Assembly (NCBI RefSeq): GCF_032854445.1
Contig: NC_088303.1
Location: forward strand, 5,835,501-5,899,500
Direction: 5' to 3'
DNA from: Liolophura sinensis
Taxonomy: Eukaryota; Mollusca; Polyplacophora; Chitonida; Chitonidae
Length of the DNA: 64,000 nt
Shown here: positions 1 through 64,000 of the stretch, piece after piece
Layout: every line of letters begins with the position of its first letter
Numbering within the stretch: position 1 is the stretch's first letter
Made by a program: the position numbers and the translations under genes
Notes under the pieces: generated by a model
The model's input: only the letters and a program-made list of their open reading frames with translations
The model's database searches: none
Told to the model about the DNA's origin: nothing

Positions 1-360
1 CCACAGTCCCAGTAGTCCACAATAAATAAGCATAGTAACTTGATTTCAATATTTCGACCTTAATTAAGATAGCTTAAGGACAAATGTTAATTAAAGTGAT
101 AGTAGAAATATTGATATTGTTAAAATGAATTCCTTTGTAGTTTATGTTGTGTTCAAAAGTTGGTTGAATTTTGCTGAGATTGTACTGCAAAATCGGATCC
201 ATACTGTTTTCACTTTCGTTTTTGTTTACAGATTACAAAATTTTGTTGGGGGATATGTCTTTTAACCTCTTTGTTAATTATTAAAAGACTACTTTAGCAT
301 AGTTGCAGAATGTAACTCTCTGTATCGATCAGCACGAAGTGTTTGTGGAATTACGGGATA

Positions 361-597
361 TAACTGCTTCTACATGTAATGGGTCGGATCGACGGTAAGC
401 CACATTTAGCACATCTTCACTTGTGCATTAAGTCTTCCCAAGCGTAAATCAACTGAGTGGTCCCCAGAATCAGTTAACCTGTTATGAGTATCGCCGAACC
501 AAAAATGATGACTAGGGAAGATCTAATGTGCGTGTAAAGATGCGGTTAATGTGGCTTACTGCCGATCCGCCACATTAGAAGCAGTTATTCCCCGTAG
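361..597. mobile_element. MITE-like inverted repeat in GST intron 1 (copy 1)
   Basis: The ends are inverted copies of each other over about 75 bp: the left starts TAACTGCTTCTACATGTAAT and the right ends ATTAGAAGCAGTTA. Both arms contain the GTAAGCCACATT core and the GGGAAGATCTAATGTG / AAGTCTTCCC segment. There is no coding capacity. The same element sits at 37,924-38,150 in copy 2, so it predates the duplication. The superfamily is not resolved; the target duplication is unclear. Confidence 0.6.
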
Positions 598-728
598 CTC
601 TCCCAACATTCCGCAGTTAAATTTAGCACAGAATGATTCCTTGATTATGATATTAAGGAATTGGAAAGTAGTGACATTTAGACATTACCTGATTGTGTGA
701 AGGATATGTTAACATTTTGATATTTCAG

Positions 729-3700
729 ATACCTACCTTTAAACATGGGAACATTATTATCAACGAGTCCATGGCCATATGTGAATATCTGGAGGTTTGT
801 ACATGTACATTTCATTCCTATAAAATTAGTCTACGTCATCATTTAAAGTACCATATGCCACATATTCTTAATAACCAAACTTGTTTTGACGCTGAGATGA
901 AGACTTTTGAAATATAATTCCCTATAAATCTGTGAGTAATTTAAGCTGTTTATGGGACATATTGTTGACGGCGAAAAAAATTGTGCTGCTATTTTAAATG
1001 TCAACTACGTAAAGTTGAAACTTCCAGATGAAGTACGGACATGTATTGGGCTTTGAGTGGACAGTCAAAAAGTTTTGTTTTGGACAATCCAAAAGTTCCA
1101 TTTATCTGGGTTCTCCCTTCGACCATCAACCACAGATGCTTAAATCCTGTCCGTAAGCCATATATATGCCATATACCAGCCTCTTACATATATAAGAAGT
1201 AAAGGTATGAAACAACTTTCAACTGGCACAATGCAATAGCTGCGAAATTCAAGAAACCGTAAGTATTTCCAAATCAGTTGTATTCTGTCCCAGTGACACT
1301 TATGTGCTAATTGAGCCTATAGGAGATCGGTTGTGTCCATGCGCCATCTTGCTTAGACTAGAAATTTGTTTCTATTGGGGTTATCTCCTTTTACAAGGAT
1401 TATCTCCTTTTACAAGGAAGATCTAATGTGCGTGTAGAGATGTACAAGGAGATAATTATTATTTGTTATTATTTGTTATTATTTATTCAACTTTACAAGG
1501 GAGATAGCACCGTACAAGGGAGATAACCCATAGGGGTAAACTTATTATAGAGTAAGATGGTACTTGGACATCACCAATGTCTTATTGGCTCATTTAGCAT
1601 ATGTAAGTGCCACTGGGATAAAATACAATTTATTTAGAAATACTAATAGCGGATTCGAGCAGATAATATTTCCAGGTATGGAAACGAGTAGAAAGGTTAG
1701 AGGTGGAAGGCATTATTTCTTAATGTCGGAGACATTGCATGATGCCAGTCAAAAGTCATTTCATACCTTTACGTATGGCATATTCGGACTGGTTTTGAGC
1801 ACCTGTGCATCAACTCACTCAAATTGCTATATTTAGAAACATGGCTGAAGTTTGACTTTTTTGACTGGGTTACCTCCCCTTGTAGTGTAAATGACAGATG
1901 TCCAGTAAACTTCAATTGTCAGACATGGCATTGTTTTGTAATTATGCAGCCTACCTCGTATAACAGTTCTGCTGTACAGATCGAAGGGTACTTTATAGTA
2001 CATGTGCATATATTAATAAAAGGTAAGGTCGTATTTGGTTACAATTCGCTTTCAGTCTGTAATATTGTTGCCACGAAAGAAGGTTGCATTGTGGGAATCT
2101 TTGTGCCATGGTACCTCATTTGCGTGCTATCTCATAGGGCAGAAAGTTTAGACCAGTGACAGACTTCCCTTTCTAATAATTGACCCAGCACTGTGTTTTG
2201 GGACGACTGTTGAAATCATTCGGATTTTAAGGGGTTCACGCAGGTACTTCTGGGACAGTTGTTGTTTTCATTCAGATTATTATTAGTTATTTGATTTTGT
2301 GTGCCACCTACAGCCAAGGCCGCTTGACCGATTTTTTTCCATTTCTTTGTAACTCTTTGAGATATTGTCAAAAAACTAAAATTTCACTGACCTGTAACTC
2401 GAGAACTATGGGAGCTACAAATGTGAAAGAGCCCAAGGCATGCTCTTTCCACAGCTTGCCAATGAATTTGAGCTGCGATCAGTTGTTTTCTCACTAGAAA
2501 CAATTAAGTGACAACACTGTTTTTTGTTACAAATAGATGTTAATCCTATTGCTTTAACATGGAGTTAAATGGGAACTGGACTAGGCTTGTGGTATTTGAT
2601 TTAATGTTTTCTGCTGCACTGTTTGTGATTTCCCAAAAGGGTTGTGTGATTACATACAGCTATGCTATCTTCTATTTGATAGCATAGAAAGTGAAACTGC
2701 TTTGCATTTCTAGTTATTATTGTTTTTTTTTTCCTTTTCTTAAAAGCTTAAAGAGTTGTAAAAGGAAAAGTTTTGTTGTTGGATTGCATGTTGAAATTTG
2801 TTGATTTTAGGAACAATGTTACGAGGCAGATTTTGGCTGTTTTGGGTTAAGTTTCGCCTTCTGACATGGCAACCATCTTGGATTTTGATCAAAACCTTTA
2901 AAAATCTTCTTCACAAGAATCAACGAAAGGATTCTTTTGACATTTGAGGTACTTGTAGAGAGTAAAAGTGTCCAATTTTGAGAATGTTTTCATGTATTCT
3001 GCTGCATTTGGCAACACTGATTTCGGTTTATGCTTTCTGATTTTGCCTATCTTTATAACTTTTTGAGATATGGTCAAAAAACTTTTTAAACTTTCAAAAC
3101 ATAGTTTTGAGAACTAAAAGCTAGAAATGGGAAACTTGCACCAGACTGTAGCTCAAGACATGTAGTTTCTGCTGATGACCATGGATTTGAGCTACGATCA
3201 ATAGTTTTCTCGCTAGGAATGTTCAAATGACACTATCCTACTTCACAAATAGAAATGTAAGCCTGTGCATTTAACGTAGACTTCAGAGGCAACCACCAGG
3301 CTAGCCAGACACCCAGACACCCGTCCAACTGGACGGGCAATCCAGCCAAAAGGGGTATTTTTGACGGGCAAAATTTTTGAATCAACATTTTTTTTTTACG
3401 GCAAGTCCCAGCCCTCAGACCAGTACACTGTTTCAAAGTGTATTAACATTATATGTATGTATACTAGATTGTGAATATTTTTCTAACATGTAAGTTTTCA
3501 AAGTGCATTCATATATGTATTCAGATGACAGAAATGATGTTTGACATGCACTACTGTGTCACTGTGCCAAAAGTTAATGTCTCAACATAGATATGTGACT
3601 GATAGTACATGTTTTTGAATTGTTTCTTGTTTTGTTTTGTTTTTTATATTTTACAAAGTTTATTTCTACCTAGTATGACTTAGCTGCTCAAATCGTATGG

Positions 3701-6700
3701 TGATTGGTGCCACTACTCTTTTTAGTGAGTGACAGTCACAGATTCAGTGATGATAATTTTGCCTGTTCTCAGTCTCAGTTGTAAGGCCGGCCTCACACCG
3801 TCAAGTTTACTAGAGCCAGAATGTTGCGCAAGAAATTTAGCGGACCGTCACACGTGAGGCAATTTTCTTGCCAAGATTATTGCAGAAAGACGTAGACGAC
3901 TTTCTTGCAGACCTCTTGCGGAAGAAAATTGAAACCCCCCTCACACGACACTTGTTGCAATATTTGCTGCAAGATATCAGCAACTGAGTTGGGCTGTCAT
4001 TGAATTGTGTTGTCACAGTGAAAGGAAATGGCTCGGTTCCAAACCGTTACAGGAATAAATCGGAAAAGAAGGGCTGCCGCGGTTATTGTTTTGTTGGAGC
4101 TGATGAAAAAAAGAAAACGCCGATGGTGGGTACGACCGTGGATCGCCAGACGGACATCACTAGGTGCATATAATGCTCTCATGGCAGAATTGATGATTGA
4201 GGACCCACAGCAGCTGCGGGAATTTCTGAGGATGAGGCATGGGGACTTTCAAGTTATCCTTGATATGATTGAGGCAGAAATTACCCGCAAAGACACGGTC
4301 ATGAGGAAAGCTATCCCAGCTAAGGAACGTCTTGCCCTCACACTCCGATTTTTAGCTACAGGTGAGTAATTACCATTGAACAAAACGATGTATTTATGTA
4401 TTTATTTATTCAACATTCACTGTAGTTGTAAACATACTGGAGACAGTTGCTAAAGAGATGTTGACAAGGATTTATAGCGAAACCAAAAATAACAACTACT
4501 ATAGTCACTACTTAATAATATTCGATTTTAGTATCGAGTAAAACTGTTCAAAGACATTTTTTCTTCAGGTGATTCATACGAGAGTTTGGCGTACTTGTTT
4601 CGTATTCCTGCAAACACGATCTCTGGGATTGTTCCTGTCGTTTGCAAAGCCATCTACAAGGCCCTGAAGGATGGCATCAAGGTAATGTATGCACTTGTTG
4701 CAGTAACACAATTTACAAAGAGGGATAGGCGTTGTATCCCGCACCAGCACAAGAGTTCGGAGCAATGCCAGAATAGGTGGCATATTGGTTTTGGTCAGTA
4801 ACAATATTCTGCATGGTCGTGCTTGAGGCATGTGATTGGCTAAATGAAGGCGACGGCGTGTCAGCCCTCCAGGAAAGAGGTGACGAATTACCACTGTACT
4901 GCTGTTCATCCAGTTCCTGAGCTCTCAAAATTGTCATAGTAATATCTCGTTTGGCTCTGTTTCGAATATGTTCTCCACGAATAGCTCGAAGCTCCGTCGA
5001 AACGTACTGACCGAAAATATCAAGAGCGTCCGCTGGCGGCTCTTCAAGCACTTTTACAGCCTGAGCCAACAGGTCCTTGTTGGGTTCACGCCGGGCTTTC
5101 TTTGTTGTCGGAGCGGTGCTGGCCATTTCGATGGTTTCGTCACTTCTGTCAGGGAGAGTTTCGGAAAATCCAATCTTGAAAAAAAAAATAAACATTGCAG
5201 TTTTTTTCACCATGCAGCTTTAAAGAGACTATACCTCAGATTTGTGGTAAAAAATCGATCAGCGCTAATCACATTGGGGCTCCCCTAGCTACAAGACGCC
5301 CTGTTACATGGGGCTATCTACTAACCCTCTACGGCACTAGTTGTGGCACCGTTTTACTCTAAGAGCAATATTCAAAAAAACAAAAATTAGATAATTCGGG
5401 TCGAATTATCTAATTTGGCAAACTCTATTAGCGTTTTTGAACGGGAAATCGTACAACAACAAACGTGGTATTTTCTGAAAGTTAAATGATTTGAGCTATC
5501 TTAGAAATAGAGCGAAAGCCCGATTTGATTAGCGCTGATCGATTTTTTACCACAAATCTGAGGTATAGTCTCTTTAAAAACAGCATAATATATATGTGAT
5601 TATACAAACAACATCAAACTGTTCATTTAAGCTGGACGTACATATTAATATTAAATGACTGTATCAAAACAACGGTGGGCTCGATGTACCCCCATTCAAA
5701 GAGTATAATAAATTATTTCTGATAAACCCATGTGAGCTAGTCTAGTGAAGTAACAATCTGACAATGATTGACCACCATACAATAATAGAATTTACATCGT
5801 AATCTATTTTGTACTTTCAGTTTCCGCGTTCTGCAGTGGAGTGGGAAGTCGTTGCTGAAGCGTACAAAAAATTATGTCATTTCCCCCATTGCATCGGCGC
5901 ACTTGATGGTAAACACGTGGTCCTGAAAGCTCCGGCCAAAAGAGTCAATGTTTCAACTATAAGGGCACACATAGTATAGTTCTGCTCGCACTTGTTGATG
6001 CCAAATACAGATTCATGTTCGTGGATATAGGCTGTAATGGGCGAGTATCAGATGGTGGTTTTTTTTCGGCAACTCAACTTTTCACGGGTCTAAAAGAGAA
6101 GGCGCTGTCACTTCCTGATCCTTCACCACTTCCAGGTCGAACAAAACCTGTGCCTTATGTGGTTGTAGCTGACGATGCATTTGCACTTCAAGAAAATATA
6201 ATGAAGCCTTATCCATTCCGAACAAGGGACATTGTCAGTCGGGTATTTAACTACAGGCTTAGTCGGGCACGACGGATGGTCGAAAGTACATTCGGTATAC
6301 TGGCAACTCGATTCCGCGTTTTGCTGAAGCCCATCAATTTGAACCCAGACAAGGCTCAATTAGTTGTGCAAGCAGTCGTCGCCCTTCACAACTTCCTAAT
6401 GAAGGAACCGAACGAAGCGTATACACCCCCTGGTACAATTGACCTTGAAGACCGAGACGGAAATATGATGCCTGGTTCCTGGCGCGCAGATTTCAACCCC
6501 CAAGGGACGCTTCTGGGACTTCGCCATCAAGGCAGTAACCACCATGCGACATCCGCGAGAGAGATTCAACGCGAGTTTGGAGAGTATTTCATGACTCCTA
6601 TTGGTGAAGTGTCCTGGCAGTATCAACATGCGTAAAGTGGACCTACCTCTGAGGAAGATCCTTGCCGTTTTTTCATCCCCGCGCCGACAAACGACAACGC

Positions 6701-9700
6701 CTCCATGTACTGCCACTTACTCTTCTTTACAACACCCTCGGACCCGGACTTCCTTTTTTCTTCGGCCTTAACCTCAGCGGCATACTGAGTCCTCAGCGTG
6801 TGGAACTTCTTTTCCACCTGGAAAGAAAGACATGCATGTGTACAGTCAAGAGTGATTTTAAAGTCAGATTATTTTTGTTGGCGCTTAGTCTTCAGTGTCA
6901 GTGATAGTGTCAGTGACCAGGGATGAATTGCCAGGGAGTATTTTTTACAAAAACGCTGTACAGTTATGTTGATGTAGCATCTCATCTTTGACTACACAAA
7001 TGTATGTTAATAAAAAAAAATTCAAATGTCTCACCTCGCATTGTTCCTTGTTTAAAGCTTCCGCCACTTGTTTCCACGAGTCAGATTTTTTCACCCGGTC
7101 TCTATATTCGTCTACCAATACATTCCACAGTGTCGGTCGTTCCTCCACCTCACAAATCAACTGCTTTATCTCCTCGGTTGACCACTGACCAGGCATAATT
7201 CACCTCTTTTATCTGGAATGAAATTGGGATCGACTGAACTTGACATATGCGAACATGTGTTTTTTCATGTACTATAAACTTGCTGGATAATAGGACCATG
7301 CTCTATTCCCAGCAACATTGCCTCAAGTCGTCGCAAGATCTCGAAAAGAGCCCTCACACGGCGCAAGAACGGGTAGTGTGCAATATTGCTACACATTGCT
7401 GGACATATTGAGCAAGTCTCTTGCGGGGGACATCACACGTACCAGAATATTGCTGCAATAGTTTCATCAATATTCTTGCTCAAGTAAACTTGATCGTGTG
7501 AGGCCGGCCTAAGAGCTATATATACTGTATTCTGATTTGGTTCCGTTGCATTTTAATGTGAAGTAGTGTAACTGTGAGTGACATGCACCTGCTGTGCTAA
7601 AATTACCATGCATTTTGATTGTTTTCCTTTTATATGTCTTTTAGTGTATTTTATTGTTCACAGTTTATTTATTTCTACCTGCTGATTCACAGCATTCTCA
7701 CTTGGACTGTCAGAACTGCTGCGCCAAATTGCCATTGTTTTCCTTGCATCTCTATTGAATTGTGTATTTTACAGTTCAGTTTGTTTTTCTACCTCCTGTT
7801 TCACACTTGGTTGTCCAAAGCATAACAGATTGTAACCTTACATAGTTTAATATAAAATTTATGTACTTTTTTTAGTGATTCGCACTCAGTGTCAGTCATT
7901 GGTGGGAAAAGTGTGATATATTGGGTGCCCCTAAAAACAGTCAATTTCTGGGGTCCAATAGTAATACATTATTTCCAGTGATATAATGGCAATTAAAGCT
8001 ATTAAAAGGTCTTGATTTTGAATGATACAGTGGCGATAAAATGTCTCCGGCGGCAGACCCCCTGCTTATTTACGGCGGCCCCCAAACCCCCTGCCTTTTT
8101 GGACGCCCTATTGTCAGATCCTGGCTAATGCCCTGGAGGCAACTGTATTACTATACATGTGCTGCAGGTAACTTGCCACATAGGTCTGCCGTCTGTCACT
8201 CAAACCGAGAAATGAACAACTCTCCCCACTCTCCACAGCTATCAATGGTTAATTTTGAATGTTTGCAAGTAAACCAGCCTTGTTGCAATGCATCATGGGT
8301 AATTCTTAACAATCCGACGACATTCCGCCCAAACCCTGTACTATCACTAATATAAGTCTAAAGCCATGGCCAAATATACCAACAGTTTCTATCCACAGAT
8401 GTACCTTGAGTCATGACTAGCCCCCAAAAATGTAACTCTTATTAGGGCAAATTCAACTGTTAAAGAAGTATTTCCTTTTCCAGTTTCTTCTCAGGTCTGG
8501 ACAGGCTTTAGGATGCCGCACAGAAAAGTAACTACAAAACCATATGCCAGGGCTTTGGACTGGAGATCTTTCTTAAACAAAACAACACACAACACTGAAT
8601 ATTTCCTGTCAGCTACATGAACTCTGTCCTCGCCTGCCGTCAAACCTGACCTGAGCCCCGGGAAACCAGATGGGACATGAGACACCATATGTTGAGTGAC
8701 CTAAAACATACATAATTCACCAGGTGTGGTGATCGCAAAGGCTTAATACAGGCAAGACGTTGTGGTGGGCTTCAGCACTCTGAACACATTGTTTATGATG
8801 TCTCATAGTGTGGGGTTCAGGCAAAGTTGATTATTTTTCTTTTTTGTCTGGCTTTTTCTCCATGTTGTCTATTTTTGTAAATACTGTTACAGTTTGTACA
8901 TGCAACTTGAATTTGTTGAATTGTCCGTTGTCTATGTTTTTCGGCAATTAAATGGAGCTGTTTGTCGTCCTGTGTTAGCAGACAGATGTTTGCCAAAGCT
9001 TAACATTTTCTGATCATGGCATATTAGTTTATCACATTATTTTGATGGTGTTTTCTTACTTGACATTCAATTGAGCCTTGATGGCCACCGGTATCGCTGT
9101 AAGGAATGTAACAGCTTTAATTCTTGTGATCAAGATTTTTCGGAAAACACAGGCCCAAGCTGTTTAGTTAGGAGTCAGATGCAATTTATTTTTGTATTTA
9201 GATGAACCAACTCAAAAATCCTGAATTTCTTTCTGCAATATGTCTTTTTGAACCAGTGTCTTCAACTTCAACTAATGCATAATTCTGGTGGAAGTGCCAA
9301 AACTATTGAGATCAAATACTGAAGTGTACTTGGGACAAATTCTGCTGTTCACCTGCTGGGTCGACCTAAAGACAGACAGACAGACAGACCAGAAGACATG
9401 TTTTAAGAGGGGTTAGCTACATATATATCACCAAGGATTCAGGCAGGTTACAAAAGAGCACTACACAAGCCATTTTTCTTTGGCTGACTCCTGAATCTAA
9501 TTTGATATTTAGTTTTTAATACTCAGTTCTTAATACTCTCACAGGCTACATCTTTATTTTTTGTTCTTGCTGCCACAGGCTACTTTTAAGGGACAGGGCT
9601 CAACTCTCATCCCTGACTCTCCAGAGGAGCGAGGCTTGGTGCTACAGAGAGCCTTCGAGGTAGGGGTTTGCCTCAGATTTCTCATAGCAAGTACTGCATC

Positions 9701-11930
9701 ATTTATCTGAAAGATTAATACAGGACTCAGAGCACGAATCATATATATCATATATGATCATATATATAGCAGTGTTTTTTTTTGCCTCACAAAAGTATTT
9801 TGAGGGAGCATCTGTAGTTGTTACTTTGTGCATCCATGCATCCATCAAAAGTACAAATTGTATGTTGAAAGCATAACTCGGAAGTCTTGGTAAGAACAGT
9901 TTTTATTATTGGCTACAATGTACTTGTACATAGGGATGGAACATTCAGCATTCATCCAACACTAGCAGCGTTTTGTTGAAGTCCAGCTCATGCTGACTTC
10001 CTCTCCAGCCGTACGTGGGAAGGTCTGGCGGCAACCTGCAGATGGTTGTGGGTTTCCATCCATCATAATGCTGGTTGCTGTCATGTTAGTTAAATATTCT
10101 TGAGTGCGGTGTAAAACACCAATCAAACAAGTAAAGAACAGTGTTTTGCATTACATGATGCATGTTTCCATTGCCTTACTACGACCATGTTTGCTGACTT
10201 GTTGCAGGCACTGAACGTCCATACTAACTGCATAGCAGAGGTGGTGGTGTACCAGTTGAGAACCAAAGAAGAGGACAAAAAAGAGGTAGGGATGGAAATG
10301 TGTGAAACTTTACAGGCTTGTCAGGAAAACATTCAGGTGTTTCCAGAGTTGGAGAATATTGTGGCAGTGGAAATTACCGCCCTGTCCCATTCCGTTTTTT
10401 GAGCAAAGTGAATCTTTGACCACTCTATCTATTTATGTACATGTATAAATGTGCACTAGGGATGCAGTTAACACAAGTTAAAAAAGGACATAAGAACATA
10501 AATATGGGTTGACCATCAACGTGCACAAAACGTTTTTAAAGATACGAGCAGGAAACTTTGAATTCATGTATTCCAACGAAAAAAACTATGAGAAAACAAG
10601 TAAATGTATTGTTGGACATCGGTGTGTAGAACAGGTGATTTCTTTTAATTTAAAAATACACAGGTGTGTAATATTTTATTTATTTATTTGATTCATGTTT
10701 TACACCATACTGAAGATTATGTCACTTAATTATACGATGACAGCCGGCATTTTTGTGGGAGGAAATTGGGCAGAGAAGACCCACGGCCATTCGCTGGTTG
10801 CTGGCAGACCTCATTCTAACAAGTTTTAATGGATGCTCATGTAAAACTGATGTTTCTGGAAATTCTTTGCTTTTGTACCATTTGTGAGAAAGAAAACTAA
10901 TTTAAAGTATTTCAGTATTTTCTGTGGTCTAACTTCTATTTGAGGCACAAAATGTTGTTTTTTATCACACTTGAGCCAAATTGCTGTGATTGGGATGTTT
11001 TGAACGTACATATAGGCCGCATAATAATGTGTGGTTTTTGATTTAATCTTATCAGGAGGATATCAGAAAGAGAGAGGAAACTTTGAGGAAAGAGGTGCAG
11101 CTGTGGGAGGGCTACTTTGTAAAGGTATGTATTCATGGACTAGTAGTTCTCTTGATGTCACAAATGTAGTGCTGTAAAAAAGGGTTTTTATAGTAAACAC
11201 TGTAACTAATTAGCACCTGTATATATAAAAATCTCACGGAATACCATTTATGTTATTTGGAGTAAAGCGGTTGGGTCACTGGACAAAGATCTGGTCATGT
11301 GGGTGGAAACTTGTGAAACCTTTTACAATTATGTGGTGATGCCTCGTCTTAAGATAAGGTTAAGACACATATTATCCAGATAAAACATATTCATCATCAC
11401 AAAAGGGTATTTGTGGAGACAGGACTTTATTGATTTTCATGCAGTTTTAGGGTTATCCTTTATATTCAATTTCAATACAATACATTATGGTAAGTTGGTC
11501 CATGAAGGTTGGTAAGCTGTTCGGGATAGACCTGATATGTTTCATAGAACATGTTTGGTAGGAAATTTACAGATGTTTCAAAGGTTTGGAGAGATCAGGC
11601 TAAAATAAGGATTAATTGACTTATCTTATAGTGTCCTGTTAAGTTTAGGAACATGCATGCAAGCCTGCTCCATGCATCAGATATAAATTCTCTTAATGTC
11701 ATTTATTACAGATGGGTGACAAATCATTTGTTGCTGGGAAAACATTCTCCATGGCTGACTGTGTCTTTTTCCCACTGTTCGCCTTCCTGGTGCGGATGGG
11801 CCTGGACTTGAAGCGCTATCCTCAGCTGGCGAAATACTACAACATGGTCTCAGAAAGACCCTCAGTTAAATCAACATGGCCACCACATTGGAAGGATTCA
11901 GAAAACAAGACGATGCTTCAGAACATCTAA
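729..11930 (+). CDS. Glutathione S-transferase, rho/A-like, copy 1 (exons 2-6; exon 1 left of window)
   Basis: Cytosolic GST that would conjugate glutathione to electrophiles. Exons, all phase 0 with AG/GT borders: 729-794, 9579-9659, 10208-10285, 11056-11124, 11712-11930 (stop TAA). They encode 22+27+26+23+72 residues. The first visible exon carries NESMAICEYLE, the glutathione-binding ESxAI motif at the end of the thioredoxin-like domain; the remaining exons give the helical C-terminal domain ending in RPSVKSTWPPHWKDSE. Exon order and borders equal those of the complete second copy. Exon 1 should lie about 0.29 kb left of the window, because position 5 matches 37,575, just after exon 1 of copy 2. 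Intron 2 (795-9578) is swollen by a 4.8-kb transposon insertion that copy 2 lacks. No stop or frameshift is seen in exons 2-6. Relative to copy 2 it has seven amino-acid replacements, all in exons 2, 4 and 5. The GST class is inferred from overall pattern. Confidence 0.85.
795..3285. other. GST intron 2, left part (copy 1); contains a diverged internal repeat
   Basis: No exon is supported here. About 155 bp at 1,327-1,480 are absent from copy 2 and include a short match to the right arm of the 361-597 MITE (GGAAGATCTAATGTGCGTGT). The segments around 2,330-2,560 and 3,040-3,270 resemble each other: AACTNTTTGAGATATNGTCAAA, then GAGAACTA, then TTTGAGCTNCGATCA and TTTTCTC. They look like a diverged ~700-bp tandem repeat, probably an old transposon of unknown class. 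Copy 2 has the same arrangement. Confidence 0.5.
4028..6635 (+). pseudogene. Harbinger (HARBI1-like) DDE transposase, frame-broken
   Basis: Three exons with consensus borders: 4028-4361, 4569-4681 and 5821-6635 (stop TAA). Exon 1 starts MARFQTVTGINRKRR and ends at ...LTLRFLATG. Exon 2 continues DSYESLAYLFRIP, the helix-turn-helix-like part. Exon 3 has the nuclease: the first catalytic Asp in IGALDGKH, the second in VVVADDAFAL, and the Glu in RMVESTFGIL, followed by QAVVALHNFLM. Around 5,945-5,960 the frame shifts. The first frame runs to an early TAG, while FNYKGTHSIVLLALVDAKYR continues in the other frame into the main downstream stretch. A single small indel explains this. The active-site residues are otherwise all present. 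Known HARBI1-type nucleases act with a MADF/Myb partner, which is encoded on the opposite strand here. Confidence 0.85.
4713..7196 (-). CDS. Harbinger accessory protein with MADF/Myb-like DNA-binding domain
   Basis: Three phase-0 exons read leftwards: 7035-7196 (ATG), 6647-6817 and 4713-5174 (stop), with good GT/AG borders, giving about 264 aa. The N-terminus MPGQWSTEEIKQLICEVEE opens a MADF/SANT-like domain: W near position 5, LW in RPTLWNVLVDEYRDR, and SWKQVAEALN. Exon 2 continues KKFHTLRTQY and KSKWQYMEALSFV, also typical of MADF proteins. Exon 3 is a linker with a C-terminal low-complexity tail and a possible BESS-like segment (ADALDIFGQYVSTELRAI). In PIF/Harbinger elements such proteins help the nuclease enter the nucleus and bind the ends. 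This frame looks intact, unlike the transposase. Confidence 0.75.
5224..5573. mobile_element. TTAA-flanked MITE nested in the Harbinger element
   Basis: The terminal inverted repeats are about 47 bp and nearly perfect, starting AGAGACTATACCTCAGATTT. TTAA flanks both sides (5220-5223 and 5574-5577), as for piggyBac/Kolobok-type insertions. It has no coding capacity. It lies in introns of both Harbinger genes (transposase intron 2, MADF intron 2), so it need not break either reading frame. Confidence 0.75.
8144..9578. other. GST intron 2, right part (copy 1)
   Basis: No exon is recognised. There is a short (GACA)n microsatellite near 9,370. Copy 2 matches it closely (40,735-42,195) but has about 50 extra bases near 41,200. 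Confidence 0.5.
9981..10131 (+). mobile_element. SINE fragment, molluscan-type family A (copy 1)
   Basis: The body and 3' end of a tRNA-derived SINE: TCCTCTCCAGCC, then CCTGCAGATGGTTGTGGGTT, CATAATGCTGGTTGC, and the tail TGTAAAACACCAATCAAA. The tRNA head is truncated. The same insertion is at 42,600-42,750 in copy 2. Confidence 0.75.
10674..10811 (-). mobile_element. SINE fragment, family A, reverse orientation (copy 1)
   Basis: It starts with an ATTT-repeat tail followed by TTGATTCATGTTTTACACC and ends CGCTGGTTGCTGGCAGACC: the 3' half of the same SINE read backwards. The counterpart in copy 2 is 43,331-43,467. Confidence 0.7.
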
Positions 11931-12081
11931 AATAAGTCCTGTATGTCATTTAACCTCTCCACATCCACTACCTTGGCACCAATCTAACATACATGTATAT
12001 CCAGCCTATGGAAAGTTGTTCCTACCTATAATAATTCAGGTCCAAGCTGTGTAGTTCATTATTCATTCTTCCCTTAATTGC

Positions 12082-12087
12082 AATAAA
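12082..12087 (+). promoter_or_regulatory. Poly(A) signal of GST copy 1
   Basis: AATAAA lies about 150 bases after the GST stop codon and is conserved in copy 2 at 44,735-44,740. Confidence 0.6.
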
Positions 12088-12121
12088 GATATTTGATCAA
12101 ACTAAATATGTAGTAGAGCAT

Positions 12122-12266
12122 AATAGTCAAGCGCAGCACAGTGACTCAGGAGCCTCTCCCTAAAGCATCTGCTGTTTTCGTCTCAACTTGTTCATGGGGA
12201 GGTCCACCAGCAAGCTGGGGATGGTTGTGGGTTTCCACTGACCACCATCATATAAGTGAAATATAA
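12122..12266 (+). mobile_element. Diverged SINE, family A (copy 1)
   Basis: A weak tRNA-like head (AAGCGCAGCACAGTGACTCAGG) is followed by GGGGATGGTTGTGGGTTTCC and CATATAAGTGAAATAT, the order of the family A SINE but heavily mutated. Copy 2 counterpart: about 44,774-44,923. Confidence 0.5.
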
Positions 12267-14470
12267 TTACTGCTTCGAATGATGAGATGAAATGAACATA
12301 GTCTAAAAACCACATGTTAGCCAGTATGCTCTGGCAGGGATGGATCTTGGCTGAACATGAATAGTAATGAACTATCACATTATTCAGAGTCTAAAAGCCT
12401 GGACACTTCGAGTAACTTTTCCAGACCTGGAAAGGTAGGGGTTTTGTGCTCAAAGCTATTTAAAGACCAGCAGAAGCAACCGGAGTTTGGTGACTTTCTG
12501 TGGAGAAATTTGTTTCCAATTTTGATAAACTTCCTGGATGCACTTTGTTTGTGTATACTGAAGTTCAGCTATTGAGATCTGAAAATGAGTCGGTCTTGCA
12601 TGACTTTTAGGTCTGTGTAAAAACTAGTTGTTGGTATTGCGAAATGATCAGAAAAATTTGGGACTGCTACAGGATAGTCTCCTGCCACTTGTCAGATTGT
12701 TTGAGGAACTTAACATTCTGTTAGATTCTTTGATTTTCAGAACAGCCTCAACAAGATGAGAAGTACAAGCATGTACATGTATACCAGGGTTATTACAGGG
12801 CCTTGAAAAACCTTGGTAAAGACTGGAATTTGAAAGTTACTTTTCCAGGCCTTTTAAAATTTGGAAAAAATCCTGAAAATCAGGGGTTTTTGTCCTTCGG
12901 CTTGGAAAACCTTTCCAATTGAGACTACAGATTTACTGGAAAATGTGAATTTCCACCTAGGAAAAGCTTAGAAATTTGAAATTTTCAAAGCGTATGAAGC
13001 CTGGTACACATGTGTGTATTGAATGGAGAGGAGTGAAGTGCGTGCCTTGAATGTGAACTGTGAAGATGGATCAAGGATGGCACTCTTTTCTCATATCTTG
13101 CCAGCTCCATGTCATTCCTGGAGTGGCAATAGCGACAACACAACTAATTTTTAACCATCATAAAATAATCACCAATATACACACATTGCAAACTGTTTAC
13201 TTAAATAACTGGTTTGAATCACATCCATCACTGTTGTGAATACATGTATATTAAAGTTGACTGAAAACACTAAACAAAAGATGTCTTGGTGTTTTTTTTT
13301 TCATACAGTCTATTCTGGAAATACTGTAGTTGTCGACAGAGCCTTCAACAATGAAGGCAGGTGATCAAATCCAGCACCATCCGTGTCGATTACAGAGTTC
13401 TTTGTGGGTTTCTCAGCAGACCTTGTTCCTTTCTTATTGACCCAGATTACTTTGAATCAAGCTGACTGCACCTTTGTGTACTTTTGACGAGAATGTTGAA
13501 GTGAACATAAAGTCAGTCACTAAAGTGGAATTAATCAATAAAGTAATATTCCAGAAATGTTCTAAAAATATTTTTAAAATTCTACATCACTTGTTACCAA
13601 AACAAATAGCAAACAATCATCAGTCCTTAGCCTCTCAAATGCCGTAATTCTGATGATGCCATTTTGCAATGTTATGGCTATCTAGAGTGACGTCACAAAA
13701 CCTAGGCGCTCTACCGTACCATTGGTATAAACAATAAGAAAATACAAAGAATATATCCAACCAAAGAGTATCAGCTCTGCTCTATGTTCAAAGGGCCTAT
13801 GTTTCTTTCAGCTTCGTGCTCAGTCTGGGCGATGTTCGTGGACACAAGCGTCGTGCTATAGCTGTCCCGCTCTCTCTCGTCCTACATGAGTGTTGGCTAG
13901 CTGGCTGTGCCGACATCAGGGAATTCACTGAACAAGCAGGACCTTGACTGATAACAGACCCTTTCATTCAGATTTTGGGAGCATATCTTGGTAATAAATC
14001 TGACTTTGCTAAGAAAAAATAATGCAAAGTGACAACATTTTTCTTCAAGCAATGACAGTCCTGCATTGTGACACGGGCAGCCGTTCTCAGATCCCTGCTC
14101 ATAAATGTGTGGTTCAAAATGCATCAAGTTAACACTTGAACTAAACGTAAAATCCAACTGATCGATACCTGTCTATCCACAATACGAAACACAATACAAC
14201 AATCAAGACCCGACGTGACTGGCAATTATCACGTAACGCTTTCAGCACTAACGCTTAGCTGAGTTCATCAGCGCATGGCTACTTGCAGTGAATTGCCAGT
14301 CAGTGCAATGTCCCAAGTGCTGAACTTAATCTTCTCGGCTTTCTGAAACTTTTCTAGAATGTTTTACACATTTTTCTTTCTAATATATTTTTTTCTATGT
14401 ACTGGTATTGATAGTGGCAGACTTTATGTTCACTTGAAAGTTATTTGATTTGTATTTCACACGGAGAACT
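12267..14470. other. Gene-free stretch between GST and EXOSC7, copy 1
   Basis: No exon was seen on either strand. Around 12,390-12,970 there is a run of imperfect repeats of the type CTTTTCCAGACCTGGAAA / CCTTGGAAAACC. Around 14,217-14,305 ACTGGCAATT and AATTGCCAGT form an inverted pair. Copy 2 (44,924-47,140) matches. Confidence 0.4.
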
Positions 14471-14550
14471 ACCGGCCCCGATAGCACAGTTGGTAGAGCT
14501 TCGCTTAGGGAGCGGTAGATCCAGTGTCAATCCTGGGTCGAGTGACACCT

Positions 14551-15003
14551 GGCCTCGGACCCCCATTACTTTTCCATAAGCGACAATGTTAACGTCTAGC
14601 ACTGTAGCTCAGTCCCAAACATTCCGTGGCCAATAAGCTTTGGTGCATACCTGGCCCAGCCTGTGAGAAAGAAGCCATAAAAATCTTGACATAGGTTGAC
14701 CGTCAAAATCTGGACCTTTCCATGCAGGCAGCTGGGAGGCGTGCCTAGCAACGCCAAGGGGACGTCACTCGCAGCCTCATCACTACCTCACACCTTGTGT
14801 CCTCTCGCCCAGAGTTTCAAACTTTCATCAATAAAGCTCATACCTCCTCAAAGTTTAGACAGTTTCCAGCATTTTAATACCAAGCATGCACCTGTGCACC
14901 AAAAATGGACGCCTGGGAGCAAAAAAAGACTTTATACCCTAAAATTCACAGAACTACAATCGTCCCTACCGAAAAACGGAAGTTGTAATGGGGGTCTGTG
15001 TCC
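14551..15003 (+). repeat. Left 453-bp repeat of the Mutator-like element
   Basis: Nearly identical to 18,688-19,141; the few differences include TCTGGACC versus TCATGGACC and CGTCCCTACC versus CGTCCTACC. It starts GGCCTCGGACCCCC and ends GGGGGTCTGTGTCC, so it carries its own inverted ends. No protein is recognisable. Confidence 0.9.
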
Positions 15004-15879
15004 TATCACACCAGCCACCTTTTTTCAAAATCAATAATTTTTGCACCACACAATTCCTGACACTTCTGAACCTCACAGGCAAAATTAGGGCTTGATACAT
15101 GCAGAAACTTTGGAGTTGAATGAATTCAAGTTGGGGTACCCCCATCTTGGACATGTGTCTTTTTTTCAGGGTGAAAAAACTCTGAAGGGTAAACTTTGAA
15201 GCTTTGCAGTGCATATACCGTTCAAGATATCTCCATCAGGTCAACTGTTTTGGAAAGACAAGATGTTTATCTGCAAGAAAAGTTAAAAAAATCACATTGA
15301 CAGAGCACTTTAGACTTTTCAAAAGCAACCATTTAGAGAAATATACATTTTTAAGAAGACTTTTCTACTCAGAGCAGCTTTAAATATGAAAGTTACAAAC
15401 CAAAAGTGTCAAAGCATACATCAAAATATAGGCAATTTATCTGACAATTAAATGTCAAAATATAAGACATTTACTTCAGCAACTATGTGAAAAAAATTGA
15501 CTGACAGTGTGGTAGGGGGTATCAAAGCGGATTGTCACGATTTCGGAACAATCATTTGTGACCAAAATCAAAGCAAGAATAATGCCTCAAGGTGATGAAG
15601 ACCTACTCACAGGCACTTTTTTAGTGGACAGGACTTAAGAAAAGACTAGTATCCCAGTTCCCCACTGAATAGCATGATGAAACCCTTTAAAAGACCACCC
15701 AGCCAGGCATCCCCCCCCCCCCTGCCCTCCTCCCCCATGACTGCTGATTGGCTGACCACCTCACCATGCAAAAACCTCCCTGCACCATTGCTGTTGTCTC
15801 ACAGCAGGTTATTACTCTACACAGTCACATCAAAGGGTGTCACATTGGCATCTACAACATATAAACAGAGAGGAAAAAT
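15004..15879. other. 5' internal region of the Mutator-like element
   Basis: Non-coding as far as can be seen. It includes a poly-C tract near 15,710-15,722. It presumably holds the promoter of the transposase. It has no counterpart in copy 2. Confidence 0.4.
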
Positions 15880-17718
15880 ATGAATTTAACATTTCCAATC
15901 AGGCAGCCACCAAGTACACCTATATTGGTCAGTCTGACAGTTAACAAGGCAAACAATCTACCCCAAAACACCATGAAGGGAGACAGAAAGAGGAAACAGT
16001 CTAGATTTCAAGCTGGAAAGGCCCAGGATCGCTCAAATAACCTGTCAGCAGTTACAGACATGCTGAATCCTCTGCCTGGGTGTTCCTTGATGGACACAGA
16101 TTTCCAGCCCAATCAGGAGGCTGTAAGAACACACCAGCCTGACACAAAGAGAATACAGCGGCCAAGACGGTGCAAGGTAGATTCCACGGCTGGATCAGAC
16201 AGAGATACCCATGAGCGGGAATGGGCTGCTGAAGGAATGCGACTCATAGACATACAGAAAATGGTGTGTATATGGAACAAAGTTATGCTTGAGCACAGTG
16301 AGACCAAGGACCACTGTCCACTGCCCAGGTTAGAGATAGCTGCAGAGAAAAAGTGGGGTTTAGCCTGGGCGTTCAGTTTTAAGTGCTGTGACTGTGACTA
16401 TGTATCTGGCTTCCACAAATTCTACAAAGAGGTAGAATGCAACAGACCTGGCCAAAAAGCTGCAGCGGTGAACCGAGCTCTTCAAGTAGGCCTCCAGGAC
16501 ACACCAATGGGGAACACCCGAGCCAGACTCCTATTTGCAGCGATGGACGTGCCGCCTGCCACTCGTAGGAACATGCATCGCACTGCAAACCATGTCGCAT
16601 CTGCAATCGCAAAGCTGAACAGAGAGGATATGGCAAATAAGGTGGAAGAGGTAAAGGCATACAAAAGGCAAAGAGGAGAGGATGACAGCACAATAGATCT
16701 GGCCACAGACACTCGCTACAACAGCATTACCATAACCAGTCCCAAGAAACCGGGCCAGAATGCTTCACAAGCCATTTCCCTGGCAGTGGAGACATCAACA
16801 GACAAGCAATACATTGTCTCCGCAGCACTGAAGAATAAATTGTGTTGGACTGGGTCCTGGCTGAGAGGAAAAGGCTTCCAAGTAAAGTGCCCTGGAGGAC
16901 ACGAGGAGTGCACAGCGAACACAAACCCACATGCCCCCTGGTCCGAGTATAATATGGGGAACGAGATTGGCGAGGGATTGGCGAGGCAAGGTGTTTTAGC
17001 CAAGCACGTAACCACGGACGGCGACTCCAGGTCAGCCAAGGGAGTGGAGGACGGCATCCGACTGGTCGAGCCACTGTGGGAGGTCGAACGGTTAGCAGAC
17101 CCCACGCACCTTGGTAGATCCCAGTTCAAGAAATGTAACCAGGCTAAGTTCAGCGATGCCATGTTTGAAGGACAGGGCCGAACGAGGGAAGCCAGGAAGA
17201 AAGCACAGAAGGTGTTGAGTCAGGATGTTAAGGCCAGGTGTAGCTTGATATTTTCTCAACTTATGTCTGAGCACATTGGTGACATAAGGAAAATAAAAGC
17301 TTACCTACCCAGGGTTGTGGATGCAACGGTCAGGTGTTACGGTGGGGACTGTTCCAAATGCCGCAGGAACAGTGTGGTTTGCTCCGGAGGGGAAACCAGC
17401 AGCTGGTGGGAGAGATCCCTGTTTTTATCCGCCAGTAAACTCTGCCCTTTCAACATGGATGACAACGACAGGAAACTATTGACCGAAGTACTGCACATGA
17501 GGTTGAGCGAGACAGCCGTCACCAGTCTCCGGATGAACACCAGCACTCAAAAGTGCGAAGCTGTCAACAGATCACTCAGCGTCTCCTTGCCCAAGAATGT
17601 AAACTACAGCAGAAATATGGAGGGAAGGGCGGCGTCCACAATCCACAGACTTAACAATGGCCAGGACAAGTCCACGGCTGCCCAAACTCCAAGCTGTCGG
17701 CGCCAGTATTTCACCTAG
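15880..17718 (+). CDS. Mutator-like (metazoan MULE, PF20700-type) transposase
   Basis: A 612-aa uninterrupted frame. The N-terminus is basic (KGDRKRKQSRF, RIQRPRRCK). A Cys cluster (FKCCDCDY, 167-174) precedes the helical part MGNTRARLLFAAMDVPP. The nuclease-like core follows: ATDTRYNS (Asp277), NKLCWTGSWLRGKG (319-332), HVTTDGDSRSAKGV (Asp380/382), ADPTHLG (Asp407, His410), YGGDCSKCRR, and KCEAVNRS (Glu560) with YSRNMEGRA near the end. This order matches the Mutator-like transposases common in invertebrate genomes; which acidic residues are catalytic is inferred. The likely natural C-terminus (QYHKVYKKRQTVKGRS) lies in the +1 frame at 17,657-17,989, so the frame probably broke near 17,660-17,710. 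Its codon use shows no sign of decay elsewhere. Confidence 0.8.
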   Translation: MNLTFPIRQPPSTPILVSLTVNKANNLPQNTMKGDRKRKQSRFQAGKAQDRSNNLSAVTDMLNPLPGCSLMDTDFQPNQEAVRTHQPDTKRIQRPRRCKVDSTAGSDRDTHEREWAAEGMRLIDIQKMVCIWNKVMLEHSETKDHCPLPRLEIAAEKKWGLAWAFSFKCCDCDYVSGFHKFYKEVECNRPGQKAAAVNRALQVGLQDTPMGNTRARLLFAAMDVPPATRRNMHRTANHVASAIAKLNREDMANKVEEVKAYKRQRGEDDSTIDLATDTRYNSITITSPKKPGQNASQAISLAVETSTDKQYIVSAALKNKLCWTGSWLRGKGFQVKCPGGHEECTANTNPHAPWSEYNMGNEIGEGLARQGVLAKHVTTDGDSRSAKGVEDGIRLVEPLWEVERLADPTHLGRSQFKKCNQAKFSDAMFEGQGRTREARKKAQKVLSQDVKARCSLIFSQLMSEHIGDIRKIKAYLPRVVDATVRCYGGDCSKCRRNSVVCSGGETSSWWERSLFLSASKLCPFNMDDNDRKLLTEVLHMRLSETAVTSLRMNTSTQKCEAVNRSLSVSLPKNVNYSRNMEGRAASTIHRLNNGQDKSTAAQTPSCRRQYFT

Positions 17719-17989
17719 GAGCGAGAAAACAGTACAACAGATTGAAAGGGTGAACCAGTACCACAAGGTTTATAAGAAGCGACAGACAGTTAAGGGGAGA
17801 TCACTCCGCAATACAGCCAGAAACTCCGAGAGCACATTGAGTACAGGCTTTCAAATCCAGAAGAGAAAACTGACTATGCCAAGGGACAACTGGACAACAC
17901 CCCAACAGATCACACATACGCTAGATATTTGTAACCGCCAGTTTTGTATAAAATTTGTCACTGCTGTTGTCGCTTGTGAAAGAAATTAA

Positions 17990-18687
17990 AAAATGATGAC
18001 AGAAATTGAGCAAAATCTGAAACACATCTGTTATTTATTATTTTAATGAGGGGAAACCAACCTGCTCAGTCTTAAATGCAGCATGCACCTTGCATACTGC
18101 CCATGGCCGAGACAGCGCCCTACGTTGCAGCAGCGCTGCCTGTTATTGTTAACACAATGCGGTTCCAAGTTTGTGTGGTCCACATTTACACAGCGTGTGT
18201 TGTGGCACAATCAAGCTTGGGATCTAAATGTGACAGCCCCTGTCTGGCCATATAAACAAGTCTACTGATGTATTTCTTCTTCATCGATGTGTGACGGGGT
18301 CTTTGTAGGAGGCAAGGCCATATCGACCATCTCTCGTCAATGGTCCAGTCCACACTCGACAGGCTCCGTTTTTCGTTATAAACACTGAAACTTTCAATTT
18401 TTGCAGCAATTTCTGCTCTGAACGTCTCCATTTTCAAGCGTAGGAATACTAGAACGTTGCATGTTGTTCATTTCAGGATGCCTATACACATGTTACCCTA
18501 CACTGAACAGCATTTTACCGATTTTTCATCAAAATGGATATTTTCAAAAAATAAATAGCCCCAAGAAGCTATAAAACGGCTCAATCAATGCAAAACACAT
18601 CACACATACCCACCAAAAATTATCAGGCTGCTGCGAAATCTAAGCGCATAGTGACATTTTTCACATTTTGGTGACTTCGTCAGTACA
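17990..18687. other. 3' internal region of the Mutator-like element
   Basis: AT-rich non-coding sequence between the transposase tail and the right 453-bp repeat. No gene is seen. It is absent from copy 2. Confidence 0.4.
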
Positions 18688-19141
18688 GGCCTCGGACCCC
18701 CATTACTTTTCCATAAGCGACAATGTTAACGTCTAGCACTGTAGCTCAGTCCCAAACATTCCGTGGCCAATAAGCTTTGGTGCATACCTGGCCCAGCCTG
18801 TGAGAAAGAAGCCATAAAAATCTTGACATAGGTTGACCGTCAAAATCATGGACCTTTCCATGCCGGCAGCTGGGAGGCGTGCCTAGCAACGCCAAGGGGA
18901 CGTCACTCGCAGCCTCATCACTACCTCACACCTTGTGTCCTCTCGCCCAGAGTTTCAAACTTTCATCAATAAAGCTCATACCTCCTCAAAGTTTAGACAG
19001 TTTTCCAGCATTTTAATACCAAGCATGCACCTGTGCACCAAAAATGGACGCCTGGGAGCAAAAAAAGACTTTATACCCTAAAATTCACAGAACTACAATC
19101 GTCCTACCGAAAAACGGAAGTTGTAATGGGGGTCTGTGTCC
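18688..19141 (+). repeat. Right 453-bp repeat of the Mutator-like element
   Basis: A direct copy of 14,551-15,003 in the same orientation. Its last base pairs (GTGTCC) form the outer right end of the whole insertion, next to the target duplication ACCT. Confidence 0.9.
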
Positions 19142-19388
19142 ACCTAAGACTTTAAAAGAGGAAGTTGTAACTTCCTCCCTCGGCGTTCAGCATGAAGGGT
19201 ATAGTGCAACAACTGGTTGACCCGTATCCGTATAATGGCTCGGGCAGGGCGCCTTACTTGCCTTCGGTAAGTCGTCTCCGTGAAGCAGCACTAGATAAAA
19301 GAGCAGTGGAAATCCCTCCTGCAACAAGGTGGCACATTACATGCACTCTAAATTGTTAAGTATTACTTGACACCCCAAGCACTCACAC

Positions 19389-20492
19389 AGAGAACTTTTC
19401 ATGACACATAGGGATTCTGATTATGGATGAAAGAAACCGGAATAATATAATGCCTTTACCAAGTACAAGTACCAGAAAATCTTGTGACTTTTAGCTGCAT
19501 GAGGATTGCAGCATGCAATTTTCCTTAGTGGGGTCGGAAGTTGGAGGTGACATGACCACCCTTTCGCGTCAAACAAAATGGTCGCCCAATGTCACAGCAT
19601 TGTGGGAAAGGTCACTTTTTGCCACTTCGCTAGCGACCAGTAAGGCGTAGATGTACTAAATAACATCACGAAAATTCTGCAGAAGAATACTCAGAATATC
19701 TGGAAAGCTGGAAATTATACATATCCAAGGGATACAAGATCGCTGACAGCGATTCAAAAATATGCATTTTCTTATGCAATAACGTTGGGAGGACCGTTTT
19801 CTTCACTCACGCTGCTTTTTAATAAGATCACGTGGTCTCCAGCTTTCGATCCGTCTTACAGAATCACTGGACCCAATCGACAATGCCTTAGGCAAGAGTT
19901 CCTGGTTGATTCTCACGATCATGTTGAACAGGGACGGTGCCGGAGTAAATCATGCTACAAGTAGGTACCAAATACCTCACAGTTTAAGGTTACAGCTTTA
20001 CTAGCGAAAGCCTGAATACAAGCCTTCCAACTTATTGACCAATCTGCTCAGCAATGAACGACCAAACCTGTGAGGGTAGCTCAGCCAGGTTGAGGATGGG
20101 AGAACTGTCCAGAGTAATTGTTTCGGGTAGAAGTAGCTGCATTTCAAAACGGTGATATCCTTGGACAGGGGCAAATTGGTTTCGGCAAGATCAGGAGCTC
20201 TGCAGGGAATCTGTACATTTGCTCAGGTCTGTTGGTGTGACAATAAGCTGTCAACGATGCTTGTGTGGCCATGTCTAAAGATTGTATAAGATCATCTGAA
20301 GTCTTCCATCAACATGACATACAAATGCACTTTAATTGTGGAAAAGTTTGAACATGCCAAAGGTGGGTGGTTTACCTGGTTTTCATCACCTATCAAACAG
20401 ACTGCCGTCATACAAGTGAAAATTCTTGATTATGACATTCAACAACAATCAATAAAATAAAATGACAACTACAATCAAGTCACAAAGTCCAT
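19389..20492. other. Gene-free stretch downstream of EXOSC7, copy 1
   Basis: No exon is recognised. It matches 47,491-48,591 of copy 2 with scattered substitutions and short indels. Confidence 0.4.
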
Positions 20493-20498
20493 TTTATT
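20493..20498 (-). promoter_or_regulatory. Poly(A) signal of EXOSC7 copy 1
   Basis: AATAAA on the - strand, about 310 bases past the present stop codon. The same signal is at 48,592-48,597 in copy 2. Confidence 0.55.
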
Positions 20499-20810
20499 GT
20501 ACATGTCTTCGACATGACTAATATGGGGCAAATTGTCTGAAGAATGAATGAATGAATGATTAGCAGTATTTAGTCATTAGACAAAGAAGTTTATAACTGC
20601 TTTTGGAGTAAATTGAACTGTTAGAACTACCCTTACATTCTCATTCATTAGCGGGGGCATGGAATCACTGCCTTTAAATTCTGATTGCTATTGGCATGTC
20701 AAATGATCCCTGCATCTTGTCTTGCTGTTAGTCTGGCATTTTCATCCCCTCCAACAAGCATGTCCATGACGGGCCAACACACGAATTCATGGCATTTCAC
20801 TGGCCCATCA

Positions 20811-23800
20811 TCATAGGGCAATTGTTTTCCAAGTCTCCTTACATAAAATGTCTAGTCCTATGCTGACAAATGTCGGGTGTTTCTTGCTGCCTAGATTCTC
20901 TTCGTCTTTCAAAACTTCCAATAATCTCTTGTTTAATGCCTGTCCAACCCGCTTTCCAGACTGTGAACATATAAAAGTGATAAAAGGTACAAAGGGTTTA
21001 TAAAGAGAATGGAAACTCATACCAGCGTTTTATGTTAAATGTGTGTCACAACTTAAAATTCCAAACAAAATAAAATTGATGACAGCATTGGTTTGGTGTG
21101 TTGTTTACCTTCACTTCAAAGTTAATAAGGTCTGAGGTTATAGTACGTAAACGTTTTGACTACAGTCGTTAATAACACTTCGCATGTGTGGAAAAGTGTA
21201 CATGCAACATCATAAGAAAAGTTAGAAAAAGTGGTTTATAAAGTTCTGTGAAAGTAGAAGTAATATCCTACATATACCTCCATCATATCCAAGACACTAT
21301 CAGGGTGTAGGCTTCCTGATCCTTCCTTCTTTAGGGCTGTCACTGTACCTTTGTCTGTTATTCCCATTATAACTCTGCAAAACAAGTCATGACAGTTTCT
21401 TTCAATGTTAACATGTTAATTTACTCTTTAATTATGATTACTAAAAGTATGGTTTTAAGGAAAATGAAGAAAAATATGCCCCCAAAAAGTAGGGGGAAAA
21501 TTCAATTCATTTTGAGACATTTTTTATATTTCTAAACAACCGCTCTATTTTATGCATATTTTCCATCAATGATCGGAAATGACGTCATCAAGGAAGATAC
21601 GGGGAATGAGGGATCAGCTTAATTAGCACCCCCGATTCGAGCTCCGTCAACTACAAAGCTGTTTTGACTATCACCAATGACATAACGACGGCAGACTACT
21701 TACTTTCCAGACTGATGGCTGGGGATTTATGAAAACTGTAGTTTAAACCCATTTTATGTCCCAAGGAGTAAGCTGAGAAGCTTTATTGCACTTGCATATC
21801 TTAGGACACATCATATACCATGTATTAAGAGAATAAAACCCAAGCTTTTCATAAAACCTTTCATACGTGTATACAAAAGTAGTCTGGTCCATGAGTGGAG
21901 ACTTGAGCAATAGCCTATATTTTACTGGTCACTGGGTCTGTGTGCCTCTATAGTAACGGCACTTTAGATTACTTGGAAAGAGATATTTACTCACATTTAG
22001 GCACAACAACTCATTTACCACCTACAGGTATATCAGGGAGGAGACATAATTTTTAGCACCAGACTGAATCAGCTGTCGTAAAGCCGGGCGTATATTGACC
22101 TTGCGTTTGGCAGCAACTGGGTTTTTGGCAACTGGAAGCAGCGAGCACCATACAACCGGATGCTGGTTTGACCTGATCTACGTGGGCTTGCGGTCACTGA
22201 CAACTGCTGACTCCGTGGCTGCTCGGAGTTGAACATGTTCTACTTTTCTGTAATTCAAAGCATCCACTTGTACCCAGTTCAATCAATCTACGCGTCCTTG
22301 CGCCCATGGTCACAGTTGCTCCCAGTGCATGCATGAGTTCCACTATGAATAATGGCGGCCACTGAGTGGACCCATGAGGCGAAAAATAAGCTCATCCATT
22401 TGTGGAGGCAGCCCGTGATTGTACAACACCTCTTGCTAGGCACAGACAAAGCATATGATGCACATGGGTTGTGTAAGGAGGGAGAAGGCTATAATTAGAA
22501 CAAATTATTAAATTTGTCTATCCTTTCATTAAATGGGGGTATCAAGTGAAAAGTAGGAATAAAAGGACAAGGAAATTTTTCCAACAATCTTAAATTTCAA
22601 AAGAAAAGACAAAGGTACATTAGACATTATATCAAATACATCCACGCATCATGTACAAGGGTCCCACCATCATGAATAGGTCACATGACTATCATGTTGC
22701 TATAAGTGTCTGCTCACAGTTGCCACCAGTCGTAGTCTGAATCTGATCAGACACAGCCAGTGCTCATGATCATAAGGTTTTGTCAAACTTTTCGACATAA
22801 GTGTTGCGCTTAGGTTGACTGTGTTGAGTTGTACCCAGCTGTTTATGATCGCAAGTCAATCTACGCCCTACTTAAATGAAATATTCTTGAGTACAGTGTA
22901 AGACACCAATCAAATAAATAAATAAATAAAAGGCTAGAAATATGCAGAATCTAAGTAAGATTCCAAATCTCATTTCAAGACTTTTTTATATATTCTTGTG
23001 ACATTGACTAAAATGAATCATAAGACTACGGCTCTGCTTTTAGGACCATTGTGAAGCAGCTGAAGCACATCGCCAATTCTTCCTAGCTGCTTAACATCCT
23101 CTCGTTTTATATCTACACTGAACATTAACGTACATGTAGTACAACACCCGTATCTACAGCGTCTACACTGAACATGAATGCACATGTAGTACCACACCTA
23201 TATCTGCAGTTTCTACACTGAACATGAACATACATGTAGTACCACACCTATATCTGCAGTTTCTACACTGAACATGAATGTACATGTAGTACAACACCTA
23301 TATCTGCAGTTTCTACACTGAACATGAATGTACATGTAGTACAACACCTGTATCTGCAGTTTCCACACTGAACATGAATGTACATGTAGTACCACACCTA
23401 TATCTGAAGATTCTACACTGAACATGAATGTACATGTAGTACAACACCTATATCTGAAGATTCTACACTGAACATGAATGTACATGTAGTACAACACCTA
23501 TATCTGCAGTTTCTACACTGAACATGAATGTACATGTAGTACCACACCTATATCTGTTAACATGGAAATATAACAGCTATTTTTACATCCACCATAGATG
23601 TCTGTTTTTGCAACTGCAAAAAAAAAAGCACAAAAACCATTATTGGATCTGAATGACATGACCTCTGTCTTGATTTTAAGGTGTTCTCCTTCTTTTCTAG
23701 TGAATGTAGTGAACTGTCAAGTAACACATGCATACCACTGCATGCTACCTCCAACCAAAACATTGATTGCTGCTATCACAGTGAGAACTTTCTCAGTGCA

Positions 23801-26800
23801 GTGATGAACTCCAATTCAATCCTATGTACTTATTGATTCCATCACATACCTGGCCAGACAGCACGACTCTTCCTTCTGACTGGCATCTACCAAATGGCAG
23901 TTCCCAATCTGAAGAAAGAAAATAAATATCAGTTAAACGTTCAACAAAACATTTACTAATTCAAATGCATTTACAGCTGAATTTATATGACAATGTTCTG
24001 AAGAATTTAGGGGTACTAAGTAGCAAACAAACCACCTGACTCTGCAGTCAAATCAGCAAGGGCTGGATTTGAACCAAAGATAATGGTTTATATAAACCAC
24101 AGTCAGAACAAAGGTTTAGCAAATTTATCAACAAAATTACACACAAGGGTTAAAACTTTACAGGTTTACTAGTTAACATCATCTTTGTAATTCATTCTTT
24201 GAAGTACTTCAACATGAGAACAAATATAACTGTCCATTTAAATTCATTGAGCTTTGGGCCGTGAGAAGATTTAAGTTTTTAACTTGATTACATGAATATG
24301 CATCACAGTTTATACTTTACGCCATGTCTTGAAGTTTGGCTATGCTTGTTTGCAATACCTTGTGACCTCTGTTTAAAATATGAATGAAAGATTATGGTCT
24401 AATGCCAATTTGCTCCGCTTAAAATAGAACATACCTGCAACAACAATTGCATAAAAGTTAATCCACATACATATAGTATTCCAAAACTGAAATTTTGCAT
24501 TGTATGTAACAAACATTTACTATGAATGTTTGTGTAAAGTAAACTTCAGATCAATGTTGTCCTTTTTTATTAACCTACTTCTGCTCTATCTCAAGTTTAC
24601 AAAGAGTGAAGCACATTATCTTCACATGTAACATCTGTGATTTGAAGGAAAAGGTCATGAGAAAATGAGAAAAAAAAACCAATCAATCAGCAGCTAGTAA
24701 AGGCAAGCTTAAACATAGCTCTGAGGCGCTTTCCACAGCTGGTTGCTCCTAGCCAATTAGGGATAACTTACTTGAGGCGAGATGATTGCACTGCATTTTG
24801 CAGGAGAACACTGGGCACCTTACCTTACTGTGTGTGATGAGGGCAAGGGAGGAGATGACACTGGGCACCTTACCTTACTGTGTGTGATGAGGGCAAGGGA
24901 GGAGATGACACTGGGCACCTTACCTTACTGTGTGTGATGAGGGCAGGGGAGGAGACGACACTGGGCACCTTACCTTACTGTGTGTGATGAGGGCAAGGGA
25001 GGAGGCGACACTGGGCACCTCACCTTACTGTGTGTGATGAGGGCAAGGGAGGAGACGACACTGGGCACCTTACCTTACTGTGTGTGATGAGGGCAAGGGA
25101 GGAGACGACACTGGGCACCTTACCTTACTGTGTGTGATGAGGGCAAGGGAGGAGGCGACACTGGGCACCTTACCTTACTGTGTGTGATGAGGGCAAGGGA
25201 GGAGGCGACACTGGGCACCTTACCTTACTGTGTGTGATGAGGGCAAGGGAGGAGACGACACTTGGCACCTTACCTTACTGTGTGTGATGAGGGCAAGGGA
25301 GGAGACGACACTGGGCACCCTACCTTACTGTGTGTGATGAGGGCAAGGGAGGAGGCGACACTGGGCACCTTACCTTACTGTGTGTGATGAGGGCAAGGGA
25401 GGAGACGACACTCGGCACCTTACCTTACTGTGTGATGAGGGCAAGGGAGGAGACGACACTGGGCACCCTACCTTACTGTGTGTGATGAGGGCAAGGGAGG
25501 AGGCGACACTTGGCACCTTACCTTACTGTGTGTGATGAGGGCAAGGGAGGAGGCGCCACTGTGCACCTTACCTTACTGTGTGTGATGAGGGCAGGGGAGG
25601 AGACGACACTGGGCACCTTACCTTACTGAATGTGATGAAAACAGGACAGAAGACAACACTGGGCACCTTACCTTACTGAGTGTGATGAGAACAGAGAGGA
25701 GACGACACTGGGTACCTTACCTTACTGAGTGTGACGAGAACAGGAGAGTAGACAACACTGGGCACCTTGCCGTACTGAGTGTGATGAGAACAGGACAGAA
25801 GACAACACTGGACACCTTACTTTACTGAATGTGATGAGAATAGGGGAGGAGATAACACTGGGCACCTTGCCTTACTGAGTGTGATGAGGACAGGGGAGGA
25901 GACAACACTGGGCACCTTACCTTACTGAGTGTGATGAGAACAGGACAGAAGACAACACTGGACACCTTACTTTACTGAGTGTGATGAGAATAGGGGAGGA
26001 GATAACACTGGGCACCTTGCCTTACTGAGTGTGATGAGGACAGGGGAGGAGACAACACTGGACACCCTACCTTACTGTGTGTGATGAGGGCAAGGGAGGA
26101 GGCGACACTGGGCACCTTACCTTACTGTGTGTGATGAGGGCAAGGGAGGAGACGACACTCGGCACCTTACCTTACTGTGTGATGAGGGCAAGGGAGGAGA
26201 CGACACTGGGCACCCTACCTTACTGTGTGTGATGAGGGCAAGGGAGGAGGCGACACTTGGCACCTTACCTTACTGTGTGTGATGAGGGCAAGGGAGGAGG
26301 CGCCACTGTGCACCTTACCTTACTGTGTGTGATGAGGGCAGGGGAGGAGACGACACTGGGCACCTTACCTTACTGAATGTGATGAAAACAGGACAGAAGA
26401 CAACACTGGGCACCTTACCTTACTGAGTGTGATGAGAACAGAGAGGAGACGACACTGGGCACCTTACCTTACTGAGTGTGACGAGAACAGGAGAGTAGAC
26501 AACACTGGGCACCTTGCCGTACTGAGTGTGATGAGAACAGGACAGAAGACAACACTGGACACCTTACTTTACTGAATGTGATGAGAATAGGGGAGGAGAT
26601 AACACTGGGCACCTTGCCTTACTGAGTGTGATGAGGACAGGGGAGGAGACAACACTGGGCACCTTACCTTACTGAGTGTGATGAGAACAGGACAGAAGAC
26701 AACACTGGACACCTTACTTTACTGAGTGTGATGAGAATAGGGGAGGAGATAACACTGGGCACCTTGCCTTACTGAGTGTGATGAGGACAGGGGAGGAGAC

Positions 26801-29800
26801 AACACTGGACACCTTACCTTACTGAGTGTGATGAGAACAGGGGAGGAGACAACATTCAGACGTTTGACATCGTATGGATCATCAGAGATCTCCAGCTCTG
26901 TGTGCCCTTCTTCCTCAGATACAGTCACATTAGGGATTCTGAAAGTGATGTTTTTTGAATTACAAAAGAAAAGTGTTTTCATAATTTAAAAATACAGGAA
27001 AGGACAGCACAAAAATGAAGCTGGATCAGCAGATAGGCCATTCAAAACTGACCCTCAAAATACATGTGCTCATTTTCTTACACTTTCTGTTTTAACTGAA
27101 TTAATGGAGGTCAAATATTCAAATGGTAGGCTTTATGGACCATACTGCCAGTGGTAAGTACACACACTCTTCAGTATTTCACATCACTGTATTTGCATTA
27201 TATTCATCTACAGGTGAATTCTGAAGAACATCAAAGTAATCTTTTATTCATGGGTAATAACTATTCAAACATTAAAAGGTGTGTTTATAGACAAAACACT
27301 TCTGATTATTTATTTATTTATTTGTCTGGTGTTTTATGCCATACTCAAGAGTATTTCACTTATAAGACGGCGGCTAGCATTATGGTGGATGGAAACCGGG
27401 CAGAGCCGGGGGGAAACCCACGACCATCCGCAGGTTGCTAGCAGAAACACTTCTGATGATGTGATAAACACCACCTATATGGTTCAAAAAGCCCACCATA
27501 TAATTCAAAAATTTAATGCAAATTACAAAAAAAAAACTGAAAAATAAAACAATGATATATTTTTACACATTGTTTAGTCCATCTGATGAGCTTAATTTGA
27601 TTTTTTAGCTTTCCTTCTCTTTAAATGATGGAGTATGCGGTATCCTTTACTTACTTAGTGTTATATAAGGCAGCTTTTACGGCTATTGAAACTGCGTCAA
27701 AGAGATTCCCACCACATTCCAGTAACTATCACAAACAGAAACACAAAACATGTACAGTAACAATCTTAAGCCCCGTCCAGACTATCTAATATCCTTCAAC
27801 TTTTGTCCACTCATCAGCAAGTTCAATGCTGTTGAGGTAAGTTGGGTGTCCTATGTATACTACAAATCAAATAGGTCAACACTGTCCAACACTGGTGTTG
27901 TATGTTGATCAATGTCGAGCTGTGTTCCAAACTTTCGATAAATTGGAGGGAAATTTCCACCTTTCTCTCCAATGCACAATGAGAGACACAATGACCTGCA
28001 CCTGGAAGAATTGTGTCATTGGTTTATCGTTTGTGCTTATTACCATAGCCATACTCCTGTATCAATGAAACTGTCTCCTCTCTCTTTCACCTTTGGCACT
28101 GCCATTTTGCCCAGGTCAATTGCCTTAAGACGGTCACGTTATTTCTACATGCCCGCTGATTGGCTACACTCACTCAACCTGACTCAACTTGTTGACAACA
28201 AATACACGTGCACATTTCCAATTTAACAAAGTTGGATGGTGTTTAATGTTGTTTAACAGAGTTGAAGAACCTGTCCAAACTACTGAACATGGCTCAACTT
28301 GTTCACTCAACTTCAACTTGTCTCTTGTTGGGTCACCAAAAGTTGAGTGATGTTGGGTTGTCTAGACGTGGTTTAAACTAACAATAATCAATCTACAACA
28401 GCAATGTATATGTGATACTACTTGTGATAAGTGTAGTTCAAAACAAATATACATTGCAATGGCAATACATATTTATTTATTTATCTATTTGACTGTTGTT
28501 TAACCCCATACTCTAGAATTTTCCACTTTCATGACGGCAGTCAGTTTTATGGGTTGGAGAAAATGCAGTGCCTGGATAAACCACCACCCTTTGGTAAGTT
28601 ACTACCAAACTTTTCCAATGTGTGACATACATGACATTGGAGGAAGGCAAGGCATGGTCTTCAACAAACATTAGATTACGTCAATGCCCACAAGAGTATC
28701 GTCAACTTCTTATTGTCCATGTTGTCACCAAGGTCCCACAAGCAGTGAGACTGGGAAAATCTGAAAATTCCCTGTGTAAGGCTGGTTTGAACACACACCT
28801 TGTGTTCCTAGAGACTGAAAGTTAAGCACTAACCATAAGACCAGCAATAGTCCGCTAATGTTCATAAATATACGAAGGTGACATAATATATTAAATCAAG
28901 AATCAAGTCTTTGGGTACATGATGAGCAGGTTTCATACTTCCATCATAAGAATGACATGAATTTACTCACGACAAAAGATTTTTAACACTCAGATGTAAT
29001 AGTTGCATGGCATACCACGATATCCACGTTCAGGACCCAACACCGCTGCCCTGGAATAATCACTAAAGAGTTCAGGTCTAAGCTTGTGGCTGTGTCATAC
29101 GCTCGTGCTAGCGTGTTGCTGATTTCTGTGGCTAATTCTTCCCCACCTCGGCCTTCAAACTCGGGAGTGGCATTTGCTGAGCTATTAAAATAAAGGATAT
29201 TCATTTATATCAGAATCAGGCACTGCAGAGGGAGCCTTTGTAGCGCGGTCATCAGCATGCTAGTGCAGCACAATGACTCAGAACCTGGTCACCAATGCAG
29301 TTGCTGTGAGCTCAAGTCCACCTCATGACCTAACCATCGCAGAGCAAAATGCTTTAACCACTTGATCTTGACCCAATACCACACTAAAGTGATAATGACT
29401 GCTTAAAGAAATAACTAAATTATGATATATTGAATTTTTGGGAAAGTGTGAAGTACGAGGTAGCTTGAACATAAAGAATTTTCACAAATTTGGAAAGTCT
29501 TCCACATGCCACATTTAAATGTGTAATCAATTTTCATTTAGAAGCCTGGGGCCTCCGTGGGTCAGTATGTTAGCACACAACCCGGGAGCCTCTCACCAAT
29601 GCGGTCACTGTGAGTTCAAGTCCAGGTCATGCTGGCTTCCTCTCCAGCCATATGTGGGAAGGTGTGCCCGCAATCTGCAGATGGCCATGGGTTTCCAGCG
29701 GGCGCTGTCCGGTTTCCACCCACCATAATGCTGGTTGCCGTTGTATAAGTGAAATATTCTTGAGTACAGCGTAAAACACCAATCAAATAAATAAATACAT

Positions 29801-30044
29801 TTATTTAGAAGCCAGTCTGTGTGATTATAACACAGCTTTCCACTGGCATGAAATTCATGTGAGGTGAAATCATGTCGGATGGATTTCACCAGTCCATCAG
29901 TGAGATTTAAAATTACATGAACTTTATCTGGTTTGGTCTCACTACTCACCAGTCCACAAAGAATTCCAGCCGGCCCTGATTAGGCCTATCAGCAGTGGGC
30001 TGACCCATGTCAGCTTTTACCCCCACCAAAATGTCTGTGTTAGC
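20811..30044 (-). CDS. EXOSC7: Exosome complex component RRP42 (EXOSC7), copy 1, C-terminus altered, 5' exons not found
   Basis: A subunit of the RNase PH-like ring of the RNA exosome, which threads RNA for 3'-5' decay in nucleus and cytoplasm. Seven exons in order: 29,950-30,044; 29,016-29,181; 27,655-27,725; 26,818-26,938; 23,850-23,908; 21,278-21,374; 20,811-20,960. All have GT-AG borders and matching phases. Recognisable blocks: NTDILVGVKADMGQP, LEFFVDCSANATPEFEGRGG, CWVLNVDIVLLECGGNLFDA, VSIAVKAALYNTKIP, ELEISDDPYDVKRL, GNCHLVDASQKEES, VIMGITDKGTVTAL, SGKRVGQALNKRLLEVL. They follow EXOSC7 throughout. A 22-bp deletion between 20,877 and 20,878 removes the usual end (TMGFLK in copy 2) and its stop; the frame runs on as PTFVSIGLDILCKETWKTIAL. 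About 54 N-terminal residues are missing. The family is certain; whether this copy is functional is not. Confidence 0.88.
22082..22872. mobile_element. Degenerate Harbinger-type element with a MADF fragment (copy 1)
   Basis: The ends are inverted (left AGCCGGGCGTATATTGACCT; right, reversed, GTAGGGCGTAGATTGACTTG) and flanked by TAA (22,079-22,081 and 22,873-22,875). Inside, from 22,351, a short + frame reads MAATEWTHEAKNKLIHLWRQ and then HLLLGTDKAYDAHGLCK, the first half of a MADF/Myb-like domain ending near a GTAAG-like splice donor. The rest of the gene is gone. The counterpart is 50,193-50,983 in copy 2, so the insertion predates the duplication. Confidence 0.65.
22874..22930 (+). mobile_element. 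SINE tail, family A (copy 1)
   Basis: Only the 3' end is left: GAAATATTCTTGAGTACAGT, ACACCAATCAAATAAATA. It directly abuts the Harbinger-type element. Copy 2: 50,985-51,041. Confidence 0.65.
23112..23556. repeat. 50-bp minisatellite, about 9 units (EXOSC7 intron, copy 1)
   Basis: The unit begins TCTACACTGAACATGAATGT and continues ACATGTAGTACCACACCTAT, ATCTGCAGTT. Spacing is exactly 50 bases. Copy 2 has about 16 units at 51,233-52,035. It produces spurious frames on the - strand (LHVHSCSV type) that are not genes. Confidence 0.95.
24804..26852 (-). repeat. 50-bp minisatellite made of the SDDPYD exon end plus its splice donor, about 41 units
   Basis: Read on the - strand, each unit is the last ~35 nt of the EXOSC7 exon 26,818-26,938 (GTCTCCTCCCCTGTTCTCAT, CACACTCAGTAAG) followed by the first 15 nt of its intron (GTAAGGTGTCCAGTG). 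The first unit is the real exon end itself. Units nearest the exon carry ACTGAGTGTGATGAGAACAG; those further away are homogenised to ACTGTGTGTGATGAGGGCAA. A block around 25,380-25,900 is repeated around 26,120-26,640, showing a larger duplication. Copy 2 has 27 units (53,281-54,631). Confidence 0.93.
27306..27445 (-). mobile_element. SINE fragment, family A (copy 1)
   Basis: ATTT-repeat tail, GTGTTTTATGCCATACTCAA, ACGGCGGCTAGCATTATGGT, CCACGACCATCCGCAGGTTG. This is the well-preserved 3' part of the SINE read backwards. Copy 2: 55,085-55,224. Confidence 0.8.
27770..28373. mobile_element. MITE with TAA/TTA-flanked inverted ends (copy 1)
   Basis: Left end GCCCCGTCCAGACTATCTAA and reversed right end ACCACGTCTAGACAACCCAA are similar, both continuing into TCAACTTTTG. 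TAA flanks both sides, which suggests a PIF/Harbinger-type MITE. Internally it has repeated CAACTTGTT motifs. No gene is seen. Copy 2: 55,549-56,152. Confidence 0.6.
28471..28600 (-). mobile_element. Diverged SINE fragment, family A (copy 1)
   Basis: ATTT-rich tail, then TTGTTTAACCCCATACTCTA, TCATGACGGCAGTCAGTTTT, ATGGGTTGGAGAAAATGCAG. The order of the SINE is kept but the sequence is strongly mutated. Copy 2: 56,250-56,387. Confidence 0.45.
29229..29335 (+). mobile_element. Diverged SINE head, family A (copy 1)
   Basis: TGTAGCGCGGTCATCAGCAT, GCAGCACAATGACTCAGAAC and TGTGAGCTCAAGTCCACC keep the tRNA-like A and B box order of the SINE at 29,548. Copy 2: 57,022-57,145. Confidence 0.5.
29548..29799 (+). 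mobile_element. Full-length tRNA-derived SINE, family A (copy 1)
   Basis: The head GGGCCTCCGTGGGTCAGTAT with TTAGCACACAACCCGGGAG is tRNA-like, and GAGTTCAAGTCC is a good B box. The body contains TCTCCAGCCATATGTGGGAA and CACCATAATGCTGGTTGCCG. The tail is AAATAAATAAATA. This is the best copy of the family in the window. Copy 2: 57,367-57,618. Confidence 0.85.
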
Positions 30045-30729
30045 CTGGTTAGGAAAAATCGACAGTAGAATACATCACAGAAATCACCACTCCAGCAGCC
30101 TTACAAAATTGTTACAACACAACATCAAGCTCATTTAACCAGAGATCAATTTCTTCATTCTATGCTACTTCAGCAGTATGTTGTACTGCTCCAAAGACGG
30201 GCCCCAAGAGAGTGAGATTTGTGATTCAGGTATTTTCTCACAAAATAAAGGAAAAGTTGCAGACTGGACAGCAACACTACTGTACTAGTCAAAAGCTAGA
30301 TGGGAGCTATTTGTTGCACTTTTGTGTCTAGAGTTACCTCCCTTTGACAGTGTTTTCAGTGGTCTGGTTTACTTGGCATGATCTGACAAATTAAGATTTG
30401 AAATGATTTTCTGTGAGCAAAGAACAGATGTTTGGTTTCAGGAATATGAATTGTTTTTCTTTTTTGGAAGAATAATGCAAATAATTTCATATTTACAGAT
30501 AACTATATTTGTCATATAACTTAGTCATATTAAAATTTGGCATAGTTTTTCCAGTACAACTGCATACACATAACTGCTCCTTGCACTATCAGAATTTTTC
30601 TATATGTTTTGTCAGTTTCTTGGTTTCATGTGATTTAAAGTCACTATTTCATCATACCTTAACAATGTCTATCAGCAACAGTAGGAGACAATCTGAATGC
30701 CTAGAAATGTTTAGGGCTATATCACTGTA

Positions 30730-31504
30730 CTGAGGACTGAGCGGACCTTCCAGTGTACTTGAGGGGACCCACCAGTGTACCTGAGGGCACCCAACAAATT
30801 ACCTGAGGGCACCCACCAATGTACCTGAGGAGACCCATCAATCAACCTGAGGACACCCGTCAGTTTAGCTCAGGTTACTCACCAGGCTACCTGAGGGGTT
30901 CCATCAGTCAGCCGGAGGACACCCATCAGTCAACCTGAGGAAACCTGTCAGTCTAGCTCAAGGTACCCACCAGCCTACCTGATGGCACCCATCAGTTTAG
31001 CTCAGGGTACCCACCAGCCTACCTGAGGACACCCATTAGTTTAGCTCAGGGTACCCACCAGCCTACCTGAGGGGTTCCATCAGTCAACCGGAGGACACCC
31101 ATCAGTCAACCTGAGGAAACCCGTCAGTTTAGCTCAGGGTACCCACCAGGCTACTTGAGGGGTTCCATCAGTCAACCGGAGGATACCGTCAGTCAACCTG
31201 AGGAAACCCGTCAGTTTAGCTCAGGGTACCCACCAGGCTACTTGAGGGGTTTCATCAGTCAACCGGAGGACACCCATCAGTCAACCTGAGGAAACCCGTC
31301 AGTTTAGCTCAGGGTACCCACCAGGCTACTTGAGGGGTTTCATCAGTCAACCGGAGGACACCCATCAGGCAACCTGAGGACACCCGCCAGTCTAGCTCAG
31401 GGTACCCACCAGCCTACCTGAGGACACCCACCAGGCTACCTGAGGACACCCATCAGTCTAGCTCAGGGTACCCACCAGCCTACCTGAGGACACCCACCAG
31501 CCTA
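30730..31504. repeat. 22-bp satellite with 88-bp higher-order unit (copy 1)
   Basis: 22-base monomers such as ACCTGAGGACACCCATCAGT(CA), ACCTGAGGAAACCCGTCAGT(TT), AGCTCAGGGTACCCACCAGG(CT) and ACTTGAGGGGTTTCATCAGT(CA) follow each other. In the middle of the array the four types recur in this order with an 88-base period. Copy 2 (58,560-59,083) is about 240 bases shorter, equal to 11 monomers. Confidence 0.9.
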
Positions 31505-32572
31505 TGATGTGTTAAGGGATTACAAATTGTCACCAGCGAGTGCGTGTCCGTAAGGTGGGAGCTTCGTGGTATTTCTTCCAGTTACATGATGAACATTTCC
31601 TTCCAGTATAGATCAGTATTTATGCCAGTAGAAATTTGCAGTGCAATGTTGCAGGGTGAGATGGACTATAAATTGGCACTTTTTCAGTTTTGGGTGTGCA
31701 TCACTTTTGTAACATGCTAATGTGTGTCTGCATTTGTAAATAATCTATTACACAATTGCTGTATAGGGGTGTAAATCGAATGGAGATTAAACTGAATGCG
31801 TTCTGCTTGTGCTGTGATGTGAAATGTAGCCTTCTTTATGCAGCCACCCGTAAATCAGTGCAATTATCTGAAAAATCTCAGAAATGAGTAATTATGGGTT
31901 AACGTCACCTACACATGGAGGCATATCACAATTTTTTTTATTGTTCAAGGGCAAAGTGCAATATGTTATGATGAGATATGTTTTACAAACACAGGTGAAT
32001 TTGAAATCTTTAACTGAAGGCATATTTATTTTGCTGTTTTTCTTCATATTTATCTCCATTTTGTCTGGCTATGCTATTTTGTATTCCTTTTGAGATGATC
32101 ATGCAAGCAGGAAATCAAACAATATCAATGTTTTGTTTCATGACATTGATGGAAAAATAAGCCACCAAAAATGGCTTCTTTCTTTACAAAACTCTCAATT
32201 TAACAATTCGTTTATTTCTATTATTATTCCAAAGAAAAGATTTTCGCAGAATCTGGAAAATGTAATTACACGTATGATGGCTGCATTGCTTGATACATTA
32301 ACTGTGATTTCTCTGCTGTGATCTCAGCATTAATTATTTGAGAGATACATACATCTTGACATGCATTTTTTTGCAGGCGATGTGTGTAAAACCTGTCTTA
32401 TACATGGGCATGTAAATATGGGCCAAAAAATTGCTGCATTGGCAACAGACTTGCTCAAAGAATACAAGTTCATCCTGGCTTACTTTATACTGTTCTACCA
32501 TTGTCTGCACTCTAAAAGTTAATCTGTTAAGTTTTACTTAATATTATGTTAACTGATGTCTTCTAGGTGATG
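31505..32572. other. AT-rich stretch without a recognised gene (copy 1)
   Basis: No exon is recognised on either strand. It is strongly conserved with 59,084-60,154 of copy 2. This stretch was searched for the missing EXOSC7 5' exons without success. Confidence 0.4.
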
Positions 32573-32997
32573 TTTATACAGGCCTACACCATAACATGTA
32601 TAAACAGGTATGGGCCTACATCATAACATGTATAAACAGGTATGAGCCTACATCGTAACACGTATAGACAGGTATGGGCCTACATCGTAACATGCATAAA
32701 CAGGTATGGGCCTACATCATAACATGTATAAACAGGTATGGGCCTACATCGTAACATGTATAAACACATATGGGCCTACATCGTAACATGTATGTACATG
32801 TATGGGCCTACATCGTAACATTTATAAACAGGTATGGGCCTACATCATAACATGTATAAACAGGTATGGGCCTACATCATAACCTGTATAAACAGGTATG
32901 GGCCTACATCATAACATGCATGTACATGTATGGGCCTACATCATAACATGCATGTACATGTATGGGCCTACATCATAACATGCATGTACATGTATGA
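32573..32997. repeat. 32-bp minisatellite, about 13 units (copy 1)
   Basis: The unit starts CATAACATGTATAAACAGGT and ends ATGGGCCTACAT. The last units change to CATGCATGTACATGTATGGG. Copy 2 has about 19 units (60,155-60,770). Confidence 0.93.
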
Positions 32998-33118
32998 GTG
33001 AAGATCAACCTATACATGAAAGTTAGAATGGTTAGAAACAGTATGCAGGTGAATCGTCATGTATAGACAGATGAAAGAATATGTACCACAGAAGAATTAA
33101 ACACATGGGAGTTTAATT

Positions 33119-35030
33119 GTGTGCAGTTGGCTGCCTGTGTACATTTCATGCACAGGTGGGTTCCAGTGTACCGTTAATTTACACGTGGCAGGCTGTTTAA
33201 GTTGATCTAGAGGTGGCACTGAGCCTGTGTAAAGTAAATCCACAGCTGGCAGCCTGTGTACAGTTCACTTACAGGTGGCAGCCTGTGTACAGTTCACTTA
33301 CAGGTGGCACTGAGCCTGTGTACATTTCATGCACAGGTGGGTTCCAGTGTACTACTAATCTACAGGTGGCTGCCTGTTTAAATTGATCCACAGGTGGCTC
33401 TGAGCCTATGTACATTAGATGTACATCTGGCAGCCTGTGTACAGTTGATGTACAGGTGGCACTGAGCCTGTGTACAGTAGATCTACAGGTGGTAACCTCT
33501 GTACAGTTGATGTACAGGTGGTAACCTCTGTACAGTTGATGTACAGGTGGCAACTGGTGTACAGTTGACCTACAGGTGGCACTGAGCCCGTGTACAGTAG
33601 ATCTACAGGCAGCTAGTCTGTGTACAGTTGATCTTCAGGTGGCACTGAGCCTGTGTACAGTAGATCTACAGGCAGCTAGTGTGTGTACAGTTGATGTACA
33701 GGTGGGACTGAGCCTGTGTACAGTAGATCTACAGGCAGCTAGTGTGTGTACAGTTGATGTACAGGTGGCGCTGAGCCTGTGTACAGTAGATCTACAGGCA
33801 GAAGCCTGTGTACAGTTGATCTACAGGTGGCAGCCTGTTTAAGTTGATCTTCAGGTGGTAGCCTGTGTACAGTTGATGTACAGGTGACTACCTGTGTACA
33901 GTTGATGTACAGGTGGCAGCCTGTGTACAGTGGATGTACAGGTGACAGCCTGTGTACAGTTGACCTACAGGTGGCAGCCTGTGTACAGTTGACCTACAGG
34001 TGACATTGTCCATGTGGACAGTAGATCTACAGGCAGCTAGTTTGTGTACAGTTAATCTCCAGGTGGCACTGAGCCTGTGTACAGTAGATCTACAGGCAGC
34101 TAGTCTGTGTACAGTTGATGTACAGGTGGCACTGAGCCTGTGTACAGTAGATCTACAGGCAGCTAGTGTGTGTACAGTTGATGTACAGGTGGCGCTGAGC
34201 CTGTGTACAGTAGATCAACAGGCAGAAGCCTGTGTACAGTTGATCTACAGGTGGCAGCCTGTTTAAGTTGATCTTCATGTGGTAGCCTGTGTACAGTTGA
34301 TGTACAGGTGACTACCTGTGTACAGTTGATGTACAGGTGGCAGCCTGTGTACAGTAGATCTACAGGCAGCTAGTGTGTGTACAGTTGATGTACAGGTGGC
34401 GCTGAGCCTGTGTACAGTAGATCTACAGGCAGAAGCCTGTGTACAGTTGATGTATAGGTGGCAGCCTGTTTAAGTTGATCTTCAGGTGGTAGCCTGTGTA
34501 CAGTTGATGTACAGGTGGCTACCTGTGTACAGTTGATGTACAGGTGGCAGCCTGTGTACAGTGGATGTACAGGTGGCAGCCTGTGTACAGTTGATCTACA
34601 GGTGACATTGTCCATGTGGACAGTAGATCTACAGGCAGCTAGTTTGTGTACAGTTAATCTCCAGGTGGCAGTCTGTGTACAGTTGATGTACAGGTGGCAG
34701 CCTGTGTACAGTTGATCTTCAGGTGGCACTGAGCCTGTGTACAGTAGAGCTACAGGCAGCTAATCTGCGTACAGTTGACCTACAGGGGACAGTCAGCCTG
34801 TGTACAGTAGATCAACAGGTAGCTAATCTTTGTACAGTTGATCTTCAGGCGGCAGCCCATGTACAGTAGATCCACAGATAACACAGGTCTGTGTACAGTT
34901 GATCTTCAGGTGCAGCCTGTGTACAGTTGATGTACAGGTGGCAGCCTGTGTACAGTAGATCTACTAGCAGCTAGTCGGTGTACAGTTGATCTACAGGCAG
35001 CTAGTTGGTGTACAGTTGATGTACATATGT
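33119..35030. repeat. 29-33-bp TGTACA/CAGGTGG satellite (copy 1)
   Basis: About 60 units of three lengths mix here: a 29-mer GTGTACAGTTGATGTACAGG(TGGCAGCCT), a 30-mer with TAGATCTACAGGCAGCTAGT, and a 33-mer with GGTGGCACTGAGCCT. Larger blocks are themselves repeated (around 33,560-33,900, 34,000-34,330 and 34,350-34,640). The apparent long frames (CTVDLQVALSL type, both strands) follow from the repeat. Copy 2 (60,893-62,288) is about 516 bases shorter. Confidence 0.93.
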
Positions 35031-35091
35031 GAAAAAGTGTACATTTGGGGCACAGATGGCAGCCTGTGTACAGTAGATATATACAGACAGC

Positions 35092-35441
35092 AGTAAGCCT
35101 GTGTGGGGCCTTTGTACAGGTGGAACCTTTGTACAGGTGAAAGCATTTGTGCAGTTGGGAGCCTGTAGGTGAGAGCCGTTGTACAGGTGGGAGCCTTTGT
35201 ACAGGCGGAAGTCTGTGTACAGGTGGAAGCCTTTGTACAGGTGGACACCTCTGTCCAGGTGGAAGCCTTTGTGCATATGGGAGTCTTTGTTTTGGGTGGA
35301 AACCTTTGCGCAGGTGGGAGCCTGTGTAGAGGTGGAAGCCTCTGTACAGGTGGAAGCCTTTGCACAGGTGGGAGCCTGTGTACAGATGGAAGCCTTTGTG
35401 CAGGTGGGAGCCTGTGTACAGGTGGGAGTCTTTGTAGGTGA
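35092..35441. repeat. 18/36-bp minisatellite (copy 1)
   Basis: CTTTGTACAGGTGGAAGC and CTGTGTACAGGTGGGAGC monomers alternate, giving a 36-bp dimer. It is related to the neighbouring ~30-bp array by the TGTACAGGTGG core. Copy 2: 62,349-62,735, about 36 bases longer. Confidence 0.9.
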
Positions 35442-35480
35442 CATCCTCTAATCCATCATATAAATGAATAATTTTTGAGG

Positions 35481-35560
35481 AACAATTTATTTGATTGGTG
35501 TTTTACGCCGTACTCAAGAATATTTCCCTTATACGACGGCGGCCAGCATTATGGTGGGAA
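35481..35560 (-). mobile_element. Truncated SINE, family A, copy 1 only
   Basis: TTTGATTGGTGTTTTACGCC, GTACTCAAGAATATTTC and GACGGCGGCCAGCATTATGG are the well-conserved 3' end. Copy 2 has only AAATAAATAAATA at this point, so it inserted into copy 1 after the copies separated, or was lost from copy 2. Confidence 0.7.
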
Positions 35561-35750
35561 ATAAATAAACAAATAAATAAATACACAGAGATGGAGGCCT
35601 ATATACGCAAAGATCTGTAAACCGGTGCTCGGGGCTTTTGTACAGACTTAAAAGCTACTTCGACTCGTTTTAAAATGTTGAATGCATGGGCTTGACGCGA
35701 GAGGCGAGTCAGGGTTCTCTTAACTCACACCTTTCTAAAACTCTCTCCAG

Positions 35751-35848
35751 GTGTGGGTCAGTATCGTTCCGAGACTTGGGTTGTATGCCAGTGGTTCATT
35801 GGCTACAAAGAACAAGAAAACGATGTTATTGTCTATAACGAAAGGTAG
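35751..35848 (+). CDS. Possible orphan coding exon (copy 1), protein unknown
   Basis: A good acceptor (CTCTCTCCAG) precedes an open frame reading VGQYRSETWVVCQWFIGYKE then QENDVIVYNER and a TAG stop; a GTAGTG donor is also possible at 35,845. The amino-acid composition looks protein-like. The single difference in copy 2 (AAC to AAT) is silent in this frame and changes an amino acid in the ATG-containing frame starting WVSIVPRLG. No family is recognised and no partner exons were found. It could be a terminal exon of an unknown + strand gene, a relict, or chance. Confidence 0.3.
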
Positions 35849-37088
35849 TGTACCTTGTGGTAAAATCTGATTTAATCAAAATCTCACAATGTTTTATGCA
35901 CATTTTATATCTCAATCAGTTTGTCAAACGTCAGCATTTAAATAGAGATGTTGTAAACTCTACTCTTTGATATATGACTTGCATAATGGCTTAACATAAA
36001 TAATACCACGATATTGCTGAATGACTACGGTACCAACAATCTTATCAATGTTTAAACTTTACGTGATGACCACAACACATCACAAATGTCACACTGACAC
36101 GACATCTCAACGTTAAGAAACGTGTCAAAGTATACAAACACAAGTTTAATCAACAAAGTTTAGTTAAAATGAATATAAATTCTACAAGATGAAAACATAA
36201 ACATGTGGAGGCGTATATGTATTGCCTCAATGGTAGATTACGAGGTGGAGGCGAACACTTACATGTATGTACCGGTAGTCAACATGTATGCGTACATGTG
36301 GAGATCAATGTACTGTAAGTGTGCATTTCACTGTGTAGGGGACATGGGTATGTACTGTAGGCACAAGCATCCCACACAGATAGAGAGCCTGGGAACCTAT
36401 ATAGGTCTAATTACATGTACGTATGTGGTAAGAACAAGGAGCTATTTACTGGACTATATCTGTCACCCATTATGATGCCCTAGACGCAGTTTAGAATAAA
36501 AAGTAACACATTTCTCGACAAAACAGTAAAATAATACATGTATAAACAAACAGAGTGATGTGCGAGAATACCACATTTAGTGTAGCAACAAAGTACATAT
36601 AAATATGGCATATAAATAAGAGCAACACTGTAACGTATACACCTCCATCTGCGTGTCACTTCATGAAAAAATAAATAAATAAAAAAATTGGAGTCTATGA
36701 ATGATACAGTCTTTTATAATGACATATATTCCGGCCCATAGTTATGGTATTAATGACATACATGCATCACTATTAAGAAGAAAAAAAAGACCATACAGAA
36801 ATATACAACCTATTACAGGTTCCAGCTCATTATAAGTTAATTGTGAGCAAACCAAGGAAGAGCTATTACAACAGCTCCGGTTTGAAGAAATGACATGCGA
36901 AGGGAAATCTGAGTGTTTTTGTGGAAGTTTAAATATGTGTACGCTGTATATCAGATGAATTTTATACTAAACCTTGACCTTAACCTAGCCTGAATACAAT
37001 CACTTTATCTCTTGGAGATATACATATTTTCCCGCCACGATTGTGTTTACTCAGGCAAATGGGTTAGTAGGGGCGTCAGTCTCAATTT
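35849..37088. other. Upstream region of GST copy 2
   Basis: AT-rich, no recognised exon. Positions 35,849-36,820 recur at 63,033-64,000. It includes many GTACATGT motifs around 36,250-36,420. Confidence 0.4.
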
Positions 37089-37097
37089 GCAGCGTCA
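37089..37097 (-). promoter_or_regulatory. Antioxidant response element core upstream of GST copy 2
   Basis: The - strand reads ATGACGCTGCA, a full match to the core ARE pattern RTGACNNNGC bound by Nrf2/CncC-small Maf dimers. It lies about 190 bases before the GST start codon. AREs are a known control element of GST genes; a match this short can also arise by chance. Confidence 0.45.
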
Positions 37098-37287
37098 TTG
37101 TGATATTGCGGGTACGTGAAACGGCAACTTTACACCCCTGTCTAGGTCAGGCTGGTCTAGCCTACATAAATGACTGTCTGGCGTGCCTCAGCAGTGCCGT
37201 GACACCCAGACGCCGGGATTTAAACGACAGCAGAAGAGGCAGTTTTAACATTTCATAGAAAAGTTGCCAAAAGAGCACGTTTTGAGA

Positions 37288-40200
37288 ATGGCAAACGGTA
37301 TGATGCTTTACTGGGGCTCCGGCAGCGCTCCATGCTGGCGAGTGATGTTGGTTTTGCGGGAGAAAGGCCTGGAGTACAAGGACAAGATGGTGTCGTTTGA
37401 GAAGAAGGAGCATAAGAGTGAGGAAATCTTGCAGATCAACCCTCGTGGGCAGGTTGGTATGTTAAAAAGTAACCCGGGATGGGGAGTGAATATCTCTTAT
37501 GTCGGCTTCTGGAAAGTTCTAATTCATATATCGAAGTACATGTATATAGCTAGGCCTACGTGTATATAGTACATAGTCCCAGTAGTCCACAATAAACAAG
37601 CATAGTAACTTGATTTCAATATTTCGAACTTAATTAAGATAGCTTAAGGACAAATGTTAATTAAAGTGATAGTAGAAATATTGATATTGTTGAAATTGAA
37701 CTTTGTAGTTTATGTTGTCTTCAAAAGTTGGTTGAGTTTTGCTGAGATCATACTGCAAAATCGGATCCATACTGTTTTCACTTTCGTTTTTGTTTACAGA
37801 TTACAAAGTTTTGTTGGGGGATATGTCTTTTAACCTCTTTGTTAATTATTAAAAGACTACTTTAGCATAGTTGCAGAATGTAACAAATCGATCAGCACGA
37901 AGTGTTTGGGGAATTACGGGATATAACTGCTTCTACATGTAATGGGTCGGATCGACGGTAAGCCACATTTAGCACATCTTCACCTGTGCATTAAGTCTTC
38001 CCTAGCGTAAATTAACTGAGTGGTCCCCATAATCAGTTAACCTGTTCTGAGCATCGCCAAACCAAAAATGATCACTAGGGAAGATCTAATGTGCGTGTAA
38101 AGATGCGGTTAATGTGGCTTACTGCCGATCCGCCACATTAGAAGCAGTTATTCCCTGTAACTCTCCCAACATTCCACGGTTAAATTTAGCACAGAATGAT
38201 TCCTTGATTATGATATTAAGGAATTGGAAAGTAGTGACATTTAGACATTACCTAATTGTGTGAAGGATATGTTAACATTTTGATATTTCAGCTGCCTGCC
38301 TTTAAACATGGGAACATTATTATCAACGAGTCCATGGCCATATGTGAATATCTGGAGGTTTGTATATGTACATTTCCTTCCGATAAAATTAGTCTACGTC
38401 ATCATTTAAAGTACCATATGCCACATATTCTTAATAACCAAACTTGTTTTGATGCTGAGATGAAGACTTTTGAAATATAATTCCCTATAAATCTGTGAGT
38501 AATTTAAGCTGTTTATGGGACATATTGTTGACGGCGAAAAAATTGTGCTGCTATTTTAAATGTCAACTACATAAAGTTGAACCTTCCAGATGAAGTACGG
38601 ACATGTATTGGGCTTTGAGTGGACAGTCAAAAGGTTTTGTTTTGGACAATCCAAAAGTTCCATTTATCTGAGTTCTCCCTTCGACCATCAACCACAGATA
38701 CTTAAATCCTGTCCGTAAGCCATATATATGCCATATACCAGCCTCTTACATATATAAGAAGTAAAGGTATGAAATGACTTTCAACTGGCACAATGCAATA
38801 GCTGTGAAATTCAAGAAACCGTAAGTATTTCCAAATCAGTTGTATTCTGTCCCAGTGACACTTATGTGCTAATTGAGCCTATAGCAGATCTGTTGTATTA
38901 TTATTTATTCGACTTTACAAGGGAGATAGTACCGTACAAGGGAGATAACCCATAGGGGTAAATTTTTTATAGAGTAAGATGGTACTTGGACATCACCAAT
39001 GTCTTATCGGCTCATTTAGCACATATAAGTGGCACTGGGATAAAATACAATTGATTTGGAAATACTAATGGCGGATTCGAGCAGATAATATCTCCAGGTA
39101 TGGAAACGAGTAGAAAGGTTGGAGGTTGAAGGCATTATTTCTTAATGTCGGAGACATTGCATGATGCGAGTCGAAAGTCATTTCATACCTTTACATATGA
39201 CATATACGGACTGGTTTTGAGCACCTGTGCATCAACTCACTCAAATTGCTATATTTAGAAACATGGCTGAAGTTTGACTTTTTTGACTGGGTTACCTCCC
39301 CTTGTAGTGAAAATGCCAGATGTCCAGTGAACTTCAATTGTCAGACTTGGCATTGTTTTGTAATTATGCAGCCTACCTTGTATAACAGTTCTGCTGTACA
39401 GATCGAAGGGTACTTTATAGTACATGTACATATATTAATATAAGGTAAGGTTGTATTTGGTTTACTTGACTTACAATTCGCTTTCAGTCTGTAATATTGT
39501 TGCCACGAAAGAAGGTTGCATTGTGGGAATCTTTGTGCCATGGTACCTCATTTGCGTGCTATCTCATAGGGCAGAAAGTTTAGACCAGTGACAGACTTCC
39601 CCTTCTAATAATTGACCCAGCACTGTGTTTTGGGACACCTGTTGAAATCATTCGGATTTTAAGGGGTTCACGCAGGTACTTCTGGGACAGTTGTTGTTTT
39701 CATTCAGATTATTATTAGTTATTTGATTTTGTGTGCCACCTACAGCCTAGACCGTTTGACCGATTTTTTTCCATTTCTTTGTAACTTCTTGAGATATTGT
39801 CAAAAAACTAATATTTCACTGACCTGTAGCTCGAGAACTATGGGAACTACAAATGTGAAAGAGCCTAAGGCATGCTCTTTCCACAGCTTACCAATGAATT
39901 TGAGCTGCGATCAGTTGTTTTCTCACTAGAAGCAGTTAAGTGACAACACTGTTTTTTGTTACAAATAGATGTTAATCCTATTGCTTTAACATGGAGTTAA
40001 ATGGGAACTGGACTAGGTTTGTGGTATTTGATTTAATGTTTTCTGCTGCACTGTTTGTGATTTCCCAAAAGGGTAGTGGGATTACATACAGCTATGCTGT
40101 CTTCTGTTTGATAGCGTAGAAAGTGAAACTGCTTTGCATTTCTAGTTATTATTGTTTTTTTTTGCCTTTTCTTGAAAGCTTAAGGAGCTGTACAAGGAAA

Positions 40201-43200
40201 AGTTTTGTTGTTGGATTGCATGTTGAAATTTGTTGATTTTAGGAACAATGTTACGAGGCAGATTTTGGCTGTTTTGGGTTAAGTTTGGTCTTGTGACATG
40301 GCAGCCATCTTGGATTTTGATCAAAACCTTTAAAAATCTTCTTCACAAGAATCAACGAAAGGATTCTTTTGACATTTGAGGTACTTGTAGAGAGTAAAAG
40401 TGTCCAATTTTGAGAATGTTTTCATGTATTCTGCTGCATTTGGCAACACTGATTTCGGTTTATGCTTTCTGATTTTGCCTATCTTTATAACTTTTTGAGA
40501 TATGGTCAAAAAACTTTTTAAAACTTTTTAAACTTTCAAAACATAGTTTTGAGAACTAAAAGCTAGAAATGGGAAACTTGCACCAAATTGTAGCTCAAGA
40601 CATGTAGTTTCTGCTGATGACCATGGATTTGAGCTATGATCAATAGTTTTCTCGCTAGGAATGTTCAAATGACACCATCCTACTTCACAAATAGAAATGT
40701 AAGCCTGTGCATTTAACGTAGACTTCAGAAGCAACTGTATTACTATAAATGTGCTGCAGGTAACTTGCCACATAGGTCTGCCGTCTGTCACTCAAACCGA
40801 GAAATGAACAACTCTCCCCCCTCTCCACAGCTATCAATGGTTAATTTTGAATGTTTGCACGTAAACCAGCCCTGTTGCAATGCATCTTGGGTAATTCTTA
40901 ACAATCCCGATGACATTCCGCCCAAACCCTGTGCTATCACTAATATAAGTCTAAAGCCATGGCCAAATATACCAACAATTTCTATCCACAGATGTACCTT
41001 GAGTCATGACTAGCCCCCAAAAATGTAACTCTTATTAGGGCAAATTCAACTGTTAAAGAAGTATTTCCTTTTCCAGTTTCTTCTCAGGTCTGGACAGGCT
41101 TTAGGATGCCGCACAGAAAAGTAACTACAAAACCATATGCCATGGCTTTGGACTGGAGATCTTTCTTAAACAAAGCAACACTCAACACTGCTTATCCCTT
41201 CTAACTATTTAGACCAAAATTTCATATCTTTATAGTCTCTGAACATTTCCTGTCAGCTACATGAACTCTGTCCTCGACTGTCGTCAAACCTGACCTGAGC
41301 CCCGGGAAACCAGATGGGACATGAGACACCATATGTTGAGTGACCTAAAACATACATAATTCACCAGGTGTGGTGATCGCAAAGGCTTAATACAGGCAAG
41401 ACGTTGTGGTGGCCTTCAGCACTTTGAACACATTGTTTATTATGTCTCATAGTGTGGGGTCCAGGCAAAGTTGATTATTTTTCTTTTTTGTCTGGCTTTT
41501 TCTCCATGTTGTCTATTTTTGTAAATACTGTTACAGTTTGTACATGCAACTTGAATTTGTTGAATTGTCCATTGTCCATGTTTTTCGGCAATTAAATGGA
41601 GCTATTCGTCGTCTTGTGTTAGCAAGGTTTGCCAAAGCTTAATATTTTCTGATCGTGGCATATTAGTTTATCTCATTATTTTCATAGTGTTTTCTTACTT
41701 GACATTCAATTGAGCCTTGATGGCCACCGGTATCACTGTAAGGAATGTAACAGCTTTAATTCTTGTGATCAAGATTTTTCGGAAAACACAGGCCCGAGCT
41801 GTTTAGTTAGGAGTCAGATGCAGTTTATTTTTGTATTTAGATGAACCAACTCAAAAATCCTGAATTTCTTTCTGCAATATGTCTTTTTGAACCAGTGACT
41901 TGAGCTTCAACTAATGCATAATTCTGGTGGAAGTGCCAAAACTATTGAGATCAAATACTGAGGTGTACTTGGGACAAATTCTGCTGTTCACCTGCTGGGT
42001 CGACCTAAAGACAGACAGACCAGAAGACATGTTTTAAGAGGGGTTAGCTACATATATATCACCAAGGATTCAGGCGGATTACAAAAGAGCACTACACAAG
42101 CCATTTTTCTTTGGCTGACTCCTGGATCTAATTTGATACTTAGTTCTTAATACTCTCACAGGCTACATCTTTATTTTTTGTTCTTGCTGCCACAGGCTAC
42201 TTTTAAGGGACAGGGCTCAACTCTCATCCCTGACTCTCCAGAGGAGCGAGGCTTGGTGCTGCAGAGAGCCTTCGAGGTAGGGGTTTGCCTCAGATTTCTC
42301 ATAGCCAGTACTGCATCATTTATCTGAAAGATTAATACAGAACTCAGAGCACGAATCATATATATCATATATGATCATATATATGGCAGTGTTTTTTTTT
42401 TTGCCTCACAAAAGCATTTTGAGGGAGCATCTGTAGTTGTTACTTTGTGCATCCATGCATCCATCAAAAGTACGAATTGTATGTTGAAAGCATAACTCGG
42501 AAGTCTTGGTAAGAACAGTTTTTATTATTGGCTACAATGTACTTGTACATAGGGATGGAACATTCAGCATTCATCCAACACTAGCAGCGTTTTGTTGAAG
42601 TCCAGCTCATGCTGACTTCCTCTCCAGCCGTACGTGGGAAGGTCTGGCAGCAACCTGCAGATGGTTGTGGGTTTCCATCCATCATAATGCTGGTTGCTGT
42701 CATGTTAGTTAAATATTCTTGAGTGCGGTGTAAAACACCAATCAAACAAGTAAAGAACAGTGTTTTGCATTACATGATGCATGTTTCCATTGCCTTACTG
42801 CGACCATTTGCCGACAGCAATATACATGTATGTCTGACATTGATGTTTGCTGACTTGTTGCAGGCACTAAACGTCCATACTAACTGCATAGCAGAGGTGG
42901 TGTTGTACCACTGGAGAACCAAAGAAGAGGACAAAAAAGAGGTAGGGATGGAAAAGTGTGAAACTTTGCAGGCTTGTCAGGAAAACATTCAGGTGTTTCC
43001 AGAGTTGGAGATTATTGTGGCAGTGGAAATTACCTCCCTGTCCCGTTCTGTTTTTTGAGCAAAGTGAATCTTTGACCACTGTAGCTATTTATGTACATTT
43101 ATAAATGTGCATTAGGGATGCAGTTAACACAAGTTAAAAAAGGCCCAAGAACATAAATATGGGTTGACCATCAACGTGCACAAAACTTTTTTAAAGATAC

Positions 43201-44583
43201 GAGCAGGAAACATTGAATTCATGTATTCCAGGGAAGAAAAACTATGAGAAAACAAGTGAAGGTATTGTTGGACATCGGTGTGTAGAACAGGTGATTTCTT
43301 TTAATTTAAAAATACACAGGTGTGTAAAATTTTATTTATTTATTTGATTCATGTTTTACACCATACTGAAGAATATGTCACTTAATTATATGATGACAGC
43401 CAGCATTTTTGTGGGAGGAAATTGGGCAGAGAAGACCCACGGCCATTCCCAGGTTGCTGGCAGACCTCATTCTAACAAGTTTTAATGGATGCTCATATAA
43501 ATCTGATGTTTCTGGAAATTCTTTGCTTTTTGTACCATTTGTGAGAAAAAAACTAATTTAAAGTATTTCAGTATTTTCTGTGGTCTAACTTCTATTTGAG
43601 GCACAAAATGTTTTTTTTTATCACACTTGAGGCAAATCGCTGTGATTGGGATGTCATGTTTTGAACCTACAGATAGGCCGCAAAATAATGTGTGGGGTTT
43701 TTTATTTAATCTTATCAGGAGGATATCAGAAAGAGAGAGGAAGCTTTCAGAAAAGAGGTGCAGCTGTGGGAGGGCTACTTTGTAAAGGTATGTATTCATG
43801 GACTAGTAGTTCTCTTGATTTCACAAATGTAGTGCTGTAAAAAAGGGTTTTTATAGTAAACACTGTAACTGATTAGCACCTGTATATATAAAAATCCCAT
43901 GGAATACCATTTATGTTATTTGGAATAAAGCGGTTGGGTCACTGGACAAAGATCTGGTCAAGTGGGTGGAAACTTGTGAAACCTTTTACAATTATGTGGT
44001 GATGCCTCGTCTTAAGATAAGGTTAAGACACATATTATCCAGATAAAATATATTCATCATCACAAAAAGAGTTGTTGTGGAGACAGGACTTCATTGGTTT
44101 TTAATGCAGCTTTAGGGTTATCCTTAATACTCAATTTCAATACAATACAGTATGGTATGTTGGTCCATGAAGGTTGGTAAGCTGTTCGGAATAGACCTGA
44201 AATGTTTCATAGAACATGGTTGGTAGGAAATTTACAGAGGTTTCAAAGGTTTGGAGAAATCAGGCTAATTGACTTATCTTATCGTGTCCTGTTAAGTTTA
44301 GGAACATGCATGCAAGCTTGCTCCATACATCAGATATAAATTCTCTTAATGTCATTTATTACAGATGGGTGACAAATCATTTGTTGCTGGGAAAACATTC
44401 TCCATGGCTGACTGTGTCTTTTTCCCACTGTTCGCCTTCCTGGTGCGGATGGGCCTGGACTTGAAGCGCTATCCTCAGCTGGCGAAATACTACAACATGG
44501 TCTCAGAAAGACCCTCAGTTAAATCAACATGGCCACCACATTGGAAGGATTCAGAAAACAAGACGATGCTTCAGAACATCTAA
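37288..44583 (+). CDS. Glutathione S-transferase, rho/A-like, copy 2 (complete, 225 aa)
   Basis: Six exons, all phase 0: 37,288-37,452; 38,292-38,357; 42,196-42,276; 42,864-42,941; 43,719-43,787; 44,365-44,583. They encode 55+22+27+26+23+72 = 225 aa, the usual length. The start MANGMMLYWGSGSAPCWRVM gives the first beta strand and the SxxPCWR loop with Tyr8 and Cys16 near the glutathione site. INPRGQ LPAFKHG holds the cis-Pro region across the exon 1/2 join. NESMAICEYLE is the glutathione-binding ESxAI motif. The C-terminal helical domain includes LWEGYF, FSMADCVFFPLFAFLVRMG (with the N-capping SMAD) and RPSVKSTWPPHWK. The exon 1 donor is GTTGGT; a stronger GTATGT four bases later would break the frame. 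Role: cytosolic glutathione conjugation in detoxification. Class assigned from memory of the family. Confidence 0.9.
37924..38150. mobile_element. MITE-like inverted repeat in GST intron 1 (copy 2)
   Basis: Counterpart of 361-597 with the same inverted arms TAACTGCTTCTACATGTAAT and TTAGAAGCAGTTA; differs by a few substitutions. Confidence 0.6.
38358..42195. other. GST intron 2 (copy 2), empty site for the hAT element
   Basis: No exon is recognised. At about 40,730 the sequence GACTTCAGAAGCAACTGTAT is the uninterrupted target of the hAT-like insertion of copy 1. The diverged internal repeat of copy 1 is present here at about 39,760-39,990 and 40,470-40,700. Confidence 0.55.
42600..42750 (+). 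mobile_element. SINE fragment, family A (copy 2)
   Basis: Same insertion as 9,981-10,131: CCTGCAGATGGTTGTGGGTT and the tail TGTAAAACACCAATCAAA. Just after it, copy 2 has about 30 bases (AATATACATGTATGTCTGAC region) missing from copy 1. Confidence 0.7.
43331..43467 (-). mobile_element. SINE fragment, family A (copy 2)
   Basis: Counterpart of 10,674-10,811, with GATTCATGTTTTACACCATA and CCCAGGTTGCTGGCAGACC. Confidence 0.7.
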
Positions 44584-44734
44584 AATAAGTCCTGTATGTC
44601 ATTTAACCTCTCCACATCCACTACCTTGGCACCAATCTAACATACATGTATATCCAGCCTATGGAAAGTCGTTCCTGCCTATAATAATTCAGGTCCAAGC
44701 TGTGTAGTTCATTATTCATTCTTGCCTTAATTGC

Positions 44735-44740
44735 AATAAA
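44735..44740 (+). promoter_or_regulatory. Poly(A) signal of GST copy 2
   Basis: AATAAA about 150 bases after the stop codon, conserved in copy 1. Confidence 0.6.
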
Positions 44741-44773
44741 GATATTTGATCAAACTAAATATGTAGTAGAGCA

Positions 44774-44923
44774 TAATAGTCAAGCGCAGCACAGTGACTT
44801 AGGAGCCTCTCCCTAAAGCATCTGCTGTCTTCGTCTCAACTTGTTCATGGGGAGGTCCACCAGCAAGCTGGGGATGGTTGTGGTTTTCCGCTGACCACAA
44901 TCATATAAGTGAAATATAATTAC
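44774..44923 (+). mobile_element. Diverged SINE, family A (copy 2)
   Basis: Counterpart of 12,122-12,266; keeps AAGCGCAGCACAGTGACT and GGGGATGGTTGTGG. Confidence 0.45.
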
Positions 44924-47140
44924 AGCTTCGAATGATGAGATGCAATAAACAAACATAGTCTAAAAACCACATGTTAGCCAATATGCTCTGGCAGGGATGG
45001 ATCTTGGCTGACTGAACATGAATAGTAATGAACCATCACATTATTCAGAGTTTAAAAGCCTGGACATTTCGAGTAACTTTTCCAGACCTGAAAAGGTAGG
45101 GGTTTTGTGCTCAAAGCTATTTTAAGAACAGCAGAAGCAACCGGAGTTTGGTGACATTCTCTGGAGAAATTTGTTTCCAATTTCGATAAACTTCCTGGAT
45201 GCACTTTGTTTGTGTATGCTGAAGTTCAGCTGTTAAGATCTGAAAATGAGTCGGTCTTGCATGACTTTCACGTCTCTGTAAAAACTAGTTGTTGGTATTG
45301 CAAAATGATCAGAAAAAATTGGGACTGCTACAAGATAGTAAAGACGTCTCCTGCCATTTGTCAGATTGTTTGAGGAACTTAACATTCTGTTAGATTCTTT
45401 GATTTTCGGAACAGTCTCAACAGGATGAGAAGTACAAGCATGTACATGTATATCAGGGTTATTACAGGGCCTTGAAAACTTTGGTAAAGACTGGAATTTG
45501 AAAGTTACTTTTCCAGATCTTTTAAAATTTGGGAAAAATTCTGAAAATCAGGGGTTTTTGTCCTTCAGCTTGGAAAACCTTTCAAATTGAGACTACAAAT
45601 TTACTGGAAAATGTGAATTTCCACCTAGGAAAAGCTTAGAAATTTGAAATTTTCAAAGCGTACGAAGCCTGGTATACATGTATGTATTGAATGGAGAGGA
45701 GTCAAGTGCGTGCCTTGAATGTGAACTGTGAAGATGGATCAAGGACGGCACTCTTTTCTCATATTTTGCCAGCTCCATGTCATTCCTGGAGTGGCAATAG
45801 CGACAACACAACTAATTTTTAACCATCATAAAATAATCACTTATATACACGCAGTGCAGACTGTTTACTTAAATAACTGGTTTGAATCACATCCATGTTG
45901 TGAGTACATGTATATTAAAGTTGAATGAAAACACTAAACAAAAGATGTCTTGGTGTTTTTTTTCATACAGTCTGTTCTGGAAATACCGTAGTTGTCGACA
46001 AAGCCTTCAACAATGAAGGCAGGTGATCAAATCCAGCACCATCCGTGTTGATTACAGAGTTCTTTGTGGCTTTCTCAGCAGACCTTGTTCATTTCTTATT
46101 GACCCAAATTACTTAGAATAAAGCTGACTGCACCTTTGTGTACTTTTGACGAGAATGTTGAAGTGAACATAAAGTCAGTCACTAAAGTGGAATTAATCAA
46201 TAAAGTAATATTCCAGAAATGTTCTAAAAATATTTTTAAAATTCTACATCGCTTGTTACCAAAACAAATAGCAAACAATCATCAGTCCTTAGCCTCTCAA
46301 ATGCCGTAATTCTGATGATGCCATTTTGCAATGTTATGGCTATCTAGAGTGACGTCACAAAACCTAGGCGCTCTACCGTACCATTGGTATAAACAATAAG
46401 AAAATACAAAGAATATATCCAACCAAAGAGTATCAGCTCTGTTCTATGTTAAAAGGGCCTATGTTTCTTTCAGCTTGGTGCTCAGTCTGGGCGATGTTCG
46501 TGGACACAAGCGTCGTGCTATAGCTGTCCCGCTCGCTCTCGTCCCACATGAGTGTTGGCTAGCTGGCTGTGCCGACATCAGGGAATTCACTGAGCAAGCA
46601 TGACCTTGACTGATAACAGACCCTTTCATTCAGATTTTGGGAGCATATCTTGGTAATAAATCTGACTTTGCTAAGAAAAAATAATGCAAAGTCACAACGT
46701 TTTTCTTCAAGCAATGACAGTCCTGCACTGTGACACGGGCAGCCGTTCTCAGTTCCCTGCTCCTAAATGTGTGGTTCAAAATGCATCAAGTTAACACTTG
46801 AACTAAACGTAAAATCCAACTGATTGCATCGATATCTGTCTATCCACAATACCTGTCTATCCACAATACGAAACACACAATACGACAATCAAGACCCGAC
46901 GTGACTGGCAATTATCACGTAACGCTTTCAGCACTAACGATTAGCTGAGTTCATCAGCGCATGGCTACTTGCAGTGAATTGCCAGTCATTGCAATGTCCC
47001 AAGTGCTGAACTTAATCTTCTCGGCTTTCTGAAACTTTTCTAGAATGTTTTACACATTTTTCTTTCTAATATATTCTTTCCTATGTACTGGTATTGATAG
47101 TGGCAGACTTTTTGTTCACTTGAAAGTTATTTGATTTGCT
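44924..47140. other. Gene-free stretch between GST and EXOSC7, copy 2
   Basis: No exon seen. It follows 12,267-14,470 closely with scattered substitutions and short indels. Confidence 0.4.
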
Positions 47141-47490
47141 ACCGGCCCCGATAGCACAGTTGGTAGAGCTTCGCTTAGGGAGCGGTAGATCCAGTGTCAG
47201 TCCTGGGTCGAGTGACACCTAAGACTTTAAAAGAGGAAGTTGTAACTTCCTCGCGCGGCGTTCAGCATGAAGGGTATAGTGCAACAACTGGTTGACCCGT
47301 ATCCGTATAATGGCTCGGGCGGGGCGGCTTATTTGCCTTCGGTAAGTCGTCTCCGTGAAGCAGCACTAGATAAAAGAGCAGTGGAAATCCCTCCTGCAAC
47401 AAGGTGGCACATTACATGTACCCTAAGGATTCCTTTGTTGTCATATGACTGAAAAATTGTTAAGTATTACGTGAAACCCCAAGTACTCAC
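47141..47490 (+). mobile_element. Intact tRNA-derived SINE, family B (copy 2)
   Basis: An uninterrupted SINE of about 350 bp. tRNA-like head ACCGGCCCCGATAGCACAGT; junction GAGTGACACCTAAGACTTTA, which is the empty site of the Mutator-like insertion; body GTATAGTGCAACAACTGGTT and GTAAGTCGTCTCCGTGAAGC; end ATATGACTGAAAAATTGTTA, ACCCCAAGTACTCAC. Related elements are abundant in molluscan genomes. Confidence 0.8.
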
Positions 47491-48591
47491 ACAGAGAACT
47501 TTTCACGACACATAGGGATTCTGATTTATGGATGAAAGAAACTGGAATAATATAATGCCTTTACCAAGTACAAGTACCTGAAAATCTTGTGACTTTTAGC
47601 TGCATGAGGATTGCAGCATGCAATTTTCTTAGTGGGGTTGGAGGTGACGTGACCACCCTTTCGCGTCAAACAAAATGGTCGCCCAATGTCACAGCATTGT
47701 GGAAAAGGTCACTTTTTGCCACTTCACTAGCGACCAGTTAGGCGTAGATGTACTAAATAACATCACGAAAATTCTGCAGAAATACTCAGACTGTCTGGAA
47801 ATTATACATATCCAAGGGATACAAGATCGCTGACAGCGATTCAAAAATATGCATTTTCTTATGCAATACTGTTGGGAGGACCGTTTTCTTCACTCACACT
47901 GTTTTTTGATAAGATCACGTGGTCTCCAGCTTACAGAATCACTAGTCAACTGGACCCAATCGACAATGCCTTAGGCAAGAGTTCCTGGATGATTCTCACG
48001 ATCATGTTGAACAGGGAGGGTGCCGGAGTAAATCATACTACAAGTAGGTACCAAACACCTCACAATTTAAAGTTACAGCTTTACCAGCGAAAGCCTGAAT
48101 ACAAGCCTTCCAACTTATTGGTCAATCTGCTCAGCAATGAACGACAAAACCTGTGAGGGTAGCTCAGCCAGGTTGAGGATGGGAGAACTGTCCAGAGTAA
48201 TCGTTTCGGGTAGAAGTAGCTGCATTTCAAAACGGCGATATCCTTGGACAGGGACAAATTGGCTTCGGCAAGATCAGGAGCTCTGCAGGGAATCTGTACA
48301 TTTGCTAAGTCTGTTGGTGTGACAATAAGCTGTCAACGATGCTTGTGTGGCCATGTCTAAAGATTGTAGATCATCTGAAGTCTTCCATATACATGGCATG
48401 CAAATGCACTTTAATTGTGGAAAAGTTTGAACATGCCAAAGGTGGGTGGTTTACCCAGGGCAATCTGGTTTTCATCACCCATCAAACAGACTGCCGTCAT
48501 ACAAGTGAAAATTCTTGATTATGACATTTAACAACAATCAATAAAATAAAATGACAACTACAATCAAGTCACAAAGTCCATTTTATTGTAC
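47491..48591. other. Gene-free stretch downstream of EXOSC7, copy 2
   Basis: No exon recognised; counterpart of 19,389-20,492. Confidence 0.4.
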
Positions 48592-48597
48592 ATGTCT
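48592..48597 (-). promoter_or_regulatory. Poly(A) signal of EXOSC7 copy 2
   Basis: AATAAA on the - strand, about 370 bases past the stop codon. Confidence 0.55.
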
Positions 48598-50192
48598 TTG
48601 ACATGACTAATATGGGGCAAATTGTCTGAAGAATGAATGAGTTAATGACTGGTAGTAGTTAGTCATTAGACAAAGGAAGTTTATATCTGCCTTTGGAGTA
48701 AATTGAACTGTAGAACTACCCATACATTCTCATTCATTAGCGGGGGCATGGAATCACTGCCTTTAAATTCTGACTGCTATTGGCATGTCAAATGATCCCT
48801 GCATCTTGTCTTGCTGTTAGTCTGGCATTTTCATCCCCTCCAACAAGCATGTCCATGACGGGCCAACACACGAATTCATGGCATTTCACTGCCCCATCAT
48901 CATAGGGCAATTGTTTTCCAAGTCTCCTTACATAAGATGTCTAGTCCTATTCTGACAAATGTCGGGTCACTTCAAAAAACCCATGGTGTGTTTCTTGCTG
49001 CCTAGTTTCTCTTCGTCTTTCAAAACTTCCAATAATCTCTTGTTTAATGCCTGTCCAACCCGCTTTCCAGACTGTGAACATATAAAAGTGATAAAAGGTA
49101 CAAAGGGTTTATAAAGAGAATGGAAACTCATACCAGCGTTTTATGTTAAATGTGTGTCACAACTTAAAATTCCAAACAAAATAAAATTGATGACAGCATT
49201 GGTTTGGTGTGTTGTTTACCTTCACTTCAAAGTTAATAAGGTCTGAGGTTATAGTACGTAAACTTTTTGACTACAGTCGTTAATAACACTTCGCATGTGT
49301 GGAAAAGTGTACATGCAACATCATATGAAAAGTTAGAAAAAGTGGTTTATAAAGTTCTGTGAAAGTAGAAGTAATATCCTACATATACCTCCATCATATC
49401 CAAGACACTATCAGGGTGTAGGCTTCCTGATCCTTCCTTCTTTAGGGCTGTCACTGTACCTTTGTCTGTTATTCCCATTATAACTCTGCAGAACAAGTCA
49501 TGACAGTTTCTTTCAATGTTAACATGTTAATTTACCCTTTGATTATGATTACTAAAAGTATGGTTTTAAGGAAAATGAAGAAAAATATGCCCCCAATAAG
49601 TAGGGGGAAAATTCATTTCATTTTGAGGCATTTTTTATATTTCTAAACAACCCCTCTATTTTATGCATATTTTCCATCAATGATCGGAAATGACGTCATC
49701 AAGGAAGATACGGGGAATGAGGGATCAGCTTAATTAGCACCCCCGATTCGAGCTCCGTCAACTACAAGGCTGTTTTGACTATCACCAATGACATAACGAC
49801 GGCAGGCTACTTACTTTCCAGACTGATGGCTGGGGCTTTATGAAAACTGTAGTTTAAACCCATTTTATGCCCCAAGGAGTAAGCTGAGAAGCTTTATTGC
49901 ACTTTCATATCTTAGGACACATCATATACCATGTATTAAGAGAATAAAACCCAAGCTTTTCATAAAACCTTTAATACATGTATACAAAAGTAGTCTGGTC
50001 CATGAGTGGAGACTTGAGCAATAGCCTATGTTTTACTGGTCACTGGGTCTGTGTGCCTCTATAGTAACGGCACTTTAGATTACTTGGAAAGAGATATTTA
50101 CTCATATTTAGGCACAACAACTCATTTACCACCTACAGCTATATCAGGGAGGAGACATAATTTTTAGCACCAGACTGAATCAGCTGTCGTAA

Positions 50193-50983
50193 AGCCGGGC
50201 GTATATTGACCTTGCGTTTGGCAGCACCTGGGTTTTTGGCAACTGGAAGCAGCTAGCAGCATACAACTGGATGCTGGTTTGAGCTGATCTACGTGGGCTT
50301 GCGGTCACTGACAACTGCTGACTCCGTGGCTGCTCGGAGTTGAACATGTTCTACTTTTCTGTAACTCAAAGCATCCATTTGTACCCAGTTCAATCAATCT
50401 ACGCGTGCTTGCGTCCATGGTCACAGTTGCTCAAAGTGCATGCATGAGTTCCACTATGAATAATGGCGACCACTGAGTGGACCCATGAGGCGAAAAATAA
50501 GCTCATCCATTTGTGGAGGCAGCCCGTGCTTGTACAACACCTCTTGCTAGGCACAGACAAAGCATATGATGCACATGGGTTGTGTAAGGAGGGAGAAGGC
50601 TATAATTAGAACAAATTATTAAATTTGTCTATCCTTTCATTAAATGGGGGTATCAAGTGAAAAGTAGGAATAAAAGGACAAGGAAATTTTTCCAACAATC
50701 TTAAATTTCAAAAGAAAAGACAAAGGTACATTAGACATTATATCAAATACATCCACGCATCATGTACAAGGGTCCCACCATCATGAATAGGTCACATGAC
50801 TATCATGTTGCTATAAGTGTCTGCTCACAGTTGCCACCAGTCGTAGTCTGAATCTGATCAGACACAGCCAGTGCTCATGATCATAAGGTTTTGTCAAACT
50901 TTTCGACATAAGTGTTGCGCTTAGGTTGACTGTGTTGAGTTGTACCCAGCTGTTTACGATCGCAAGTCAACCTACGCCCTACT
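50193..50983. mobile_element. Degenerate Harbinger-type element with a MADF fragment (copy 2)
   Basis: Counterpart of 22,082-22,872 with the same TAA flanks and ends. The fragment reads MATTEWTHEAKNKLIHLWRQ here. Confidence 0.6.
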
Positions 50984-50984
50984 T

Positions 50985-51041
50985 AAATGAAATATTCTTG
51001 AGTACAGTGTAAAACACCAATCAAATAAATAAATAAATAAA
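50985..51041 (+). mobile_element. SINE tail, family A (copy 2)
   Basis: Counterpart of 22,874-22,930, with GAGTACAGTGTAAAACACCA. Confidence 0.6.
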
Positions 51042-51232
51042 AGGCTAGAAATATGCAGAATCTAAGTAAGATTCCAAATCTCATTTCAAGACTTTTTTAT
51101 ATATTCTTGTGACATTGACTAAAATGAATCATAAGACTACGGCTCTGCTTTTAGGACCATTGTGAAGCAGCTGAAGCACATCGCCGATTCTTCCTAGCTT
51201 CTATTCTTTCTACATTCTCTCGTTGTTTTATA

Positions 51233-52035
51233 TCTACACTGAACATTAACATACATGTAGTACAGCACCCGTATCTGCAGATTCCACACTGAACATTAAT
51301 GTACATGTAGTACCACACCCATATCTACAGCTTCTACACTGAACATGAACATACATGTAGTACCACACCTATATCTGCAGTTTCTACACTGAACATGAAT
51401 GTACAAGTAGTACCACACCTATATCTGCAGTTTCTACACTGAACATGAACGTACATGTAGTACCACACCTATATCTGCAGTTTCTACACTGAACATGAAT
51501 GTACATGTAGTACAACACCTACATCTGTAGTTTCTACACTGAACATGAATGTACATGTAGTACAACACCTAGATCTGTAGTTTCTACACTGAACATGAAT
51601 GTACATGTAGTACCACACCTATATACCTATATCTACAGCTTCTACACTGAACATGAACGTACATGTAGTACCACACCTATATATACAGCTTCTACACTGA
51701 ACATGAACATACATGTAGTACAACACCTATATCTTCAGTTTCTACACTGAACATGAATGTACATGTAGCACAACACCCGTATCTGCAGTTTCTACACTGA
51801 ACATGAATGTACATGTAGTACAACACCTATATCTGCAGTTTCTACACTGAACATGAATGTACATGTAGTACCACACCTATATCAGCAGATTCTACACTGA
51901 ACATGAATGTACATGTAGTACCACACCTATATCTGAAGATTCTACACTGATCATGAATGTACATGTAGTACCACACCTACATCTGTAGTTTCTACACTGA
52001 ACATGAATCTACATGTAGTACCACACCTATATCTG
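51233..52035. repeat. 50-bp minisatellite, about 16 units (copy 2)
   Basis: Same TCTACACTGAACATGAATGT unit as 23,112-23,556 but about seven units longer (the copy-to-copy offset rises by 367 bases across it). Confidence 0.95.
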
Positions 52036-53280
52036 TTAACATGGAAATATAACAGCTATTTTTACATCCACCATAGATGTCTGTTTTTGCAACTGCAAAA
52101 AAAAAGCACGAAAACCATTATTGGATCTGAATGACATGACCTCTGTCTTGATTTTAAGGTGTTCTCCTCCTTTTCTAGTGAATGTAGTGAACTGTCAAGT
52201 AACACATGCATACCACTGCATGCTACCTCCAACCAAAACATTGATTGCTGCTATCACAGTGAGAACTTTCTCAGTGCAGTGATGAACTCCAATTCAATCC
52301 TATGTACTTATTGATTCCATCACATACCTGGCCAGACAGCACGACTCTTCCTTCTGACTGGCATCTACCAAATGGCAGTTCCCAATCTGAAGAAAGAAAA
52401 TAAATATCAGTTAAACGTTCAACAAAACATTTACTAATTCAAATGCATTTACAGCTGAATTTATATGACAATGTTCTGAAGAATTTAGGGGTACTAAGTA
52501 GCAAACAAACCACCTGACTCTGCAGTCAAATCAGCAAGAGCTGGATTTGAACCAAAGATAATGGTTTATATAAACCACAGTCAGAACAAAGGTTTAGCAA
52601 ATTTATCAACAAAATTACACACAAGGGTTAAAACTTTACAGGTTTACTAGTTAATATCATCTTTGTAATTCATTCTTTGAAGAACTTCAACATGAGAACA
52701 AATTTAATTGTCCATTTAAATTCATTGAGCTTTGGGCCGTGAGAAGATTTAAGTATTTAACTTGATTACATGAATATGCAATACAGTTTATACTTTACGC
52801 CATGTCTTGAAGTTTGGCTATGCTTGTTTGCAATACCTTGTGACCTCTGTTTAAAATATGAATGAAAGATTATGGTCTAATGCCACTTTGCTCCGCTTAA
52901 AATAGAACATACCTGCAACAACAATTGCATAAAAGTTAATCCACATACATATAGTATTCCAAAACTGAAATTTTGCATTGTAAGTAACAAACATATACTA
53001 TGAATGTTTGTGTAAAGTAAACTTCAGATCAATGTTGTCCTTTTTTATTAACCTACTTCTGCTCTATCTCAAGTTTACAAAGAGTGAAGCACATTATCTT
53101 CACATGTAACATCTGTGATTTGAAGGAAAAGGTCATGAGAAAATGAGAAAAAAAACCAATCAATCAGCAGCTAGTAAAGGCAAGCTTAAACATAGCTCTG
53201 AGGCGCTTTCCACAGCTGGTTGCTCCTAGCCAATTAGGGATAACTTACTTGAGGCGAGATGATTGCACTGCATTTTGCAG

Positions 53281-54631
53281 AACACTGGGCACCTTACCTT
53301 ACTGTGTGTGATGAGGGCAAGGGAGGAGGCGACACTGGGCACCTTACCTTACTGTGTGTGATGAGGGCAAGGGAGGAGACGACACTGGGCACCTTACCTT
53401 ACTGTGTGTGATGAGGGCAAGGGAGGAGACGACACTGGGCACCTTACCTTACTGTGTGTGATGAGGGCAAGGGAGGAGGCGACACTGGGCACCTTACCTT
53501 ACTGTGTGTGATGAGGGCAAGGGAGGAGATGACACTGGGCACCTTACCTTACTGTGTGTGATGAGGGCAAGGGAGGAGACGACACTGGGCACCTTACCTT
53601 ACTGTGTGTTATGAGGGCAAGGAAGGAGGCGACACTGGGCACCTTACCTTACTGTGTGTGATGAGGGCAAGGGAGGAGGCGACACTGGGCACCTTACCTT
53701 ACTGTGTGTGATGAGGGCAAGGGAGGAGGCGACACTGGGCACCTTACCGTACTGTGTGTGATGAGGGCAAGGGAGGAGACGACACTCGGCACCTTACCTT
53801 ACTGTGTGTGATGAGGGCAAGGGAGGAGACGACACTGGGCACCCTACCTTACTGTGTGTGATGAGGGCAAGGGAGGAGGCGACACTGGGCACCTTACCTT
53901 ACTGTGTGTGATGAGGGCAAGGGAGGAGACGACACTCGGCACCTTACCTTACTGTGTGTGATGAGGGCAAGGGAGGAGACGACGCTGGGCACCCTACCTT
54001 ACTGTGTGTGATGAGGGCAAGGGAGGAGGCGACACTTGGCACCTTACCTTACTGTGTGTGATGAGGGCAAGGGAGGAGGCGCCACTGGGCACCTTACCTT
54101 ACTGTGTGTGATGAGGGCAGGGGAGGAGACGACACTGGGCACCTTACCTTACTGAATGTGATGAAAACAGGACAGAAGACAACACTGGACACCTTACCTT
54201 ACTGAGTGTGATGAGAACAGAGAGGAGACGACACTGGGCACCTTACCTTACTGAGTGTGATGAGAACAGGAGAGTAGACAACACTGGGCACCTTGCCTTA
54301 CTGAGTGTGATGAGAACAGGACAGAAGACAACACTGGACACCTTACTTTACTGAGTGTGATGAGAATAGGGGATGAGATGACACTCGGCACCTTGCCTTA
54401 CTGAGTGTGATGAGGACAGGGGAGGAGACAACACTGGGCACCTTACCTTACTGAGTGTGATGAGAACAGGACAGAAGACAAAACTGGACACCTTACTTTA
54501 CTGAGTGTGATGAGAATAGGGGAGGAGATAACACTGGGCACCTTGCCTTACTGAGTGTGATGAGGACAGGGGAGGAGACAACACTAGACACCTTACCTTA
54601 CTGAGTGTGATGAGAACAGGGGAGGAGACAA
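53281..54631 (-). repeat. 50-bp exon-end/splice-donor minisatellite, 27 units (copy 2)
   Basis: Same unit as 24,804-26,852, 14 units shorter. The exon-proximal part again has ACTGAGTGTGATGAGAACAG units and the distal part the homogenised ACTGTGTGTGATGAGGGCAA type. The large internal block duplication of copy 1 is missing. Confidence 0.93.
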
Positions 54632-55084
54632 CATTCAGACGTTTGACATCGTATGGATCATCACAGATCTCCAGTTCTGTGTGCCCTTCTTCCTCAGATA
54701 CAGTCACATTAGGGATTCTGAAAGTGATGTTTTTTGAATTACAAAAGAAAAGTGTTTTCATAATTTAAAAATACAGGAAAGGACAGCACAAAAATGAAGC
54801 TGGATCAGCAGATAGGCCATTCGAAACTGACCCTCAAAATACATGTGCTCATTTTCTTACACTTTCTGTTTTAACTGAATTAATGGAGGTCAAATATTCA
54901 AATGGTAGGCTTTATGGACCATACTGCCAGTGGTAAGTACACACACTCTTCAGTATTTCACATCACTGTATTTGCATTATATTCATCTACAGGTGAATTC
55001 TGGAGAACATCAAAGTAATCTTTTATTCATGGGTAATAACTATTCAAACATTAAAAGGTGTGTTTATAGACAAAACACTTCTGA

Positions 55085-55224
55085 TTATTTATTTATTTAT
55101 TTGTCTGGTGTTTTATGCCATACTCAAGAGTATTTCACTTATAAGACGGCGGCTAGCATTATGGTGGATGGAAACCGGGCAGAGCCAGGGGGAAACCCAC
55201 GACCATCCGCAGGTTGCTAGCAGA
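55085..55224 (-). mobile_element. SINE fragment, family A (copy 2)
   Basis: Counterpart of 27,306-27,445, nearly identical. Confidence 0.75.
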
Positions 55225-55548
55225 AACACTTCTGATGATGTGATAAACACCACCTATATGGTTCAAAAAGCCCACCATATAATTCAAAAATTTAATGCAA
55301 ATTACAAAAAAAAAACTGAAAAATAAAACAATGATATATTTTTACACATTGTTTAGTCCATCTGATGAGCTTAATTTGATTTTTTAGCTTTCCTTCTCTT
55401 TAAATGATGGAGTATGCGGTATCCTTTACTTACTTAGTGTTATATAAGGCAGCTTTTACGGCTATTGAAACTGCGTCAAAGAGATTCCCACCACATTCCA
55501 GTAACTATCACAAACAGAAACACAAAACATGTACAGTAACAATCTTAA

Positions 55549-56152
55549 GCCCCGTCCAGACTATCTAATATCCTTCAACTTTTGTCCACTCATCAGCAAG
55601 TTCAATGCTGTTGAGGTAAGTTGGGTGTCCTATCTATACTACAAATCAAATAGGTCAACACTGTCCAACACTGGTGTTGTATGTTGATCAATGTCGAGCT
55701 GTGTTCCAAACTTTCGATAAATTGGAGGGAAATTTCCACCTTTCTCTCCAATGCACAATGAGAGACACAATGACCTGCACCTGGAAGAATTGTGTCATGG
55801 GTTTATCGTTTGTGCTTATTACCATAGCCATACTCCTGTATCAATGAAACTGTCTCCTCTCTCTTTCACCTTTGGCACTGCCATTTTGCCCAGGTCAATT
55901 GCCTTAAGACGGTCACGTTATTTCTACATGCCCGCTGATTGGCTACACTCACTCAACCTGACTCAACTTGTTGACAACAAATACACATGCACATTTCCAA
56001 TTTAACAAAGTTGGATGGTGTTTAATGTTGTTTAACAGAGTTGAAGAACCTGTCCAAACTACTGAACATGGCTCAACTTGTTCACTCAACTTCAACTTGT
56101 CTCTTGTTGGGTCACCAAAAGTTGAGTGATGTTGGGTTGTCTAGACGTGGTT
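55549..56152. mobile_element. MITE with TAA/TTA-flanked inverted ends (copy 2)
   Basis: Counterpart of 27,770-28,373. Confidence 0.6.
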
Positions 56153-56249
56153 TAAACTAACAATAATCAATCTACAACAGCAATGGATATGTGATACTAC
56201 TTGTGATAAGTGTAGTTCAAAACAAATATACATTGCAATGGCAATACAT

Positions 56250-56387
56250 ATTTATTTATTTATCTATTTGACTGTTGTTTAACCCCATACTCTAGAATTT
56301 TTCTAGAGTAAAAACTTTCATGACGGCAGTCAGTTTTATGGGTTGGAGAAAATGCAGTGCCTGGATAAACCACCACCCTTTGGCAAG
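56250..56387 (-). mobile_element. Diverged SINE fragment, family A (copy 2)
   Basis: Counterpart of 28,471-28,600. A small inverted pair CTCTAGAA / TTCTAGAG has arisen here by local insertion. Confidence 0.4.
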
Positions 56388-57021
56388 TTACTACCAAACT
56401 TTTCCAATGTGTGACATACAGATACATGTTGGAGGAAGGCAAGGCATGGTCTTCAACAAACATTAGATTACGTCAATGCCCACAAGAGTATTGTCAACTT
56501 CTTATTGTCCATGTTGTCACCAAGGTCCCACAAGCAGTGAGATTGGGGAAATCTGAAAATTCCCTGTGTAAGGCTGGTTTGAACACACACCTTGTGTTCC
56601 TAGAGACTGAAAGTTAAGCACTAACCATAAGACCAGCAATAGTCCGCTAATGTTCATAAATATACGAAGGTGACTTCTAATATATTAAATCAAGAATCAA
56701 GTCTTTGGGTACATGATGAACAGGTTTCATACTTCCATCATAAGAATGACATGAATTTACTCACGACAAAAGATTTTTAACACTCAGATGTAATAGTTGC
56801 ATGGCATACCACGATATCCACGTACAGGACCCAACACTGCTGCCCTGGAATAATTACTAAAGAGTTCAGGTCTAAGCTTGTGGCTGTGTCATACGCTCGT
56901 GCTAGCGTGTTGCTGATTTCTGTGGCTAATTCTTCCCCACCTCAGCCTTCAAACTCGGGAGTGGCGTTTGCTGAGCTATTAAAATAAAGGATATTCATTT
57001 ATATCAGAATCAGGCACTGCA

Positions 57022-57145
57022 GAGGGAGCCTTTGTAGCGCGGTCATCAGCGTGCTAGTGCAGCACAATGACTCAGAACCTGGTCACCAATGCAGTTGCTG
57101 TGAGCTCAAGTCCACCTCATGCTGGACTGAACCCACATCGTATTT
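57022..57145 (+). mobile_element. Diverged SINE head, family A (copy 2)
   Basis: Counterpart of 29,229-29,335; copy 2 keeps about 25 bases (CTGGACTGAACCCACATCGT region) lost from copy 1. Confidence 0.45.
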
Positions 57146-57366
57146 GACCTAACCATCGCAGAGCAAAGTGCTTTAACCACTTGATCTTGACCCAATACCA
57201 CACTAAAGTGATAATGACTACTTAAAGAAATAACTAAATTATGATATATTGAATTTTTGGGAAAGTGTGAAGTACGAGGTAGCTTGAACATAAAGACTTT
57301 CCACAAATTTGGAAAGTCTTCCACATGCCACATTTAAATGTGTAATCAATTTTCATTTAGAAGCCT

Positions 57367-57618
57367 GGGGCCTCCGTGGGTCAGTATGTTAGCACACAAC
57401 CCGGGAGCCTCTCACCAATGCGGTCACTGTGAGTTCAAGTCCAGGTCACGCTGGCTTCCTCTCCAGCCATATGTGGGAAGGTTTGTCCGCAATCTGCAGA
57501 TGGCCATGGGTTTCCAGCGGGCGCTGTCCGGTTTCCACCCACCATAATGCTGGTTGCCGTTGTATAAGTGAAATATTCTTGAGTACAGCGTAAAACACCA
57601 ATCAAATAAATAAATACA
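57367..57618 (+). mobile_element. Full-length tRNA-derived SINE, family A (copy 2)
   Basis: Counterpart of 29,548-29,799, with tRNA head, B box GAGTTCAAGTCC and AAATAAATAAATA tail. Confidence 0.85.
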
Positions 57619-58559
57619 TTTATTTAGAAGCCAGTCTGTGTGATTATAACACAGCTTTCCACTGGCATGAAATTCATGTGAGGTGAAATCATGTCGGATG
57701 GATTTCACCAGTCCATCAGTGAGATTTAAAATTACATGAACTTTATCTGGTTTGGTCTCACTACTCACCAGTCCACAAAGAATTCCAGTCGGCCCTGATT
57801 AGGCCTATCAGCAGTGGGCTGACCCATGTCAGCTTTTACCCCCACCAAAATGTCTGTGTTAGCCTGGAGAGGAAAAAATCGACAGTAGAATACATCACAG
57901 AAATCACCACTCCAGCAGCCTTACAAAATTGTTACAACACAACATCAAGCTCATTTAACCAGAGATCAATTTCTTCATTCTATGCTACTTCAGCGGTATG
58001 TTGTACTGCTCCAAAGACGGGCCCCAAGAGAGTGAGATTTGTGATTCAGGTATTTTCTCACAAAATAAAGGAAAAGTTGCAGACTGGGACAGCAACACTA
58101 CTGTACTAGTCAAAAGCTAGATGGGAGCTATTTGTTGCACTTTTGTGTCTAGAGTTACCTCCCTTTGACAGTGTTTTCAGTGGTCTGGTTTACTTGGCAT
58201 GATCTGACAAATTAAGATTTGAAATGATTTTCTGTGAGCAAAGAACAGATGTTTGGTTTCAGGAATATGAATTGTTTTTCTTTTTTGGAAGAATAATGCA
58301 AATAATTTCATATTTACAGATAACTATATTTGTCATATAACTTAGTCATATTAAAATTTGGCATAGTTTTTCCAGTACAACTGCATACACATAACTGCTC
58401 CTTGCACTATCAGAATTTTTCTATATGTTTTGTCAGTTTCTTGGTTTCATGTGATTTAAAGTCACTATTTCATCATACCTTAACAATGTCTATCAGCAAC
58501 AGTAGGAGACAATCTGAATGCCTAGAAATGTTTAGGGCTATATCACTGTACTGAGGACT

Positions 58560-59083
58560 GAGCGGACCTTCCAGTGTACTTGAGGGGACCCACCAGTGTA
58601 CCTGAGGGCACCCAACAAATTACCTGAGGGCACCCACCAATGTACCTGAGGAGACCCATCAATCAACCTGAGGACACTCATCAGTCAACCTGAGGAAACC
58701 CGTCAGTTTAGCTCAGGTTACTCACCAGGCTACCTGAGGGGTTCCATCAGTCAACCGGAGGACACCATCAGTCAACCTGAGGAAACCCATCAGTTTAGCT
58801 CAGGGTACCCACCAGGCTACTTGAGGGGTTTCATCAGTCAACCGGAGGACACCCATCAGTCAACCTTAGGAAACCCATCAGTTTAGCTCAGGGTACCCAC
58901 CAGGCTACTTGAGGGGTTTCATCAGTCAACCAGAGGACACCCATCAGGCAACCTGAGGACACCCGCCAGTCTAGCTCAGGGTACCCACCAGCCTACCTGA
59001 GGACACCCACCAGGCTACCTCAGGACACAAATCAGCCTAGCTCAGGGTACCCACCAGCCTATCTGAGGACACCCACCAGCCTA
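58560..59083. repeat. 22-bp satellite (copy 2)
   Basis: Same monomers as 30,730-31,504, about 11 monomers shorter, and with fewer complete 88-base units. Confidence 0.9.
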
Positions 59084-60154
59084 TGATGTGTTAAGGGATT
59101 ACAAATTGTCACCAACAAGTGCGTGTCCGTAAGGTGGGAGCTTCGTGGTATTTCTTCCAGTTACATGATGAACATTTCCTTCCAGTATAGATCAGTATTT
59201 ATGCCAGTAGAAATTTGCAGTGCAATGTTGCAGGGTGAGATGGACTATAAATTGGCACTTTTTCAGTTTTGGGTGTGCATCACTTTTGTAACATGCTAAT
59301 GTGTGTCTGCATTTGTAAATAATCTATTACACAATTGCTGTATAGGGGTGTAAATCGAATGGAGATTAAACTGAATGCGTTCTGCTTGTGCTGTGATGTG
59401 AAATGTAGCCTTCTTTATGCAGAAACCTGTAAATCAGTGCAATTATCTGAAAAATCTCAGAAATGAGTAATTATGGGTTAACGTCACCTACACATGGAGG
59501 CATATCACAATTTTTTTTATTGTTCAAGGGCAAAGTGCAATGTGTTATGATGAGATATGTTTTACAAACACAGGTGAATTTGAAGTCTTTAACTGAAGGC
59601 ATATTTATTTTGCTGTTTTTCTTCATATTTATCTTCATTTTGTCTGGCTATGCTATTTTGTATTCCTTTTGAGATGATCATGCAAGCAGGAAATCAAACA
59701 ATATTAATGTTTTGTTTCATGACATTGATGGAAAAATAAGCCACCAAAAATGGCTTCTTTCTTTACAAAACTCTCAATTTAACAATTCGTTTATTTCTAT
59801 TATTATTCCAAAGAAAAGATTTTTGCAGAATCTGGAAAATGTAATTACACGTATGATGGCTGCATTGCTTGATACATTAACTGTGATTTCTCTGCTGTGA
59901 TCTCAGCATTAATTATTTGAGAGATACATACATCTTGACATGCATTTTTTTGCAGGCGATGTGTGTAAAACCTGTCTTATACATGGGCATGTAAATATGG
60001 GCCAAAAAATTGCTGCATGGGCAACAGACTTGCTCAAAGAATACAAGTTCATCCTGGCTTACTTTATACTGTTCTACCATTGTCTGCAATCTAAAAATTA
60101 ATCTGTTAAGTTTTACTTAATATTATGTTAATTGATGTCTTCTAGGTGATGCTG
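59084..60154. other. AT-rich stretch without a recognised gene (copy 2)
   Basis: Counterpart of 31,505-32,572. No exon recognised. Confidence 0.4.
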
Positions 60155-60770
60155 TTTATACAGGCCTACACCATAACATGTATAAACAGATATGGGCCTA
60201 CACCATAACATGTATAAACAGGCATGGGCCTACACCATAACATGTATAAACAGGTATGGGCCTACACCATAACATGTATAAACAGGTATGGGCCTACACC
60301 ATAACATGTATAAACAGGTATGGGCCTACATCATAACATGTATAAACAGGTATGGGCCTACATCGTAACATGTATAAACAGGTATGGGCCTACATCATAA
60401 CATGTATAAACAGGTATGAGCCTACATCGTAACATGTATAGACAGGTATGGGCCTACATCGTAACATGCATAAACAGGTATGGGCCTACATCATAACATG
60501 TATAAACAGGTATGGGCCTACATCATAACATGTATAAACAGGTATGAGCCTACATCGTAACATGTATAGACAGGTATGGGCCTACATCGTAACATGCATA
60601 AACAGGAATGGGCCTACATCATAACATGTATAAACAGGTATGGGCCTACATCATAACCTGTATAAACAGGTATGGGCCTACATCATAACATGCATGTACA
60701 TGTATGGGCCTACATCATAACATGCATGTACATGTATGGGCCTACATCATAACATGCATGTACATGTATG
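60155..60770. repeat. 32-bp minisatellite, about 19 units (copy 2)
   Basis: CATAACATGTATAAACAGGT, ATGGGCCTACAT units; about six more than copy 1. Confidence 0.93.
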
Positions 60771-60892
60771 GGTGAAGATCAACCTATACATGAAAGTTAG
60801 AATGGTTAGAAACAGTATGCAGGTGAATTGTCATGTATAGACAGATGAAAGAATATGTATCACAGAAGAATTAAACACATGGGAGTTTAATT

Positions 60893-62288
60893 GTGTGCAG
60901 TTGGCTGCCTGTGTACATTTCATGCACAGGTGGGTTCCAGTGTACCGTTAATTTACACGTGGCAGGCTGTTTAAGTTGATCTAGAGGTGGCACTGAGCCT
61001 GTGTAAAGTAAATCTACAGCTGGCAGCCTGTGTACAGTTCACTTACAGGTGGCAGCCTCTGTACAGTTCACTTACAGGTGGCACTGAACCTGTGTACATT
61101 TCATGCACAGGTGGGTTCCAGCATACTACTAATCTACAGGTGGCTGCCTGTTTAAATTGATCCACAGGTGGCACTGAGCCTATGTACATTAGATGTACAT
61201 CTGGCAGCCTGTGTACAGTTGATGTACAGGTGGCACTGAGCCTGTGTACAGTAGATCTACAGGCAGAAGCCTGTGTACAATTGATCTACAGGTGGTAACC
61301 TCTGTACAGTTGATGTACAGGTGGCAACTGGTGTACAGTTGACCTACAGGTGGCACTGAGCCTGTGTACAGTAGATCTACAGGCAGCTAGTCTGTGTACA
61401 GTTGATCTTCAGGTGGCACTGAGCCTGTGTACAGTAGATCTACAGGCAGCTAGTCTCTGTACAGTTGATGTACAGGTGGCACTGAGCCTGTGTACAGTAG
61501 ATCTACAGGCAGCTAGTGTGTGTACAGTTGATGTACAGGTGGCGCTGAGCCTGTGTACAGTAGATCTACAGGCAGAAGCCTGTGTACAGTTGATCTACAG
61601 GTGGCAGCCTGTTTAAGTTGATCTTCAGGTGGTAGCCTATGTACAGTTGATGTACAGGTGGCTACCTGTGTACAGTTGATGTACAGGTGGCAGCCTGTGT
61701 ACAGTGGATCTACAGGTGGCAGCCTGTTTAAGTTGATCTTCAGGTGGTAGCCTATGTACAGTTGATGTACAGGTGGCTACCTGTGTACAGTTGATGTACA
61801 GGTGGCATCCTGTGTACAGTGGATGTACAGGTGGCAGCCTGTGTACAGTTGACCTACAGGTGACATTGTCCATGTGGACAGTAGATCTACAGGCAGCTAG
61901 TTTGTGTACAGTTAATCTCCAGGTGGCAGTCTGTGTACAGTTGATGTACAGGTGGCAGCCTGTGTACAGTTGATCTTCAGGTGGCACTGAGCCTGTGTAC
62001 AATAGAGCTACAGGCAGCTAGTCTGCGTACAGTTGACCTACAGGGGACAGTCAGCCTGTGTACAGTAGATCAACAGGTAGCTAATCTTTGTACAATTGAT
62101 CTTCAGGCGGCAGCCCATGTACAGTAGATCCACAGATAACACAGGTCTGTGTACAGTTGATCTTCAGGTGCAGCCTGTGTACAGTTGATGTACAGGTGGC
62201 AGCCTGTGTACAGTAGATCTACTAGCAGCTAGTCGGTGTACAGTTGATCTACAGGCAGCTAGTTGGTGTACAGTTGATGTACATATGT
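60893..62288. repeat. 29-33-bp TGTACA/CAGGTGG satellite (copy 2)
   Basis: Same monomer types as 33,119-35,030, about 516 bases shorter because block copies are missing. Confidence 0.93.
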
Positions 62289-62348
62289 GAAAAAGTGTAC
62301 ATTTGGGGAACAGATGGCAGCCTGTGTACAGTAGATATATACAGACAG

Positions 62349-62735
62349 CAGTAAGCCTGTGTGGGGCCTTTGTACAGGTGGAACCTTTGTACAGGTGAAA
62401 GCATTTGTGCAGTTGGGAGCCTGTAGGTGAGAGCCGTTGTACAGGTGGGAGCCTTTGTACAGGCGGAAGTCTGTGTACAGGTGGAAGCCTTTGTACAGGT
62501 GGACACCTCTGTCCAGGTGGAAGCCTTTGTGCATATGGGAGTCTTTGTTTTGGGTGGAAACCTTTGCGCAGGTGGGAGTCTGTGTAGAGGTGGAAGCCTC
62601 TGTACAGGTGGAAGCCTTTGCACAGGTGGGAGCCTGTTTACAGGTGGAAGCCTTTGTACAGGTGGGAGCCTGTGTACAGGTGGAAGCCTTTGTGCAGGTG
62701 GGAGCCTGTGTACAGGTGGGAGTCTTTGTAGGTGA
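62349..62735. repeat. 18/36-bp minisatellite (copy 2)
   Basis: Counterpart of 35,092-35,441 with about one additional 36-bp dimer. Confidence 0.9.
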
Positions 62736-62934
62736 CATCCTCTAACAAATAAATAAATAAATAAATACACAGAGATGGAGGCCTATATACGCAAAGATCT
62801 GTAAACCGGTGCTCGGGGCTTTTGTACAGACTTAAAAGCTACTTCGACTCGTTTTGAAATGTTGAATGCATGGGCTTGACGCGAGAGACGAGTCAGGGTT
62901 CTCTTAACTCACACCTTTCTAAAACTCTCTCCAG

Positions 62935-63032
62935 GTGTGGGTCAGTATCGTTCCGAGACTTGGGTTGTATGCCAGTGGTTCATTGGCTACAAAGAACAAG
63001 AAAACGATGTTATTGTCTATAATGAAAGGTAG
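62935..63032 (+). CDS. Possible orphan coding exon (copy 2), protein unknown
   Basis: Counterpart of 35,751-35,848 with one silent change, the same acceptor CTCTCTCCAG and the same TAG stop. Family unknown. Confidence 0.3.
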
Positions 63033-64000
63033 TGTACCTTGTGGTAAATCTGATTTAATCAAAATCTCACAATGTTTTATGCACATTTTATATTATCTCA
63101 ATCAGTTTGTCAAACGTCAGCATTTAAATAGAGATGTTGTAAACTCTACTCTTTGATATATGACTTGCATAACGGCTTAACATAAATAATACCACGATAT
63201 TGCTGAATGACTACGGTACCAACAATCTTATCAATGTTTAAACTTTACGTGATGACCACAACACATCACAAATGTCACACTGACACGACATCTCAACGTT
63301 AAGAAACGTGTCAAAGTATACAAACACAAGTTTAATCAACAAAGTTTAGTTAAAATGAATATAAATTCTACAAGATGAAAACATAAACATGTGGAGGCGT
63401 ATATGTATTGCCTCAATGGTAGATTACGAGGTGGAGGCGAACACTTACTTGTATGTACCGGTAGTCAACATGTATGCGTACATGTGGAGATCAATGTACT
63501 GTAAGTGTGCATTTCACTGTGTAGGGGACATGGGTATGTAATGTAGGCACAAGCATCCCACACAGATAGAGAGCCTGGGAACCTATATAGGTCTAATTAC
63601 ATGTACATATGTGGTAAGAACAAGGAGCTATTTACTGGACTATATCTGTCACCCATTACGATGCCCTAGACGCAGTTTAGAATAAAAAGTAACACATTTC
63701 TCGACAAAACAGTAAAATAATACAGGTATAAACAAACAGAGTGATGTGCGAGAATACCACATTTAGTGTAGCAACAAAGTACATATAAATATGGCACAAG
63801 AGCAACACTGTAACGTATACACCTCCATCTGCTTGTCACTTCATGAAAAAATAAATAAATAAAAAAATTGGAGAATATGAATGATACAGTCTTTTATAAT
63901 GACATATATTCCGGCCCATAGTTATGGTATTAATGACATACATGCATCACTATTAAGAAGAAAAAAAAGACCATACAGAAATATACAACCTATTACAGGT
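63033..64000. other. Second copy of the GST upstream region
   Basis: Matches 35,849-36,820, which lies upstream of GST copy 2. The window ends before the ARE and exon 1 positions would be reached. Confidence 0.5.

What the first reader, a model, noticed from the sequence alone, without database searches (positions are those of the whole stretch)
24804..26852. A minisatellite built from an exon end and its 5' splice site
Each 50-bp unit equals ~35 nt of the EXOSC7 SDDPYD exon plus 15 nt of intron, with CAGTAAG|GTAAGG preserved in nearly all units. So about 41 copies of a strong donor follow the true one at 50-base spacing, in both gene copies. Established: 5' splice sites pair with U1 snRNA. 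Inference: the pre-mRNA faces a ladder of competing donors. It might tolerate them by exon definition, yield extended exons, or act as a local U1-binding array that suppresses premature polyadenylation. I know of no described case exactly like this.
Basis: partly seen in the sequence, partly recalled or inferred. Interest (0 to 1): 0.85.

Follow-up and report, generated by a model that had tools for sequence, protein, structure and literature searches.

The report
Splice-donor minisatellite in a mollusc gene
The end of one exon and its splice signal have been copied dozens of times into the neighbouring intron; this looks like a tolerated accident that recurs in other genes of this animal and resembles repeats known from amphioxus, so it is useful mainly as a natural test of how cells choose among identical splice sites.

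Summary
The array is real: 41 units of about 50 bp (36 nt of EXOSC7 exon 6 plus 14 nt of intron) follow the exon's donor on the minus strand; the second window copy has 27. The exact motif CAGTAAG|GTAAGG is kept in 26 of 41 units, not nearly all. Both window copies are damaged duplicates without exons 1-2; an intact copy just outside the window carries 19 units. Donor positions in the units change about as often as the rest (p=0.84, low power), so a U1-binding function is unsupported. Every decoy donor would give an in-frame stop (40/40, 26/26, 18/18), so the first donor should normally be used. The class is not new: tandemly repeated splice junctions ('mirages') are described in amphioxus. 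New is the setting: mitochondrial gene order points to a mollusc, and 8 of 142 donors and 5 of 120 acceptors sampled in four other gene families show the same structure. Array edges are not concentrated at junctions. Best reading: passive tandem duplication in a minisatellite-rich genome, tolerated because the exon-adjacent site is chosen.

The parts
26818..26938 (-). EXOSC7 exon 6 of copy A (121 nt); true donor AAG|GTAAGG after base 26818
   Evidence: RRP42 match; exon limits carried over from the intact copy C
24810..26853 (-). Array A: 41 units (37 of 50 bp, two of 49, two of 48); unit 1 is the exon's own last 36 nt plus 14 intron nt
23850..23908 (-). EXOSC7 exon 7 of copy A (59 nt), acceptor side of the array intron
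   Evidence: limits carried over from copy C
54597..54717 (-). EXOSC7 exon 6 of copy B
   Evidence: limits carried over from copy C
53284..54632 (-). Array B: 27 units (26 of 50 bp, one of 49)
52328..52386 (-). EXOSC7 exon 7 of copy B
   Evidence: limits carried over from copy C
56810..56975 (-). EXOSC7 exon 4 of copy B, with an in-frame TGA
   Evidence: tblastn shows a stop in the exon; limits carried over from copy C
30751..31504 (-). 22-bp minisatellite in what corresponds to intron 2; copy A has no recognised EXOSC7 exon beyond it. In copy C a like array abuts the exon 2 donor, with weak resemblance to the junction
20880..30044 (-). Truncated EXOSC7 copy A (exons 3-9; the last exon lacks the end of the coding sequence)
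48973..57863 (-). Truncated EXOSC7 copy B (exons 3-9, stop codon in exon 4)

Best explanation
It is a mirage-type minisatellite: a segment holding the last 36 nt of EXOSC7 exon 6 and the first 14 nt of its intron was duplicated in tandem and then expanded. The array sits inside the intron and is transcribed with it. The donor next to the real exon is normally used, most likely because it is paired across the exon with the upstream acceptor (exon definition); the decoys are removed with the intron. The array has no function that the sequence reveals. Shown: structure, origin from the exon, presence in an intact gene copy, no detected donor-specific conservation, frame damage from any decoy, and recurrence at other genes. 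Inferred: that the first donor is used, that exon definition is the reason, and that the array is neutral.
For: Unit equals exon end + intron start. Copy C encodes an unbroken 290-aa EXOSC7 (splice sites set by me from the sequence) with 19 units behind exon 6. Unit order is shared by A, B and C, so the array is older than the gene duplications. Donor sites -3..+6 show a mean of 1.0 inferred changes per site against 1.06 (rest of the exon part) and 1.375 (rest of the intron part), Mann-Whitney p=0.84, 39 haplotypes from 87 units. Every decoy gives an in-frame stop: 40 of 40, 26 of 26, 18 of 18. The same structure occurs at 8 of 142 donors and 5 of 120 acceptors sampled (read by eye), and at a RPTOR exon. 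Array left edges are spread about evenly from the exon into the intron, and 17% of the window is minisatellite. In amphioxus, RT-PCR suggests that mirages do not disturb splicing (PMC3087553, passages read).
Against: No RNA data: use of the first donor is inferred. The conservation test has only nine donor sites. In all four positional comparisons donor sites differ less than the rest (A-B 1 of 135 against 11 of 614; A-A block 0 of 135 against 2 of 612; A-C 1 of 81 against 6 of 368; B-C 0 of 81 against 6 of 368), none significant (p 0.60-1.0), so weak constraint is not excluded. Most decoys remain strong, which neutrality allows but does not require. Genome-wide, donor-motif triplets are more numerous than any of three control motifs (3086 windows against 2370, 1452, 1010).
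Confidence: 0.82

Rival explanations
1. The array is a U1 snRNP-binding array that suppresses premature cleavage and polyadenylation in the intron (telescripting).
For: Most decoys keep a strong donor: exact AAG|GTAAGG in 26 of 41, 19 of 27, 13 of 19 units; the 9-mer scores above 87% of 142 sampled donors. Donor sites differ slightly less than the rest in positional comparisons, not significantly.
Against: No donor-specific conservation on the unit tree. The intron is 1811 nt in the intact gene and holds one AATAAA and one ATTAAA; intron 7 is 5384 nt with one AATAAA and five ATTAAA and has no AGGTAAG. Counted as separate arrays, donor-motif arrays are not significantly denser than control-motif arrays (8 in 2.94 Mb against 15 in 10.03 Mb, p=0.21; counted by eye on capped listings).
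Confidence: 0.04
2. The units act as dual-specific or recursive splice sites: AG|GT in each unit serves as 3' and 5' site, so the intron is removed in steps, or units are joined and the donor is regenerated.
For: Each unit ends in a pyrimidine-rich stretch, CAG and usually TAAG|GTAAGG; tandem arrays of dual-specific AGGT sites are used in human UBC (PMC10809524, passages read). L013, an array elsewhere in this genome, has units ending CTCCCCTTTTATAG|GTAAGAA.
Against: As acceptors the units score poorly: median 2.39 for CAG|TAAG, at the 1.6th percentile of 125 sampled acceptors (which were themselves called by score), and -2.08 (A) or -2.74 (B, C) for TAAG|GTAAGG; the true exon 7 acceptor scores 7.5 (with a recalled human-like matrix). 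CAG|TAAG use would insert an in-frame TAA.
Confidence: 0.07
3. Decoys are used at some level, giving extended exons with early stops, so that copy number tunes EXOSC7 output through nonsense-mediated decay.
For: Every decoy gives an in-frame stop and many match the true donor in strength; copy number differs 41/27/19.
Against: No RNA evidence; no sign that decoys or copy number are maintained; the arrays with the most units are in the damaged copies A and B.
Confidence: 0.06
4. Assembly artefact: collapsed or mis-stacked repeats, or haplotypes laid in tandem.
For: The copies are about 95-98% alike, a level that allelic copies could reach in a mollusc (recalled).
Against: Three copies on one 37-Mb contig with copy-specific damage, different copy numbers and shared unit order; exact copy numbers may still be off.
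Confidence: 0.03

Closest known systems
Amphioxus 'mirages' (Adh3, globin BflGb6/BflGb9, PGBD5, TnC)
   Same: [quoted passage not shown] either the 5' or the 3' boundary can be duplicated; unit lengths 10-160 bp in Adh3 and the globins; copy number varies between haplotypes (PMC3087553, passages read; PMC3902484, one passage read). The founding paper (PMC117041) was not held.
   Different: Here the host is a mollusc by mitochondrial gene order, the array has up to 41 units (BflGb6 has 3 and 6), and junction arrays turned up in four unrelated gene families sampled here.
Internal tandem repeats at exon-intron boundaries of human segmental-duplication genes
   Same: Minisatellite expansion at a boundary within duplicated genes (PMC2812944, passages read).
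   Different: Those average about four 30-bp units and are discussed as sources of new introns; here the array lies in an existing intron.
Intron gain by tandem duplication of an AGGT segment
   Same: The duplicated segment contains AG|GT (PMC4974935, passages read).
   Different: No new intron inside coding sequence is seen; the duplication crosses an existing donor.
Tandem dual-specific splice sites in polyubiquitin UBC
   Same: AGGT at each repeat boundary (PMC10809524, passages read).
   Different: UBC repeats are coding; these units are intronic, stop-introducing and weak as acceptors.

Membership tests
Mirage (splice-junction minisatellite) | Tandem repeat whose unit spans an exon-intron boundary | tested here: met
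   36 exon + 14 intron nt per unit, exon identified by RRP42 match
Mirage (splice-junction minisatellite) | Splice signals repeated in many units | tested here: met
   GT intact in 35 of 41, 24 of 27, 16 of 19 units
Mirage (splice-junction minisatellite) | Length instability between copies | tested here: met
   41, 27 and 19 units; a 15-unit block is duplicated in A (units 2-16 and 17-31 differ at 2 of 747 sites). These are paralogues, not haplotypes
Mirage (splice-junction minisatellite) | Normal mRNA despite the repeats | not testable with these tools
   No RNA data; of the exon 6 forms tested only the unextended one lacks a stop
Mirage (splice-junction minisatellite) | Reported host group is cephalochordate | tested here: not met
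   Mitochondrial gene order fits the ancestral mollusc arrangement (genes named by eye, comparison order recalled). A taxonomic setting, not a structural definition
U1 telescripting array | Donor sites conserved above the rest of the unit | tested here: not met
   Mean 1.0 against 1.06 and 1.375 changes per site, p=0.84; limited power, and positional comparisons lean slightly the other way without significance
Recursive / dual-specific splice-site array | Each unit works as an acceptor as well as a donor | tested here: inconclusive
   AG|GT present, but acceptor scores are at the bottom of the sampled range; no junction reads
Intron gain by tandem duplication | New intron within formerly coding sequence | tested here: not met
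   The array lies in the intron between exons 6 and 7, where the human protein continues K-IG; whether human EXOSC7 has an intron there was not tested

The most novel reading that the evidence does not exclude
In this mollusc about one splice junction in twenty, donors and acceptors alike, has been multiplied into a minisatellite. The genome then holds thousands of natural competition tests in which one exon-adjacent splice site must beat many near-identical neighbours. Equal tolerance at both exon ends would mean that exon definition, rather than order of synthesis or nearness across the intron, decides splice choice in this lineage, and would make that question testable genome-wide from ordinary RNA-seq.
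Probability: 0.4. Interest if true: 0.7.

Novelty: new member of a known kind. Interest (0 to 1): 0.47.

Why it matters
A single array is a curiosity. If the sampled rate (13 of 262 junctions, at about ten loci) holds, this genome offers many cases where near-identical donors or acceptors stand side by side, in genes whose protein product tells which site must be used. That would let RNA-seq from one animal measure splice-site choice by position alone. It would also extend mirages from amphioxus to a mollusc, suggesting that junction-spanning minisatellites follow from a high minisatellite birth rate rather than from something peculiar to lancelets.

Tried and rejected
Donor/acceptor asymmetry: after the first sample (7 donor and 2 acceptor cases of 83 exons, by eye) I expected donor arrays to be better tolerated than acceptor arrays, as first-come-first-served splicing would predict. 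The second sample did not support it: over both samples 8 of 142 against 5 of 120, Fisher p=0.78.

Junction anchoring: I expected arrays to start preferentially at donors. Left edges are spread about evenly (six between -100 and 0, seven between 0 and 100, five between 100 and 200; one more case, at about -113, fell outside the cut), so there is no sign of a junction-specific birth mechanism.

Genome-wide enrichment of donor-motif arrays: windows with three AGGTAAG number 3086, more than for each control: 1452 (reversed), 2370 (GATGAAG) and 1010 (its reverse). These counts are swelled by a few very large arrays. Counted by eye as separate arrays in the listed stretch of contig 1 (listings are capped), 8 in 2.94 Mb against 15 in 10.03 Mb, p=0.21. 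Not significant.

Exon 2 of copy C as a second mirage: its donor runs into a 22-bp array, but the junction 30-mer scores 13, below the cut of 18; a 44-mer scores 21. Left as possible. The other seven donors tested in copy C score 7-11, apart from exon 6 (28), and the eight acceptors 7-11.

Amphioxus as the host: considered because of mirages; set aside because of the mitochondrial gene order.

Literature that led nowhere: earthworm metallothionein introns (PMC12783039, passages read) hold minisatellites, but the passages seen do not describe repeated splice junctions. Searches found no paper; one search gave a list from which only PMC10809524 was opened; of one search I saw the listing only.
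Full report
What was claimed and what is there. That is right. Tandem Repeats Finder places it at 24808-26854 with period 50 and 41 copies, and a second array at 53282-54633 with 27 copies. On the minus strand each unit is 36 nt of exon end followed by 14 nt of intron. The exon's translation matches human RRP42/EXOSC7 in solved exosome structures at E about 5e-7, ending at the same lysine. The wording 'preserved in nearly all units' is too strong: CAGTAAG|GTAAGG is exact in 26 of 41, 19 of 27 and 13 of 19 units.

Three gene copies. A genome-wide DNA search with a two-unit query found 48 matches at three places, on one contig about 28 and 31 kb apart. Only the third copy, outside the window, shows exons 1 and 2; with splice sites that I set from the sequence it reads through as 290 amino acids. 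Copies A and B begin in what corresponds to intron 2; A has lost the end of its last exon and B has a TGA in exon 4. So the window shows two damaged duplicates, and the array also sits in the intact gene, with 19 units. Unit order is shared among the three arrays (for example the 49-bp unit and the unit starting GG), so the array is older than the duplications. Array A contains a 15-unit block twice, differing at 2 of 747 sites.

Is the donor conserved? I collapsed 87 units to 39 haplotypes, built a tree and counted changes per site. Donor sites average 1.0, the other exon sites 1.06, the other intron sites 1.375; Mann-Whitney p=0.84. Between positional counterparts, donor sites differ at 1 of 135 against 11 of 614 elsewhere (A-B), 0 of 135 against 2 of 612 (the repeated block in A), 1 of 81 against 6 of 368 (A-C) and 0 of 81 against 6 of 368 (B-C). 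All four lean towards fewer donor differences and none is significant. The tests have limited power; they give no support to a selected U1 array and do not exclude weak constraint. The decoys remain strong: 26 of 40, 18 of 26 and 12 of 18 score at least as high as the true donor.

What would decoy use do? Extending exon 6 by any number of units and joining exon 7 gives an in-frame stop in 40 of 40, 26 of 26 and 18 of 18 cases. The protein needs the first donor. As acceptors the units are poor, so stepwise removal is not favoured.

Is EXOSC7 special? To find out I sampled exons of four families that have nothing to do with it: Cpn60/TCP1 and myosin head, adaptin and HECT. Of 230 listed matches I fetched and used 155 (83 and 72). 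Donors were called for 142 and acceptors for 125, of which 120 had enough upstream sequence. I aligned each 30-nt junction with the adjoining 250 nt of intron; 1684 and 1423 mismatched pairs gave maxima of 16 and 15. At a score of 18 or more, a cut chosen after seeing those maxima, 8 of 142 donors and 5 of 120 acceptors are repeated next to themselves. The cases read by eye are clear: for example AACTACCTCACACAG|GTGAGTCTGAGCTTG at the head of a 31-bp array of about 14 copies behind a myosin exon. One further acceptor case (C8:53412069) was seen by eye and is not in the count; three arrays that begin within about 30 nt of a donor without clear likeness to the exon were not counted either. The cases are not all independent: three pairs lie within a few kb of each other (C8:53405971 and 53407400; C12:684214 and 686729; C7:4455542 and 4461495), so the 13 cases stand at about ten loci. 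The two samples differ (7 donors and 1 acceptor, then 1 and 4). Separately, of eight donor-motif arrays fetched from contig 1, one starts at the donor of a RPTOR exon (PDB match E=5e-11) and one at what looks like a 43-nt exon; the other six were not tied to an exon by eye.

More than chance? The match between exon end and array is far beyond chance. The placement at a junction is not shown to be: array coverage rises smoothly from the exon into the intron and left edges are spread about evenly; 17% of the window is minisatellite. Genome-wide, windows with three donor motifs (3086) outnumber three control motifs (2370, 1452, 1010), but counted by eye as separate arrays on contig 1 the density does not differ significantly (8 in 2.94 Mb against 15 in 10.03 Mb, p=0.21). 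The simplest account is a high genome-wide rate of tandem duplication, with duplications that cross a junction surviving because splicing ignores the extra copies.

Why would splicing ignore them? If the site nearest across the intron won, the last donor and the first acceptor copy would be used and exons would be extended. If order of synthesis decided, donor arrays should be tolerated but acceptor arrays not. Both kinds occur at similar rates (Fisher p=0.78), which fits exon definition, where the sites flanking the real exon are paired. This is inference from a small sample.

Known relatives. Tandem repeats across exon-intron boundaries are described in amphioxus as 'mirages', many with AG/GT signals, and RT-PCR suggests normal splicing (PMC3087553, passages read; PMC3902484, one passage read; the founding paper was not held). 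Human boundary repeats, intron gain by AGGT duplication and the UBC dual-specific array are more distant (passages read). Full-text searches of the held library for mirage + minisatellite + amphioxus, minisatellite + splice donor + intron + mollus, chiton + genome assembly + tandem repeats + introns, minisatellite + splice donor + tandem repeat + intronic and tandem duplications / intron-exon boundaries / mirages (20 of 47 listed) showed no mollusc example in the listings; the chiton genome paper listed was not read, and most subscription papers are not held.

Host. The mitochondrial contig (15209 bp) carries COX3-ND3-ND2-COX1-COX2-ATP6 on one strand and ND1-ND6-CYTB-ND4L-ND4-ND5 on the other (genes named by eye). 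By recalled gene orders this is the ancestral mollusc arrangement, as in chitons. The species was not identified.

Verdict. An ordinary member of a known but little-known class, in a new host, in a genome where the class seems common.

Noticed in passing
C8:53405971-53406162 (L023): A TCP1-family exon (CCT gamma-like, recalled) is followed by 66-bp units that look open and in frame by eye, so decoy use there could add 22-residue repeats rather than stops.
   Followed up: no
window 1-64000 and C9:5899501-5939500: The region is a threefold tandem duplication holding a glutathione S-transferase-like gene (named by eye) on the plus strand and EXOSC7 on the minus strand; in copy A the truncated EXOSC7 ends at a minisatellite matching that of intron 2 in copy C.
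   Followed up: partly
C1:1375382-1381670 (L014 holds the start): A donor-motif array of over 6 kb with a 54-bp unit and AGGTAAG in many units; no exon identified.
   Followed up: partly
C1:1329114-1329328 (L013): A 52-bp array whose units end CTCCCCTTTTATAG|GTAAGAA, resembling a chain of recursive splice sites.
   Followed up: no
G000 contig C99: Seven COX1 matches spaced about 15.5 kb apart, apparently a head-to-tail concatemer of the mitochondrial genome.
   Followed up: no
window 4022-6635 and 15865-17718: Transposase-like open frames by eye (a HARBI1-like stretch, recalled, and a 617-aa frame), not searched.
   Followed up: no
window 23112-23556 and 51233-52035: A second 50-bp minisatellite in EXOSC7 intron 7, in copy A about 300 nt beyond the exon 7 donor; not seen to resemble a junction.
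   Followed up: no
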